Assembly (NCBI GenBank): GCA_036874045.1
Contig: CM072339.1
Span: forward strand, 7,261,501 to 7,325,500
Source: Cymodocea nodosa
Taxonomy: Eukaryota; Streptophyta; Magnoliopsida; Alismatales; Cymodoceaceae
Direction: 5' to 3'
Length of the DNA: 64,000 bases
Below the pieces are notes generated by a model that was given only the letters and a program-made list of their open reading frames with translations, was not told where the DNA came from and did not search any database. Position numbers and translations under genes: made by a program. Positions within the stretch are counted from its first letter, which is position 1, and each line of letters opens with the position of its first letter. This document shows positions 1 to 64,000 of this stretch, in pieces.

Positions 1-194
1 ATAATTTGAGGTATTTTTATGCCTAAATCTACTAAAACTCTTCTCTAGTAGAAAAAGTTAGATTCTACCTTTTGTAGCTCTTTTTCCCTCGTTGTATTTC
101 TGATCTTCTGCCTTGTGTGCCATTCTTCCAAATCTTTCAGAAATTTTGATGTGTCAACTATGTCCTCCTAGAATTCTGGTGTTATCTTTGTCAT
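1..194 (-). pseudogene. Athila-like ORF2, N-terminal fragment
   Basis: Minus-strand start of the ORF that is complete at 35461-37269 in the other copy. It starts at the ATG aligned with that copy's ATG (another ATG lies one codon upstream) and contains a TPEF segment, then EDIVDTSKFLKDLEEWHTR and REKELQKVES. A TAG replaces the Trp codon after TPEF, so it is already broken. It runs off the window. Function unknown; see the entry at 35461. Confidence 0.75.
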
Positions 195-921
195 CATGGA
201 GTTACAAAACGGAACAGAATTGCTCTGATCTCTATTGGTCTATGTTCTAAATGATTCTGCAGATAATGCCCCAAAATCCTAAGTTTTAGTATAAATAAGC
301 CTTAAGTTTAAGTGGGTAATCAGGTCATTTTCTCACGCAAACTCTCACTCTCTCATCTATCTCTCCGTGGAGTTACAGTTAACTCCACAGATTAAGTCCA
401 TGGACTTAGCTATAGTACTCTGTTGAGTTATAGTTAACTCAACGAGGTAAGTTCGTTAACTTATCCTAGACTCAATGGAGTAAGTTCGTTAAGTTAAGCG
501 TAACTCAATGGACTTCCCGTAAAGTTATAACTAATAAAAAATACTTATAATAATAGTTTTTACTTTGGTCAAGACTGAAGAATTTTCGGTCTAACCGACT
601 CTTAGTAATTTATTTTTTTTTTTAGAATTTTCGGTCAAACTGTTATGTTCCTCGGTTGAACCAAAATTAATTACTCTCTTTTTTCTTACCAGTTGAATTG
701 ATACTATGCTTCGGTAAAACCGACATTTTTACTTAATATAATATATATTTTTTATGTTTTTATATTTCGGTCAGATCGATGTATCTTGTTAGTTGAACTG
801 CAATGATTTTTTCTTTTAATATATGTTTTGATGAAATTGATAATTCCTTTCGGTTGAACCGTGACTATGTTTACATAAGTTTTTATTTATTTATTTTTAT
901 ATATACTTAGAAAATTTCTTA
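195..921. repeat. Non-coding spacer with palindromes and TCGGTT/ACCGA array
   Basis: No gene seen. About 360-530 carries several inverted repeats of the GAGTTA...TAACTC type. About 545-870 holds irregular repeats of a motif close to TCGGTTnnACCGA. The same two blocks, in the opposite order, are at 34840-35340 in the plus-strand copy. Confidence 0.7.
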
Positions 922-2080
922 CTAAGTAAAGCTCGAGTAGTCTTCTACTCTTACTTCTTCTATAATTGCAAAAGAACTTTTTTGTATCTTCAAAATAGGT
1001 CTAAGTCTTTGTCCATTTACCTTAAATATATTCTGATTTTTAGGATTTTCAATTTCAATAGTTCTATAGGAATAAATATTTCGAACTATGTAAGGCCTTG
1101 CCCATCTAGATCTTAATTTCCCTAGATGGTTATGAAGTCTAGTCATGTAAAGATATACTTCTTGTCCTATTTCAAAGGTTTTTGGAATAATTTTCTTGTC
1201 ATGCTAGAACTTCATTTTCTCTTTTTCTCTTACAGCTTTCAAATAAGCTTCATTCCTAAATTCTTTTAATTCAATCAATTGTATTTTCCTATTCTCAACA
1301 ACTTGATTTAAATTAGTGTTCAAAGTTTTTAATGCCTAATAAGCTTTATGTTCAATTTCAACTAGTAAATGACAACTTTTTCCATATACTAGCCTAAAAG
1401 GTGACATACCTAAGCTTGTCTTATAAGCAGTTCTATAAGCCCAAAGTGCATCTATTAATCTATTAGCCCAATTTGTTCTAGTAGGATTTACTAGTTTTTC
1501 TAAGATTAACTTAATTTGTTTGTTTGCACTTTCTACTTGTCCACTTGTTTACGGATGATATGATGTTGTAATTTTGTGATTTACTTCATATTTCTTCATT
1601 AAGGCTTCAAAACTTCTATTACAGAAATGAGTTCCTCTATCACTGATAATAGCTTTAGATATTCCAAATCTAGCAATTATATTAGTTTTTATAAAATGTA
1701 TTACCACTTTATTGTCATTAGTTTTTGTAGGAATAGCTTCTATCTATTTAGATACATAATCCACCCCCAATAATATATAATTAAATTGATTAGACATAGG
1801 AAATTGACCCATAAAATCTATTCCCCACACATCAAAGATTTCAACCCAACAATAGGATTAAGAGGCATCATATTTCTCTTTGATATTCTTCCTATTTGTT
1901 GACATCTTAATCAACTTAAACATTATTTATGGGCATCTTTGAATAGTGTTGGCCAATAAAAACCACATTGTAGAATTTTGGTAGTAGTTTTCCTTGAACC
2001 AAAATGCCCTCCACATGCTTAGTCATGGCAAAAAGACAATATGCTTTGATATTCAGTTTCTGGAATACACCACCTTAAAA
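922..2080 (-). pseudogene. Integrase (Athila-like), broken
   Basis: Minus-strand integrase region. The zinc-binding start (ACGGHFG and CGFYWP, about 1955-2040), the catalytic core and the Athila-type C-terminal [11 protein letters not shown] (about 1085-1120) are recognisable by comparison with the cleaner copy at 33720-34790. Integrase inserts the cDNA into the host chromosome. Only the C-terminal 74 residues stay open; the rest is split by stops and frameshifts. Followed downstream by the palindrome spacer. Confidence 0.8.
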
Positions 2081-2169
2081 CCAGATCAGGACATTTCTTA
2101 AATAATTATGGGTCTTCCCAATAGTAATATCTCACTCTTGAAAAGAACAATTTCTTATCCTATCTATTC

Positions 2170-2690
2170 TAATCCTTCGGTGTTAAACCAGTAACTAAGT
2201 AATTAACTATGTCTGCATACCAAGGCATTGTTTTAATGGTCATTAATTGTTCATCAGGAAAATTATCGTTAATTTCAATATTTGAATTTTCTATTTGTAA
2301 TCTTGATAAATGATCTACTACTACATTCTCACAACCTTTTTTATCTTTAATTTCTAGATCAAATTCTTGTAATAATAATATCCATCAGATCAATCTAGGT
2401 TTAGTCTCTTTCTTTGCTATTAGGTGTTTTAAAGCTGAATGATCCGTGTATACTATCACTTTAGCTCCAATTAGATATGAACTAAACTTTTCTAAGGCAA
2501 ACACAACAGCTAATTGCTCTTTTTCAATAGTTGTATAATTAACTTGAGCATCATTTAAAGTTTTACTTGCATAATCAATTACTCTAAGAGATTTTTCTAT
2601 CTTCTTTCCCAGTACTACTCCTACAGTAAAATCAGATGCATCGCACATTAATTCAAATGGATGGCTCCAATCAGGTGTTTGTATTATAGG
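2170..2690 (-). pseudogene. RNase H domain (Athila-like), broken
   Basis: Continues pol after [15 protein letters not shown] is the start of the Ty3/gypsy RNase H fold, followed by [18 protein letters not shown] and [11 protein letters not shown]. These hold the acidic residues that bind metal for cutting RNA in RNA:DNA hybrids. A stop falls near 2385, before the linker to integrase. Same frame order as the copy at 33119-33562. Confidence 0.85.
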
Positions 2691-2693
2691 AGT

Positions 2694-3668
2694 TTAAATT
2701 AAGCTAGTTTTAAGCTTGAAAAATGCTTCTTTGCAATTTTTATCAAAGTTGAATGGGACATCTTTTAATAGATTAGTTAAAGGTCTAGGTATTTTGCTAA
2801 AATCTTTAATGAATCTTCTATAAAATCCTGCATGTCCTAGAAATGATCTAATATCTTTTACTAATTTAGGTTCTAGTAGATTAGAAATTACTTCTATTTT
2901 AGCTTTATCTACTTCCAACCCTTTCTTTGAAACAACATGTCCCAAAACTATTCCTTGATTAACCATGAAGTGACATTTTTCCCAATTAAGAATCAGACTT
3001 TTTTCCACATAGCATTTTAATACTTGGTCTAAATTATTTAAACACACTTCATATGAAGTTCCATATACATTAAAATCATCCATAAATATTTCTAAAAAAT
3101 CTTCAGTCATTCTAGTAAATATGCCCTACATACACCTTTGAAAGGTGGCTGGTGCATTGCATAATCCGAATGGCATTCTCTTAAAAGCATAAGTTCCATT
3201 AGGATAGGTGAAAGTTGTTTTCTCTTGATCCTCTAATGCTATTGGAACTTTGTTATATCTTGAATACTCATTTAGGAAACAAAAATATTCTTGCCCTGCT
3301 AATTTCTCTAGCATTTGATCTATAAAAGGTAAGGGAAAATGATCTTTCCTAGTCACAGCATTCAAGTTTCTATAGTCTATACACACTCTCCAACCTGATT
3401 GAATTTTAGTAGGTATCAAGTCTTGACTTTCATTCTTAATAACTGTTTATCTTGATTTCTTGGAAACTATATGGATTGGGCTAACCCATGAGCTATCAGA
3501 AATTGGATAAATTATGTCATTATTTAACCACTTCACTATTTCTTTCCTAACTACTTCTTTAAGGTTTGGATTTAATCTCCTCTCAGGAATTCTAACTGGT
3601 TTAACATTCTCTTCTAAATATATGTGGTGACAGCATAAAGTTGCACTTAACCCTTTTATATCAGTCAT
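2694..3668 (-). pseudogene. Reverse transcriptase (Athila-like), broken
   Basis: RT copies element RNA into cDNA. Visible in order on the minus strand: WRVCIDYRNLNAVTRKDHFP, YAFKRMPFGLCNAPATFQ and the catalytic MDDF box (IFMDDFNVYG, near 3070-3090), then a thumb with FLGHAGFYRRFI. The last is usual for Ty3/gypsy, and the spacing fits Athila. A stop sits between the palm segments (near 3125), where the plus-strand copy has a CAG-to-TAG change, and another lies near 3420. Non-functional. Confidence 0.9.
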
Positions 3669-3938
3669 AGTCCATCCTATTGCCTCTTTATAAGTTTTTA
3701 CTACATCTTTTAATTTAGAAATTTGATCCTCTTTTAAATCTAAAGTAATAATGATTGGACAAGTTCATTTTTCTTCCAGAAATATATAGGTTATTTCAGT
3801 AGGTAATAGTTTTAAATCTAAATGTTGACCATCAGAAGCTAGAGCTCCTAATTGAACATTTTCATTTTCCATATATATCTCTTCTTGATCTCCTTCTACA
3901 TTTATGCTTTCACTTACTCCTAAATTTTCAAAATTTAG

Positions 3939-4829
3939 TTACCTATTTAGTTCTTCTTGAATCACATCATCTAGCATATCTCCTTCATCCTTTAAAAAGT
4001 CTATAGTATGTAAGGACATTTCCAACTCTTCAAACTTTTCTGGTTTGAAAATGTTTAATTGAGTATTCTCATTACCATATGCTAACTTCATCACTCCAGT
4101 TTTACAATTTATAACAGCCCCTGATGTTGCTAAGAATGGTCTTCCCAAAATTAAAGATGTATCATGATTCTGATGCTTAATTTGTTGGGAATCCAAAATT
4201 ACAATATCAATAGGATATATGAAGTTTTGGATTTTAATTAAGACATCCTTTATTTTTCCACTAGGGTATTTTATACTTCTATCAGCTAATTGAATAACAA
4301 TCCTAGTAGGGATTAAGCCTTCTAATCCTAAGGATGCAAATATATCACTCGACATAACATTTATGCCTGCACCTAGGTCTATTAAGGTTCTTTCTAGAAT
4401 GGTATTTCCTATGGTGCATGATATAATAGGGATTCCAGGATCAGATAACTTTTTAGGAATTTGTGGCAGAAATAGGAAACTACTTTGCTCAACTAAAAGG
4501 ACTTTCCTTAAAACTTTTTGCTCTTTTTTCTTAGTGCGCCAATCCTTAAGAAATTTAGCACAAGGTGACATTTTTTGTAATAAGTCTAATAAAGGAATGT
4601 TAACTTGTACTTTTTCAAAAATTTCTCTAATTTTTTCAAGAAATGTTTGTTGTAATCTTTCAGGATAGGGTGCTAATGATTGTGATTTAAGAGATTCTTT
4701 TTCTTTCATTTGATTTGTTTGATCATTTTTAGTATCATTTTCAGATTCAGCTTTGTCTTCATTAATTTCTACGTTTTCAGATATTACATTGTCATTATCA
4801 TTTTGATTTTTGTTCTTATCCACCTTCAT
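3939..4829 (-). pseudogene. Gag-pol linker and retropepsin-like protease (Athila-like)
   Basis: 296 open residues on the minus strand. The first 100 are polar and rich in Lys, Asn and Glu. Then comes an aspartic protease with TLIDLGAGINVM (in place of the usual D[TS]G, as is common in Athila elements), QLADRSIKYPSGKI and LGRPFLATSGAVI. It would cleave the Gag-Pol polyprotein. It is open here although the rest of pol is broken. About 270 bp of linker (3669-3938), with a stop near 3939, joins it to RT. Confidence 0.85.
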
Positions 4830-5035
4830 ATTACTTTTTTTTGAATTTTTGGTGGTATATCAATTCTAGATCTTAATGTTATACATACATCTTCCAGATT
4901 TTCATTACTTTCATGATGTTCTTGTATTTCATTTTCGTGATTATGATCTTCAACTATTTTTAGTTTTAAATTGCATTATTTAAATTCTATTGCATTGGTA
5001 TTTTCTTTTTTCTGTATATCTTGCAAATTATGCAA

Positions 5036-5374
5036 AATGAAAAAGTGCTTAAAATGAAAAAGTGCTTACAAAGTGAAAATCTTGGAGAGTTTATTGACTA
5101 GTTTGATCACGAGCCTTTTGTACTTGAGCAGATAGGTATGTAAGGATTGTTGTCTTAATAAAAGATTCTTTAAATCTAGCAACCTAAGGTCCTGATCAGA
5201 CTTGGGATTGTTGACTGAAAGCTCATTACACGGGTACATTAGAAAGCTCTTATATGATTCAAGCTTTTCAAACTAACTTTTAAAGAAAATTATCAATATT
5301 TACTATTTTGAAATGATAAAAGTTGTTTCATTAATTATAGAGATCATTGAATCGAATATGGTTTCTACCAATAT
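5036..5374 (+). mobile_element. Sirevirus X, left piece (non-coding)
   Basis: Matches the non-coding interval between pol and ORF2 of Sirevirus C (reverse complement of about 13530-13190), including the stretch with 'GATCACGAGCC' and 'ATTCAAGCTT'. It is interrupted at 5374 by element D and resumes at 25707: the flanks GGTTTCTACCAATAT / AATATGATTGCTG join to give the sequence that is continuous in C. X upstream of here is missing. Confidence 0.85.
5370..5374. repeat. Target site duplication AATAT of element D (left)
   Basis: AATAT directly precedes the LTR start TGAAAGG and recurs at 25702-25706, directly after the LTR end CCTAACA. It is a perfect 5-bp duplication, as produced by retrotransposon integrase. 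Confidence 0.95.
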
Positions 5375-5988
5375 TGAAAGGACCTTTAGATTTCGGTAAT
5401 GCAAAAATCAATGTGAGGTTTTGAATTGTATTTCTCAGGTTTAGTTAGTGCAGCAAAAGATTAGAAGGCAAACAATTATAAGCAGCAAACAAGTTGTAGT
5501 TAATCCCAGAATGTGCTGCTACAGAAAATCGGACAATTAAGAAAGGATTGAATGATCGGAAAGTTAAGGAGTTAACTATTCGGAAGCTTAAGAGACTTTT
5601 CGGAGAGTTAGATAACTATTCGAGTTTTTCGGAGAGTTATAGGTATAACTATCCGAATGTTAAGTCATTCAATTAACCACGTGCAGAAATACAGAATGGA
5701 TGCTTAAAGGGCTTTTCGGAGAGTTAGATAACTATCTGAGTTTTCTTTTCGTAGAGTTAGATAACTATTCGAGTTTTTCGGAGAGTTACGGGTATAACTT
5801 TCCGGAACTTAAGTCATCTTATTATGCACATGTAGAATGGTGAAGTTGGTAGTTAAAAGCTTAAAAGGAAAAATCAAAGAGTTAGATAACTATTCGACTT
5901 TTTCGAACAGTTATAGGTATAACTATCTGAAACTTAAGTCATTGAATTTCCCACGTGTAGAAATCCAGATAGAAGCTCAAATAAGTTT

Positions 5989-6016
5989 TCGGAGAGTTAG
6001 AAAGATAACTATCCGA
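5989..6016. promoter_or_regulatory. 28-bp LTR palindrome (example of array unit)
   Basis: Arms TCGGAGAGTTA and TAACTATCCGA, one mismatch, around a 6-nt centre. The same layout recurs at 6266-6293 and at 60798-60825 in element B. It sits upstream of the TATA box, so an enhancer or silencer role is plausible but not shown. Confidence 0.6.
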
Positions 6017-6427
6017 AATCTTGAAGCGTTTCGATGAGTTACAGGTATAACCATCTGAAACTTAAGTCAGTCTTTATGCACATGCTGAATTAAAGCAATC
6101 GGAAAGTTAATAGAGGGTTACTATAGCTAACTATCCGACAGTTAAACAACTATTCAGTAAGTTACAGTTACAAGTATCTGATTGAATGACAGCTCGCATT
6201 ATATGATCTGGAATCCTACCTGGCAAAAAAACTTAAGTGATCTTTTGGTAAGATACAAACATTCTTCGGAGAGTTACACATCTAACTATCCGAAAGGTTA
6301 AGAAAATCGGAAGGATATCTTGAAATATCTTTTTGAACGGTAATTTACTGTATCTAGGACTGAAGTCTAATCAAGTATAGTAGAATACATCCGTTGGAAG
6401 AAAAATATGATCGTTACACATGTTTTG

Positions 6428-6435
6428 TATATATA
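6428..6435 (+). promoter_or_regulatory. Putative TATA box of D 5' LTR
   Basis: TATATATA about 460 bp before the LTR end and downstream of the palindrome array; conserved at 25244-25251 in the 3' LTR. This is the likely start region of the genomic RNA. Confidence 0.6.
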
Positions 6436-6897
6436 CAAGATATAGACAACAGAATTACATAGCTTTTGCTCATGCACATACTTACACCAAGCTCAACAGA
6501 AGAAAAGCTTTAGAGATCAAATCATCTTCAATGCTTACAGACTGAATTTCAGAAGCTCATCACGCACTCCACTCTATTACTCACAAGCTAGTGTTCACTA
6601 AAGTACACGGATCAAAACTTCAGAGAAAGGATTGGTTGGAGCTTCGACTAGGAAGCTCAAGTGAATGGTTGGTTCTTGCTTAAACCCTAAAGCAAGTGAT
6701 TGTAAGTTTGCAAAAGTTTAGTGAAGCCCAAGTATCCCTTGGGGGTGGACTAGGCGTTAGTGGTGAACCACCTAAAATCTCTGTGTACTCTTTTATTGTG
6801 TGCTTGCTATTTCTTTATACTAATCTACTACTAAAAGGTTAAGAAACGAATTATTACCATTCACCCCCCCTCTAGTAAGCCATAAGGTCCTAACAAT

Positions 6898-6909
6898 TGG
6901 TATCAGAGC
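6898..6909 (+). other. Primer binding site of element D (initiator Met-tRNA type)
   Basis: TGGTATCAGAGC starts 2 bp after the LTR end. This is the usual plant copia primer site, complementary to the 3' end of initiator Met-tRNA. Confidence 0.95.
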
Positions 6910-6947
6910 AATGTTGATCTCGTTAATAGATTTCACCATCTGAGATC

Positions 6948-7976
6948 ATGACTTTCCACACTACAGAGGGTTAGAATATCCATCAACCTCCCCTCTTTGA
7001 TGGTAGCAATTATAGCTACTAGAAAAATAGGATGGAGTGCTTTCTCAAGAGTATAGATGTGAAACTTTGGAGAATGGTTGTACATGGTACACCAACTCCA
7101 ATCAGTCATGAAAGTGACTGGACTGAGGTGGATGAAAGAATCATCCAGATGGATGCTCGTGGGCTTAATTCCATTTACTGTGCACTAACTAGTGAGCAGT
7201 ATAATAAAATATCTACTTGTAAATTCTCCTATGAAGCTTGGAAGATCTTTCAAATTACATATGAAGGAACCAGCCAAGTTAAAGATACTAAAATCAGCAT
7301 TTTATTAAGAAAATATGAACTATTCAAAATGCTTGAAAAAGAAAGTATCACTAAAATGTTTTCTAGATTCACAGAAATTGTGAATGAACTAGGAGGCCTT
7401 GGGAGGAGTTTTTCTAATCATGAACAGGTACAAAAGATGCTAAGGAGCTTGACAGTCGAATAGAAGTAGAAGTGTACTTCCATACAAGATTCAAAGGATC
7501 TGAACAGCTATTCAGTTGAAGATTTGTTGAGAAACCTTCTAGCCCATGAAGTCCAAATGAAGGAATGGAAAGAAGAAGAAGGAGTCACTGAAAGAAAGGT
7601 AGAGAAAAAGAAAGAACTAGCTTTTCCCTCAACAGAAGATCAACCAAGCTCGGATGAGAATGAAGTGTTACTACTGGCCAAGAACTTCAGAAGGATGATG
7701 AGACAAGGAGGCAAAGCCAGCTCCTCAAAATCAAAAGTCCCTACATGCTACAAGTGTAAGAAACTGGGACACATTCAACTTTACTGTCCTTTTCAATAGG
7801 AGGAGGACAAATAGAAATGAAAGAAGAAGAATAAGAAGAAAATGGCCTTGAAAGCCACTTGGGATGACAATAGTTCATCCAGCAGCTCATCAAACTTAGA
7901 TGAGGAGGCATCTGCAAACGTGTGCTTCGCTGCACAAGAGGTATGTTCTACATCTCCCTATTGCTCAAAAAAAGAA
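6948..7976 (+). pseudogene. gag of element D, first part
   Basis: Capsid/nucleocapsid polyprotein. The first ATG after the primer site is at 6948. Core motifs are PPLFDGSNYSY, DARGLNSIYCALT, KISILLRKYELFKM and MFSRFTEIVNELG, then a CCHC knuckle CYKCKKLGHIQLYC (7746-7787) and an acidic Ser-rich stretch. All in one frame, with stops at 6972, 7020, near 7460 and 7798. Several sit where element B has Gln or Trp. Cut by element C after 7976; the reading continues at 18163. Confidence 0.9.
7972..7976. repeat. Target site duplication AAGAA of element C (left)
   Basis: AAGAA before the LTR start TGTAGG, repeated at 18158-18162 after the LTR end TGCA. Removing C and one copy restores gag of D, as judged from the uninterrupted gag of B (58474-59795). 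Confidence 0.93.
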
Positions 7977-9709
7977 TGTAGGATCGTATGGCTACACAAG
8001 AGGGGGGTGAATTGTGTTTTTCAACTTTTTCCGATTATAATTGAAACTTCAATAATTAAAAAACAAGTCGAAACACTATTTTTATAAAATCATTTTTATT
8101 CAAGGTTTCAATTACAACATACAATTCAATTCTCCTTAGAAATTGTAGATGCAATTATATTTCAATACCATGTTTCATCTATACAATTTCATAACTACAA
8201 ACAGAGAAAACTAATTTGCGGAATTTAAAACATTTCTCCCTGTTTGAGATCTTTCTTCTTCTTCTTCAGCAATTCTTTAGTGACGAATATCTTGTCTTCA
8301 CCGAATTTTCTTTCTTCTGATACTTTAAATCTTCAGTGACATAAATAATACCTTTTTCTACTTCACTGAATTTTCTTTCACCTGAGAGATTTTCCCCGAA
8401 GAGTGTTTTTGATCCCTGAAAAGATTTTCTTTTGGTGTGCAGGGATAGTTTGATCCTTGAAAAGATTTTCATTTTGTATGCAAGGATAATTTGATCAACG
8501 AGAATTCTATGCCTTTTATACTGTATGTTAATTTCATGCATATCCTCCACGTTTAATCACTACCAGTTTTCCACTTCTTGATGTCTTTGCTTTTTCTTTC
8601 ATCGAAACACACATGTTCTGACCCATGTTTACATTTTGAATTTTCTTTAATCATCAATCTTGGATCTTTGAAAAGTTTCCTGCAAAATAAACTTTCTCTT
8701 CCAAAATTTTTCATTAGTATAATAAAAAGTCGTTACTTTAATATTAACTAAATGAGTAACACAAGTAGATATTAACTTAATGTTTCTAACTTAACGAGTT
8801 TCTCATGTGCCATTTCACGTGACTACTACTGTAGCTAACTCAACGAACTAAGTCCATGGTGTTATGGATAACTCAATGAACCAGCTTAACCTTTCTTTCG
8901 GAAGGTTAAATGCTAACTCACCGAAAATAGTTTAAGTTTCGGATAGTTACGGTTGTAAGTCTCTGAAAAACCCTTTTTACCATAAAACTAGTGAGACACG
9001 TGTCGTGACCTAAAACCATGACTTAAGTTACCTTTTGGATAGTTATAGTTGTAAGTCTCCGAAAAACTCTAACTCACTGATTCAACAATAAACAAATGTT
9101 TTTATAATAAGAATTTTACCACGTGCAAAAATAACAACTTAAGTTTATAACGCTAACCTAACGTGTTGCCTTAGTGTTCAATATAGCAACTCAACACATT
9201 TAGTTATGTTAACTTAATGAGTTAAACATGTGCACCTCACATGATACAATATAACATTCATAACTTATAATTTCACCACGTGTATAACACTAACTTAACG
9301 AGTTGTCTAAACTTTTACTCATTAACTCAACAAGTTCTCACGTGACTTATTTTAACCTTTAAGCCTTTAACTTAACGAGTTCTCATGTGATCTCTATAAA
9401 TAACACTCTAACTTAACGAGTTGTCTTAATGTGCACTGTTCATGATATAGAAGATATAACTTTAAAACATATCATGCTTTTCAATAAGAAAACACACGTT
9501 AACTTAACGTTTAGTTACATGAGAAATTAATGCAATGAAATGACTAGTTATTTAACAATATAATTTCAGATCCAATATAGACAAGTATTTATATCAGTAA
9601 ACTTTTTCTGTATTCATTGATGATTTTAATTTCTTTTCACAAGCAATAGTAATTAAGCAAATATGATTATTTTCATTTAGCACACATCATCAAAACAAAA
9701 TACTCAACA
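7977..9709 (-). repeat. 3' LTR of element C
   Basis: 1,733 bp, TGTAGGATCG...ACTCAACA as written on the plus strand. About 8720-9530 is rich in AACTTAACGAGTT-like palindromes and ACGTG boxes. A minus-strand TATA box (TATAAAAGG) lies at 8512-8520. Very similar to the copy at 16408-18157. Confidence 0.95.
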
Positions 9710-10201
9710 ATCTCCCCCTTTTTGATGATGACAAACCATATTAAATCAATTATGAAATATGTTTAACTCAACAAAGCACCTTCGTTGGGTTAACTTTTCA
9801 TTCAACAAACAAGTTTGTTGACTTAAGTTCACTTAAGTTTATTTCTATTGTTTGTGTAAATTTCATCTCTCAGAAATAAAACTTTCAGATGTTAGTAATT
9901 ATATAAGTATCATTTCTCTAGTTATCATCTGTCATATTACAATAACCATTTAAATATCATCTCCCTTTATAATATATGCAATTAAAATCATAATCATCTT
10001 TTTATAACATTTCTCCCCCTTTTTGTCATTAATCAAAAAGATAATTATAGAGAATATATATATAGTAAGAGATATATTTACAACAATGATTTTTGTAAAC
10101 AAGAATAATAATTGAACACATTTACAGAAAAATGTATTGTTCAATGAATCAAACAAGAAATACAAACATTACATTTTGTATTCAGATACAAACAAACACA
10201 G
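9710..10201 (-). other. 3' untranslated region of element C with two polypurine tracts
   Basis: No gene. Tracts complementary to TCTCCCCCTTTTT lie at 9711-9723, directly beside the LTR, and at about 10011-10024. On the minus strand they read AAAAAGGGGGAGA. Repeated tracts of this kind are typical of Sireviruses and prime second-strand cDNA. The rest is AT-rich. Confidence 0.8.
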
Positions 10202-12426
10202 TTATCGACCCCTCCTAAGTATATCACTTATAGCATTACAAATTTTATCTCCTAGATGCCTAATATCATTTCTGATGTCGTTAAGCACTACATCTAAGTT
10301 AGAAGGTAGCTGGGTTTGCTGTTCTGCTTGAACTGAATAACTTTGTTGTTGTTGTTGTATATGGTCTGTACAATCATGTTGTTGTTGTTGTTATCGTTAA
10401 GTGTTATGCATGACCTGGAATCGTTGCAAATCTTTGACACTAAAAGCTCTCATGCCTTTACTTTCAAAGGGCCAGTTGGATAAATTCAATTGGCTTGCAA
10501 TGAGTCTACATACAGCATCACCATAAAATAACTTTGAACTCATATGTTGTAGTTGAAAAGTGAAAACATCAAACCAATTGTTTTGAATTCTATTCAGCAG
10601 ACCATAAGTTACATATAAACAGCTTTTGCTGACTTCCAAATTGTGTCCAACTCTCTGAAATAAATTTGCATGCAATATATTTGCAATGAACCTTGCCTCT
10701 GCATTCAGATTTTCCATTAATCTCATTTCAGAATATACATCTGGAATTTTTGATAATGACTGAATGTTCCATTCCAGTTATCTAATCATGTCAAATCTGT
10801 TTGTAACAACAACACCTTCATTCTTTAATCCCAACACTTCAAAAATTAACTCAAGAGACAATGTGAACTCCTATTGATTTATTTGAGTTTTCAGTATATT
10901 GTCACTATCCGAAATTATTAGAATTTATTAGAATTGAATGAGGCCTTGAAACTCAAATAGATCTCTTATTTCTATCAAATTTCTGAATTTTATTGGATGA
11001 GCATGCAGAATCTGACATGTAATCAAATTATGGTATTTCTGCAATTCTTCTTTAGATCTAAACTGAATTGAATTTCCTTGAATTTGTAATACTGTACACA
11101 AAGAAGGTGATACCTGAAGCCGTGTTTCAGAGTTTATTTCATCTTCAGGAATCTCTTTTGTAAAATGAATGTCATTTTGTTCCTCTGTTAAAATATTTTC
11201 TTGAAATTGCGTATGTAAGCTTGATTCTTTAGCTTCAATAGTGTAAGGAACATTTTCATTAAGCTCAACATTCATTTGTTCAATCTCTATAGAATGATCA
11301 GAGTTCAATTTTTCCATAAATTCTACAGCCGGTGTATCTATTTGTAATTGATCATTGTGTTCAACAGATATTTCCATTAATACATGTTGTGAATTCTCAG
11401 ACTCTAGTTCTATAGATTTTGAAAAAGGCTGGTTAACTTTTAGCTCTTCTGGAGTCATAACATTTTCAATATCTACTACTCCAGACAATTCAACCAGTGA
11501 ACTAGTTACTACCTCAACATTGTCAATTATATCTGCAATAACTTGTTCAATGTCAGGTGCCTGATGCTCTGATTTTTCAATTTCGGTATCATCAAAACTT
11601 GTACTAATAGAAAAACTTGAGCTAATATTTGACTTGGATTTCTTCTCAAGCTTTCTAGCAAGGGAAAATAAAGTCTCATTATCTTCATCAGTTTCAGTGT
11701 GCTCAGAACTGATGAGTTTATCAGATGCAGAATAAGGTACAATGTTTAGACATATATTGCCTTTAGAAAATAAATACTCATCTGATTTTCTTTTCCAGTA
11801 GACTTTGTCTTTGAAGACACAATTTTTCTGATTTTCCTTCTACTATAAAATTTCTGTTTCTCCTCTTCAAGTATTGCTATTTTCTTTTCAAATTGCTTCA
11901 TAAAAGTTTTCTACTTTAATTCTTCAAAGGTACTTTCTATTGCAACTGCCTTTCGAAGACCTTCAAATTTTCTGTGATCTACAACAATATTTGATTCTAC
12001 TTGTTTTGAATATAAAGGGGTAGGGATAGCTAATTCATGCTCTTCCTCAAATGCATGTAGTCTTGTAATGTTTATAGGAGTTTGAGGAGTTCTATTTGAT
12101 GAACCTACACATTTTTCAAAATATTTTGCATACTGTTTCAAAAATGCAATTTCAGCACACTTCATATGGTATTCTCTATCAAATTTACTTCGAATCCCCA
12201 TGTATGTAATACTAGCATTAGTATTATGAAGCTCTAATCTAACTTCATTCAATATACCTTTAGGAAAGAAGTATTCACTGTAAATTTTTGCTAACCTTTT
12301 GTCCACTCGAAATATTTTCTTGAACCAAGAACGTGGAACTTCATCATTCTCTATTTCTTTTCCTTTTTCATCTCCTCTGCTTTTGCCTTTTCCTCTGCCA
12401 CGACCTTTGTAGAACTTGGAGACCAT
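10202..12426 (-). pseudogene. ORF2 of element C (3' extra ORF, env position)
   Basis: Downstream of pol, where some Sireviruses have an env-like gene. It starts at the ATG of MVSKFYKGRGRGKGK (basic, Gly/Arg-rich). Next comes a helical segment (SWFKKIFRVDKRLAKIYSEY), a long acidic Ser/Glu-rich middle, then a folded part with EIRDLFEFQGLIQF, GLKNEGVV and ILHANLFQRVGHNLEV. A Gln-rich tail and a short amphipathic end close the ORF. The folded part recalls the 'putative plant transposon protein' domain (PF20167; from memory). I see no signal peptide or membrane helix, so env is unlikely. A frameshift near 11770 and several stops break it. Confidence 0.7.
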
Positions 12427-13986
12427 TGTCGTAGGTTGTAACAGCAATAAGCGGGAAATATTTTCTTGACAGAGTTTACGAATAACCTAAGTGCTCATGT
12501 AATAAGTGTTTAAATAGGGTTTTAGGCGAATAACTCAACGTGAAAAGAAGTCGAGTTGAGATATTAAATAAATATTGAATAATAGTTATTCAATCAAGGT
12601 ACCCGAAATAGTCAAGTATAACTCATTGAGTTAACTAACCTAATGAGTAAAAGGTTGTCTAGAGGCAGTTTTACACGTTACCTTATCTAACATAACGTTC
12701 AGTTAGTACACTTAAAATAATTTTTGGATGCTTCCAACTGAAACTTTCCGAACACATCATAATACCTAAACCTTATCATTTTCTTGAGAACATTGTAAAC
12801 TATTCTAACATTCCTATCTTTTGAATCTAAAATAGTTTGTTTGTCTTTTTAAATTATTTCATCAAGCTTTTAAGAGGACATTAATTCAAATTAACCAAGA
12901 TTTGTATTCTGAATTATATTAATCTATTTTGGACATTGTTAAGCCTCCCCCTATAAATATACTTCTTATATATTCAATAACATACAAAATATACTTGTAT
13001 AACAATAGATGTTAAGTATAATTACACTTTTAAATTTTCTTTTCAGAAACTTTCGTTATTTTGACTTTATCAAAAATGATTTCCAGAATCAATTCCTATT
13101 GTATATGAATCAAAACACAACTTTGAACTCTATATGATTAATTCAAGGAGAATAAATGTTTTCAAAAGTACTAATGTTGATTCAATAACTCAGTAGTCAT
13201 ATTGGTAGAAACTATATTCGATTCAAAGATATCTGTAATTAATGAAACACCTTTTTTTTCTTTTTCTTGAAAGTTAGTTTGAAAAGCTTGAATCATACAA
13301 GAGCTTTCTAATGTACTCGTGAAATGAGCTTTCAGTCAACAATCTCAAATCTGATCAGGACCTTAGGTTGCCAGATTTAAAGAATCCTTTTTTAGGACAA
13401 GAATCTTTACATACCTATCTGCTTAAGTACAAAAGGTTCGTGATCAAACTAATCAATTAAACTCTCAAAGATTTTCACTTTGTAAGAACTTTTTCATTTT
13501 AAGCACAGTAAATATGTATTTCATTAATACAGATGCAATAAAACACAAATCTCATACAATTTTTACTTCTATGATTTTACTGAAAATATGAACCAGTTTC
13601 AATAAGCTTATACTTTTGATTAACAGTTTAAGATGAGTTACATATAACTTATTCTACAAGTTTAATCAATTAAGTCAAATTTATGCATGATCATATGCAC
13701 TTTCCTTGATTCAAAGAAAATAGTTAATCAAAATTTCAGAATGTTAGAAGTATTTAATGTTTTTCATTTACACTTCCACTTAAAATCATAAAAACCATTA
13801 AAATTGATAAACTACTTAAAATCAATTAGATACTACTATGATTTTACAATAAATACATAGTATCTTAAGTATCAATTTAGATATTACTTTAGATATTTAT
13901 GATAAGTATATAATATCTATGAGGTGAACATCATCAATACTATTTATCTTTTTATTTTTATTTTTTATATGTGGAGTTTAAGCGTT
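12427..13986 (-). other. Non-coding interval between pol and ORF2 of element C
   Basis: About 1.5 kb with no gene. The part 12900-13760 is homologous to Sirevirus X (5045-5374 joined to 25702 onward) and to 41750-42610 of the Athila-like element. It includes the GATCACGAGCC-type segment near 13440 and a conserved block around TTTGTGTTTTATTGC near 13540-13555. It may be a leader for ORF2 expression; no direct evidence. Confidence 0.8.
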
Positions 13987-15925
13987 TTACACATCACATA
14001 GCCTACAAATACCCAAATTTAATCTAATGTTGCATAATGTATTTTCATCTAAAGGTTTTGTAAATATATCAGCTAATTGATTTTTACTAGACACAAATTC
14101 TAATTTATTTTTTCCTCTAATTACATTATCTCTTAGAAAATGATGTCTAACCTCTATATGCTTTGCTCTTGAATGTAATACAGGATTTTTGGAAAGATTT
14201 ATTACAGAATTACTGTCACAATAAATCTCATTTGTATCATAAGATAATCCAAAATCTTCTAATGTTTGCCTAATCCACAGAATCTGAGCGCAACATAGTG
14301 CAGCAGCAACATATTCAGCTTCTGTAGTCGAAAGTGCTACATAGTTTTGCTTTTTACTAAACCATGACACCAAATTATTTCCCAATAATTGACATGTGCC
14401 ACTTGTACTTTTTCTATCAGATTTAGATCTTGCATAATCAACATCAGTATATCCTATAAGATCTATTGAACTATCCTTAGAATAATACAGTCCGAAATTT
14501 TTAGTTTCTTGTATATATCTAAATATTCTTTTAACTGCAATTGAGTGTGATTCTTTAGGATTAGATTGAAATCTAGCACAAACACACACAGGAAACATAA
14601 TATCAAGTCTACTAATAGTCAAATAAAGTAAAGAACCAATCATACTTCTATATTTTCTTTGATCTATTGATTTTCCTATGTCATCAATATCTAACTTTAA
14701 AGACGTACTCATAGGAGTTCCTCGAATCCTTGTATCATTAAAATTAAATTTCTTAAGCATTTCATCTACATATTTTTCCTGATTTAAAAATATACCTTTA
14801 TCCATTTGCTTAATTTGAAGTCCTAGAAAATATGAAAGTTCACCTATCATACTCATTTCAAACTGACTAGTCATCTCTTTAGAAAATATTTTTATCAGTT
14901 TATTAGAGGTTGCTCCAAAGATTATATCATCCACATATATTTGAACAACAATCTGATCTTTACCATCTCTCTTGATAAATAAAGTATGATCTACTTTTCC
15001 CATGATATAACCTTATTCTAATAAAAAAGTAGATAACCTTTCATACCATGATCTAGGTGCTTGCTTCAAACCATATAAGGCTTTCTTCAATTTATACACA
15101 AAGTCAGGATTTTTAATATCTTCAAATCAAGGAGGTTGTTTCACATAGACTTTTTCATTAATTAACCCATTTAGAAATGCACTTTTTACATCCATTTGAT
15201 ATAATTTAAAATCCATATAACAAGCATAGGCCAATAATATTCTAATACTTTCTAACCTAGCCACAGGAGCAAATGTTTCATCATAATCTAGTCCTTCTTC
15301 CTATGTATACCCTTGCGCAACTAATCTAGCTTTGTTCCTTATAACTTGACCAGTTTCGTTAGTTTCGTTTCTAAAGATCCACTTTGTACCTATTATGGAC
15401 TGATTTTCTAGTGGAGAGACTAATTCCCAAACATCATTTCTAATGAATTGATTTAGTTTTTCTTGCATTGCCACTATCCAATTTTCATCAGATAATGCTT
15501 CTTGTATATTCCTTGGTTCCACCATAGAAACAAACATACACATACTATTTAAATTTACTGAAGCTCTAGTTTTAACTCCCTCGTTAATATTACCAATGAC
15601 TTGAGTGATGGGATGTAATGAAGAATAACGCCAATTTCTCTTATTTTCCTCAATATTCTCATCAACATCTGAAGGTACATCACTTTCATCATTAGTTTGA
15701 TCATTTAAGTTCATATTTTTGATTTTCTCAGATAAATCTTCAATCTCTCTATTGATCTCTAGTTCTTTTGGAAAATTGATCATATCATCATTATCAGCTT
15801 TAGATTGAGATTCTCTAAAAGAATTTTCATTGAAGCTTACATGGAGGGTTTCTTCAATAGTCCTAGAAGTGTTGTTATATACTCTATAGGCTTTACTTCT
15901 AGTAGAGTAACCTACAAAAATTCTA
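13987..15925 (-). pseudogene. Copia pol remnant of C: end of integrase region, RT and RNase H
   Basis: Begins, on the minus strand, inside the post-integrase segment (GYSTRSKAYRVYN, near 15900). RT follows, with GTKWIFRNETNETG, KARLVAQGYT and the catalytic [10 protein letters not shown] (about 14920-14950). RNase H has YTDVDYARSKSDRKSTSGTC, TTEAEYVAAALCCAQILW and EIYCDSNSVI, ending RLCDV. A CAG-to-TAG stop at about 15298 and two further changes near 15004 and 15130 lie in the same frame, so the gene is broken mainly by point changes. Upstream pol is deleted. Confidence 0.9.
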
Positions 15926-16045
15926 AGGGGTTATATGGGAGTAGATAAGGGGTTAAGAATTATAAGAATTATGAGTAGATAAGGGAGTAGATAAGGGGTT
16001 TAGATCATATGTAGTGTTGTTAAGAATTATAAGGGGTAGATAACG
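15926..16045. repeat. Deletion scar with decayed short repeats in element C
   Basis: Repeats of a GTAGATAAGGGG-like unit alternate with AAGAATTAT for about 120 bp. They lie exactly between the gag N-terminal scrap and the integrase-region remnant. They match neither gag nor pol of the sister elements, so they look like filler made when about 3-4 kb was lost. Confidence 0.7.
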
Positions 16046-16208
16046 GAGTGTATGGTTTAGAAATCATGAACCACAACTTATGATCTATACTTTGAAGAAA
16101 AACAGTCATCCTATATTTCCAATATTCAAAATGTATTCCATCAAATAAAGGAGGACGATTAAGATTTTAGCCTTCATATAAAGAAAAATTACCATTCCTA
16201 GTAGCCAT
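16046..16208 (-). pseudogene. gag N-terminal fragment of element C
   Basis: Minus strand from the ATG at 16208: MATRNGNFSLYEG, a stop, then NRPPLFDGIHFEYWKYRM and FLQSIDHKLW. This is the first 50 or so residues of Sirevirus Gag (compare PPLFDGSNYNYWKNRM in B), and then the deletion scar. Between it and the primer site (16209-16393) nothing else is seen. Confidence 0.75.
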
Positions 16209-16393
16209 CTTACCTTAGATTTTTCAACCTATTTGATTTTAAATAGTCTAAAGCTTTAAAACAACTTGAGCCTTAAATCAAGAAAGTTAAATGTATGCTC
16301 AGATATTAATGTCTGTTTAAAAACAAGGAAGGCAGAATAAGCAATGATATTAAATAAGTTGGTATCGATTTTATATCAAAGATTATTAACAAA

Positions 16394-16405
16394 GCTCTTA
16401 TACAA
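16394..16405 (-). other. Primer binding site of element C (degenerate)
   Basis: On the minus strand TTGTATAAGAGC starts 2 bp after the LTR end CCTACA. It differs at two positions from TGGTATCAGAGC, the initiator Met-tRNA site. Confidence 0.75.
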
Positions 16406-16407
16406 CT

Positions 16408-18157
16408 TGTAGGATCGTATGGCTACACAAGAGGGGGGTGAATTGTGTTTTTCAACTTTTTTCGATTATAATTGAAACTTCAATAATTAAAAAACAAGTC
16501 GAAACACTATTTTTATAAAATCATTTTTATTCAAGATTTCAATTACAATATACAATTCAATTCTCCTCAGAAATTGTAGATGCAATTATATTTCGATACC
16601 ATCTTTCATCTATACAATTTCATAACTACAAACAGAGAAAACTAATTTACAAAATTTAAAACATTTCTCCCTATTTGAGATCTTTCTTCTTCTTTTTTTT
16701 CTTCTTCAACAATTCTTTAGTGACGAATATCTTGTCTTTCTCTGCTTCACCGAATTTGCTTTCTTCTGATACTTTAAATCTTCAATGACATAAATAATAC
16801 CTTTTTCTGCTTCACTGAATTTTCTTTCACCTGAGAGATTTTCCTTGAAGAGTGTTTTTGATCCTTGAAAAGATTTTTCTTTTGGTGTGTAGGGATAGTT
16901 TGATCCTTGAAAAGATTTTCGTTTTGTGTGCAAGGATAATTTGATCAACGAGAATTCTTTGCCTTTTATACTGTATGTTAATTTCATGCATATCCTCCAC
17001 ATTTAATCACTACCAATTTTCTACTTCTTCACGTCTTTGCTTTTTCCTTCATCGAAACACACACGTTCTGACCCACGTTTACATTTTGAATTTTCTTTAA
17101 TCATTAGTCTTGGATCTCTAAAAAATTTCCTGCAAAATAAACTCTCTTCCAAAATTTTTCATTAGTATAATAAGAAGTCGTTACTTTAATGTTAACTAAA
17201 CGAGTAACACAAGTAGATATTAACTTAACGTTTCTAACTTAACGAGTTTCTCATGTGCCATTTCACGTGACTACTACTGTAGCTAACTCAACGAACTAAG
17301 TCCGTGGTGTTATGGATAACTCAACGAACCAGCTTAACCTTTCTTTCGGAAGGTTAAACGCTAACTTACCGAAAACAATTTAAGTTTCGGATAGTTACGG
17401 TTGTAAGTCTTTGAAAAACCCTTTTTACCATAAAACTAGTGAGACACGTGTCGTGACCTGAAACCATGACTTAAGTTACCTTTTGGATAGTTACAGTTGT
17501 AAGTCTCCGAAAAACTCTAACTCACCGATTCAGCAATAAACAAATGTTTTTATAATAAGAATTTTACCATGTGCAAAAATAACAACTTAAGTTTATAACG
17601 CTAACCTAACGCATTGCCTTAGTGTTCAATATAGCAACTCAACGCGTTTAGTTATGTTAACTTAACAAGTTAAACATGTGCACCTCACGTGATACAATAT
17701 GACATTCGTAACTTATAATTTCACCACGTGTATAACACTAACTGAACGAGTTGTTTAAACTTTTACTCATTAACTCAACGAGTTCTCACGTGACCTATTT
17801 TAACCTTTAAGCCTTTAACTTAACGAGTTCTCACGTGATCTCTATAAATAACACTCTAACTTAACGAGTTGTCTTAACGTGCACTGTTCATGATACAGAA
17901 GATATAACTTTAAAACATATCATGCTTTTCAATAAGAAAACACACGTTAACTTAACGTTTAGTTACATGAGAAATTAATGCAATGAAACAACTAGTTATT
18001 TAACAATATAATTTCAGATCCAATACATACAAGTATTTATATCAGTAAACTTTTTCTGTATTCATTGATGATTTTAATTTCTTTTCACAAGCAATAGTAA
18101 TTGAGCAAATATGATTATTTTCATTTAGCACACATCATCAAAACAAAATACTCTGCA
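16408..18157 (-). repeat. 5' LTR of element C
   Basis: 1,750 bp, TGTAGGATCG...ACTCTGCA on the plus strand, close to the copy at 7977-9709. TATAAAAGG on the minus strand at 16962-16970 is the likely promoter. The ACTTAACGAGTT palindromes (17210-17960) keep more CG dinucleotides than the 3' copy, where many CG have become TG or CA. Confidence 0.95.
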
Positions 18158-18162
18158 AAGAA

Positions 18163-18598
18163 AATGATGATGTAGATATAGATAGTCTTCTCTATACAAT
18201 AGATAACTTATATGTAAAATGTAAGAAGTACAAGAAAGAATTAAAGAGTTTAAATTCCTATCTAGAAGATGTTTTTGCTAAACTAGAAAAAGTCCTAGTT
18301 GATAATAGGGTATTAAGAACTAAAGTGGATAGCTATAGTTGTAAAAATTTTGATTTGAAAGAAGAAAATAAGAATCTGTTATCTGAAGTTACTGATTTAA
18401 AGAAAACTATATGTAAATTTACTAAGGGTGAAAATAGTTTAAACAAAATCATAGGATCTCAAAGAATAGGAAGAAGTAAATTTGGCCTAAGGTATGCTGT
18501 ACCACAGGAAACTCCTTATTGTGGTGGAAAAATTAGATCTTACAGAGATGGCACAACTGTGTTTGTCATTAAGAAGAGATCTACTTCTATATGGCTAC
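18163..18598 (+). pseudogene. gag of element D, C-terminal part after element C
   Basis: Resumes Gag after C: NDDVDIDSLLYTIDNLYVKC, a coiled-coil-like stretch with DLKEENKNLLSEVTDLKKTI, then ETPYCGG and RSYRDGTTVFVIK. It parallels 58320-58740 of element B. Split again at 18598 by S1 just before the protease. Confidence 0.85.
18594..18598. repeat. Target site duplication GCTAC of S1 (left)
   Basis: GCTAC before TGTAACGC, repeated at 20748-20752 after ...TTTTATA. Element B's uninterrupted sequence supports a single insertion at this point. Confidence 0.88.
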
Positions 18599-20747
18599 TG
18601 TAACGCTTTTATGTGTTGCTAAATTAAACGGCAAAAGTGCAAATTTTACATTTATAACCGCAAGCGCACGGTGCCCATTGTAACAAGCATATGCAAGTAC
18701 GGGTCGAATCCACAAAGAGTTTGTCTTAAATAATTTTATTAAAATAATTATCTGATTAAATATCCACATTAAACTAATTCATAATTAAAATCTAATTAAT
18801 TAATATTAATATACAAAATTCGTAGCACAATTAGGATTTATAAGATTACCCCAAAATCCAATTAGTTATGATAAGATATTTAAGAAATCAATGAGTATTA
18901 ATCCAGAAATCACAGAATTTATGCTCGACTTTTAACTCTAATAACTTCCAACTTAAACGTTTAAAAATATAGAATAAATAACAGTTGGAAAGATCCTCAG
19001 AATATCTTTAAAATGGAAGTGATTTCGTGGATTAAATCAACTTAAAACGCTGGCAATATCTTATTTAAGAAAGGGGCGCAAACGGTTATGGAAAATTTCC
19101 AAAAACGTACCTTTGGTTCAAAAATCAAATCTCTATCAAATCTTCATGAAATGCTACGAAATAAGCACGCCTTGAAAGTAGATCCGTTACACTAACAAGA
19201 AAAATTTACAAAACTGAATTCCACAAAATACACGATGCAAGCACAGCACAGGCGTCGAGCTCACAACTAGCACTCAATAGAGACTCAAAACCGCTGATAC
19301 CTTCACAAAATAAAATCAAAAAGCTTCGAAAAACATTCTAAAAAATTCTAAAACTTTGTAAACTTGTTCTACACTCATTATACTTACAAAACGAAACAAA
19401 AAACAGAATTTAGAGATGACGAACAAGTGCATACAATTCGAAGAAAAGCTATTAACATTCTAGCCATCTAAGAAACGGAAAACTGCCTTCACAATTTACA
19501 CCATCACAATCATTCACACGAAACATATGATATGAACTCAATTCTTATATCAATTAACATCAAAACAATATATAATCTTTAATTTAGAACATTTGAAACA
19601 AAGATTTATGCATAGAATTTCGTTCTTCCACATACTCAAACTATACTCATACATATAAAATTGTAAAACATGAAAACTAGTATGAGGATCTCTCCTTTCC
19701 ATCATACCTTTTAATCCTCCACGTTTCTTCAAGCAATGACTCCCCAAAGTCCTTGAAATGAATGCTCCACATGGCTATCACCACCTGTAGCGCGTCCAAG
19801 TGAAGCTTCTAAGGTTGCCTTGAAGAAGAGTGGTGCACGTCCTCAAGATCTTGCCTCCAAGACCCACAACTTTGGCTTCCACATCTAAGAATGGTGCTTC
19901 CGATGAATCAACCTTGAAGATCCTAACCTTTTGCTCCACTCCAAATCAGTCACACGAGCCTCCCAATCCACCAAGATGAACGCCCAAGGAGATCCTAACG
20001 TATGGCCGTCTGAATTGAAGAGAAGGTGTCTTCTAGGAGGAGTGGAAGACGCCAAAGCTCACCATTCTTGAAGGGAGCTTGTTCAAGATCAAGGGGAAGA
20101 TGGGACTTTCCGGATGGAGACGCTGGAATGGCTGGAACCGCTGGCTGCAATGTGTTGGAAGAGGAGGAGATAGCCTACAATTGAGTGGTCAAACACTTTA
20201 AATACTCTAGGCTTTTGTTGCTTGGGCTCCAATAAGTTGCATCCAATGGCCCACGTTTTTTCCCTCTTTGATCCACCTTGATTTCATGATTTATTGACCT
20301 ATAAAACTCAAAACCAAGTTGGATGCACATATACATTGAATATAAATCATATGATGCAAATATAGTATACATGCATGCATGAGTTGCCATATATGGAAAG
20401 TTGCCAAATTAGGAAGGTTTTGGTCTACAACTTTTTCACATGTACATACATGAATTACTTAAAGTTCTTTAGTTTAACATCATATTTAAGTGATTTGGCA
20501 ATCATACAATGTATATAAAGTCATATATTGAAGAATTATAAAAATCATGTCTAAAACAAGGGCAATTGACTAGGTGTTTAATTGATAAAGGATAAATTTG
20601 TACATTAACTATTTAATCCCTAATTCATGCATATGTCTAAAAATATGATTTTCATGTAATCCTTTATAAGAACATATATAATGATGACTTATAATCCTTA
20701 ATATGCATGAATTAACATATATAAAATGTACAAATTGACATTTTATA
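18599..20747 (-). mobile_element. S1: probable solo LTR of a gypsy-type element
   Basis: 2,149 bp between perfect 5-bp TSDs, starting TG and ending TA (expected CA). No pol or gag is visible, and none of the short open frames inside resembles a protein. ATAACCGCAAGCGCAC (about 18656-18671) and GGGTCGAATCCACAA (18702-18716) near the left end resemble, in reverse complement, the 'GGGATCGACCTGTACTTGCAC' zone near the right end of gypsy LTRs such as 44370-44395. This suggests minus orientation. A small non-autonomous element is an alternative. Confidence 0.65.
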
Positions 20748-20752
20748 GCTAC

Positions 20753-21399
20753 CAAAAGGCAACAGGTTCAATATACAAAGGACTAACATTGATAGACCCA
20801 AGAAGAATGGGTACCAAAAGTCTTAATTTCAACATGATTTGCAGGACTGCATGGACAAGAAATCTCAAACATCCAAGTAGATCATTGATAGTGGATGCTC
20901 AAAGCATATGACAGGTAAGAAAAGACTTCTGGAATCTATTAAATCAATAAATTCAAGATCTGTTAAGTTTGGTAATAATGAAAAATGTAGAATTACTGCC
21001 AAAGGAAATGTTGCATCTAAAACTAAAAAAATAGAAAATGTCTTACATGTAAATGGTTTAAAATAGAATCTGCTAAGTGTAGGTCAATTATGTGACAAAG
21101 TTTACAATATACTTTTTACTGCAGAAAACTGTTTTATATTACAACAAGATACACATGAAATCAAATTTACTAGATATAGAAATAATTCCATTTATGCTTT
21201 GGAATTTCCATGTGATAATATATCTAGTGATGCATGTCTAGTTGCTTCTAATGAAGATAAATGGTTATGGCATAAAAGATTAAATCATGCAAACATGAGA
21301 CTTATAAGAAAATTAACCAAACATGATCTTGTTAGAGGTGTGCTTAAGCTCAAATTCAAGAGAGATAAATTGTGTAGTGACTGCACAATTGGAAAATAA
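20753..21399 (+). pseudogene. Copia protease and pre-integrase zinc finger of D
   Basis: The active site DSGCSKHMTG starts at 20887, in frame with the rest of pol. Then come VKFGNNEKCRIT, an LHVNGLK segment and the His/Cys pre-integrase finger (WLWHKRLNHANMRL ... CSDCTIGK). Protease frees Gag and Pol proteins; the finger aids integrase. TAG near 21064 (VNGLK*NLL, Gln expected) and TAA at 21397-21399 (Gln expected) interrupt it. Confidence 0.9.
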
Positions 21400-22455
21400 A
21401 AGAAATCAACACACAAGAGTATTGAAGACATTGCCACACGTCAACCATTAGATCTATTGCATATGGACCTGTTTGGTCCTACACAGACAGCCAGTTTAGG
21501 AGGAAGAAAATATACCTTAGTGGTAGTTGATGATTATACAAGATTCACTTGGGTTATTTTCTTAACACACAAGAATGAAGCCTGTGATGAATTCAAACAT
21601 CTCTGTATTAGAATTCAAAATGAAAAAGAATCAACCGTGAAGAAGATCAGAAGTGATCATGGAGGTGAATTTGAAAATTCTGAATTTGAAGAATTATGCA
21701 ATTCTTTTGGCATACTGCATGAATTCTCATGTACAAGAACTCCTGCTCAGAATGGAGTTATAGAAAGGAAGAATAGAACAGTACAAGAAATGGCAAGGAC
21801 AATTCTTAATGCATCTGATCTACCAAAGTCTTTATGGGCTGAAGCTGTAAATACTACATGTTACTCTATAAACAAAACTTATCTTAGACCTATCCTACAT
21901 AAGACACCTTTTGAACTATGGTGTGGTAAAATACCAAATGTTGGATATTTTAAAGTCTTTGGATCAAGATGTTTTGTGCTTAATACTAAGGATCAAAAGG
22001 ACAAATTTGATGCAAAGTCTGATCCTACTCTACTTGTTGGATACTCTTCGAGAAGCAAGGCTTATAGGGTTTATTTTGAGCATAAAAGAAGAGTAGAAAA
22101 GTTAATGAATGTATTCTTTGATGAAGACAAAGTAGGAAAATTGAAGAGGCTAAAAATAGATAGTGAAAGTGAATTAATAAATCAGAAAATTTCTCAGAAA
22201 AAGGATAGTTCAACACTACCTACACCTACTATGACAGAAAAAGCATGGAAGACAAAGTCTGAACATCTCATTGGACAAATTATTGGAAATATAAATCAAG
22301 GTATTCAAACAAGAAGTAAAATTCAAAATATTTGTAATTATTGTGCTTTTATGTCTGAACTTGAACCTTCAATAGTTGAAGATGCCTACAATGATGAATA
22401 CTGGATCATGGCCATGCAAGAGGAACTAAATCAGTTCAAGAAAAATGAAGTCTAG
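21400..22455 (+). pseudogene. Copia integrase of element D
   Basis: D,D-35-E integrase. The catalytic residues lie in LHMDLFGPTQT, KIRSDHGGEFEN and NGVIERKNRTVQEMA. Then comes the copia C-terminal region with FGSRCFVLNTKDQKDKFDAK and GYSSRSKAYRVYF, followed by a variable linker with QIIGNINQGIQTRS. Open for 332 codons until a TGG-to-TAG stop at 22453, 3 residues into the RT-leading domain. All three catalytic acids are present. Confidence 0.95.
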
Positions 22456-23406
22456 AATTTGATTGAAAGGCCCATCGAAAAATCAATTATTGGTACTAAA
22501 TGGGTGTTTAAGAACAAACTTGATAATAATGGTAGTATTATCAAAAATAAAGCTAGACTTGTTGCTCAGGGATACAACCAACAAGAAGGAATCGACTATG
22601 AAGAAACTTTTGCACCTATTGCAAGACTTGAAGCAATTAGAATGTTACTTGCCTTTGCAAGCAGTATTAAAATCAAGCTTTATCAGATAGATGTCAAAAG
22701 TGCATTTCTTAATGACATTCTACAAGAAGAAGTATATGTAGAACAACCACTAGGTTTTGAAGATGAAGAAAAACCAAACCATGTATACAAACTGAATAAA
22801 GCTCTCTATGGTTTGAAGCAAGCACCACGTGCATGGTATGATAAACTGAAGAGTTTCCTTCTTGAGAATCAATTTAACATAGGAACTACAGACAACACCT
22901 TATTCATCAAATCTGAAAGTTCTCATATGTTGATTATTCAGATCTACGTGGATGATATCATTTTTGGTGCCACACATGAGAAACTATGTCATGATTTTCA
23001 AATCGTAATGAAGAATGAATTTGAGATGAGTCTTATGGGAGAATTAAAATTCTTTCTAGGATTACAAATTCAACTTCAACATGGCATTTTCCTGAATCAA
23101 GAAAAATTTTGCAAAGAGATTCTCTTAAAATTTGGTATGGATAAATCCAAAGTAGTAGGCTCTCCCATGAACTCAAATGAAAAACTTGATAAGGACATTT
23201 CTGGCATTCCAGTAGATCAAAAGAAATACAGATGCATGATTGGATCACTTCTGTATCTAACAGCCAGTAGACCAGATATAATGTTTAGTGTTTGTGCTTG
23301 TGCAAGATATCAAGCCTCTCCAAAAGCATCACACTTAAAAGCAGTTAAATGTATATTTAAATATCTACAGGGTACCAAAGATTTTGGCTTATTTTATTCT
23401 TCATAG
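22456..23406 (+). pseudogene. Copia reverse transcriptase of element D
   Basis: Open for about 315 codons. GTKWVFKNKLD, KARLVAQGYNQQEGIDYEET, LYQIDVKSAFLN (first catalytic Asp), [14 protein letters not shown] and [13 protein letters not shown] (catalytic YVDD) are all intact, followed by SLLYLTASRPDIMF in the connection. It ends in a TAG at 23404 where Gln is expected. The best-preserved RT of the window. Confidence 0.95.
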
Positions 23407-23892
23407 AATCATTTGATATTAGCAAGATACAGTGATGCAGATTATGTAGGATGCAAATCAGATAAAAAAAGCACTAGTGGGACATGTCAGTTGCTTGGTC
23501 ATTCACTTGTTTCTTGGTTCAGTAGGAAACAAAACTCTATAGCTCTATCCACCACTGAAGTAGAATATATGGCAGCAGGCATATGTTGTGCACAGATCTT
23601 ATGGATGCAATAAACTTTGGCAGATTATAAGCTAAATTTTCAAAATACCATTATTTACTGTGACAGTAGTAGTGCCATCAATCTCTCCAAAAATACAGTT
23701 CTACACTTTAGAGCAAAACATATCGAGATTAGACACCACTTTTTAAGAGACCATGTTGAAAAAGGTCATATTTCCTTAGAATATGTCTCTACTAAAGAAC
23801 AACTTGTAGATATCTTCACCAAACCATTATCTAAAGCTGCATTTAATCATATTAGACGAAATTTAGGGATTTGCTCTTTATATGATTTATAA
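23407..23892 (+). pseudogene. Copia RNase H of element D and end of pol
   Basis: YSDADYVGCKSDKKSTSGTC, STTEVEYMAAGICCAQILWM, a TAA at 23611, then IIYCDSSSAINLSKN and EIRHHFLRDHVEKG. It ends NLGICSLYDL with the natural TAA at 23890-23892. Same frame as the rest of pol; only stops break it. Unlike in A and C, the 3' LTR follows within 300 bp and there is no ORF2. Confidence 0.93.
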
Positions 23893-24019
23893 TTTCATAT
23901 CTCTACTCTCCAAGCTCACAACTAAGAGCTTGTTCTACTAACATCTCTATTTTGCAGCAACTTAGCCATTTTGATAATCGGCAAGAAAGAGGGAGAAATA
24001 TCATATTTTGGTAAGCAAA

Positions 24020-24190
24020 ACTGCAGTAAAGTAGGGGGAGAAATTCAGGGAGAGTGATTTCAGAAAAGTAGGGGGAGTTTCTAAATTTAATTATTTTGTA
24101 TTCCTCATGTGCTTTTCTGAATAGATATATAGGGAGAGAAATACATGTAATACATTGTAAGGTTTTTGCCATTATCAAAAAGGGGGAGAT
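24020..24190 (+). other. Polypurine tracts of element D
   Basis: AGTAGGGGGAGAAATT (about 24030), AGTAGGGGGAGTTT (about 24067) and AAAAAGGGGGAGAT touching the 3' LTR (24177-24190). The last is the likely primer of plus-strand DNA; the upstream ones are Sirevirus-type extra tracts. 23893-24020 has nothing else. Confidence 0.85.
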
Positions 24191-25701
24191 TGAAAGGACC
24201 TCTAGATTTCGATAATGCAAAAATCAATGTGAGGTTTTGAATTGTATTTCTTAGGTTTAGTTAGTGCAGCAAAAGATTAGTAGGCAGACAATTCTAAGCA
24301 GCAAACAGGTTGTAGTTAATCCTAGAATGTGCTGCTACAGAAAATTGGACAGTTAAGAAAGGATTGAATGATCGGAAAGTTAAGGAGTTAACTATCCGGA
24401 AGCTTAAAAGACTTTTCGGAGAGTTAGATAACTATTTGAGTTTTTCAGAGAGTTACAAGTATAACTTTTCGAAAGTTAAGTCATTCAATTAACCACGTGC
24501 AGAAATACAGAACGGAAGCTTAAAGGACTTTTTAGAGAGTTAGATAACTATCCGAGTTTTCTTTTCGAAGAGTTAGATAACTATTCAAGTTTTTCGGAGA
24601 GTTATAGGTATAACTTTCTAGAACTTAAGTCATCTTATTACGCACTTGCAGAATGGTGAAGTCGGCAGTTAAAAGCTTAAAAGGAAAAATCGAAGAGTTA
24701 GATAACTATCCGACTTTTTCGGACAGTTACAGCTATAACTATCTGAAACTCAAGTCATTGAATTTCCCACGTGTAGAAATCCAGATAGAAGCTCAAATAA
24801 GTTTTTGGAGAGTTAGAAAGATAACTATCCGAAATCTTGAAGCGTTTCGGTGAGTTACAGGTATAACCATCCGAAACTTAAGTCAGTCTTTATGCACGTG
24901 CTGAATTAAAGCAATCGGAAAGTTAACGGAGGGTTACTGTAGCTAACTATCCGATAGTTAAACAACTGTTCGGTAAGTTACAATTACAAGTATTCGATTG
25001 AATGACAGCTCGCATTATATGATCTGGAATCCTACATGGTAGAAAGACTTAAGTGATCTTTCAGTAAGATACAAACATTCTTCGGAGAGTTACACAGCTA
25101 ATTATCCGAAAGGTTAAGAAAATCGGAAGGATATCTTGAAATATCTTTCTGAATGGTAACTTACCGTATCTAGGACTGAAGTCTAATCAAGTACAGTAGA
25201 ATACATCTATTGGAAGAAAAATATGATCGTTACACATGTTTTGTATATATACAAGATTTAGATAATGGAATTACATAGCTTTTGCTCATACACATACTTA
25301 CACCAAGCTCAACATAAGAAAAGCTTTAGAGATCAAATCATCTTCAATGTTTATAGACTAAATTTCAGAAGCTCATCATGCACTCCACTCTGTTACTCAC
25401 AAGCTAGTGTTCAATGAAGTACACGGATCAAAACTTCAGAGAAAGGATTGGTTGGAGCTTTGACTAGGAAGCTCAAGTGAATGGTTGGTTCTTGCTTAAA
25501 CCCTAAAGCAAGTGATTGTAAGTTTGCAAAAGTTTAGTGAAGCCCAAGTATCCCTTGGGGGTGGACTAGCCGTTAGTGGTGAATCACCTAAAATCTCTGT
25601 GTGTACTCTTTTATCATGTGCTTGCTATTTCTTTATACTAATCTACTACTAAAAGGTTAAGAAACAAATTGTTACCTCTGGTAAGCCATAAGGTCCTAAC
25701 A
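24191..25701 (+). repeat. 3' LTR of element D
   Basis: 1,511 bp, TGAAAGGACC...CCTAACA, with the same palindrome array (24380-25110) and TATA box (25244-25251) as the 5' LTR. It lacks the ATTCACCCCCCC tract that the 5' LTR has near its end and differs by scattered, mostly C/T changes. TSD AATAT follows at 25702-25706. Confidence 0.95.
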
Positions 25702-25706
25702 AATAT

Positions 25707-26499
25707 GATTGCTGATTTGTTGAATCAAAATTAGTACTTTTGTAAATGTTTATTTGAGATACATTCCTTTATTCTTCTTATGTTTATCATATTAAGTTTA
25801 AAGTTATGTTTTGATTCATATACAATTGGAATTGATTCTTGAAATCATTTTTGATGAATTCAGGATAACAGAAGTTTCTAAAAAGAAAATTTAAAGTGTA
25901 GCTATAATTAACATCTATTTTATACAAATATATTTTGTATGTAATTGAATATATTTGAAGTATATTTGTAGGGGGAGGAATAACAATGTCCAAACTAGAT
26001 TAATATAATTCAGAATATAAATCTTGGTTAATTTGATTTTAGTCCCCTTAAGATCTTGATGAAACAATTTAAAAGACAAACAAACTATTTTAGATTCATA
26101 AAAAGAGAATATTAGAATAGTTTACAATGTTCTCAAGATGATGTTATATATGTTAAGTTTTAGCTTGTGTGTTGTCTTCGAAAGGTTTCAGTTGAAAGTA
26201 TCCGAAACTTGTTTTTGGTAAAGTGTACTAACTAAACGTTATGTTATGTAAAGTAACATGTAAAACTACCTCTAGACATCATTAGGTTAGTTAACTCAAC
26301 GAGTTATGCTTAAATATTTCGGGTACCTTGATTGAATAAACTGTATTCAATATTCATTTAAAATCCAAACCCGACTATTATACTAGTTGAGTTAGTCGCC
26401 TAAAACCCTATTTAAACACTTATTTCATAGGCACTTAGTTTATTCATAAACTTTGTGTCTGAAAATCTTTCTTGCTTGTTCCTATTACAACCTGGGACG
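25707..26499 (+). mobile_element. Sirevirus X, middle piece, non-coding part
   Basis: Continues 5374 after element D. It matches C (about 13190 down to 12450, reversed) and, in its first 330 bp, 42290-42610 of the Athila-like element. It includes AGGGGGAGG (25970) and a palindrome-bearing stretch near 26280-26310. No gene. Confidence 0.85.
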
Positions 26500-27132
26500 A
26501 TGGTCTCCAAGTTCTACAAAGGTTGTGATAGAGGAAAAGGCAAAGGTAGAGGAGATGGAAAAGGAAAAGAAATAGACAATGATGAAGTTCCACGAGCTTG
26601 GTTTAAGAAAATACTTCAAGTGGACAAAAGGTTAGCAAAAATATATAGTGAATATTTCTTTCCTGAAGGAATATTGAATGAAGTTAGACTAGAACTTCAT
26701 AATACTGATGAAAGTATAAAATACATGGGTATAAGAAGTAAATTTGATAGAGAATATAGAATGAATTGTGTCGAAATTACATTTTTGGAACAGTATGCAC
26801 AATATATGAAAAAAGGTGTAGGTTCATCAACTAGAATTCCTCAAACAGCCATAAACGGTACAAGATTACATGCATTTGAGGAAGAACATGAATTTGCTAT
26901 TCCTACTCCTTTGTATTCAAAAGGAAAACAAACAAATATTGTTGTGGATAAAAGAAAAGTTGAAGGACTTCAAAAGGCAGTAGCAATAGAAAGTGCCATA
27001 GAAGAATTAAACCAGAAAACTTTTATGGAACAAATTTAGAAGAAAACATCAATACTTGAAGAAGAGAAACTGACTTGTTATAGAAGATGAAAAATCAGGA
27101 AAATTATATCTAAGGAAACAAAGTTTGCTGGT
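26500..27132 (+). pseudogene. ORF2 of Sirevirus X, 5' part
   Basis: MVSKFYKGCDRGKGKGRGDG, then DNDEVPRAWFKKILQVDKRL, KIYSEYFFPEGILNEVRLEL and a conserved HAFEEEHEFAIPTPLYSKG. Close relative of ORF2 in element C (10202-12426). A TAG at 27037 and S2 at 27133 break it; it resumes after 45125. Basic at the start and helical later, with no membrane segment. Function unknown. Confidence 0.8.
27128..27132. repeat. Target site duplication GCTGG of S2 (left)
   Basis: GCTGG before TGTTCAGG; repeated at 45125-45129 after ...CTATACA, and a third time as GCTAG at 45258-45262 inside the 133-bp duplication. The C copy of ORF2 shows the undisturbed sequence (CTGGAAAAGAAAA). Confidence 0.9.
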
Positions 27133-28323
27133 GTTCAGGGTTTACATGTTATGAAATTAACACACAACCGAGTTTTAATATTTATAACCGCAAGCGCACA
27201 GAGTCAATTAGAGAAAGCATGAAGAATGGGTCGAATCCACAAGGACCAGCAATTAAACATAAAATTCACTAGAGCTTATAGATATGCCTTGTGTAAATGC
27301 ATTCTCATCACATGTTTGCCTTAACAATCATGTGTATGTTAGAAATGACTTCATATAGAGTTGAATTAGTAATGAGAAACCTCATTCATGTCCCCCTCTA
27401 TCCATTAGTTAAGAGAAAGCAACACACAATAATTATTACACTACAAAAATAGAAAAGAAAATTACACTACATCAAACTACTAATTCTACTACAAAACTAG
27501 CATACATGGACTTATAACCATACATCTAACTCCATGTGTGCTCTAATCTATTAAGTACAAGCTATATATAATCAAAACCAAGTAAATCAAGAGGTTAGAG
27601 TTAAGTAAAAAATGTCTAAACTATTTTAGAGTTAGAGGAACAAACATTGAGAAGAATCCATACAAAGAAACATAAAATCAAACACATAGAAGGTGAAAAC
27701 TCAAACTAAGCTTAGAATTGAAATACATTGAAACTAACACAAGAATTCAACAATATACTAAGGGGAAATCATGTGGACCACACAAACAACAACAATTAAC
27801 AAACATATACTACTGAAATTTACATTACAACTCCATCTCCACTCAAATGCCTACTCTTAATATCACACCTCCAATGGCTTGAGCACAAGGGACGTCACCT
27901 CCTTGCTTCACACCACTTGAGATGGCTACCTTCTCTAGCAATTCTCCATGTCCAAAGCTGCTTGTTCCCTCCATGGATTGGAGGTCCAACACCGGAGGGA
28001 ATACAACAACGTGTAGAACAATTGAAGAGCTCTCTTGGATGCAAGTTTCCACACCTTCAAGTGTATCTCCAATGGAGCTTCATCCACGGATTCAGCACCA
28101 ACAAGAGGGGATTTGCAACAACAATTCACCTCCTCAAGATGTAGAATGCCAGATGAAGTATTGGAGAAGACAAGAAGAAGAAGAAGAACCTTACCTTCAA
28201 GAGAAGTTTGGAGGAGAAGACACTGAGAGGGGAGCTCTTCCTTCACCTTGCTTGGAGCACCAAGGGGAATTCCAAAAATTGGAGTTGGGAGAGGGGAGAA
28301 AACTTGTGGGATACAAGGCCTAT
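27133..28323 (-). mobile_element. S2: probable solo LTR, left part
   Basis: With 44541-45124 this gives a 1.78-kb TG...CA unit between GCTGG duplications. ATAACCGCAAGCGCAC (27185-27200) and GGGTCGAATCCACAA (27228-27242) resemble S1, so both seem to be minus-oriented LTRs of related gypsy elements. 27840-28320 is GC-richer and holds overlapping open frames on both strands of up to 137 codons, with low-complexity translation and no motif; I do not call genes there. Split at 28323 by the Athila-like element. Confidence 0.65.
28319..28323. repeat. Target site duplication CCTAT of the Athila-like element (left)
   Basis: CCTAT at 28319-28323 and at 44536-44540, immediately outside both LTR ends. 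A perfect 5-bp match. Confidence 0.9.
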
Positions 28324-30112
28324 TATTTAGAATGAAAAAGTGCATAATATTAATGGTTAAATGATGGTTAATTGCATAATATTTAGCTTATCATATGAAA
28401 ATTAAGGCATTATGTTATAATTGCACTGTTATATGCTTTAATGAAGGATTCTGCATAATTTTAGGGAATTAATGTTAATTTAGTACATTTCTGAACTATC
28501 AGTAAGTTGCTGGTTTTTAATTCTTTAGTATCTGAATTTTCTGTTATTTCGGAGAGTTATGTTTAATGTACCGGACAGTTATGTCTTTAAGAATATTTTA
28601 TTATTTCCTAAAGTACACGTGTTGAATTTAAATGCTTTATTATGTCACGTGAGATGCACATGTTGAACTCGTTGAGTTAGCATAACTGTATGTGTTGAGT
28701 TACATGAATATACACTAAGGTAACGCGTTATGTTAGCAGCTTATTTCTTTATTGCACGTGTTTTATAGTTAAATCAACAAAGTAAGTCCATTGAGTTATC
28801 TGTAACTCCACAGACCATTTATTTTCTAATATGCCACTATAGCGGTTGTAGAAACAGGACATTCGAAGGAAAACCACGATTGCACATATCACGTAGGAAT
28901 TCACTTATGGAAGGAAGAAGAAATCACCATTGTTGATATGAACGAAGGAAATCCAACCGATCATCTAAGCAGAAGTAGTTACTACTAAGAAATATAAAAG
29001 AAAAGGAGAAAAGACGAGGCAGTGTGTGTGTGTAGAGGTGGAGGACCACGCTAACTGCAGGCAACATCGAAAGTTCCTTGAAGCTCCACACCACCATCAC
29101 CAACATCACCATAATCACCAACCATCGAAGGTCTGTGATTTCCTGATGTCGGGTCGATTCTGAGCCAAACACGGTGCCTGACAACCATTGTGAGGAGGAT
29201 CATGTCACGGGAAGGGAAGCCATTTTCACCAAGCATCGACTCATATCTTAGGAGATTGTAAAGCTTCTAGCCTTGGTTTCGGGTTGATGCCAGTATGTTG
29301 AAGAGGAGATCATCTTGCAATTCTGGACTCGCGATTCTATAGGGAGAGGAGGCAGGATTGTAAGTGGTTAAGTTTTCAGTGGTGTAATCGTGTCGCATGT
29401 AGTGACAGAAGTTTTTACTATCGATAGAGATTACTTTTACATTTCACCTTTCACCCATTTTCATGACCATATCAAAACAAAAATACCAAAAACAGTAAAT
29501 TATCTGTGTTTACATTTCGTATTTAAGTGTTGTATTGTTTGTTTTGTACCATGATTAATGTTAGCATTGTAAATGTTTCATGTTTGTTTGATTTAGAAAA
29601 TAGAAAATAGTTTTACAGTTTACTGAAATTGATTCGTTATTGATACTTAAAGATTTTAATGGTTACTGTTTGAAATATCTGAATGTTAGTGTTGCTGAAT
29701 GATAAATCTAATATTAACTAGCATTAAAGAGCTTAATTGATGTTATTTACAATCTATGGGACCGCCCAATGGTTGGCCGAATTCCTTTGTAAATAGAAGC
29801 ATTAAATTGGAAAGATAGCTTCATTGAGTTAATTCAATTCCACGAGGTTAGTCCGTTGAGTTAGCTATAACTCAACAGAGTGCTTACTGAATATATAAAT
29901 TTCATTATTAAAAATGGAACAATACACAATTCTTACTCAATTCTCTAAGGGATCGACTTGTACTTGCACACAAATACAATATACACTATGCACTTGTAGT
30001 TAAAATACAAATTGGAATAAATATCTAATTTGTATGAAAGGTTGTTTGCTTACTTCTAAAAAGGAATTACTGATATAAGCAAGTTTAAGATTTAACTTTT
30101 CACAATGAAACA
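28324..30112 (+). repeat. 5' LTR of the Athila-like element
   Basis: 1,789 bp. Starts TATTTAGAATG (TG expected, as in the 3' copy) and ends ATGAAACA. Contains GAGTTA/TAACTC palindromes (for example 29852-29879), ACGTG boxes and a GC-richer middle (28860-29400). Near its end is the GGGATCGACTTGTACTTGCAC zone typical of such LTRs. Short open frames inside on either strand look like chance. Confidence 0.93.
28993..29000 (+). promoter_or_regulatory. Putative TATA box of the Athila-like LTR
   Basis: TATAAAAG, conserved at 43400-43407 in the 3' LTR, followed by a purine-rich stretch and the GC-richer part of the LTR. Likely promoter of the genomic RNA; position only. Confidence 0.5.
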
Positions 30113-30119
30113 AGTTTTC

Positions 30120-30137
30120 TAGCGTCATTGTCGGGGA
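30120..30137 (+). other. Primer binding site (Asp-tRNA type)
   Basis: TAGCGTCATTGTCGGGGA, 7 bp after the LTR end and preceded by AGTTTTC. It matches the plant Athila site TGGCGCCGTTGTCGGGGA except for a few C-to-T/G-to-A changes. Complementary to the 3' end of Asp-tRNA. Confidence 0.88.
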
Positions 30138-31139
30138 ATTGAGTAGCTAAGTAACTATAAGTGCTGTTTTGTTTTAATAGCAAGAGGAGTATTGTGTGTT
30201 TTCTTCTATAATTGAGAATATGGCATATGCTTATGCTCAAAAATTTTTGAAACCTGTAGTTAGCATATGTGAATTCTATAATTTGGAAGGTCACAACATC
30301 TCTGATTGTTTGAAACTGAGACGGTTGCAGATGGTTAGATCACATGAACAACAGATGAATTATATTTAATATAATAGAGTTGAGTATGAGAATCCTATAG
30401 TTTACCTAACTAATGGTCAACTTAGAATGTGTAGTTGAGAGACAATGAAGTTTGGGATAGGTATGACAAACTGGAGCGTAGTTTAGAACAAAACATGGAC
30501 AAATTAGAACAATTTGTGTCAGCAACAAGAAGTCAACCAATTAAACTATAAACAAGCATATTCAAAACCTAAAATTGATATTATATACGAAACTGAAAAA
30601 ACTATAATGAAAATTAATCAAAAATTGAATGTAATGAGATTAGATGATCTGGAAAGAAAACTAAAAGCATTAGATGAGTTTACAATGAAATTACAAGTTA
30701 TGCAATAGGAAAACACAAATGAAAACTTTAATGTTATAGATTTGCATAATTTGCAAGACATACAAACAACAAAGAATACTAATGCAATAGAATTTAAAGA
30801 ATGCAATTTAAAACTAAAAATAGTTGAAGATCATAATCACTAAAATGAAATACAAGAACATCAAGAAAGTAACGAAAATCTGGAAGATGTATGTATAACA
30901 CAAAGATCTGGAACTGATATACCATCAAGAATTCAAAAAGAAAGTAATATGAAGGTGGATAAGAACACAAATCAAAATGATAATGAAAATATAATATCTG
31001 AAAATATAGAAATCAATGAAGAAAAGTCTGAATAAAAAAATGAGACTAAAAATGATTAAACAAATCAAATGAAAGAAAAAGAATCTTTTAAATCACAATC
31101 ATTAGCACCTATCCTAGAAGATTACAACAAACATTTCCT
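30138..31139 (+). pseudogene. 5' gag remnant: zinc-knuckle part and linker
   Basis: From the ATG at 30221: MAYAYAQKFLKP, then CEFYNLEGHNISDC (a knuckle with the second Cys replaced), YENPIVYLTNGQLRM, and a coiled-coil-like, Lys/Glu/Asn-rich linker shared with the minus-strand copy (4829-5035). No capsid core is seen here; that part is at 38310-39585. Several stops, and a frameshift near 31110. I take it as the nucleocapsid end of Gag leading into protease. Confidence 0.65.
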
Positions 31140-31990
31140 AAAAATAAGAAAAAATTAGAGAAATTTTTGAAAAAGTACAAGTTAACATTCCTTTGTTAGA
31201 CTTATTGCAGAAAATGCCATATTGTGCTAAATTTCTTAAGGATTGGTGTACTAAGAAAAGAGAGTGAAAAGTTTTAAGGAAAGTCTTTTTAGCTGAGCAA
31301 AGTAGTTCCCTATTTTTGCCACAAATTCCTAAAAAGTTATCTAATCCTGGAATTTTTGTTATATCATGCACCATAGGAAATACCATTCTAGAAAGAACCT
31401 TAATAGACCTAGGTGCAGGTATAAATGTTATGCCAAGTGATATATTTGCATCTTTAGGATTAGATGGCTTAATCCCTACTAGGACTATTATTCAATTAGC
31501 TGACAGAAGTATAAGATACCCTAGAGGAAAAATAGAGGATGTCTTAATTAAAATCAAAAACTTCATATATCCTATTGATATTGTAATTTTAGATTCCTAA
31601 CAAATTAAGCATAAAAATAGTGATACATCTTTAATTTTGGGAAGACCATTTTTAGCAACATCAGGGGCTATTATAAATTGTAAAACTGGAATTATGAAGT
31701 TAGCATATGGTAATGAGGATACTCAATTAAACATTTTCAAACCAGAAAAGTTTGAGGAGTTAGAAATGTCTTTACATACTATAGACTTTTTAGAGGATGA
31801 AGGAGATATGTTAGATGATGTGATTCAAGAAGAATTAAATAGGCAACTTAATTCTAAGATTTTAGAAGAAAGTGAAAGCATAAATGTAGAAGAAGATTAA
31901 GAAGAAATTAATTTAGAAAATGATGATGTTCAATTAGGAGCTCTAGTTTCTGATGGGCAACAATTAGAATTAAAACCTTTACCTCTTGAA
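31140..31990 (+). pseudogene. Retropepsin-like protease (Athila-like)
   Basis: LIDLGAGINVMPSDIFASLG (31403-31462) holds the active-site Asp. QLADRSIRYPRGKIEDV and LGRPFLATSGAIINCKTG follow. A TAA at 31600 replaces the first Gln of the DSQQIKH seen in the other copy. Upstream, a LLQKMPYCAKFLKDW-like stretch of the Gag-Pol linker is frameshifted and carries stops. It would process the polyprotein; not functional as read. Confidence 0.88.
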
Positions 31991-31999
31991 TTAACCTAT

Positions 32000-33118
32000 A
32001 TATTTTTGGAAGAAAAATGAACATGTCCAATCATTATTGCTTCAGATTTAAAAGAGGATCAAATTACTAAATTAAAAGATGTAGTAAAAACTTATAAAGA
32101 AGCAATAGGATGGATTATCACTAATATAAAAGGGTTAAGTGCAACTTTATGCTGTCATCACATATATTTAGAAGAGAATGCTAAACCTGTTAGAATTCCT
32201 AAGAGGAGATTAAATCCAAACCTTAAAGAAGTAGTTAGGAAAGAAATAGTGAAATGGTTAGATAATGACATAATTTATCTGATTTCTGATAGCTCATGGG
32301 TTAGTCCAATCCATGTAGTTCCCAAGAAATCAGGATTAAGAGTTATTAGGAATGAAAGTCAGGACTTGATACCTACTAGAATTCAATCAGGTTGGAGAGT
32401 GTGCATAGACTATAGAAAGTTGAATGTTGTGACTAGGAAAGATCATTTTCCCTTACCTTTTATAGATCAAATGCTAGAGAAATTAGCAGGGCAAGAATAT
32501 TTTTGTTTCTTAGACGGGTATTCAGGATATAACCAAGTTCTAGTAGCATTAGAGGATCAAGAGAAAACAACTTTCACCTATCCTAATGGAACTTATGCTT
32601 TTAAGAGAATGTCATTCAGATTATGCAATGCACTAGCCACCTTTCAAATGTGTATGTAGGGCATATTCACTAGAATGACTGAAGATTTTTTAGAAATATT
32701 TATGGATGATTTTACTATTTATGGAACTTTATATGAAGTGTGTTTAAACAATTTAGACCAAGTATTAAAACACTGTGTGGAAAAAAATCTGGTTCTAAAT
32801 TGGGAAAAATGTCACTTCATGGTTAATCAAGGAATAGTCTTGGGACATGTTGTTTCAAAGAAGGGGTTGGAAGTTGATAAAGCTAAAATAGAAGTAATTT
32901 CTAATCTACCAGAACCTAAATTAGTAAAAGATATTAGATCATTTCTAGGACATGCTGGATTTTATAGAAGATTTATTAAAGATTTTAGCAAAATAGCTAG
33001 ACCTTTAACTAATCTATTAAAAGATGTCCCATTCAACTTTGATAAAAATTGCAAAGAAGCATTTTTCAAGCTTAAAACTAGCTTAATTTCAACTCCTATG
33101 ATTCAAGTACCTAATTAG
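32000..33118 (+). pseudogene. Reverse transcriptase (Athila-like)
   Basis: SSWVSPIHVVPKKSG, WRVCIDYRKLNVVTRKDHFP, YFCFLDGYSGYNQV (catalytic Asp), TFTYPNGTYAFKRM and IFMDDFTIYG (catalytic MDD, about 32699-32728), then FLGHAGFYRRFIKDFSKIAR. Same frame as protease and RNase H. The TAG at 32657 stands for Gln. The N-terminal part 32000-32248 is recognisable but holds stops. Confidence 0.92.
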
Positions 33119-33562
33119 AGCCATCCATTTGAATTAATGTGTGATGCATCTGATTTTGCTGTAAGAGTAGTGTTGGGACAAAAGATAGAAAAATCTCTTA
33201 GAGTGATTCATTATGTAAGCAAAACCTTAAATGATGCTCAAGTTAATTACACAACTGAAAAAAAGCTGTTAGCTATTGTGTTTGCCTTAGAAAAGTTTAG
33301 ATCATATCTAATTGGAGCTAAAGTGATAGTATACACAGATCATTCAACTTTAAAATACCTAATAGCAAAGAAAGAGACTAAACTTATATTGATCCGATGG
33401 ATATTATTATTACAAGAATTTGATCTAGAAATTAAAGATAAAAAAGGTTGTGAGAATGTAGTAGCAGATCATTTATCAAGATTACAAATAGAAAAATCAA
33501 ATATGGAAATTAAGGATAATTTTCCTAATGAACAATTAATGACCATCAACACAATGCTTTGA
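33119..33562 (+). pseudogene. RNase H (Athila-like)
   Basis: [38 protein letters not shown] (one codon shorter than in the minus-strand copy) and [15 protein letters not shown], ending with [16 protein letters not shown]. The three expected acidic positions are visible. A TAG at 33116, where Trp is expected, separates it from RT. 33563-33720 is the tether to integrase. Confidence 0.9.
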
Positions 33563-33719
33563 TATGTAGACATAGTTAATTACTTAGTTATTGGTTTAAC
33601 ACCTAAGGATTGGAATGGACAGTATAAGAAATTGTTCTTTTCAAGAGTGAGATATTACTATTGGGAAGACTCATACTTATTTAAGAAATGTCCTGATCTG
33701 GTTTTAAGGAGGTTTGTTC

Positions 33720-34790
33720 TAGAAACTGAATATTAGAGCATATTGTCTTTCTGTCATAACCAAGCATGTGGAGGACATTTTGGTTTAGGGAAAATTGCTG
33801 CCAAAATTCTGCAATGTGGATTTTATTGGCCAACACTATTCAAAGATGCTCATAAATATTGCTTAAGTTTTTAAGATGTTAACAAATAGGAAGAATATCA
33901 AAGAGGAATATGCTGCCTCTTAATCCTATTATTGAGGTTGAAATCTTTGATGTGTGGGGAATAGATTTTATGGGTCCATTTCCTATGTCTAATCAATTTA
34001 ATTATATATTGTTGGGGGTGGATTATGTATCTAAATGGATAGAAGCTATTCATACAAAAACTAATGACAACAAAGTGGTAATACATTTTATAAGAACCAA
34101 TATAATTGATAGATTTAGAATACCTAAAACTATTATCAGTGATAGAGAAACTCATTTCTGTAATAGAAGTTTTGAAGCCTTAATGAAGAAATATAGAGTA
34201 AACCACAAAATTGCAACATCATATCATCCGCAAACAAGTGGACAAGTAGAAAGTGCAAACAAACAAATTAAGTTAATCTTAGAAAAAGTTGTAAATCCTA
34301 CTAGAATAGATTGGGCTAATAGATTGATGGATGCACTTTGGGCTTATAGAACTGCTTACAAGACAAGCTTAGGTATGTCACCTTTTTGGCTAGTATATGG
34401 AAAAAGTTGTCATTTACTAGCTAAAATTGAACATAAAGCTTATTGGGCATTAAAAACTCTGAACACTAATTTAAATCAAGTTGTTGAAAATAGGAAAATA
34501 CAATTGATTGAATTAGAAGAATTTAGGAATGAAGCTTATTCGAAAACTGTAAGAGAAAAAGAGAAAATAAAGTTCTGGTATGATAGGAAAATTATTCCAA
34601 AAACCTTTGAAATAAGACAAGAAGTATACCTTTACATGACTAAACTCCATAACCGTCCAGGAAAATTAAGATCTAGATGGGCAAGACCTTACATAGTTTG
34701 AAATATTTATCCCTATTTTGGAGATACCAAAAAGATCTTTTGGAATTATAGAAGAAGTAAGAGTAGAGGACTACTCGAGCTTTACTTAGT
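33720..34790 (+). pseudogene. Integrase (Athila-like)
   Basis: Zinc-binding part with CHNQACGGHFG and CGFYWPTLF, a frameshift near 33900, then the core. The acids are in [20 protein letters not shown] and [10 protein letters not shown]. The C-terminal region has [30 protein letters not shown] and [12 protein letters not shown], diagnostic of Athila integrases. A stop follows at 34699 and conserved sequence continues to about 34790. All three catalytic acids remain. Confidence 0.92.
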
Positions 34791-34799
34791 AAGAAAGTT

Positions 34800-35460
34800 T
34801 CTAAGTATATATTAAAAAAAAAAAAAACTTATTTAAAACATAGTCACAGTTCAACCAAAAGAAATTATCGATTTTACCGAAACATATTTTAAAAGGAAAA
34901 AAATCATTGCAGTTCAACTGATAGGATCCATCGGTTTGATCGAAACACAAAAACATAAAAAATTCTATATATTATATTTAGTTAAGTGTTGGTGTTACCG
35001 AAGTATAGTATTAGTTCAACTGACAGAAAAAAAAGAGAGAAAATATTTAATTTCGGTTCAACTAAGGAATATATCGGTTTGACCGAAATTCTAAAATGTT
35101 GAAAAAAAAAAAATTTTAAGAATCAGTTAGACCAGAAATTCTTAGGTCTTGATCGAGGTAAAAAGTATTATTATATGTATTTTTATTAGATATAACTTTA
35201 TGGAAAGTCCATTGAGTTACACTTAACTCAATGAACTTACCCCATTGAGTTAACTATAACTCAATGGAGTACCATAGTTAAGTCCACAGACTTAGTCCGT
35301 GGAGTTAACTGTAATTCCATGGATGAGAGAGCGAGAGTTTGTGTGGGAAATGATCCGATTACCTGCCTAAACTTATGGTTTGGGGGAATTATCCATAGAA
35401 TTATTTAAAACTTAGACTAGTAGAGATCAGAGCGATTTCATTCCGTTGCGTAACTCCACG
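34800..35460 (+). repeat. Spacer with TCGGTT/ACCGA array and GAGTTA palindromes
   Basis: No gene. 34840-35150 has repeats of about 70-90 bp containing GGTTCAAC and TCGGTTTGACCGA-like inverted repeats. 35210-35233, 35242-35267 and about 35296-35323 are hairpins; the second has 11-bp perfect arms CCATTGAGTTA / TAACTCAATGG around ACTA. Homologous to 195-921 in the left copy. Confidence 0.75.
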
Positions 35461-37269
35461 ATGAGAAAGATGACACCTGAGTTCTGGGAGGACGCAATTG
35501 ACACGTCAAAATTCCTTAAAGACTTAGAGGATTGGCACACAAGGTAGAAGATTAGAAATACAACGAGAGAAAAAGAACTACAAAAGGTAGAATCTGAACT
35601 TTTCAACTGGAGAAGAGTTTTAGTAGATTTGGATATACAAATACCTCAGATTATGGAAACAAGAATAAAGGTTGCTACAAAAATTGTTGTAAGCAAAGAG
35701 AGAAAAATCAGGCCAAACAACGAAGTTACCCTAGAATTAATCCAACGTAAGTCTCAACTATGGTTCAAAAGATGCATAGGTAGATGAGCTCAATGGGTGA
35801 TCTAGGAGCAAGAAAGGAAAGAAAATGAAGAACAGGCCACTAAAGAAGAACAAGAGGAACCGATTGCTGAAAGACCTATCCTTGAGGAACAACAGCCAGG
35901 ACCTTCAGTTCAACCAACAGAGCCATTACCACGAGTAGCATTTGCTTGGCTGAGAATTGAAGAAGAAGATAAAGAGTTTGCTAGCTTGGTCAAAATAGCA
36001 AGAAACCAAGGAGATGATGAAGGAATAGCTATAGTCGAGGCACATATTTTGTATGATGCCATAAAGAAAAGAAGGGTTGAAGAAAAGTTGAGGGCCTAGT
36101 ACAAAATTAAAGTTGAATAGCATTAGGATGCAACTAAATCAAGTGCTGCAAGAGAAGCTGAAGTTGGTCCTTTGAGATCAGCAATTACAGAAAAAGTTAA
36201 ACAGGAAGAGCTAGTACCTGTGGCTCAAAGGCCTGTAGAGCCTATTTTTGTGGATTTAATCTCAAATGAGGAAGAGGAAGACCAGGCACAATTAATTAGA
36301 AAAAGGAAAGGAAAAGAGATAGTGCCTGAATATCAAGAGGAGATTAAATCTGAAAGACTAATGTTAGTAGGGCTTGTAGAGCCAAATTTTGTAAACCTGC
36401 TATCCGATTCTGAGGATGAGCAGGAGCAGCAACAGCAAGAGCAAAGAAGAGAAGGAAAACAAGTTGAAATTAATCTACAGCCTGTACAAATAGAAGAAAT
36501 AGAAATTAGGGCAGAAGCTAATTTGCTTAGAACTCCATCCCAATCTGCCACAGAATCAGAAAGAACAGTGACAATGCAGATTGGTAGTCAGGAGGAAGAA
36601 GAAAAAGAAGAAACTGAACAAGAAGTTGAACAAGTACATATGGAAAGAGATGACTCGACAGATTCCACTGAAGAGCAAAGAACTCTTTAGCAAATTTTGG
36701 AAGGAATTCAAGACAGAGTGGAGAGTTCTGTCGGCTCACCACCATAGATAGAAGTAGAAGCAAAAATTCAAGAATCCCTAGAGCATTTTCAGTCTTTCCA
36801 AGTTCAGCATATGGAAGAGGAAGTTCAAGAACAAACCTCTCTAGAGCAACAAATTCATATTACTGACCTTGTTGAAGCAACAGTTTTAAATGAAGTACAC
36901 TTTTGGAGTTAGGAAGCTTATAATAAATACCAAGAGATTAGGGGTTATGATATCATATACAGTAGACCAGTAAATTGGGACAAAATATAAGAAATTAAAG
37001 ATTTATTTGAATTCCATGGTCTACTACAATTTATTTCTCAAGAGAGAGGGCATGTAGTATATGAGAATTTAGTGCCCTACTTTTATGCAAATTTGAGAGA
37101 AGGAGAAAGAGGATTAATTTCCAACGTGGAGAAAGTTGATGTACAAATAACACTAGAGCTTCTCCACAATATTTTCAAACTGAGAAATGAAGGAATTGAA
37201 ATTCTGGAAGAAACAATTGCAGTGGAAAGGGCTGAACAGGAAGTAGATGAACTTAGGAAGAGAGATTAA
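35461..37269 (+). pseudogene. ORF2 of the Athila-like element (3' extra ORF)
   Basis: About 600 codons in one frame with several stops. It starts MRKMTPEFWEDAIDT. Next comes a helical segment REKELQKVESELFNWRRVLV resembling ORF2 of Sirevirus A (REIELQKIESEI). A long acidic Glu/Gln-rich middle with two LISNEEEE / LLSDSEDE repeats follows. The end, EIKDLFEFHGLLQFIS and ENLVPYFYANLREGERG, aligns with EIRDLFEFQGLIQFLP and AAFYNNL of the Sirevirus ORFs. The more C-terminal part of that domain is missing. No signal peptide or membrane helix. Function unknown. Confidence 0.72.
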
Positions 37270-38309
37270 ATTCTATTGTTCGTCTACTTGTACTTATATT
37301 TGTATGAAAAATATCTGACTGAATGTAATGTAAAACTATCCATATTAATGAATGTATGTTTTTCAGATGTATTTTTCATTCGTGTTTGAGAATGATATAA
37401 TTGATGAACTATCTTGAGTATTATATAAATGTTTGAACAAGTTGCAAAATTATTTAAAAGATTTACAAATTTTATGAATGATAGGATTAAATGCATGATA
37501 ATTGGTTAATGCCTAAAAATATCTGCATGTTGAAAAATGTAAATTCTGCATAACATGAAATGAACTGCAAGTTAAATATACATATCATGTTCAGATTTAA
37601 ATGAGTTTTAATTAAAACACTACATTAATGACATGTATTTAACTTTAATTAAGTTGACAAAATGTAGGAGAAAAAAAATATAGAAGTTAATACGAGGAGT
37701 AAGTTTTAGAAAATTTGCTAAGTATTAACTCAATGGAGTAAGTCCGTTGATTTAACCTTAACTCTACGAGGTCAATAATATAATATAAGGTCACTCTGTT
37801 GAGTTAAATGTAACTCAATGAAGTTAGTTCGTGGAGTTAGCAAAGAGTAACCGAAGCTCGTCCGTTGAGTTAACTGTAACTCAACGAAGTTAGTCCGTGG
37901 ATTAAGCTGAACGGTTATTCTTTCAGCCACGAACAAAACTTCGTGGATTTAGCAATCACTAAAAATTTGAAACTAGAAGTGGCACACGTATCCATAAAAA
38001 TAGGAACCACACTGCATGTTGCAAGACACGTTCTTGCAACGAGATTCATCTACTTTATGGACGTGCATTATAAATATAGAACAGAATGTTATTTACAAGT
38101 TACCAGCACTTGAGGAAGGAAATTCGTTAGGGAACTGGAAGGGGAAACAGCTAATTCAACTTCATCCGTCAACAACTATTTACTAAATATAAAGCTTGTA
38201 ATTAATCTTCTGCTAACTTATTTTATGTTAAGAGTTTATGAGCTCATGGATTCGTTCTCCTAGTACTAAATGATTAGTAAGAACACCTACATAGGATTAT
38301 TCAACATAG
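37270..38309 (+). other. 1-kb spacer before gag, with palindromes and a TATA-like box
   Basis: No gene. 37735-37930 holds GAGTTA/TAACTC palindromes; 37863-37886 has 10-bp arms CGTTGAGTTA / TAACTCAACG. TATAAATA at 38069-38076, just after an ACGTG box, lies about 240 bp before gag. An internal promoter for gag and the F-box ORF is possible but unproven. Confidence 0.5.
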
Positions 38310-39585
38310 AGGCATACTGAAATATTTTCTGAATTGGGCTTTAACGAAATCCTTAGGGGTGTAGCTAACCTTTCTTTAAAAGAGAATGAAGATATGGCTG
38401 CTCCAATAGAGAAACCATTAGGGGAAATTCTATATCCTGAATTAGTTGATGAACCTTCATGTATTCGATTGCCAAACTTTGAGGGAGATAGGTTTGAATT
38501 GAAATCTAATTATATTAGTCAATTGCCACATTTTCATGGATTAGAAAGAGAGGATGCCTATTATTTCCTTAGAGAATTTAACGAAGTTTGTCAAATGATG
38601 AAAATGCCGAATATGAGTATAGATGCTATTAAACTTAGATATATCCTGTTTGCTTTAAAAGACAACTAAGAGATTGTTATATACTCTATCGCTTGATTCA
38701 ATTTCCACATGGACTAAATTTTGCTCTATTTTTCTGGAAAAATATTATCCAACACATCAAACGATTAAAAAGAAAAAGAAAATATTAATGTGTAGCCAAA
38801 AATAGGGAGAATCATTCTAGAAATATTTTAAAAAATTTAAAGATTTACTGACTCAATGTCCACATCATGTAATGAGTAAAGCACAATTGATAGGTATAAT
38901 TTATGAAGGCATGGATGTTTCAATGAAATCTTTATTAGAATCTACTTGTTAGAATGGATTTTTAAAACTGTGTAGTGAAGAAGCATGGACGTACTTAGAA
39001 AACTTTGCCAAAAGAATGGCATAGTGGGAAAACTCAGCTGATGCTATTATAAATAAAAGAATATTGCCAAGGGGAATGCATGAAATAGATTCAAGCACTA
39101 TGCTTGAAGTTAAGTTAACTGAATTAACAAAGAAAATAGAAGAGTTATCATTAAATCAAATACTAGTAGAAAAGAGTGCAAACGTTAATGACTTAGATAT
39201 TATTTATGCTAGAAACTAGAAAGATAACTTTGGAAATTCTTATAACCCTAATTGGAGAAATCATCTGAATTTATCTTGGAGAAACAACAATTTTCAGGGA
39301 GGAGAAAATATAAATGACAAAAATATAAGTTATGAAGCATTAATTGAACAAGGATCTAGAATAGAGAAGTTGGAAAAGATAATTCAACAATTAAACAATC
39401 GTCTAGATCTTGTATTTGGAAATGTTACAATTCAAAATCAAAATATAAATAGAAATATACCCCCTAGATAGAAGGAATCAATGGAAGTTAGACCTACTAG
39501 AGGATTACCAATGCAAGCAGTACCTAACCCTATCAACAAAACTGTTAAAGAAATTGATACCTCCTCTAGGAGGGTAGTTGAATGA
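38310..39585 (+). pseudogene. gag (capsid region), displaced to the 3' half
   Basis: Athila-type Gag: IRLPNFEGDRFELKSNYISQ, LPHFHGLEREDAYYFLREF, AIKLRYILFALKD, then after a frameshift near 38670 STWTKFCSIFLEKYYP, LLTQCPHHVMSKAQLIG, YEGMDVSMKSLL, PNWRNHLNLSW and a coiled-coil-like SRIEKLEKIIQQLNNRL. It ends with TGA at 39583-39585. In typical Athila elements this stands between the 5' LTR and protease. No zinc knuckle here. At least six TAG stops, at sites where Gln or Trp is likely. No ATG opens the frame. Confidence 0.85.
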
Positions 39586-39779
39586 AATAGTATAATTGAA
39601 GTAAATATGTATAATATAGTAGTAGAAAAATATAAAAAATGTAAGTTTAATTATAGTTAGTAGTATCGTAGAGTTATTACTTAACTCAATGAACTTAGTC
39701 CGTTGAGTTATGACCTAACTCCACGAGGGTATGAAGTAGCTATGTTAATTTTTGTTTATGTCATACAAAATCACAACAG
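39586..39779 (+). promoter_or_regulatory. F-box leader with palindrome and possible splice acceptor
   Basis: Contains a CCGTTGAGTTA / TAACTCCACG palindrome (about 39700-39725), then a T-rich run and CACAACAG directly before the F-box ATG. The second copy keeps the same palindrome and the same TCACAACAG-ATGGAATTG junction (63000-63015). A 3' splice site would let the ORF be expressed from spliced RNA; this is inference. Confidence 0.4.
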
Positions 39780-40868
39780 ATGGAATTGATGAAATTACCA
39801 CTAGATGCACTAAGGGAAGTATTGAGTAACTTGTTAGCTAGAGATCTATGCTGGGTGTGTTGTGTATCAAAGGAAATTAAAGAATCTGTTAGAGAAAAAT
39901 ATTTTCATGGACTACAAGCTGCAAAGATGACTAAGATTAGAGATGGATTTTTATGGAAGGCATTTAATCGTAGTTCAATCAGCTATGAATATTTGAATAT
40001 GGAAGAAACTACTGGAATTCCACCAAATACATTAGAAGGAATAGATCATATTATGGGGATGGATGAAGGATTAATTATTTACAAAACCAAACCAAGGTAT
40101 GCAATTCTATTGCCTAATATTTTGACTAGAAATCCTATCACAAGAGAAGAATGGAATATAGGAAAGCCTAATAGATATGAGGTACCAATTGAAAATTGTG
40201 GGTCAGCTTTAATATTTTTTGATAAAAATTCGACCGTTCTTGAAAAATTATATTATTGGAGACCAACTGGAAATTGGGATGAAGATTTATGCTTTAGTGT
40301 ATATAATTTTCTAAAAAGATCTTGGACTAAAAATACTATGATATATCTAGGACAGAAAGCATTAATTAACAACATACATGTCATACTTGATGGATATATA
40401 TATCTAGTCATAGATATATCAGTTGCATTTAGATCTGATTTATACATTGTAAGCATAGACAGTTATGATGATTTTATAGAAATATTACCTATACTGAGTG
40501 ATATAGCTAAACCACCATCTGTAGAATACGATAAAATTCAATTAGGAATGTGGTATAATGAATATGATAATCCTACTTTATGTTTGATAAGATGGTGGGA
40601 TGAATTGAGGAAATTTCAAATATGGATTATAAAAGACTTAAATGAATGGAAGTGGGAAGAGGAATATATTGAAATAAATGTAGAAATAGAAACACCTACA
40701 TTATCTTGGAATAGAAGAGGATCCCTTTCTGCATTTCATTTCATTAATGGAAACACACTTATATTTAGTATTGATAATATACTGCAAGTTTACAAATTAA
40801 AAAGGAAAATGGACTGCATTGAAACAAAATTAATAGCAAGAAGAATTATGCCTAAAAAGTTTTCTTAG
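39780..40868 (+). CDS. F-box protein carried by the Athila-like element
   Basis: 362 codons, ATG to TAG, no interruption. Residues about 4-45 (LPLDALREVLSNLLARDLC, CCVSKEIKESVREKYF) fit an F-box, the domain that binds SKP1 in SCF ubiquitin ligases. The rest resembles a plant F-box-associated domain: GLIIYKTKPRYAILLPNIL, RNPITREEWNIG, a VYNFLKRSW strand, HVILDGYIYLV, QLGMWYNEYDNPTLCLI, then LKRKMDCIETKLIARR. It would select a substrate for ubiquitination. It sits between a dead gag and the 3' LTR, inside the TSDs, so it is element cargo. A broken copy is at 63010. At least 12 Trp codons are intact, whereas neighbours lost Trp to stops. The F-box call is by motif; the substrate is unknown. Confidence 0.78.
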   Translation: MELMKLPLDALREVLSNLLARDLCWVCCVSKEIKESVREKYFHGLQAAKMTKIRDGFLWKAFNRSSISYEYLNMEETTGIPPNTLEGIDHIMGMDEGLIIYKTKPRYAILLPNILTRNPITREEWNIGKPNRYEVPIENCGSALIFFDKNSTVLEKLYYWRPTGNWDEDLCFSVYNFLKRSWTKNTMIYLGQKALINNIHVILDGYIYLVIDISVAFRSDLYIVSIDSYDDFIEILPILSDIAKPPSVEYDKIQLGMWYNEYDNPTLCLIRWWDELRKFQIWIIKDLNEWKWEEEYIEINVEIETPTLSWNRRGSLSAFHFINGNTLIFSIDNILQVYKLKRKMDCIETKLIARRIMPKKFS

Positions 40869-41749
40869 ATTGACACGTTTATTCTATTTGTTACTACTTT
40901 TCAGTCATGTTCTTAAACTGTGATTTTGTGCATTTAATGTGTGTGTAGTCTGCATTTATTTTTAGAAAAAAAAAAGAGAAAAAGAAGAGAAAAATTTTTA
41001 GTTTTAGTTTTATTCTATAAGAAGAAAAAAACAAAATATCAATCTAGTTTGTTGGTATCTATCTTGGGAAACCAACTAGCTTGCTTGTGAGCCACCAAAG
41101 GCATAGGAGCCTGGGTTCCACACAAGACACTGATTAACAAGTTATGTTTTGTTATGTTGTTATATATTCTGCTTTTATTTGTGAATGAAAAGTTTTTCAG
41201 AATAAAAAATTGGAAGATATTGAAGGAGATACAAAAGAACAAGGTATGTAATTAATTACTTATCCTGAATTTACATTTAAACTCAGTTCATGGTGTTATT
41301 CATTAACTCAATAAATTAAGTTCGTTGAGTTAGGTGTTAAGTCAACGAAACAATATTCATACTTGCTACAATTACTGTATTTACCAAAAAATCTTTTACA
41401 TTGATAATGCAAAATGTAGGTATGAGGGGGAGGTAATTAAAGTAACAACTATGTAATTTTGTTAATTAGAAGAATTAAAATGGTATTGCAAAAGTTCTGT
41501 GGAAATTGAAAAATATTGATGAAGTTGCTATAACTATCCGATAATTGAAATTGTAAAATTTTTAAGAACTGTAACTGTTGGAATGTTATAGTTATAATCT
41601 TATATAAGATGCTACAAATTTTACTACTCATACAAATCTAGATATTGTATCGTATGTTTTTGTTGAAATTTATGAGTTTAATATTTTCACGATTTTAAAA
41701 AGAAATCAGAATGTTTAAATAAAACTCAGTAAATTATCTGAAATCCTAA
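40869..41749 (+). other. Non-coding stretch after the F-box ORF
   Basis: No gene supported. AT-rich with an A-rich run (40967-40990), a GTTCGTTGAGTTA / TTAAGTCAACGAA palindrome (about 41321-41350) and a GGGGGAGG tract at 41427. Short frames on the minus strand look random. Confidence 0.55.
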
Positions 41750-42610
41750 AAGAGCTGAAATGTTGATTTTTGGATTAAATGAAATACATATGATCAATAA
41801 TACATTTAATATGATTGATTAAACTTGTAGAATGATTTATGTGTAGATCTTATTAAACTACAGAAAAAGTATGAGCTTATTGATATGGATTCATATTTTT
41901 AGTAAAAAAAAAAAAATGGAAGTAGAACTATATGAGATTTGTGTTTTATTGCATCTGTATTAATGAAATACGTATATATACTGTGTTGAAAAGAAAAAAA
42001 GAGAAAAACTTTGAGAGTTTATTGACTTGTTTGATCACGAGCCTTTTGTACTTGAGCAGATAGGTATGTAAGGATTGTTGACCTGAAAAATGACTCTTTA
42101 AATCTGGCAACCTAAAATCTTGATCAGATCTAGGATTGTTGACTGAAAGCTTAATACATGGGTACACTAGAAAGCTCTTGTATGATTCAAGCTTGTCAAA
42201 TTAACTTTTAAAGTACAAATATGCATATACTGTTCGGAAAAGATACAAGTGTTTTGTGAAATACACATATCTTTTGAATCGAATATATTTTCTGTTATCT
42301 AAAATTGCTGAAGTATGAATCTAGAATAGACTTTTGAAGTTGTTTATTTGAGATACAATTCTTTATTCTACTTGTCTTAATCATATTGAATTGGATTGTG
42401 TTTTGATTCGTATGTTGTTGAAATTTATTTTGGAAATCATATTGGAAAATTTAGGATGACAGATGTTGAAAAGAAAAAATGATAATATAATTAACACCTA
42501 TGTGATGCTGATATATTTTGTATGTAATTTACATATGTTCTAAATATATTTGCAGGTTGAAGAGGAGAAAATAATGTTAAAATAGATTACTGAAAAATAC
42601 AGAATCTATA
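41750..42610 (+). repeat. Non-coding block shared with Sireviruses C and X
   Basis: Collinear with the reverse complement of about 13760-12900 in C, and with X (5045-5374 plus 25702-26030). Landmarks are ACATATGATCA, GATTGATTAAACTTGTAGAAT, AGATTTGTGTTTTATTGC, GATCACGAGCC and GTTTATTTGAGATACA. In Sireviruses it precedes ORF2; here it precedes the polypurine tract. Function unknown. Confidence 0.85.
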
Positions 42611-42716
42611 TAGTAATCTAATTTATTATTCTGAAGAACGAAATGAAGAATTAAATCTAGCACTTTAGAAAGACCAACTAGTTAGATCTTAGTTTGCTAA
42701 GGGACTAGCAAAATTT

Positions 42717-42730
42717 AAGTATGGGGGAAG
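42717..42730 (+). other. Polypurine tract of the Athila-like element
   Basis: AAGTATGGGGGAAG directly before the 3' LTR start TGTTTAGAATG; the usual primer of second-strand cDNA. Confidence 0.88.
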
Positions 42731-44535
42731 TGTTTAGAATGAAAAAGTGCATAATATTAACGGTTAAATGATGGTTAATTGCATAATATTTAGCTTATCA
42801 TATAAAAATTAAGCCATTATGTTATAATTGCACTGTTATATGCTTTAATGAAGGAATCTGCATAATTTTAGGGAATTAATGTTAATTTAGTACATTTCTG
42901 AACTGTTGGTAAGTTGCTGGTTTTTAATTCTTTAGTATCTGAATTTTTTGTTATTTCAGAGAGTTATGTTTAATGTACTAGACAGTTTTGTCTTTAAGAA
43001 TATTTTATTATTTCCTGAAGTACACGTGTTGAATTTAAATGCTTTATTATGTCACGTGAGATGCACATGTTGAACTTGTTGAGTTAGCATAAATGTTTGC
43101 ATTGAGTTACATGAATACACACTAAGGTAACACATTATGTTAGTAGCTTATTTCTTTATTGCACGTGTTTTATAGTTAAATCAATGAAGTAAGTCCGTTG
43201 AGTTATCTATAACTCCACAGACCATTTATTTTCTAATATGCTACTGTAGCAGTTGCAGAAACAGGACATTCGAAGGAAAACCACGATTACACGTATCACG
43301 CAGGAATTCGCTCGTGGAAGGAAGAAGAAATCACCATCGTTGATATGAATGAAGGAAATCCAACCGATCATCTAAGCAGAAGTAGTTACTACTAAGAAAT
43401 ATAAAAGAAAAGGAGAAAAGATGAGGTAGTGTGTGTGTGTAGAGGTGGAGGACCGCGCTAACTACAAGCAGCGTTAGAAGTTCCCTGAAGCTCCACACCA
43501 CCATCACCAACATCACCATAATCACCAACCATCGGAGGTTTGTGAGGATACTTTCTTGATGTTGGGTCGATTCTGAGCCAAACACGGTGCTTGACAACCA
43601 CTGTGAGGAGTAATCGCATCACGGGAAGGGAAGCCATTTTCACCAAGCATCGACTCATATCTCAGGAGATTGTAAAGCTTCTAACCTTGATTTCGAGTTG
43701 ATGCCAGTATGTTGAAGAGGAGATCATCTTGCAATTTTGGACTCGCGATTCTATAGGGAGAGGAGGCAGGATTGTAAGTGGTTAAGTTTTCAGTGGTGTA
43801 ATCGCATCGCATATAATGACGGAAGTTTTTACTGTCGATAGAGATTACTTTTACATTTCACCTTTCACCCATTTTCATGACCATATCAAAACAAAAATAC
43901 CAAAAACAATAAATTATCTATGTTTACATTTCGTATTTAAGTGTTGTATTGTTTTTTTTGTACCATGATTAATTTTAGCATTGTTAGTATTGTAAATGTT
44001 TCATGTTTGTTTGATTCAGAAAATAGAAAATAGTTTTACAATTTACTAAAATTGATTCGTTCCTGATACTTAAAGATTTTAATGGTTACTATTTGAAATA
44101 TCTGAATGTTAGTGTTGCTGAATGATAAATCTAATATTAACTAGCATTAAAGAGCTTAATTGATGTTATTTACAATCTATGGAACTGCCCAATGGTTGGC
44201 CAAATTCCTCTGTAAATAGCAGCATTAAACTAGAAAGATAGCTTCGTTGAGTTAATTCAATTCCACGAGGTTAGTCCGTTGAGTTAGCTATAACTCAACG
44301 GAGTGCTTACTGAATATATAAATTTCATTATTAAAAACGGAGTAGTACACAATTCTTACTCAATTCTCTGTGGGATCGACCTGTACTTGCACACAAATAC
44401 AATATACACTATGCACTTGTAGTTAAAATACAAATTGGAATAAATATCTAATTTGTGTGAAAGGTTGTTTGTTTACTTCTAAAAAGGAATTACTAATATA
44501 AGCAAGTTTAAGATATAACTTTTCACAACCAAAAA
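42731..44535 (+). repeat. 3' LTR of the Athila-like element
   Basis: 1,805 bp, TGTTTAGAATG...CACAACCAAAAA; the final CA is mutated, judging by the 5' LTR end ATGAAACA. Holds the cleanest palindrome of the family at 44275-44302: 12-bp perfect arms TCCGTTGAGTTA / TAACTCAACGGA around GCTA. The 5' copy (29852-29879) has one change in the right arm. TATA box at 43400-43407. Confidence 0.93.
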
Positions 44536-44540
44536 CCTAT

Positions 44541-45124
44541 TTATAGAGATTTTTTGATCATCAAGGATTGATGATCCCAAGGCTTGATGTAAGGGCCCTC
44601 ATCCACCTATAATCAAATCCATTTAAGTCATGCATGTAATGTTAGTAATACATGCCAAAAATAACTCTAGTTATGAACTTGAAATATATTTATTTCTAAG
44701 GTATGTAACATTCATTTTAACATGTTTACAAATGTGAAATGTAAGTTCATCCATGAATGAATCAATTAGTAACATGTATTTAAAATTATTCATAACCAAT
44801 GTCACATTATTGCATTTAATGTCCACAAGTTCATAACCATAGTGTATAAAATATATGTGGCCATATCAAATGATTTCAATACCTTAATGACCTTTAAAAT
44901 CTTTTTCTTGGCCTAAGAATTATTAAATCATACATTCAAGCATATGAACATATAATATGTTTCGTGAAAATTGCATTAAAGGGGTGCATTTGTGCACATA
45001 TTCATGCAATGTCATAAAAATTTGATTAACATATATTTTATTGTATAAGTGCATATAACTTGAGTTTCAAGACATAGAATGCATAAATTATCATATAAAA
45101 ATGTGTACAAATATCATCTATACA
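44541..45124 (-). mobile_element. S2: probable solo LTR, right part
   Basis: Continues 28318 after the Athila-like element and ends CTATACA before the GCTGG duplication. AT-rich, non-coding. Its last 109 bp are duplicated with 24 bp of X at 45149-45281. Confidence 0.65.
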
Positions 45125-45281
45125 GCTGGAAAAGAAAAACCAGATGAGAAAAATGTGACTAACATGTATTTTCTTGTATAAGTGCATATAACTTGAGTTT
45201 CAAGACATAGAATGCATAAATTATCATATAAAAATGTGTACAAATATCATCTATACAGCTAGAAAAGAAAAACCAGATGAG
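45016..45281. repeat. 133-bp tandem duplication across the S2/X boundary
   Basis: 45016-45148 and 45149-45281 are head-to-tail copies differing at a handful of positions. Each unit holds the last 109 bp of S2, the GCTGG (GCTAG in the second) target site and 24 bp in all of X ORF2. It arose after S2 inserted. Confidence 0.93.
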
Positions 45282-46577
45282 CTTTTATTTCCAAAGGACA
45301 ATGTATGTCTAGACATTGTTCCTTTTAATGCATCTGAAAAACTCATTAGTTCCGAGCATACTAAAATTGATAAAGATAATGAGACTTTATTTTCTCTTAC
45401 TAGAAAACTTGAAAAGAAATCCAAGTCAAACATAAGTTCAAGTTTTTCTATTAGTTCAAGCCCTGATGATGCAGCAATTGAACAATCAGAGCATCAGGCA
45501 ACTGACATAAAACAAGTTATTACGGATATAATTGAAAATGTTGAGGCAGTAACTAGTTCACAGGCTGAATTGTCTAGAGTAGCGAATATTGAAAAATTAA
45601 AACTCCAGAAGAGCTTAATGTCAATCAGCCTTCTTCAGAATCTATAGAACCAGAATCTGAGAATTCACAGCATGTATCAATGGAGATATCTGTTGAACAC
45701 AATGAACAATTATAGACAAATACACCGGTTGTAGAATTTGTAGAACAATTGACCATTCTATGGAGATTGAATAGATGAATGTTGAGCATATTGAAGATGT
45801 TCCTTACACTATTGAAGCTAGAGAATCAGGCTTACATACACAGCTTCATGAAAATATTTTCACAAAGGAACAACATGACATTCATTTTGAAGAAGAGGTT
45901 CCTAAAGATGAATTAAATTCTGAATCAAGGCTTCAGGTATCACTTTCTTTGTATAAAGTATTACACATTCAAGGTAATTCAATTCATTTTAGATCTGAGG
46001 AAGTATTGCAGAAACTCAATAATCTGATTACATGTCAGATTCTGCATGCTCGTCCAATAAATTTCAGAAATTTGATGGAAATAAGAGATCTATTTGAGTT
46101 TCAAGGCTTAATTCAATTCTTGCCGGTTGTAACAAAATGGAAACAATATAAAGAGCTCATTGCAGCCTTTTACAACAATTTGGTCAAGAATGACAATATA
46201 CTAACAACTCAAATAAATCAATAGGAGTTCACATTGTCTCCTGAATTAATTTTTGAAGTTTTAGGATTAAAAAATGAAGGTGTTGTTACAAATAGATTTG
46301 ACATGATTAGACAGCTGGAATGGGACATTCACTCGCTATCAAAGATTCCAGATGTATATAGTGAAATGAGGTTAATGGAAAATTTGAATGTAGAGGCAAG
46401 GTTTATTGCAAATATCCTGCATGCCAATTTATTTCAGAGAGTCAGACACAATATGGAAGTCAACAGAAGTTGTTTGTATGCAACTTATGGTCTGCTGAAT
46501 AGAATTCAAATCAATTGGTTTGATATTTTCATTTCTCAACTACAGCATATAAGTTCACAGTTATTTTTTGGTGATGC
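45258..46577 (+). pseudogene. ORF2 of Sirevirus X, 3' part
   Basis: Resumes ORF2 after S2: KEKPDELLFPKDNVCLDIVP, an acidic middle (SSSFSISSSPDDAAIEQSEH), a frameshift near 45610, then the folded region: ILHARPINFRNLMEIRDLFE, FQGLIQFLPVVTKWKQYKEL, IAAFYNNLVKNDNILTTQIN, a TAG at about 46222, LSPELIFEVLGLKNEGV and LHANLFQRVRHNMEVNRSCL. Gives the clearest view of this domain in the window. Cut at 46577 by the LTR of element A. Confidence 0.8.
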
Positions 46578-47807
46578 TATAGGATTGTTGTATCACAAGA
46601 GGGGGGTGAATTGTGTCTTTAGCAATTAAAATTACCAACAGATAAAACAAGAGCACAAAACACTTGTAAATAAAATTCTATTCTTTATAAACTTTAAAGA
46701 CAGAATTTACAATATCTTTTCAGCTCAATTCCCCTCTTGACGGTTTTGATACAGTAATGTCTGATATACAATTCAAATAGAAAATGAAGTCCTTATTCAA
46801 AACTAATTTAGAATTGTATAAAACCTAATCTTTTTGCACATAGCTCCTTTCCTTCTTCTTTTTTTCTCAGCTTCTATATCTCTTCTTCTCCAGTTGTTGA
46901 ATTTCCAGACTACTTGCGTTTGTAGCTCCTTTTCTGAAATTGCTTGGAATTTCGAACTTCTTCTAATGTTGGAGAATTTTTCTGAATATGAATATTCAAA
47001 CTTAACTTTTCAGTTAAGGATCAAAATTGAATATTTAGACTTGGTTTTTGAGATTGGGATCCTCTAATGTAATGTAGTTCGTACTCTCTATTAGTAGTTG
47101 AACTCTATCTTCATGTTCAGCATGTTGATCCACTTAATCCATAATCCACATACTAATTTTTTCTTTAATTCAAATTACTATCTTTTTGAATTTTCCACTT
47201 TCTCCACTATCATTTTGAATTTCCACAATCTCCACTCGTATATTTTGAATTTACTTTATCTTCTTGGAGTTTTGTGGAATATCTTCTAAGTCTTCATTTT
47301 AGTCGAACACTTATTCTTTAAGTCCTGTAAAAACTCAAATACTTATCTGTAACTCTTCGAGTTTTTGCACCTACAAAACACGTGACTGAACATAGCAAAC
47401 TTATCTATTCGTTAGTCATTTTATAAAACTCGAATAGTTATCTATCCATGCGTATAAAAACTCGAACAATTATCTAACTCTTCGATTTTCATTACCGAAC
47501 GCACATGGAAAACACGTGACAACTTAAAACATTAAAAACACACGTGCAGATAACTTAACTATACGAGTTTTTTTTAATATAATTCTTCGACTAAATCAAA
47601 ATGTTAACTATCTGAAAGTTTAACTGTGAAATGCTAACTATCCAAAAACTTTAACTATTCGAAAACTGTAACTATCCGAATTTTTAAATGAAACTTTCCG
47701 ATAACTTGTCAACATTTAATTACATGACTATTATACTTAGAAAATATTATTTAGACTTATTTAAAAACTTTAATAAAGTGTTCATCATCAAAACAAAATT
47801 CCTAACA
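46578..47807 (-). repeat. 3' LTR of element A
   Basis: TATAGGATTG...ATTCCTAACA on the plus strand, with CACAAGAGGGGGGTGAATTG near the start, as in C. Minus orientation, 1,230 bp. 47340-47700 has AACTNTTCGA/TAGTTA palindrome halves and ACACGTG boxes. It cuts X ORF2 at GATGC (46573-46577). The matching 5' LTR was lost. Confidence 0.9.
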
Positions 47808-48135
47808 ATCTCCCCCTTTTTGATGATGTCAAAACCTAATAAGTCAAATAATCTTCTCCCCCTTTTTGGCATTATAAAAAAGTAAATAAAATGTAAGGAA
47901 GAAAAACTTACTAAGTATATATTGTTCAAAAAGACATTGTTTTTTTATTTTATTTTTAAACATGCATAACTATCGTGGATAAGAATAAATTGTTTAAATA
48001 AAACTGTTTTGAACATAAATTGTTAAAAACAAGTATATGATTATTAAATGTAGTAAACAGTTTACAAAGATTATACAAGTAAGTTTTCGGTAACAAATTA
48101 CAATAAATAAATCATGCAATACATAATTTGTATAA
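47808..48135 (-). other. Polypurine tracts and 3' end of element A
   Basis: TCTCCCCCTTTTTGATGATG at 47809-47828, beside the LTR, and TTCTCCCCCTTTTTGG at about 47853; on the minus strand these read AAAAAGGGGGAGA. The rest is AT-rich without genes. Confidence 0.8.
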
Positions 48136-50738
48136 TCACAAGCCTCTTTGTCTTCGAAAAAGATTGATCAGAGTATTTGAAATTTGCCTTGCAATTTCTG
48201 TACTTACTTTGTTGATTTAATCAATTATTACTTGATCTAAATCAGAATGTGAAACTTGTGACGGTTGTTGTAAAAATTCAGTATTTATGTTTGTATGTAA
48301 ATCTGTATGTGTATCTATATGTATACTTGTATTTGTATCTGTATGTTACTGTTGTTCTGAAAATTGTGTCGACTGTTGCTGTCACTGTTGTGATTGATTT
48401 TGAGAATCCTATTGTTGTTGTTATTGTCGAATTACAGGTGTATCTGCTTCCTAGTATTTTTGTAGTTCCTTTGTAGAGAAAGATCTTGATTTTAATCTTT
48501 TCTGTGGCCAAGGTGTAATATCTGTTTGACTTGCCACAATTCTCAAAAGTGTATCACCATAAAATAATTTACTCTACAAGTTTAAGATATGAGAAACGAA
48601 AATATCATATCAATTCACTTGTATATGGTTAATTAATGCATATGTAGCATAAAGACAACATCTGCCAACTTCTACACTATGACCAAACCTCTGAAAGAGT
48701 GAAGCATGTAGTATTTTTGCAATAAAATGTGCTTGGCCATTTAAATCATTTAGTAATCTCATTAGATTGTTGGTAGTCGGATCTTTGGCTAAACTTTTAA
48801 TGTCCCATCCCAATTAATAAACCTATTTTCTTTCTGATAATTTAACTCATTCATTTTTCAAATTGAGTACTTGATAAAGTAATTCTAGAGTTAAATATAT
48901 ATCATAGTCTTGTATATTGGAAACAGGAATACCTTCTTCCACTGTTAAGTTTGAGTAAAAACAACTTATAATTTTTGGTATAACTACATGGCTTGCCTAT
49001 TGTGGAAGCAGAGTCAACAAGCCTTGAAATTCAAACATCTCTCATATATGTGCCATCCTTTCAAACTTAACTGGTCTTGAATATAAAACTGTACAAGTTT
49101 TATATGTTTGAAATTTTTCATAACAGGAACTATTTCTGAACCATAACAATGTATTTTCGTCTAAATTTTGTTCAGGATTAGGTATTTTCTTGTCATGATG
49201 TTCTGATCTAGGACTTGTTTCAACATTATCAGCAGCATCTATATTTGCAGATCTTTTAGAACTAGTGGAATTTCTATCAAAGCTAGTATAAATATCTGAA
49301 ATATCTGTTATTGTCGTATCAATAATCTGCTGAATTTTCTCTGTTTGTATTTCTTGAAACATATCAATATCAATAGTCTCTATATTTTTTTGTCTATCAG
49401 CAACATTTATGTCGATAATTGATCTATATAATAATTGTCTCTATATGAAAGAATGTTCTATATGTGTCTGTGTAATAGAATCATCCTGTATTTTTGAAAT
49501 TTCTATAATTGAGACATTGGCAGTGTTATATTCTATTTGTATCTGTGTAATTTGTTGATTATATACATTTATCAACAAATATACTGTATACTGTAACAGA
49601 CATAACCACATGTATAAACTGTAGTATAAGGAACTATACCAAAACTTAAAAGTCTCTATCCGAGAAACAGTAAGAGGAAGAATAGTTGTACATTTCTCTT
49701 CAGATGAAATATCATCAAAATTCATAGACTCAATGTCTATGTCATCAAAAATATCATCAAGATTGATATCATTTGTATATATATCATCAAAATTTCCTAC
49801 ATGTTCTCTTTCTGTAGGAAAAGAATGTTGTCTTGCAACATGATGTGAAAAACTGTCCATTGTATTAAAAGAAACATTATGCACTAATGTGACATAATAT
49901 CGTAGAGTGTATGCTTGTAATCCGATATTTGTCACATCTACTGGGATTCTTGAAACAAAATCATGTCCAACTTGTGTAATGGAACATAGTTTTCCATTTT
50001 TCAACAATTCTTCTCTTTGCTACAATATGCCTTGTACACTTGTAGTCAGTCCAAAATATTCTAATGTCTTCTTCTTTTTTCGACTATATGTATGCAGTGT
50101 TTCTGGTTGTTCAAGAGGTTCTAAAGTTTTCTTAATTTCTCCTGTCAAAGGCACCTGTGGTCTTGATGGTCATTCACCATGATGCCTAGGTGGTAATAAC
50201 AGAATATAGAGTTTTAAGCTCTCAACCTCTACCATTTTTAGTTGATAAACTTTTTGTCCTTCACTACGAAGACCTATTTTCCAAATGGCAGTTTTCTGTT
50301 CATCAATAAATTGTTGAATGTTGTCTAAAACAACCAAGGGAAAATAATGTTGGGAATACAAAGACTCTAATTCCCTATGGCATTTTCTATCATTAGTCCC
50401 CATTTCTTTCTATAATAAGTGATAGATTGTACTGATTTTTCAAGTACATGTCCAGAACTTGTAACAACCGCAGGGTGAGGTTGTAAAGTTCGTTTCCATA
50501 ATTGTAATGTGGAAAGTTCGGTTTGTTTTAGTCTAAACTTTGTTTCAGCATAATTTCGAATAAATTTCCAACAGAGATTTTTCTCGTCTTGAATAGCTTT
50601 TCTAATTTCATGTAGTATTTCATTGGAAAAAGGATACCTTGAGTAAATGTCTTTGATCTCACTTTCTATCTTCTGAAGTTCTATCTCTCTTTTCTACACT
50701 TTTGTCATTCTACCATGTCCTTGTCCACATCCTAACAT
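48136..50738 (-). pseudogene. ORF2 of element A
   Basis: Starts MLGCGQGHGRMTKV at 50738, then REIELQKIESEIKDIYSRYP, FRLKQTELSTLQLWKRTLQP, a long variable Asp/Ile-rich middle, and the conserved end: KFERMAHI, MFEFQGLL, LYQVLNLKNE, LHASLFQRFGHSVEVGRCCL. A repeat-rich tail with Gln runs and a THTDLHTNINT hexanucleotide-encoded stretch follows, then a terminal helix ISTNTLINLFRR-like end. The layout matches C and X, so this is a bona fide Sirevirus 3' ORF. Many stops. No signal peptide or membrane anchor seen. Confidence 0.72.
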
Positions 50739-51762
50739 TGTCGATTAATCTTCGCTGTTCACTATAGAACTTAGTAGAAGTAAAGATTGTGAAACTATAG
50801 ATTTGAGTCTCTCAATTTTTTTTTAAAAAAAAATTTAAATACAGAAATAAGTAGTAGATTTAAGAATTTAGACTTTCTGGCTTTTATCTTAATTAGTTTA
50901 CAAAAGAAAATTCATAGAGATATACATTCAGGTAAATTAAAAAAATTCAATAATGAGTACACAAACTTAAGAAAATAAATGCATTACATTATGTGTAAAG
51001 GATAGATAATAACAAAGAAAAATAGCAAAGATTATATGCATAGATTATGGCAGAATTGTTATAACACCTGTAAAAGAAATTAAGCTTGAGTACATTGCCC
51101 CTTTTTTTTTTTTTTTTATACATATATATTTTATGTATTACCTCCCACAATATCATCTTTTTACATGATTACAATCCCTTGCTTAGGGGAAAGATAACCA
51201 GTTACTCAATGATAAGTGAGAATAGGTAAAAAAAAAATTTTGTTTTGTTTTATAACTTAAATAGAATCTGAATTACTTGTAAAATGAGTTTTTAGTCAGC
51301 ACATCCCAAACTAGTTGGTTTAAGTAACTAGGGTTTAAGATCCCCCAACAAACTTAATTACTCAAGGAATTGTAGATAAACAATAAAATAAGATAGTAAA
51401 TTGAATAAGAGACAACCGCAAGACTTAATTTTTCTAACAGTATGTTAATAACTTTCCTTTAATAAATAGTACATACTTTCTATGTATTTTCCAGTTAAAA
51501 TCTCTATAAGGGCGTATACATAAGTAACAAAAATACAGTTGGCACTCATATTGAATCAAATTAACTTTCCTTAAGTAACCTTTTCTGAATTTTTCTTAAG
51601 TAAATTGACTTCAATAAAAATGAGAATTTCATAAATTCTTAACTACTAGAAAATAGTAATTCAAAAATAGATATTTTGTTTGTTTGTTTTTTTTTTGAGA
51701 ATAAAGAAATTAAATTCTAAAGCTACCTTATAACCAAAATGTTATGCAATGAGCAAGACAAT
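50739..51762 (-). other. Non-coding interval between pol and ORF2 of element A
   Basis: 1.0 kb, AT-rich, with T/A runs at 50817-50833, 51102-51117 and 51690. No gene. Same position as 12427-13986 in C, but I see no clear similarity to that block. Confidence 0.55.
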
Positions 51763-53811
51763 TTAAACATCACATAACCTACAAATACCAAGTTCTAATC
51801 ATAATTTTGAAAAGGTATTCTCATCTAAGGGTTATGTAAATAGATTTGCTAATTGTTCTATGGTAGGAACAATATTTAATACTAATTTTCCTTTTATAAC
51901 ATTATCCCTTAGAAAATGATGTTGAACTTTTATATGTTTAGCTCGTGAATGTAAGACATGATTTTTAGACAAACTTATTGCAAAACTACTATCACAGAAA
52001 ATCTTAGTTGGTTCATAGGCTAAATTAAAATCTTTTAAAATTTGTTTGATCCATAGGATTTGAGCACAGCAAAGTGCAGCAGCTATATATTCAGCTTCAG
52101 TTGTAGATAATGCTACACAATTTTGCTTTTTGCTAAACCATAACACTAAAGAATTTCCTAATAATTGGCATGTGCCACTGGTGCTTTTTCTTTCAGACCT
52201 ACATCCTACGAAATCAGCATCACTATAACCTATTAAATTTAGAGAACTGTGTTTAAAGTAAAACAATCCGAAATTGATGGTTCCTAATAGATATTTAAAA
52301 ATTTGCTTAACAGCAAGTAGGTGTGATTCTTTAGGATTAGATTGATATCTAGCACAAGTACACACACTAAACATAATATCTGGTCAGCCTACTGTTAAAT
52401 AAAGTAATGAACCAATCATACTTCTATATTATTTTATATCTACAGTTTTTCTAGAGTCATCTTTATCCAACTTAGTAATAGTACTCATTGGTGTATTCTT
52501 TGTTTCAGTGTTGTCTAAACCAAACCTCTTTAATAAATCTCGAGTATATTTTTCTTGTGAAATAAAAGTACCTTGATCAAACTGCTTAATTTGTAAGCCT
52601 AGGAAAAATGATAGTTCACCCATCATACTCATTTCAAATTGATTAGTCATGTCATTCGAAAAAGACTCAGCTAATTTATCATTTGTTGCTCCAAATATGA
52701 TGTCATCTACATAGATTTGAACTACCAATATATCTTTTTCGACCTTCTTGATAAAAAGAGTGTGATCTGCCTTTCCCATAGTATTCCCTTTTACCATAAG
52801 AAATTTAGATAATATCTCATACCAAGACCTAGGGGCTTGTTTAAGGCCATATAGTGCCTTCTTAAGCTTGTAAACATACTCAAGATGTTTTGAATCTTCA
52901 AAACCTAGAGGTTGTTTTACATAAACTTCTTCTTTTATATATCCATTTAAAAAAGTAGTCTTAACATCCATTTGATATAATTTGAAATCCATATAACAAG
53001 CATTTGCTAACAAAATTCGTATTGATTCTAGTCTAGCAATAGGAGCAAATGTTTCATCATAGTTAATTCCTTCCTTTTGCTTGTAACCTTAAGCAACTAA
53101 TCTAGCTTTATTTTTAACTATATGTCCATCCTGATCTACTTTTTTTCTAAATACCCACCTTGTTCCTATTATAGAATGATTTTCAGGAGGTGGAACTAGA
53201 TCCCATACCTCATTTCTTATAAATTGATTTAGCTCATCTTGCATAGCTAAATACCGAAATTCATCTTCTAAGGCATCTTCAATTTTCTTGGGTTCTAGTA
53301 AGGAAACAAATGAATAAGCACCACAAATGTTGACTACTGATGACCTAGTCCTAACTCCTTGATTAGGATCGCCTATTATCTGATCAATAGGATGGGATGA
53401 AGCATAACGCCAATTTCTATGTTTTTCCACATTTTCTATAGGTATGACATTATTTTCTTCTAAATCTTCATCATTTAAGTTTATATTTCTTATTCTGTCA
53501 AATAATCTCTCAATTTCTCTATCAACATCATTTGGTACCATTTCTGGGAGAATTTCTGAATCAAAGTTTTCAGCATGTCTAAAATCTAAATGAGAATTTT
53601 CATGAAATTTCACATGCAGAGTTTCCTCAATGGTTTTTGTTGATTTGTTATATACTCTGTATGCCTTACTTCTAATGGAATAACTAATAAAAATACCCTC
53701 ATCTGATTTGGCTCTAAATTTGTCTCTACGTTCCTTAGTGTTTAAAATAAAACACTTGCAGCCAAAGGGTTTTAAATAACTTATTTTGGGAACCTTGTTA
53801 CCATATCTCAT
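51763..53811 (-). pseudogene. Copia RT and RNase H of element A
   Basis: Minus strand: integrase tail KPFGCKCFILNTKERRDKFR, linker with DQIIGDPNQGVRTRS, then [50 protein letters not shown] and [11 protein letters not shown]. RNase H: YSDADFVGCRSERKSTSGTC, STTEAEYIAAALCCAQILW and FCDSSFAISLSKN, ending CRLCDV. All in one frame; stops near 53089, 52425, 52380 and 51830. Confidence 0.92.
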
Positions 53812-54670
53812 AGGGAGTTTTATCCAAAATTGGTCTTAAATGTACTCTATTTATAACATAACATGCTGTATGAATTGCTTCTGCCCAAAGAGATAGGGGT
53901 AACTTATTTTCATTTAACATGGTTCTGGACATTTCCTGAAGTGATCTATTTTTACGTTCTACTATCCCATTTTGTGAAGGAGCTCTTGGAAATGAGTACC
54001 TATGATCTATGCCTAATTTTTCACAAAAGGTGTCCATTTGATCATTATCAAATTCTGTGCCATGATCACTCCTAAGTTTTTGAATTTTAACATTTTGCTC
54101 ATTCTGAAATTTATTACAGAATATCTTAAATATTTCAAAAACTTCAATTTTATTAGCTAGAAAATAAACCTAAGTAAACCTAGAATAGTCATCAACTAGT
54201 ACAAAAGCATAATGTTTACCTCCTAGACTGGTTGTCCTAGTAGGTCCAAATAAATCCATATGCACTAGTTTTAAAACTCTTTTGTTTGTTATTTCATTTA
54301 AACTTTTAAAAGATATTTTATGTAATTTACCTAGTTGACATGCATCACACATAAACTCTTTTGAGTACTTAATACTAGGTAAACCTCTAACTAGATTCTT
54401 TTTAGACAATTTTTGTAATAATTTTAAGTTTGAGTGTCCTAGCCTTCTATGCCATAAAATAACTTCATCCGATTTTGCAATTAAGCAAGCATTGTCTTTA
54501 ATAATATCAGAAGGCAAATTCAGAATACAAATGGATCTTTTCTTATATGCAGTGAATAAAATTTTGTTTGTAGACATGTCCATAATTTTACAGGAATCTT
54601 TTTCAAAAGTTACTCTATAAAACTTCATTAAAACAGGAACACTCAATAAATTAAAATCTAAGTTTTCCAC
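53798..54670 (-). pseudogene. Pre-integrase finger and integrase core of element A
   Basis: WHRRLGHSNLKLLQKL ... CDACQLGK finger, then the core: LVHMDLFGPTRT, the stretch around the second Asp near 54060 (interrupted), NGIVERKNRSLQEMSRT and WAEAIHTACYVINRV. A stop at about 54168, and a one-base frameshift near 53805 leads into the next pol part. Same lineage as the integrase of D. Confidence 0.88.
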
Positions 54671-54850
54671 TAATAAGACATCATTTATACAACATTTTTT
54701 AGTTACCTGAACCTTGCTAGACCCAAGGATATTTGTTTTGCTTTTATTTCCAAAGGTAACTTGTCCGTTCTTGGTCTTTGTTACTTCTGTAAGTAATCAT
54801 ATATCTCTAGTCATGTGGCTGGATGCTCCATTGTCCATTATCCATTTTGA
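54671..54850 (-). pseudogene. Copia protease of element A
   Basis: Active-site block DNGASSHMT at 54810-54836; the usual D-S-G has become D-N-G. VTFGNKSKTNILGSSKVQV-like sequence follows. A stop near 54799 adds to the damage. Lies between the Gag tail and the integrase finger as expected. Confidence 0.75.
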
Positions 54851-56775
54851 TTTGTGTACCTACAAAACAATTAAAAAGAGATTTTATCTCTTGGAACCCA
54901 TTTCTGAGTGGGTCCAAGAATTTTAGAGAGAGTCATATCAAAATAATCAATATTTTTAAACTTCAACTTATCTATTTTCTAAGAATTATTCCTATGTTTA
55001 TTTCTCTTAGTATTATAATTATCTGAACATTTATCTCTATGTAAACTAGAGTTGAAATTTTCGTTTCTGACATTATTTGATTGCTGATTCCAATATTCAA
55101 TATTCTTTAAATATGAAGAAAATTGATCAAGAATATTAAGATTCTCAAATGACTTAGCTTGATTTTTTTGAAAATTTCTTTTGAAATTGTTGCATTGTGT
55201 GCTATTATTTATATGCTGCATTTTATGAATTTGCACATATTTATCTCACTTTTTAATCACACATGGAATAATTTTTCTTTTACTATTCTTAGTACTAGAA
55301 ATAAAGACATTATTTTTAGCTACCATCATGCAGTATATAATTTTCAGAAGATGCATCGTGTAAACCAATACTATGTTTTTCTACATTTGATATTTTACTA
55401 CTAAGTTCATTTGTTATGATTTGACTATTATTCCATTTACTTAATTTAGCCTTTTGATCGCAAACCTTAATCTTTAACATCTCAATTTCTGAATTTAAAT
55501 CAGTAACAATCAGTTTCAGTTTTTCAATTTCACAGATCATTTTCTTCTTATCACAATTAAATTTTCACAATTAGCATGTAATTTTCTTTTTATTGTAGTA
55601 AACTTTAAAATTTCCTATGCATGCTTTTGATTTTCTTCTTTAAATTTATTCAACGTAGAGTTCAGAAAATCAATCTTATTTTCAGATTCATCTAGCATTT
55701 TCCTAGTGTTCTTTCCTTCTATTTTTACTTTCTTATATTTTCTAGCTAGTTTATTGTATTCAACAAGTAATCCATCAAAACTATCAAAACTAGCAATTTG
55801 ATCAGAAGATACCTCACTGGATTTTGCCATGAAGCATACGTTTGCTAGATTTTCTTTTGAATCTGATGTTGATGAAGATTCATTGTCTGATGTTGAATCC
55901 TTTGTTTCTTCACTTTGTGAAGCTGAAGAGTCATCCCATGTCACTTTAAGTGCCCTTCTCTTTTTGAATTTCTTATTCCTAAAATTCCTCCTCGAATTCT
56001 TCTTATCTTTGTTGAAAGGACAATTAGTTTGAAAGTGACCTAGCCTGTTGCACTTGTACCATATGATTTTGTCTTTCATGAATGACTTCTTCTGCATATC
56101 TCCAGATGTCTTTGCTGACCTGAAGTTCCTACGTTTCTTCAACAGATTTTTAAATTTTCTGGTCAACAACAATAAATCATCGTCAAAATCATTAGTAACT
56201 TCTGAGACTTTATCAGCCTCAAAAGCCAAATCCTTTTCAGGATTCTTCCCTTTTGGATCTAAATGTTGTACTTCATAGGTTGTCAGATTGCCTAGGAGAT
56301 CATTGAGAGTATATGTATTTAAATCTTTGGACTCTTCAATAGATGTTGTCTTTCGAGCCCAAATTTTAGTTAATGATCTAAGGATCTTTCTTACCAAGTC
56401 TTTTTCCTTGAATTTCTTGCCTAAAGATTTTAATGAATTTACAATCTCAAGAAAACGGGAAAGCATATTAGAGATACATTCATTTTCATACATTTTAAAA
56501 AGCTCATATTTATGTACTAACATATTAATCTTAGATTCCTTGACCTGGTTAGTACCTTCATTAGCAACTTCTAATGCATGCCATATCTCATATGCAGTTT
56601 GATATGCAGAAACTTTGTTAAATTGATCATGAGATAAAGCACAAAACAAGATGTTTAAACATTTAGCATTTAGTGTCATTCGCTCATTTTCATCAAAAGT
56701 CCAAGTATCATATGGAGTCGTAACTAATACTATAGGATTGCTAATTATATGCCATAGTTTGAAATCAATTTCCAA
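54851..56775 (-). pseudogene. gag of element A (N-terminus lost at recombination point)
   Basis: 386 open residues from the junction: LEIDFKLWHIISNP, LNILFCALSHDQFNKVSAY, INMLVHKYELFKMYENE, RFLEIVNSLKSLGKKF and the knuckle WYKCNRLGHFQTNC (first Cys is Trp), then a Ser/Asp/Glu-rich segment and coiled coils (55316-55540). Its first 30 or so residues and the 5' LTR are gone. The tail to 54851 is Asn-rich linker. The intact stretch at 55615-56775 is one of the longest in the window. Confidence 0.88.
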
Positions 56776-56785
56776 TAATTTGTTC
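56766..56785. other. A/B recombination junction
   Basis: On the minus strand, the B-type reading GAACAAATTATTGGAAAT (EQIIGN, the linker before RT; compare QIIGNINQG in D) turns into the A gag reading GGAAATTGATTTCAAAC (LEIDFKLW). The two share a few bases, about GGAAAT. Nothing of B's RT or A's 5' LTR remains. Confidence 0.8.
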
Positions 56786-58175
56786 CTCGGGATGATCAGA
56801 TCTAAACTTCCAACTGTTATGATTCTGATATCTATGGTTGAGATTCTGGTCTAACACTTGTGAATTGGTTCTGCTTGCTTTTATCATCTTTAAAGTATTC
56901 ATTTTCACTATCATCATTAATCTTCAGCTTTTTGAAATTCTAGAACAGATCTTCATCAAATTGAACATTTATACTTTCCTCCACTCTTCTATCTTTAGCA
57001 AAACATACTTTGTAAGCTTTGCTTCTCGAGGAGTAACCAAGTATGGCAGGTTCAGACTTAGCATCAAATTTGTCTTTAACATTTCCTGTATTTAAGACAA
57101 AACATTTGCATCCAAATGTCTTAAAATAACCAACATTTGGAGTTTTATCGAACCAAATTTCAAAAGGTGTCTTATTCAATATGGATCTAATGTGAGTTCT
57201 GTTGGAAATGTGACAAGCTGTTCCTACAACTTCTGCCTAGAGAAATTTAGGTAGATCCGTGGCATTTAACATAGTTCTAGCCATTTCTTGTAATGTCCTA
57301 TTTTTCCTTTCCACAACTCCATTTTGAGCAGGAGTTCTAGGACAAGAGAATTCATGCAAAATTCCAAATGAATTGTAGAGGTTTTCAAATTCACCTCCAT
57401 GATCACTTCTAATGTTTTTCACTATTAGTTCCTTCTGATTCTGAACTCTTATGTAGAAATTCTTGAACTCATTGCAAGTTTCATTTTTATGTGTCAAAAA
57501 TATCACCCAAGTTAATTTGGAAAAATCATCAACAATAACAAAGGTATATTTTCGACCCCTAAGACTTGATACTTGAGAAGGACCAAACAAATCTAGGTGT
57601 AGCAGTTCTAATGGCCTTTTGGTGGAAACAACACTTTTGTTGTGAAGAGCAGTTCTCTTCTGCTTCCCTAGCACACACACACTACACACTCTATCCTTCT
57701 TAAAAGTGAGTTTAGGTAGACCCCTAACAAGATCACCTATGGATAGCTTTCTGATATTCTTCATATTGATGTGACCAAGTCTTCTATGCCACATCCAATC
57801 GTCTTCACTAGTTGCTACCAAACAAGAATTGCTTGTAGAATTTTCACATGGAAAGTTTAATGTATATATTGAGCAATTTCTAATACTAGTAAATTTTGTT
57901 TCATTTGTGGCAGGATCAATAATGTAGCAGTTTTTAGCATTAAAAGAAACAATATAGCCTTTATTACATAATTGTCCTACATTTAACAAATTTTGTTTTA
58001 ATCCATTTACATGCAAGACATTCTCAATTATTCCATTTTCAGATGTAATATTTCCTATTGTAGTTATTTTACACTTTTCATTATTTCCAAACTTAACAGA
58101 TCCTGAACTTAAGTTTTTAACTAAGTCAAGAAAGCTTTTCTTACCTGTCATGTGCTTTGAGCATCCACTGTCCAC
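56786..58175 (-). pseudogene. Copia protease and integrase of element B, truncated
   Basis: Starts MDSGCSKHMTGKKSFLDLV (protease active site), then VKFGNNEKCKITTIGN, the finger WMWHRRLGHINMKNI ... CSVCVLGK and the integrase core LLHLDLFGPSQVSS, NIRSDHGGEFEN, NGVVERKNRTLQEMARTM. 312 codons are open. After a TAG near 57237 comes FEIWFDKTPNVGYFKTFGCK to GYSSRSKAYKVCF. It ends in the linker to RT at the recombination point, so RT and RNase H of B are absent. All three integrase acids are present. Confidence 0.92.
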
Positions 58176-58473
58176 AATCCATTTAGTTGAATGTGCTTGA
58201 AACTCCTTGTCAGCCTACAAATCATATTGAAATTAAAGCTTTTGGTACCCACATCTTCTTGGGTCCAGTAGAGTTAGTCCTTAAAACATTAAATCTATTG
58301 CCTCTTGGCAGTCACATATGACCTGATCTTCATTTGATGGCAAACACAGTGGTGTCATCTCTATAAGATCGAATCACTCCACCACAATAAGGTATTTCCT
58401 GTGGTGTAGCATACCCTAGGCCATATTTATTCCCATTTGATCATTGAGATCCTATTATTTTATTTAATCCTTT
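58176..58473 (-). other. Gag-protease linker of element B
   Basis: Aligns with 18440-18598 and 20753-20886 of D (GLGYATPQEIPYCGG-like, then a KMWVPKALIS-like stretch). Stops and a frame change make it non-coding now. It shows that S1's target in D was normally continuous. Confidence 0.7.
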
Positions 58474-59795
58474 TTATCCTTGAGTAAATTTACATATAGT
58501 ATTTTTCAAATTTGATATAGTAGTTGATAGATTTTTATTTTCATCTTTTAATTCACAGTTAACACAACTATACTTATCTAAATTTGATTTTAGATTCCTA
58601 TTTTCAACTATAGTTGATTCTAATTCAGCAAATGAATTTTCTAAGTAATGATTTAATCTTTTAATTTCTTGCTTAAAATCTCTACACTTCACATATAAAT
58701 TATCTATAGTAGATAAAAGACTGTTTATGCCTAAATCATCATGCTCATTTTCTAAACTAGAGGAAGTAGAGCATACCTCTTGTGCTGTAAAACAAACATT
58801 GGCTGCAGCTTCTTCTTCAGAATCTGATGAATAGCTTGAAGAGCTACTGTCATCCCACGTAGCTTTGAGAGCCATCTTCTTTTTGTCCTTCAATCTCTTC
58901 TTCTTATCTCCTTGATCCTCTTCTGTTTGAAATGGACAGAAGGTCTGTATGTGCCATTGCCTTTTACACTTGAAACATGTAGGAACGGTTCTTTTAGAGT
59001 AGTTGGGCTTATTCTTTTTCTTCATGAACTTTCTGAAATTTCTTGCCAGCAACATGATCTCATCATCATCTGAGCTTGGAACTTCTCCTGTAGATGGAAA
59101 TGCTATTTCCTTTTTCTTTTCAGCTTTCTTTTCAACAGTTCCTTCTTGCTCTTTCCAGTCCTTCATTTGAACTTCGTGGGCCAGAAGATTGCCCAAAAAT
59201 TCTTCAACTGTATAATTGTTAAGATCCTTGGAATCTTGAATAGATGTGGACTTCTGTTTCCACTCAACAGTTAAGCTCCTCAGGATCTTCTATACCTGTT
59301 CATGTGAAGAGAACTCCTTTTCCAAGCCTTTCAGACTATTAATGATTTCAGTAAATCTAGAAAACATTTCAATTATGTTTTCATTATCATTCATTTTAAA
59401 TAGTTCTAGTTTTCTTAAAAGAATACTGATTTTTGTATCCTTAACCTGGCTTGTACCTTCATGAGTAACTTGAAGGATTTTCCAAGCCTCATGAGCAGAT
59501 TTACATGCAGATACTTTATTATATTGATCAGCAATTAGTGCATAATAAATGGCATTCAACCTTCTAGCATCCAACTGGATGATTTTCTCATCCTCCTCAG
59601 ACTAGTCCATAACATTACTGGTTGGAAGTGTAGTTCCAAGAACAATAATATTCCAGAGTTTAACATCAGAACTCCTAAGGAAACACTCCATTCTATTCTT
59701 CCAATAGTTATAATTGGAGCCATCGAATAGGGGAGGTCTATGGATGTTTTGTCCTTCAGCAAATTGAGCTATAAATCCAGATGGTTAAATCTTAT
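58474..59795 (-). pseudogene. gag of element B
   Basis: IHRPPLFDGSNYNYWKNRME, DARRLNAIYYALIADQYNKV, ISILLRKLELFKMNDNENI, MFSRFTEIINSLKGLEKEF, a TAG near 59292, then 240 open residues with LLAHEVQMKDWKEQEG, the knuckle CFKCKRQWHIQTFC (Gly replaced by Trp), a Ser/Glu-rich segment and a coiled coil (ELKDENKNLSTTISNLKNTI). Close to gag of D. No ATG is evident at the start; the original start probably lay near 59795. Confidence 0.9.
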
Positions 59796-59809
59796 GAAGG
59801 ATTAACCTT

Positions 59810-59821
59810 GCTCTAAAACCA
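59810..59821 (-). other. Primer binding site of element B (degenerate)
   Basis: On the minus strand TGGTTTTAGAGC starts 2 bp after CCTAACA. Two changes from TGGTATCAGAGC, the initiator Met-tRNA site. Confidence 0.82.
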
Positions 59822-59823
59822 AT

Positions 59824-62319
59824 TGTTAGGATTGGTAGACTCACGAGAGGGGGGGGTGAATGGTGAAAGTGTGTAATTTTTAAGTTCTTTTGATTGTTAA
59901 AACAAATGATTCAAATAGAAGTGAAATGAGATGAATTTAAACGAATGCAAAGTAGTAAAGAAAGATAACACACAACAAGATTTAGGTGGTTCACCAACTT
60001 GGCTAGTCCACCCTCAAGATTCACTTGGGCTTCACTAAGTGTTTCAACACTTACACACTTGCTTTCAAGTCAAAGCAAGAACTAACAATACAGAACTTTT
60101 CAAGTATAAACTTCAGTAAACCAACCTCTAGAGTTTTCAGGTCAAAACTCAAACCAACAACTGAATGTAGCTTTCAGGTTGAAGCCACGAACCAACAACT
60201 TGAATCTTTCAACCAGAGTTTTGGTGCACAGAGCTTTTTCTACAGTATGTCTTTAGAGTATGCTTCATTGTTTGCAGACTTGAGTGTATTTGAAATTGGG
60301 GTGTAGCTCACTGTATAAATTCTATCTGTTGTGTGTGTCTTCTTCTCTTAAACTCCTCGTATATATGCTAAAGGTATAACGATCATATTTTTCTTTCAAC
60401 GGATGTATTATGCTGTACTTGGTAAATAATCAGACCTAAATAAGGTAAGTTACCGTTCTGTCTAATATTCAATAAATAACCTTTCGAAAATCTTAGGCTT
60501 TTGGATGGTTATAAAAATAACTTACCGAAAAGCATCCATAACTTGCCAATTCATCACTCATGTTCTGTTCTCTAAGTCACGTGAGGATTTTAAGTTGCTC
60601 ACGTGTAAAGTCAAGTGTTCAGAGTCTTGTATTTAACTTACCGAAAGAGCTCTTGATTTTCGGATAGTTAACTACTGTAATTTACCGAACTTTCATTTAA
60701 GCCTCTGACAGCTGTTCCTTCAAAAACTGCACGTGCAAAAAAAATAACTTAAGTTTCGAATAGTTAAGCCATAACTCACCGAAATTCTTTTGAGATTTCG
60801 GATAGTTATCTTTCTAACTCTCCGAAAAACCCATCTGAACATCTATTTGAAATTCTGCATGTGGGAAAATCACTAACTTAAGTTTCGGATAGTTAAACCA
60901 TAACTCACTGAAATTCTCTTGAGATTTCGGATAGTTATCTTTCTAACTCTCCGAAAACTTAAATGATCTTCTTTCTGGAATTCTGCACGTGACAATTTCA
61001 ATAACTTAAGTTTCGGATAGTTAAACTATAACTTACCGAAATTCTCTTTGAGATTTCGGATAGTTATCTAACTCTTCGATTTTTCTCTTTTAAGCTTTCA
61101 ACTACCGGCATCTTCATTTTGCACGTGCGTAATAAAATGACTTAAGTTCCTGAAAGTTATGCCTGTAACTTATTGAAAAACTCGAACAGTTATCTAACTC
61201 TCCGAAAAGAAAACTCGAATAGTTATCTAACTCTTCGATAAGTCCTTTAAGCTTCCATTCTATATTTCTGCACGTGATTTATTGAATGACTTAAGTTTCG
61301 GATAGTTAGCCTTTCTAACTTTCCGATTTTCCTTTTTCTTACGGATAGTTAACTCCATAACTCTCCGATCATTCAACCAACTTAACTGTTTGATATAATA
61401 ACTCTCCAAAGGCTTTGTAAAATTCGGATAGTTATCCTTCTAATTGTTTGATAGTCTTGCTGCTGTTTTATTCTTCGGATGCTTGAACCTGTAACTGTTC
61501 GATTTTACTGTAACTTGAAAGTATTATCATCTGGAACCTTCTCAATCTGTTCGTTTGCTTGGAAATTGTTTTAACAGCCTTCTGAACTAAAGCAGTACAG
61601 ACTAAACTATGAAATACAATATGTTTCCTCACATAGGTTTTGCATTATCAAAATACTCGAGTTCTAACATAAGTCACGTGAAAATTTAAGTCATACATGT
61701 GAGGAGACATAAGTTCGGATGGTTAAGAATGTTAACTTACTAAAATTCTTTAAATTTTGGATAGTTATCTGCAGTAACCTTCCAAATCCTCTTTTGAGCT
61801 TCCAACTGCTTCCTTCTTATTTTTGCACGTGTATAATAGATTGACTTAAGTTTCAAATAGTTAAGTTTGTAACCTTCTGAAACTTCCAGTTTTTTGGGAT
61901 AGTTAACTTTCTAACTCTCCGAAAAATCTTTTAAGCTTCTGTTCTGGATTTCTGCACATGGGAAATTCACTAACTTAAGTTTCAAATAGTTGGCTTTCCT
62001 AACCTTCCAAAATTCTTGAACTTTTGGATAGTTAGTGCCTTAACTCTCCGATCATTTAGTCAGCTTCCTTAAAAACCCTCTAAAGAATTTTTATTTCCGG
62101 ATAGTTACTCTTCTAACTATCCAATGGTGCTTTGGCTGCTTTGAACTAATTCTTCAGATACTTAAACTTGTAACTATCTGATTTTCTTATGGCTCTATAG
62201 CATCAATGTCTGAACTATCTATATCAACTTCTACTCTTTCGCTGAACTGATATATCTAAGAAATACAATTTGATTCCTCACATTGATTTTTGCATTATCA
62301 AAATCTAGAGGTCTTTTTA
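59824..62319 (-). repeat. 5' LTR of element B, with expanded palindrome array
   Basis: 2,496 bp. On the plus strand it starts TGTTAGG and ends GGTCTTTTTA (GGTCCTTTCA in D). 60480-62200 is an array of units of about 110-150 bp, each with TCGGATAGTTA / TAACTCTCCGA palindromes (for example 60798-60825), ACTTAAG and CACGTG or ACACGTG. About 1 kb longer than the LTR of D, mainly through more units. Minus-strand TATATAT at about 60360-60366 is the likely promoter. Right flank GCTTG at 62320. Confidence 0.9.
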
Positions 62320-62802
62320 GCTTGAAGTTAAATTAATTGAATTAACAAAGAAAATAGAAGAGTTATCATTAAATCAAATGTTAGCAGAAAAGAATGCAAA
62401 TATTAATGACTTAGATATTGTTTATGCTGGAAACCAGAAAGATAACTTTGGAAACTCTTATAACCTTAATTGGAGAAATCACCTGAACCTATCTTGGAAA
62501 AATAACAATTTCCAGGGAGGAGAAATATAAATGACAAAAATATAAGTTATGAAGCATTAATTGAATAAGGATCTAGAATAGAGAAGTTAGAAAAGATAAT
62601 TCAACAATAAAACAATCGTGTAGATCATGTATTTGGAAATGCTGTCATTCAGAATCATAATATGAATAGAAATATACCTCCTAGATGGAAGGAATTAATA
62701 GAAGTTAGACTTACTAGAGGATTGCTAATGCAAGTAGTGCCTAACCTTGTCAATAGAACTGTTAATGAAATTGATACCTCCTTTGGGAGGGAAGCTGAAT
62801 GA
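62320..62802 (+). pseudogene. gag C-terminal fragment, second Athila-like copy
   Basis: LNWRNHLNLSWKNNNFQG, SRIEKLEKIIQQ and NRNIPPRWKE are readable (here the last Trp is intact), with a one-base deletion near 62526 and stops near 62568 and 62610. It ends with TGA at 62800-62802, as does copy one at 39583-39585. 62803-63009 is the leader with a GAGTTA palindrome (about 62910-62940). Confidence 0.82.
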
Positions 62803-63009
62803 AGTAGTTTAACTGAAGCAATCATGTATAATATAGTAAGTAGAAAAAAAAAATGTAAGTTTAATTATAGTTAGTAGTATCGTAGAATTATTACTTAACT
62901 CAGTGAACTTAGTCTGTTGAGTTATGACCTAACTCCATGAGGATAAGTAAGTAGCTATGTTAATTTTATCTCTACTAAATTTTGTTTAGGTTATATAGAA
63001 TCACAACAG

Positions 63010-64000
63010 ATGGAATTGATGAAATTACCACTAGATGCACTAAGGGAAGTACTGAGTAACTTATCAACTAAAGATCTATGCAGATTGTGTTGTGTGTCAA
63101 AGGAAATTAAAGAATGTGTCAAAGAAAAATATTTTCATGGACTATAGGTTGCAAAAATGCCTAATATTAGAGATGGATTTTTATGGAAGTCATTTAATCG
63201 TAGTTTAATCAGCTATGAATATTTGAACATGGAAGAAACTGTTGGAATTCCACCCAATACATTAGAAGGAATAGATCATATTATGGGGATAGATGAAGGA
63301 TTAATTATTTACAGAACCAAACCGAGGTATGCAATTCTGTTACCCGATATTTTGATTAGAAATCCTATCACTAGAGGAGAATGGAATATAGGAAGGCCTA
63401 ATAGATTTCAAGTACCAATTGAAAATTGTGGGTCAGTATTAACATTTTTTGATAAAAATTCGACCATTCTTGAAAAATTGTATTACTAGAGACCAACTAG
63501 AAATTGGGATGAAATTTATGTTTAAGTGTGTATAATTTTTTGAATAGATCTTGGACTGAAAATACTATGATATATCTAGGACAGAAAGCATTAATTAACA
63601 ATATACATATAATACTTGATGGATATATATATCTAGTCACAGATATATCAATTGCATTTAGATATGATTTATACATAGTAAGCATAGACAGTTATGATGA
63701 TGACTTTATAGAAATATTGCCTATACCTAGTGATATAGCTGGGCCACCATCTACGGAACATGATAAAATTCAATTAGGAATGTGGTATAATGAATATGAT
63801 GATCCTACTTTATGTCTGATGAGATGGTGAGATGAACTGATGAAATTTCAAATATGGATTATGAAAGACCTAAATGAATGGAAATGGGAAGAGGAATATA
63901 TTGAAATATCTGTAGAAATAGAAACAACTACATTATCTTGGAATAGAAAAGGATCCCTTTCTGCATTTCAATTTATTAATGATAATACACTTATATTTAG
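63010..64000 (+). pseudogene. F-box gene, broken second copy
   Basis: Same start (MELMKLPLDALREVLSNL) and same protein as 39780-40868. Lesions: TAG near 63147 (Gln in copy one), TAG near 63487 (Trp in copy one), a one-base deletion near 63513 and TGA near 63828 (Trp in copy one). The F-box part reads STKDLCRLCCVSKEIKECVK. Leaves the window about 30 codons before the expected end. It shows that the F-box gene travels with gag in this family. Confidence 0.85.

Follow-up and report, generated by a model that had tools for sequence, protein, structure and literature searches.

How did an F-box gene come to lie, with its reading frame intact, inside a plant LTR retrotransposon, and what might it do for the element that carries it? 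The questions are raised by positions 39780-40868 (plus strand) of a 64,000-nucleotide stretch of the Cymodocea nodosa genome (C7:7261501-7325500; hereafter, the window), which an initial annotation had described as an intact F-box gene. This description was borne out, in that the ORF runs uninterrupted for 362 codons, its translation contains no stop, and residues 4-42 of the predicted product match the Pfam F-box profile (PF00646) at an E value of 3.6e-6 (27.1 bits; cut-off, 20.5), that is, within the first 45 residues, where such a match had been sought as a preset test. The same profile was matched by all eight intact members of the family that we aligned, with a best E value of 4e-11. The C-terminal part of these proteins has no clear profile; FBA_1 was matched weakly by three of the eight members (best E value, 0.017), and the zero matches that the FBA_1 profile returned over the genome are uninformative, because the controls were silent too. 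No env-type Pfam family occurred among the matches of the ORF and its eight aligned members. A search among 5.8 billion proteins, a set in which the coverage of plants is uncertain, yielded no homologue of the 362-residue product at an E value of 1e-3. No solved structure was matched by this sequence and one was matched weakly by the family profile (E value, 0.13), and a single-sequence structure model of the product was unusable (pLDDT 34.8).

The element around the ORF, as read from the sequence, extends from 28324 to 44535 and is bounded by a 5-bp target-site duplication, CCTAT, at 28319-28323 and 44536-44540. Its 5′ LTR (28324-30112) and its 3′ LTR (42731-44535, delimited by LTR identity and sequence reading) are 93.5% identical between 28326-30105 and 42733-44528. 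Their K2P divergence of 0.061 over 1789 aligned columns would place the insertion approximately 2.4 million years ago if a rate of 1.3e-8 is assumed, or 4.4 million years ago at 7e-9. All of the internal features lie on the plus strand. Next to the 5′ LTR is a primer-binding-site-like stretch, TAGCGTCATTGTCGGGGA (30120-30137), which may resemble a site of the tRNA-Asp type, and next to the 3′ LTR is a polypurine tract, GTATGGGGGAAG (42719-42730), both recognized by sequence reading. A short ORF piece at 30181-30366 has no Pfam match; its counterpart at the start of the 5′ coding part of another copy (c124) contains a C-x2-C-x4-H-x4-C pattern that we take to be a CCHC zinc knuckle, one C of which is changed in the present element. 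Unlike this 5′ coding part of c124, the 3′ gag pieces that we read by eye displayed no CCHC-like motif. The pol region follows, with an aspartic protease region (31268-31900, of which 31268-31600 has a weak Pfam match below the cut-off), a reverse transcriptase and RNase H, interrupted by stops (32021-33562; Pfam RVT_1 and RT_RNaseH) and an integrase core (33883-34701; Pfam rve, E value 5.6e-14). Further downstream are an ORF piece with weak similarity to Transposase_32 (36991-37269; E value 1.7e-4, below the cut-off) and a decayed gag, comprising the capsid part, at 38310-39585. The gag pieces of this element have no Pfam gag match of their own; they were identified by homology to other copies, including an ORF at L030:2141-2623 that matches Pfam Retrotrans_gag at an E value of 7.2e-20. 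The Rfam and tRNA scans of the 64-kb window returned nothing, and a search of 304 kb for an empty insertion site with the joined flanks matched just the flanks themselves and a short neighbouring repeat.

The LTR pair with its target-site duplication and the order of reverse transcriptase, RNase H and integrase, together with a weakly matched protease, are those of a Ty3/gypsy element. The gene order is LTR, PR-RT-RH-IN, gag, F-box, LTR, so that pol precedes gag. Thus, although the initial annotation had correctly placed the F-box gene between gag and the 3′ LTR of the element, its layout needs to be corrected to pol-gag-F-box. The order is the same in a full-length homologue to the left, in which an LTR near -42182, pol, a part homologous to the 35-37.8-kb region, two insertions, gag, F-box and an LTR near -3219 succeed each other (window coordinates, as for all positions outside the window). 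Two elements can be traced from end to end, and pol precedes gag in both; a third, which has an inner deletion (159688-170242), shows the same order. In Athila elements, gag is expected upstream of pol; because gag lies after the integrase both here and in the left-hand full-length copy, we name the element Athila-like and do not file it as Athila, its motifs and primer-binding site being those that we presume to resemble Athila.

Is the F-box gene a part of this retrotransposon family or a chance neighbour? A tblastn search of a 304-kb region around the window recovered eight F-box ORF copies. In the DNA matches, each of them is preceded by gag-end DNA and followed by an LTR start; a stretch that lies downstream of the ORF in the element (41345-41820; hereafter, stretch X, with no listed ORF of 70 or more residues) is absent in one of them. 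This identical placement in all eight copies ruled out a chance neighbour or a nested insertion, and further element copies with an F-box at this place had been named beforehand as a test. The second copy in the window, comprising a gag end from 62320 and an F-box sequence from 63010 to the end of the window at 64000 (plus strand), is real and has the same placement, as had been claimed, but its frame is broken by stops and a 1-base deletion; it is 89% identical in DNA, continues to 64097 and is followed by an LTR start beyond the window. Overall, the F-box ORF is open in three of the eight local copies and broken in five. Among 18 LTR starts in the 304 kb, eight follow an F-box copy, three belong to such elements as 5′ LTRs, and the remaining seven, with no F-box nearby, are lone LTRs or belong to cut-off stretches.

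Further copies of the F-box sequence were sought in the genome (374.6 Mb in 28 contigs). The F-box protein gave 6853 first-look candidates, and the best 113, all of which were scored, are 84-100% identical to it over nearly the whole length. No donor gene emerged among them; capture from a host F-box family, as the initial annotation had suggested, would be a possible origin. In this list, which favours copies in one frame, 19 matches are free of stops, 39780-40868 among them, and 94 contain a stop. From the other direction, 35 of the 36 places that we examined among the 150 best Pfam F-box matches in the genome belong to this retrotransposon family. For 15 of the 16 places fetched with 3 kb, the element surroundings were seen; all 20 of the 400-base slices from further places, which were spread by hand over the 150 best matches, were assigned by the F-box sequence alone. 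The exception, L005, has an F-box ORF that tblastn did not match to the 362-residue product at an E value of 1e-3. In these sets, L001-L008 are the eight best F-box profile matches in the genome, and L033-L040 were picked for long open frames and are unsuited to estimating rates of intactness. Although the family copies were located through the F-box itself, the eight local copies at the same place and the uniform genome matches strongly support the view that the gene is a part of the family. Because so many of the examined best F-box matches belong to it, counts of F-box genes for this plant may be inflated.

How might an ORF situated behind gag be expressed? A comparison of copies with and without gag suggests an answer. 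First, in four of the 16 loci fetched with 3 kb (L033, L034, L036 and L039), gag is lacking, and a stretch found ahead of gag elsewhere in the family, corresponding to 37238-38197 in this element (from 37710 in L034), directly abuts the bases just before the F-box ATG. Second, the left border of the missing segment in gag-bearing copies reads CAGACTG/GTATGTAATTAATC in two copies and TAGTCTG/GTATGT in a third, the donor ...CTG/GTATGT being present in three of the four copies that hold the site, and the right border consists of a T-rich tract and AG/AATC. The acceptor AG is retained in 14 of the 19 gag-bearing long loci (13 by a scripted pattern, which misses L003, where the sequence is ACAG/AATT) and reads AA in the other five. 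Third, the junction in the gag-less loci is CAGACTG/AATC. The difference between the two forms thus equals the exact loss of one GT-AG intron, which holds all of gag and is 1593 and 1599 bp long in the two copies measured. The exact junction was present in four of 23 long loci and in one of 20 slices, the state of a slice being scored from two to six bases, with nine slices uninformative (L059 reads AA, and L049, which reads CT, was left unscored). In the whole genome, a 22-base pattern that spans the junction of the two exons was counted 95 times, over 20 contigs, an absolute count without a denominator that includes L033, L034, L036, L039 and L053, and the reversed control pattern occurs 0 times. 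This suggests that spliced RNA was retrotransposed, leaving what would be a genomic trace of a spliced subgenomic RNA. Moreover, two gag-less copies whose surroundings were read both run into an LTR start, with reverse transcriptase sequence upstream in one and an LTR end and leader upstream in the other, so that they look like insertions from spliced RNA. The splicing footprint, the gag-less copies and the order of pol before gag are new relative to the first reading of this locus.

In the element in the window, the stretch at 37238-38197 has lost its donor site, and the intron-equivalent stretch that holds gag, at 38198-39768, is one of those whose acceptor reads AA. Because both donor and acceptor AG have been lost, its own F-box ORF may no longer be expressed by splicing.

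Did the gag-less form arise once or repeatedly? In a tree of 19 full F-box ORFs, a set that omits L002, L004, L007 and L008 with their partial F-box matches, the state changes between gag-bearing and gag-less at least three times. Placing the four long gag-less copies in one clade was rejected (p-AU 1.9e-5), whereas a clade of L033, L034 and L039 was not (p 0.17), which supports at least two separate origins. A tree that includes slices (27 rows) gave four state changes and a p-AU of 3.6e-5. The junction could also spread by template switches between a spliced and an unspliced RNA, and the scatter of the spliced copies over the tree could result partly from recombination. We also considered that the gag-less copies might be products of ordinary deletion, or that gag might have been inserted later, with borders that resemble splice sites by coincidence. 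Ragged deletions are indeed seen in other copies, such as at the pol/gag joint of the copy at 161743-167293, but a junction that is the same to the base in 95 places, with the GT and AG borders of a plant-type, T-rich intron, and the rejection of a single clade for the four long copies make this explanation scarcely credible.

We then asked whether the F-box ORF bears signs of selection, using stretch X of the same copies as a control. Over the same 15 pairs, the p-distance was 0.107 for the F-box ORF and 0.139 for X (Wilcoxon p 0.004, an optimistic value because the pairs share copies), and indels were approximately 12-fold rarer in the ORF (1.2 versus 14.2 per kb). The F-box distances are correlated with the distances in X (rho 0.76) and in gag (rho 0.71). 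Gag, which like X was measured in six copies rather than eight, is slightly more conserved than the F-box in distance (0.090 versus 0.101 over 15 pairs), with indels at 1.9 versus 1.5 per kb; because gag is constrained as well, the constraint is not special to the F-box. Variants shared by at least two copies favour the third codon position, with counts of 38/27/49 over the three positions in eight copies (p 0.04; 43/30/56 by a looser count) and 87/66/107 in 19 copies (p 0.008), and singletons are distributed evenly (63/54/67, p 0.49, in eight copies; 86/63/76, p 0.17, in 19 copies). Pairwise omega values ranged from 0.28 to 0.49 in 28 pairs, all of them below the means of 0.56-0.66 obtained from neutral simulations with the LTR spectrum; 11 of the 28 were lower than the lowest of 60 simulations, two of these within rounding, and approximately 17 fell inside the simulated range. 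The codon-position signals for constraint are modest. The sequence comparisons nevertheless show that the F-box ORF evolved under constraint in the past, and the picture that these patterns suggest is one of selection while the elements were spreading, followed by free decay.

Two other explanations bear on these observations. The gene might be a passenger that was captured once and has since been copied along without a role for the element. Plant LTR elements commonly capture genes, according to the part of the literature represented by PMC3726574, and the broken frames in five of the eight local copies would be expected of a passenger. Nevertheless, the rarity of indels and the lower divergence relative to X of the same copies, and a third-position bias that is confined to shared variants, argue against neutral carriage. 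The F-box is also open in three of the eight local copies, whereas a gag ORF of at least 200 residues upstream of it is found in none (longest, 175 residues), though at least three of these copies (the right-hand copy, p183 and p166) lack some of gag, and the longer ORFs upstream in p166 are those of pol, moved close by a deletion. We therefore regard a mere passenger as quite improbable. Alternatively, the gene might serve the host, with the elements being kept for its sake. The predominance of this family among the genome's best F-box matches that were examined would fit such a service, but single copies decay, as indicated by the internal stops in 94 of the 113 best matches and by the flat distribution of singletons across codon positions, and a service to the host is highly improbable.

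What, then, might the product do? SCF ubiquitin ligases dock F-box proteins through their F-box on SKP1, and the C-terminal part of the F-box protein chooses the target. We consider it likely that the F-box ORF serves the retrotransposon as an accessory gene, that this gene is expressed much as spliced genes of retroviruses are, and that its product is probably a substrate receptor of SCF. According to this model, the gene belongs to a high-copy Ty3/gypsy family of Athila-like type, which has the order given above and whose RNA would be spliced and, as the genomic footprints suggest, reverse-transcribed and reinserted in the spliced form. The unspliced RNA would yield Gag and the spliced RNA would yield the F-box protein, comparable to the mRNAs of retroviral env and accessory genes. 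By analogy with known families, the F-box would dock on SKP1 and the C-terminal part would recruit a target to the ligase. Degradation of this target would benefit the element; the target could be a host protein that acts in restriction or silencing, or Gag of the element itself. The proposal of an SCF substrate receptor, which the initial annotation had already made, thus agrees with the F-box profile match, and binding to SKP1 is a prediction. A silencing factor as the target, also raised there, is a guess, and control of Gag, which by our reading is the alternative product of one RNA, is a fair rival to it.

The protein might instead serve the element outside any SCF complex, for example by binding Gag or RNA and tuning packaging or copy number, with the F-box as a leftover. 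The expected pairing of Gag and F-box protein as alternative products of one RNA would suit a regulatory pair, and the C-terminal part, with its weak FBA_1 similarity in three of eight members, has no clear profile. The F-box is, however, well conserved, being matched in all eight members, and its first 45 codons have omega values of 0.11-0.33 in three pairs; we consider a role outside SCF unlikely. A bolder form of the preferred reading, that of an SCF receptor expressed as an accessory gene, would be that the family encodes its own receptor from a retrovirus-like spliced RNA and thereby eliminates a host factor of silencing or restriction, as a plant counterpart of the lentiviral accessory proteins, and that the spliced RNA represents a spreading, gag-less form of the element. 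We put this forward tentatively, as a rather unlikely possibility.

Several known systems resemble the one proposed here. In retroviruses, env and accessory genes such as Vif, Vpr and Vpx are expressed from spliced subgenomic RNA, and some of them redirect host ubiquitin ligases. The present family would share with them an accessory product from a spliced subgenomic RNA, as deduced from its DNA footprints, although Vif, Vpr and Vpx bind cullin ligases by means other than an F-box. The polerovirus protein P0 is an F-box protein that targets Argonaute; like the predicted product, it is an F-box protein of an RNA-using plant parasite, a likeness by description.

Among plant LTR retrotransposons, the term aORF-3S denotes extra ORFs in sense orientation that follow pol and precede the 3′ LTR (Vicient and Casacuberta 2020, PMC7264820). 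A sense ORF is found in this position both in the element in the window and in the left-hand full copy, and the env-like ORF of Bagy2, in the same review, has a spliced message. In contrast, the relevant passages of the review name env-like proteins, whereas the present ORF encodes an F-box protein, in an element whose gag is intronic and comes after pol. Gypsy elements of Phalaenopsis carry an ORF for an AlkB-like m6A demethylase, likewise a host-type regulatory domain in a Gypsy lineage that is proposed to counter host control, although domain and pathway differ from those of the F-box (PMC9289625). The main text of that report, a screen for extra LTR-element domains in 121 angiosperm genomes, contains the term 'F-box' 0 times, its supplementary chart apart. 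In Thlaspi arvense, the F-box family gene TaChr6G576 is listed as an LTR-retrotransposon duplicate, or 'LTR-gene'; it is one gene counted among host families, and the pertinent passages mention neither a family-wide element gene nor a splicing footprint (PMC8764390). Non-autonomous Athila families, as described in parts of PMC2410132, similarly include copies that lack some parts (e.g., pol) and retain ORFs under purifying selection, but these constrained ORFs are gag or env, in contrast to the F-box and the gag-less spliced copies described here. A short subgenomic RNA for gag has been described for Copia elements, in the portion of PMC8892269 concerned with it. Searches of open-licence PMC papers turned up no description of an LTR retrotransposon family in which an F-box gene is a standard component. 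Extra genes in plant LTR elements are known, and few of them give a clear biochemical lead. An F-box gene that belongs to a high-copy family, was constrained in the past and may be expressed from its own spliced RNA would make it possible to ask directly if, as in retroviruses, the ubiquitin system of the host is turned by plant retrotransposons on the factors that control them.

The surroundings of the element presented some further features. A 61-bp imperfect palindrome occurs at 39666-39726 and 41288-41348, in the LTRs, near 35221 and 37811, and at more places in the 304 kb, in non-coding parts of the element and around it; it may be a tiny foldback element or a shared signal. Capture by a DNA transposon marked by inverted repeats around the ORF was considered and rejected, as this 61-bp unit recurs elsewhere in the element and the region. 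In keeping with this recurrence, the 180-base spacer gave 98 matches at an E value of 1e-3 in the 304 kb, 90 of them shorter than 100 nt. Isolated pol pieces, unaccompanied by other element parts, were seen from 5036 down to -1468, in inverted orientation relative to the LTR of the left-hand element, and at 124891-120139. The latter had been a candidate for a related element lacking the F-box gene; because Copia LTR pieces border it on both sides, this pol-bearing stretch says nothing either way. Two more LTR pairs, 5373-25676 and 7977-18153, are 93.8% and 94.7% identical, respectively, and nested, with Copia-type RVT_2 inside. Between Copia reverse transcriptase and LTR, the DNA at 9705-13707 (minus strand) is similar to that at 25768-27105 and 45259-46578, and a similar series recurs at 112580-109569. 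Finally, an ORF with weak similarity to Transposase_32 at 46225-46629 (plus strand), outside the element, sits in the DNA of an older element that was seemingly split by the insertion of the element at 28324-44535.
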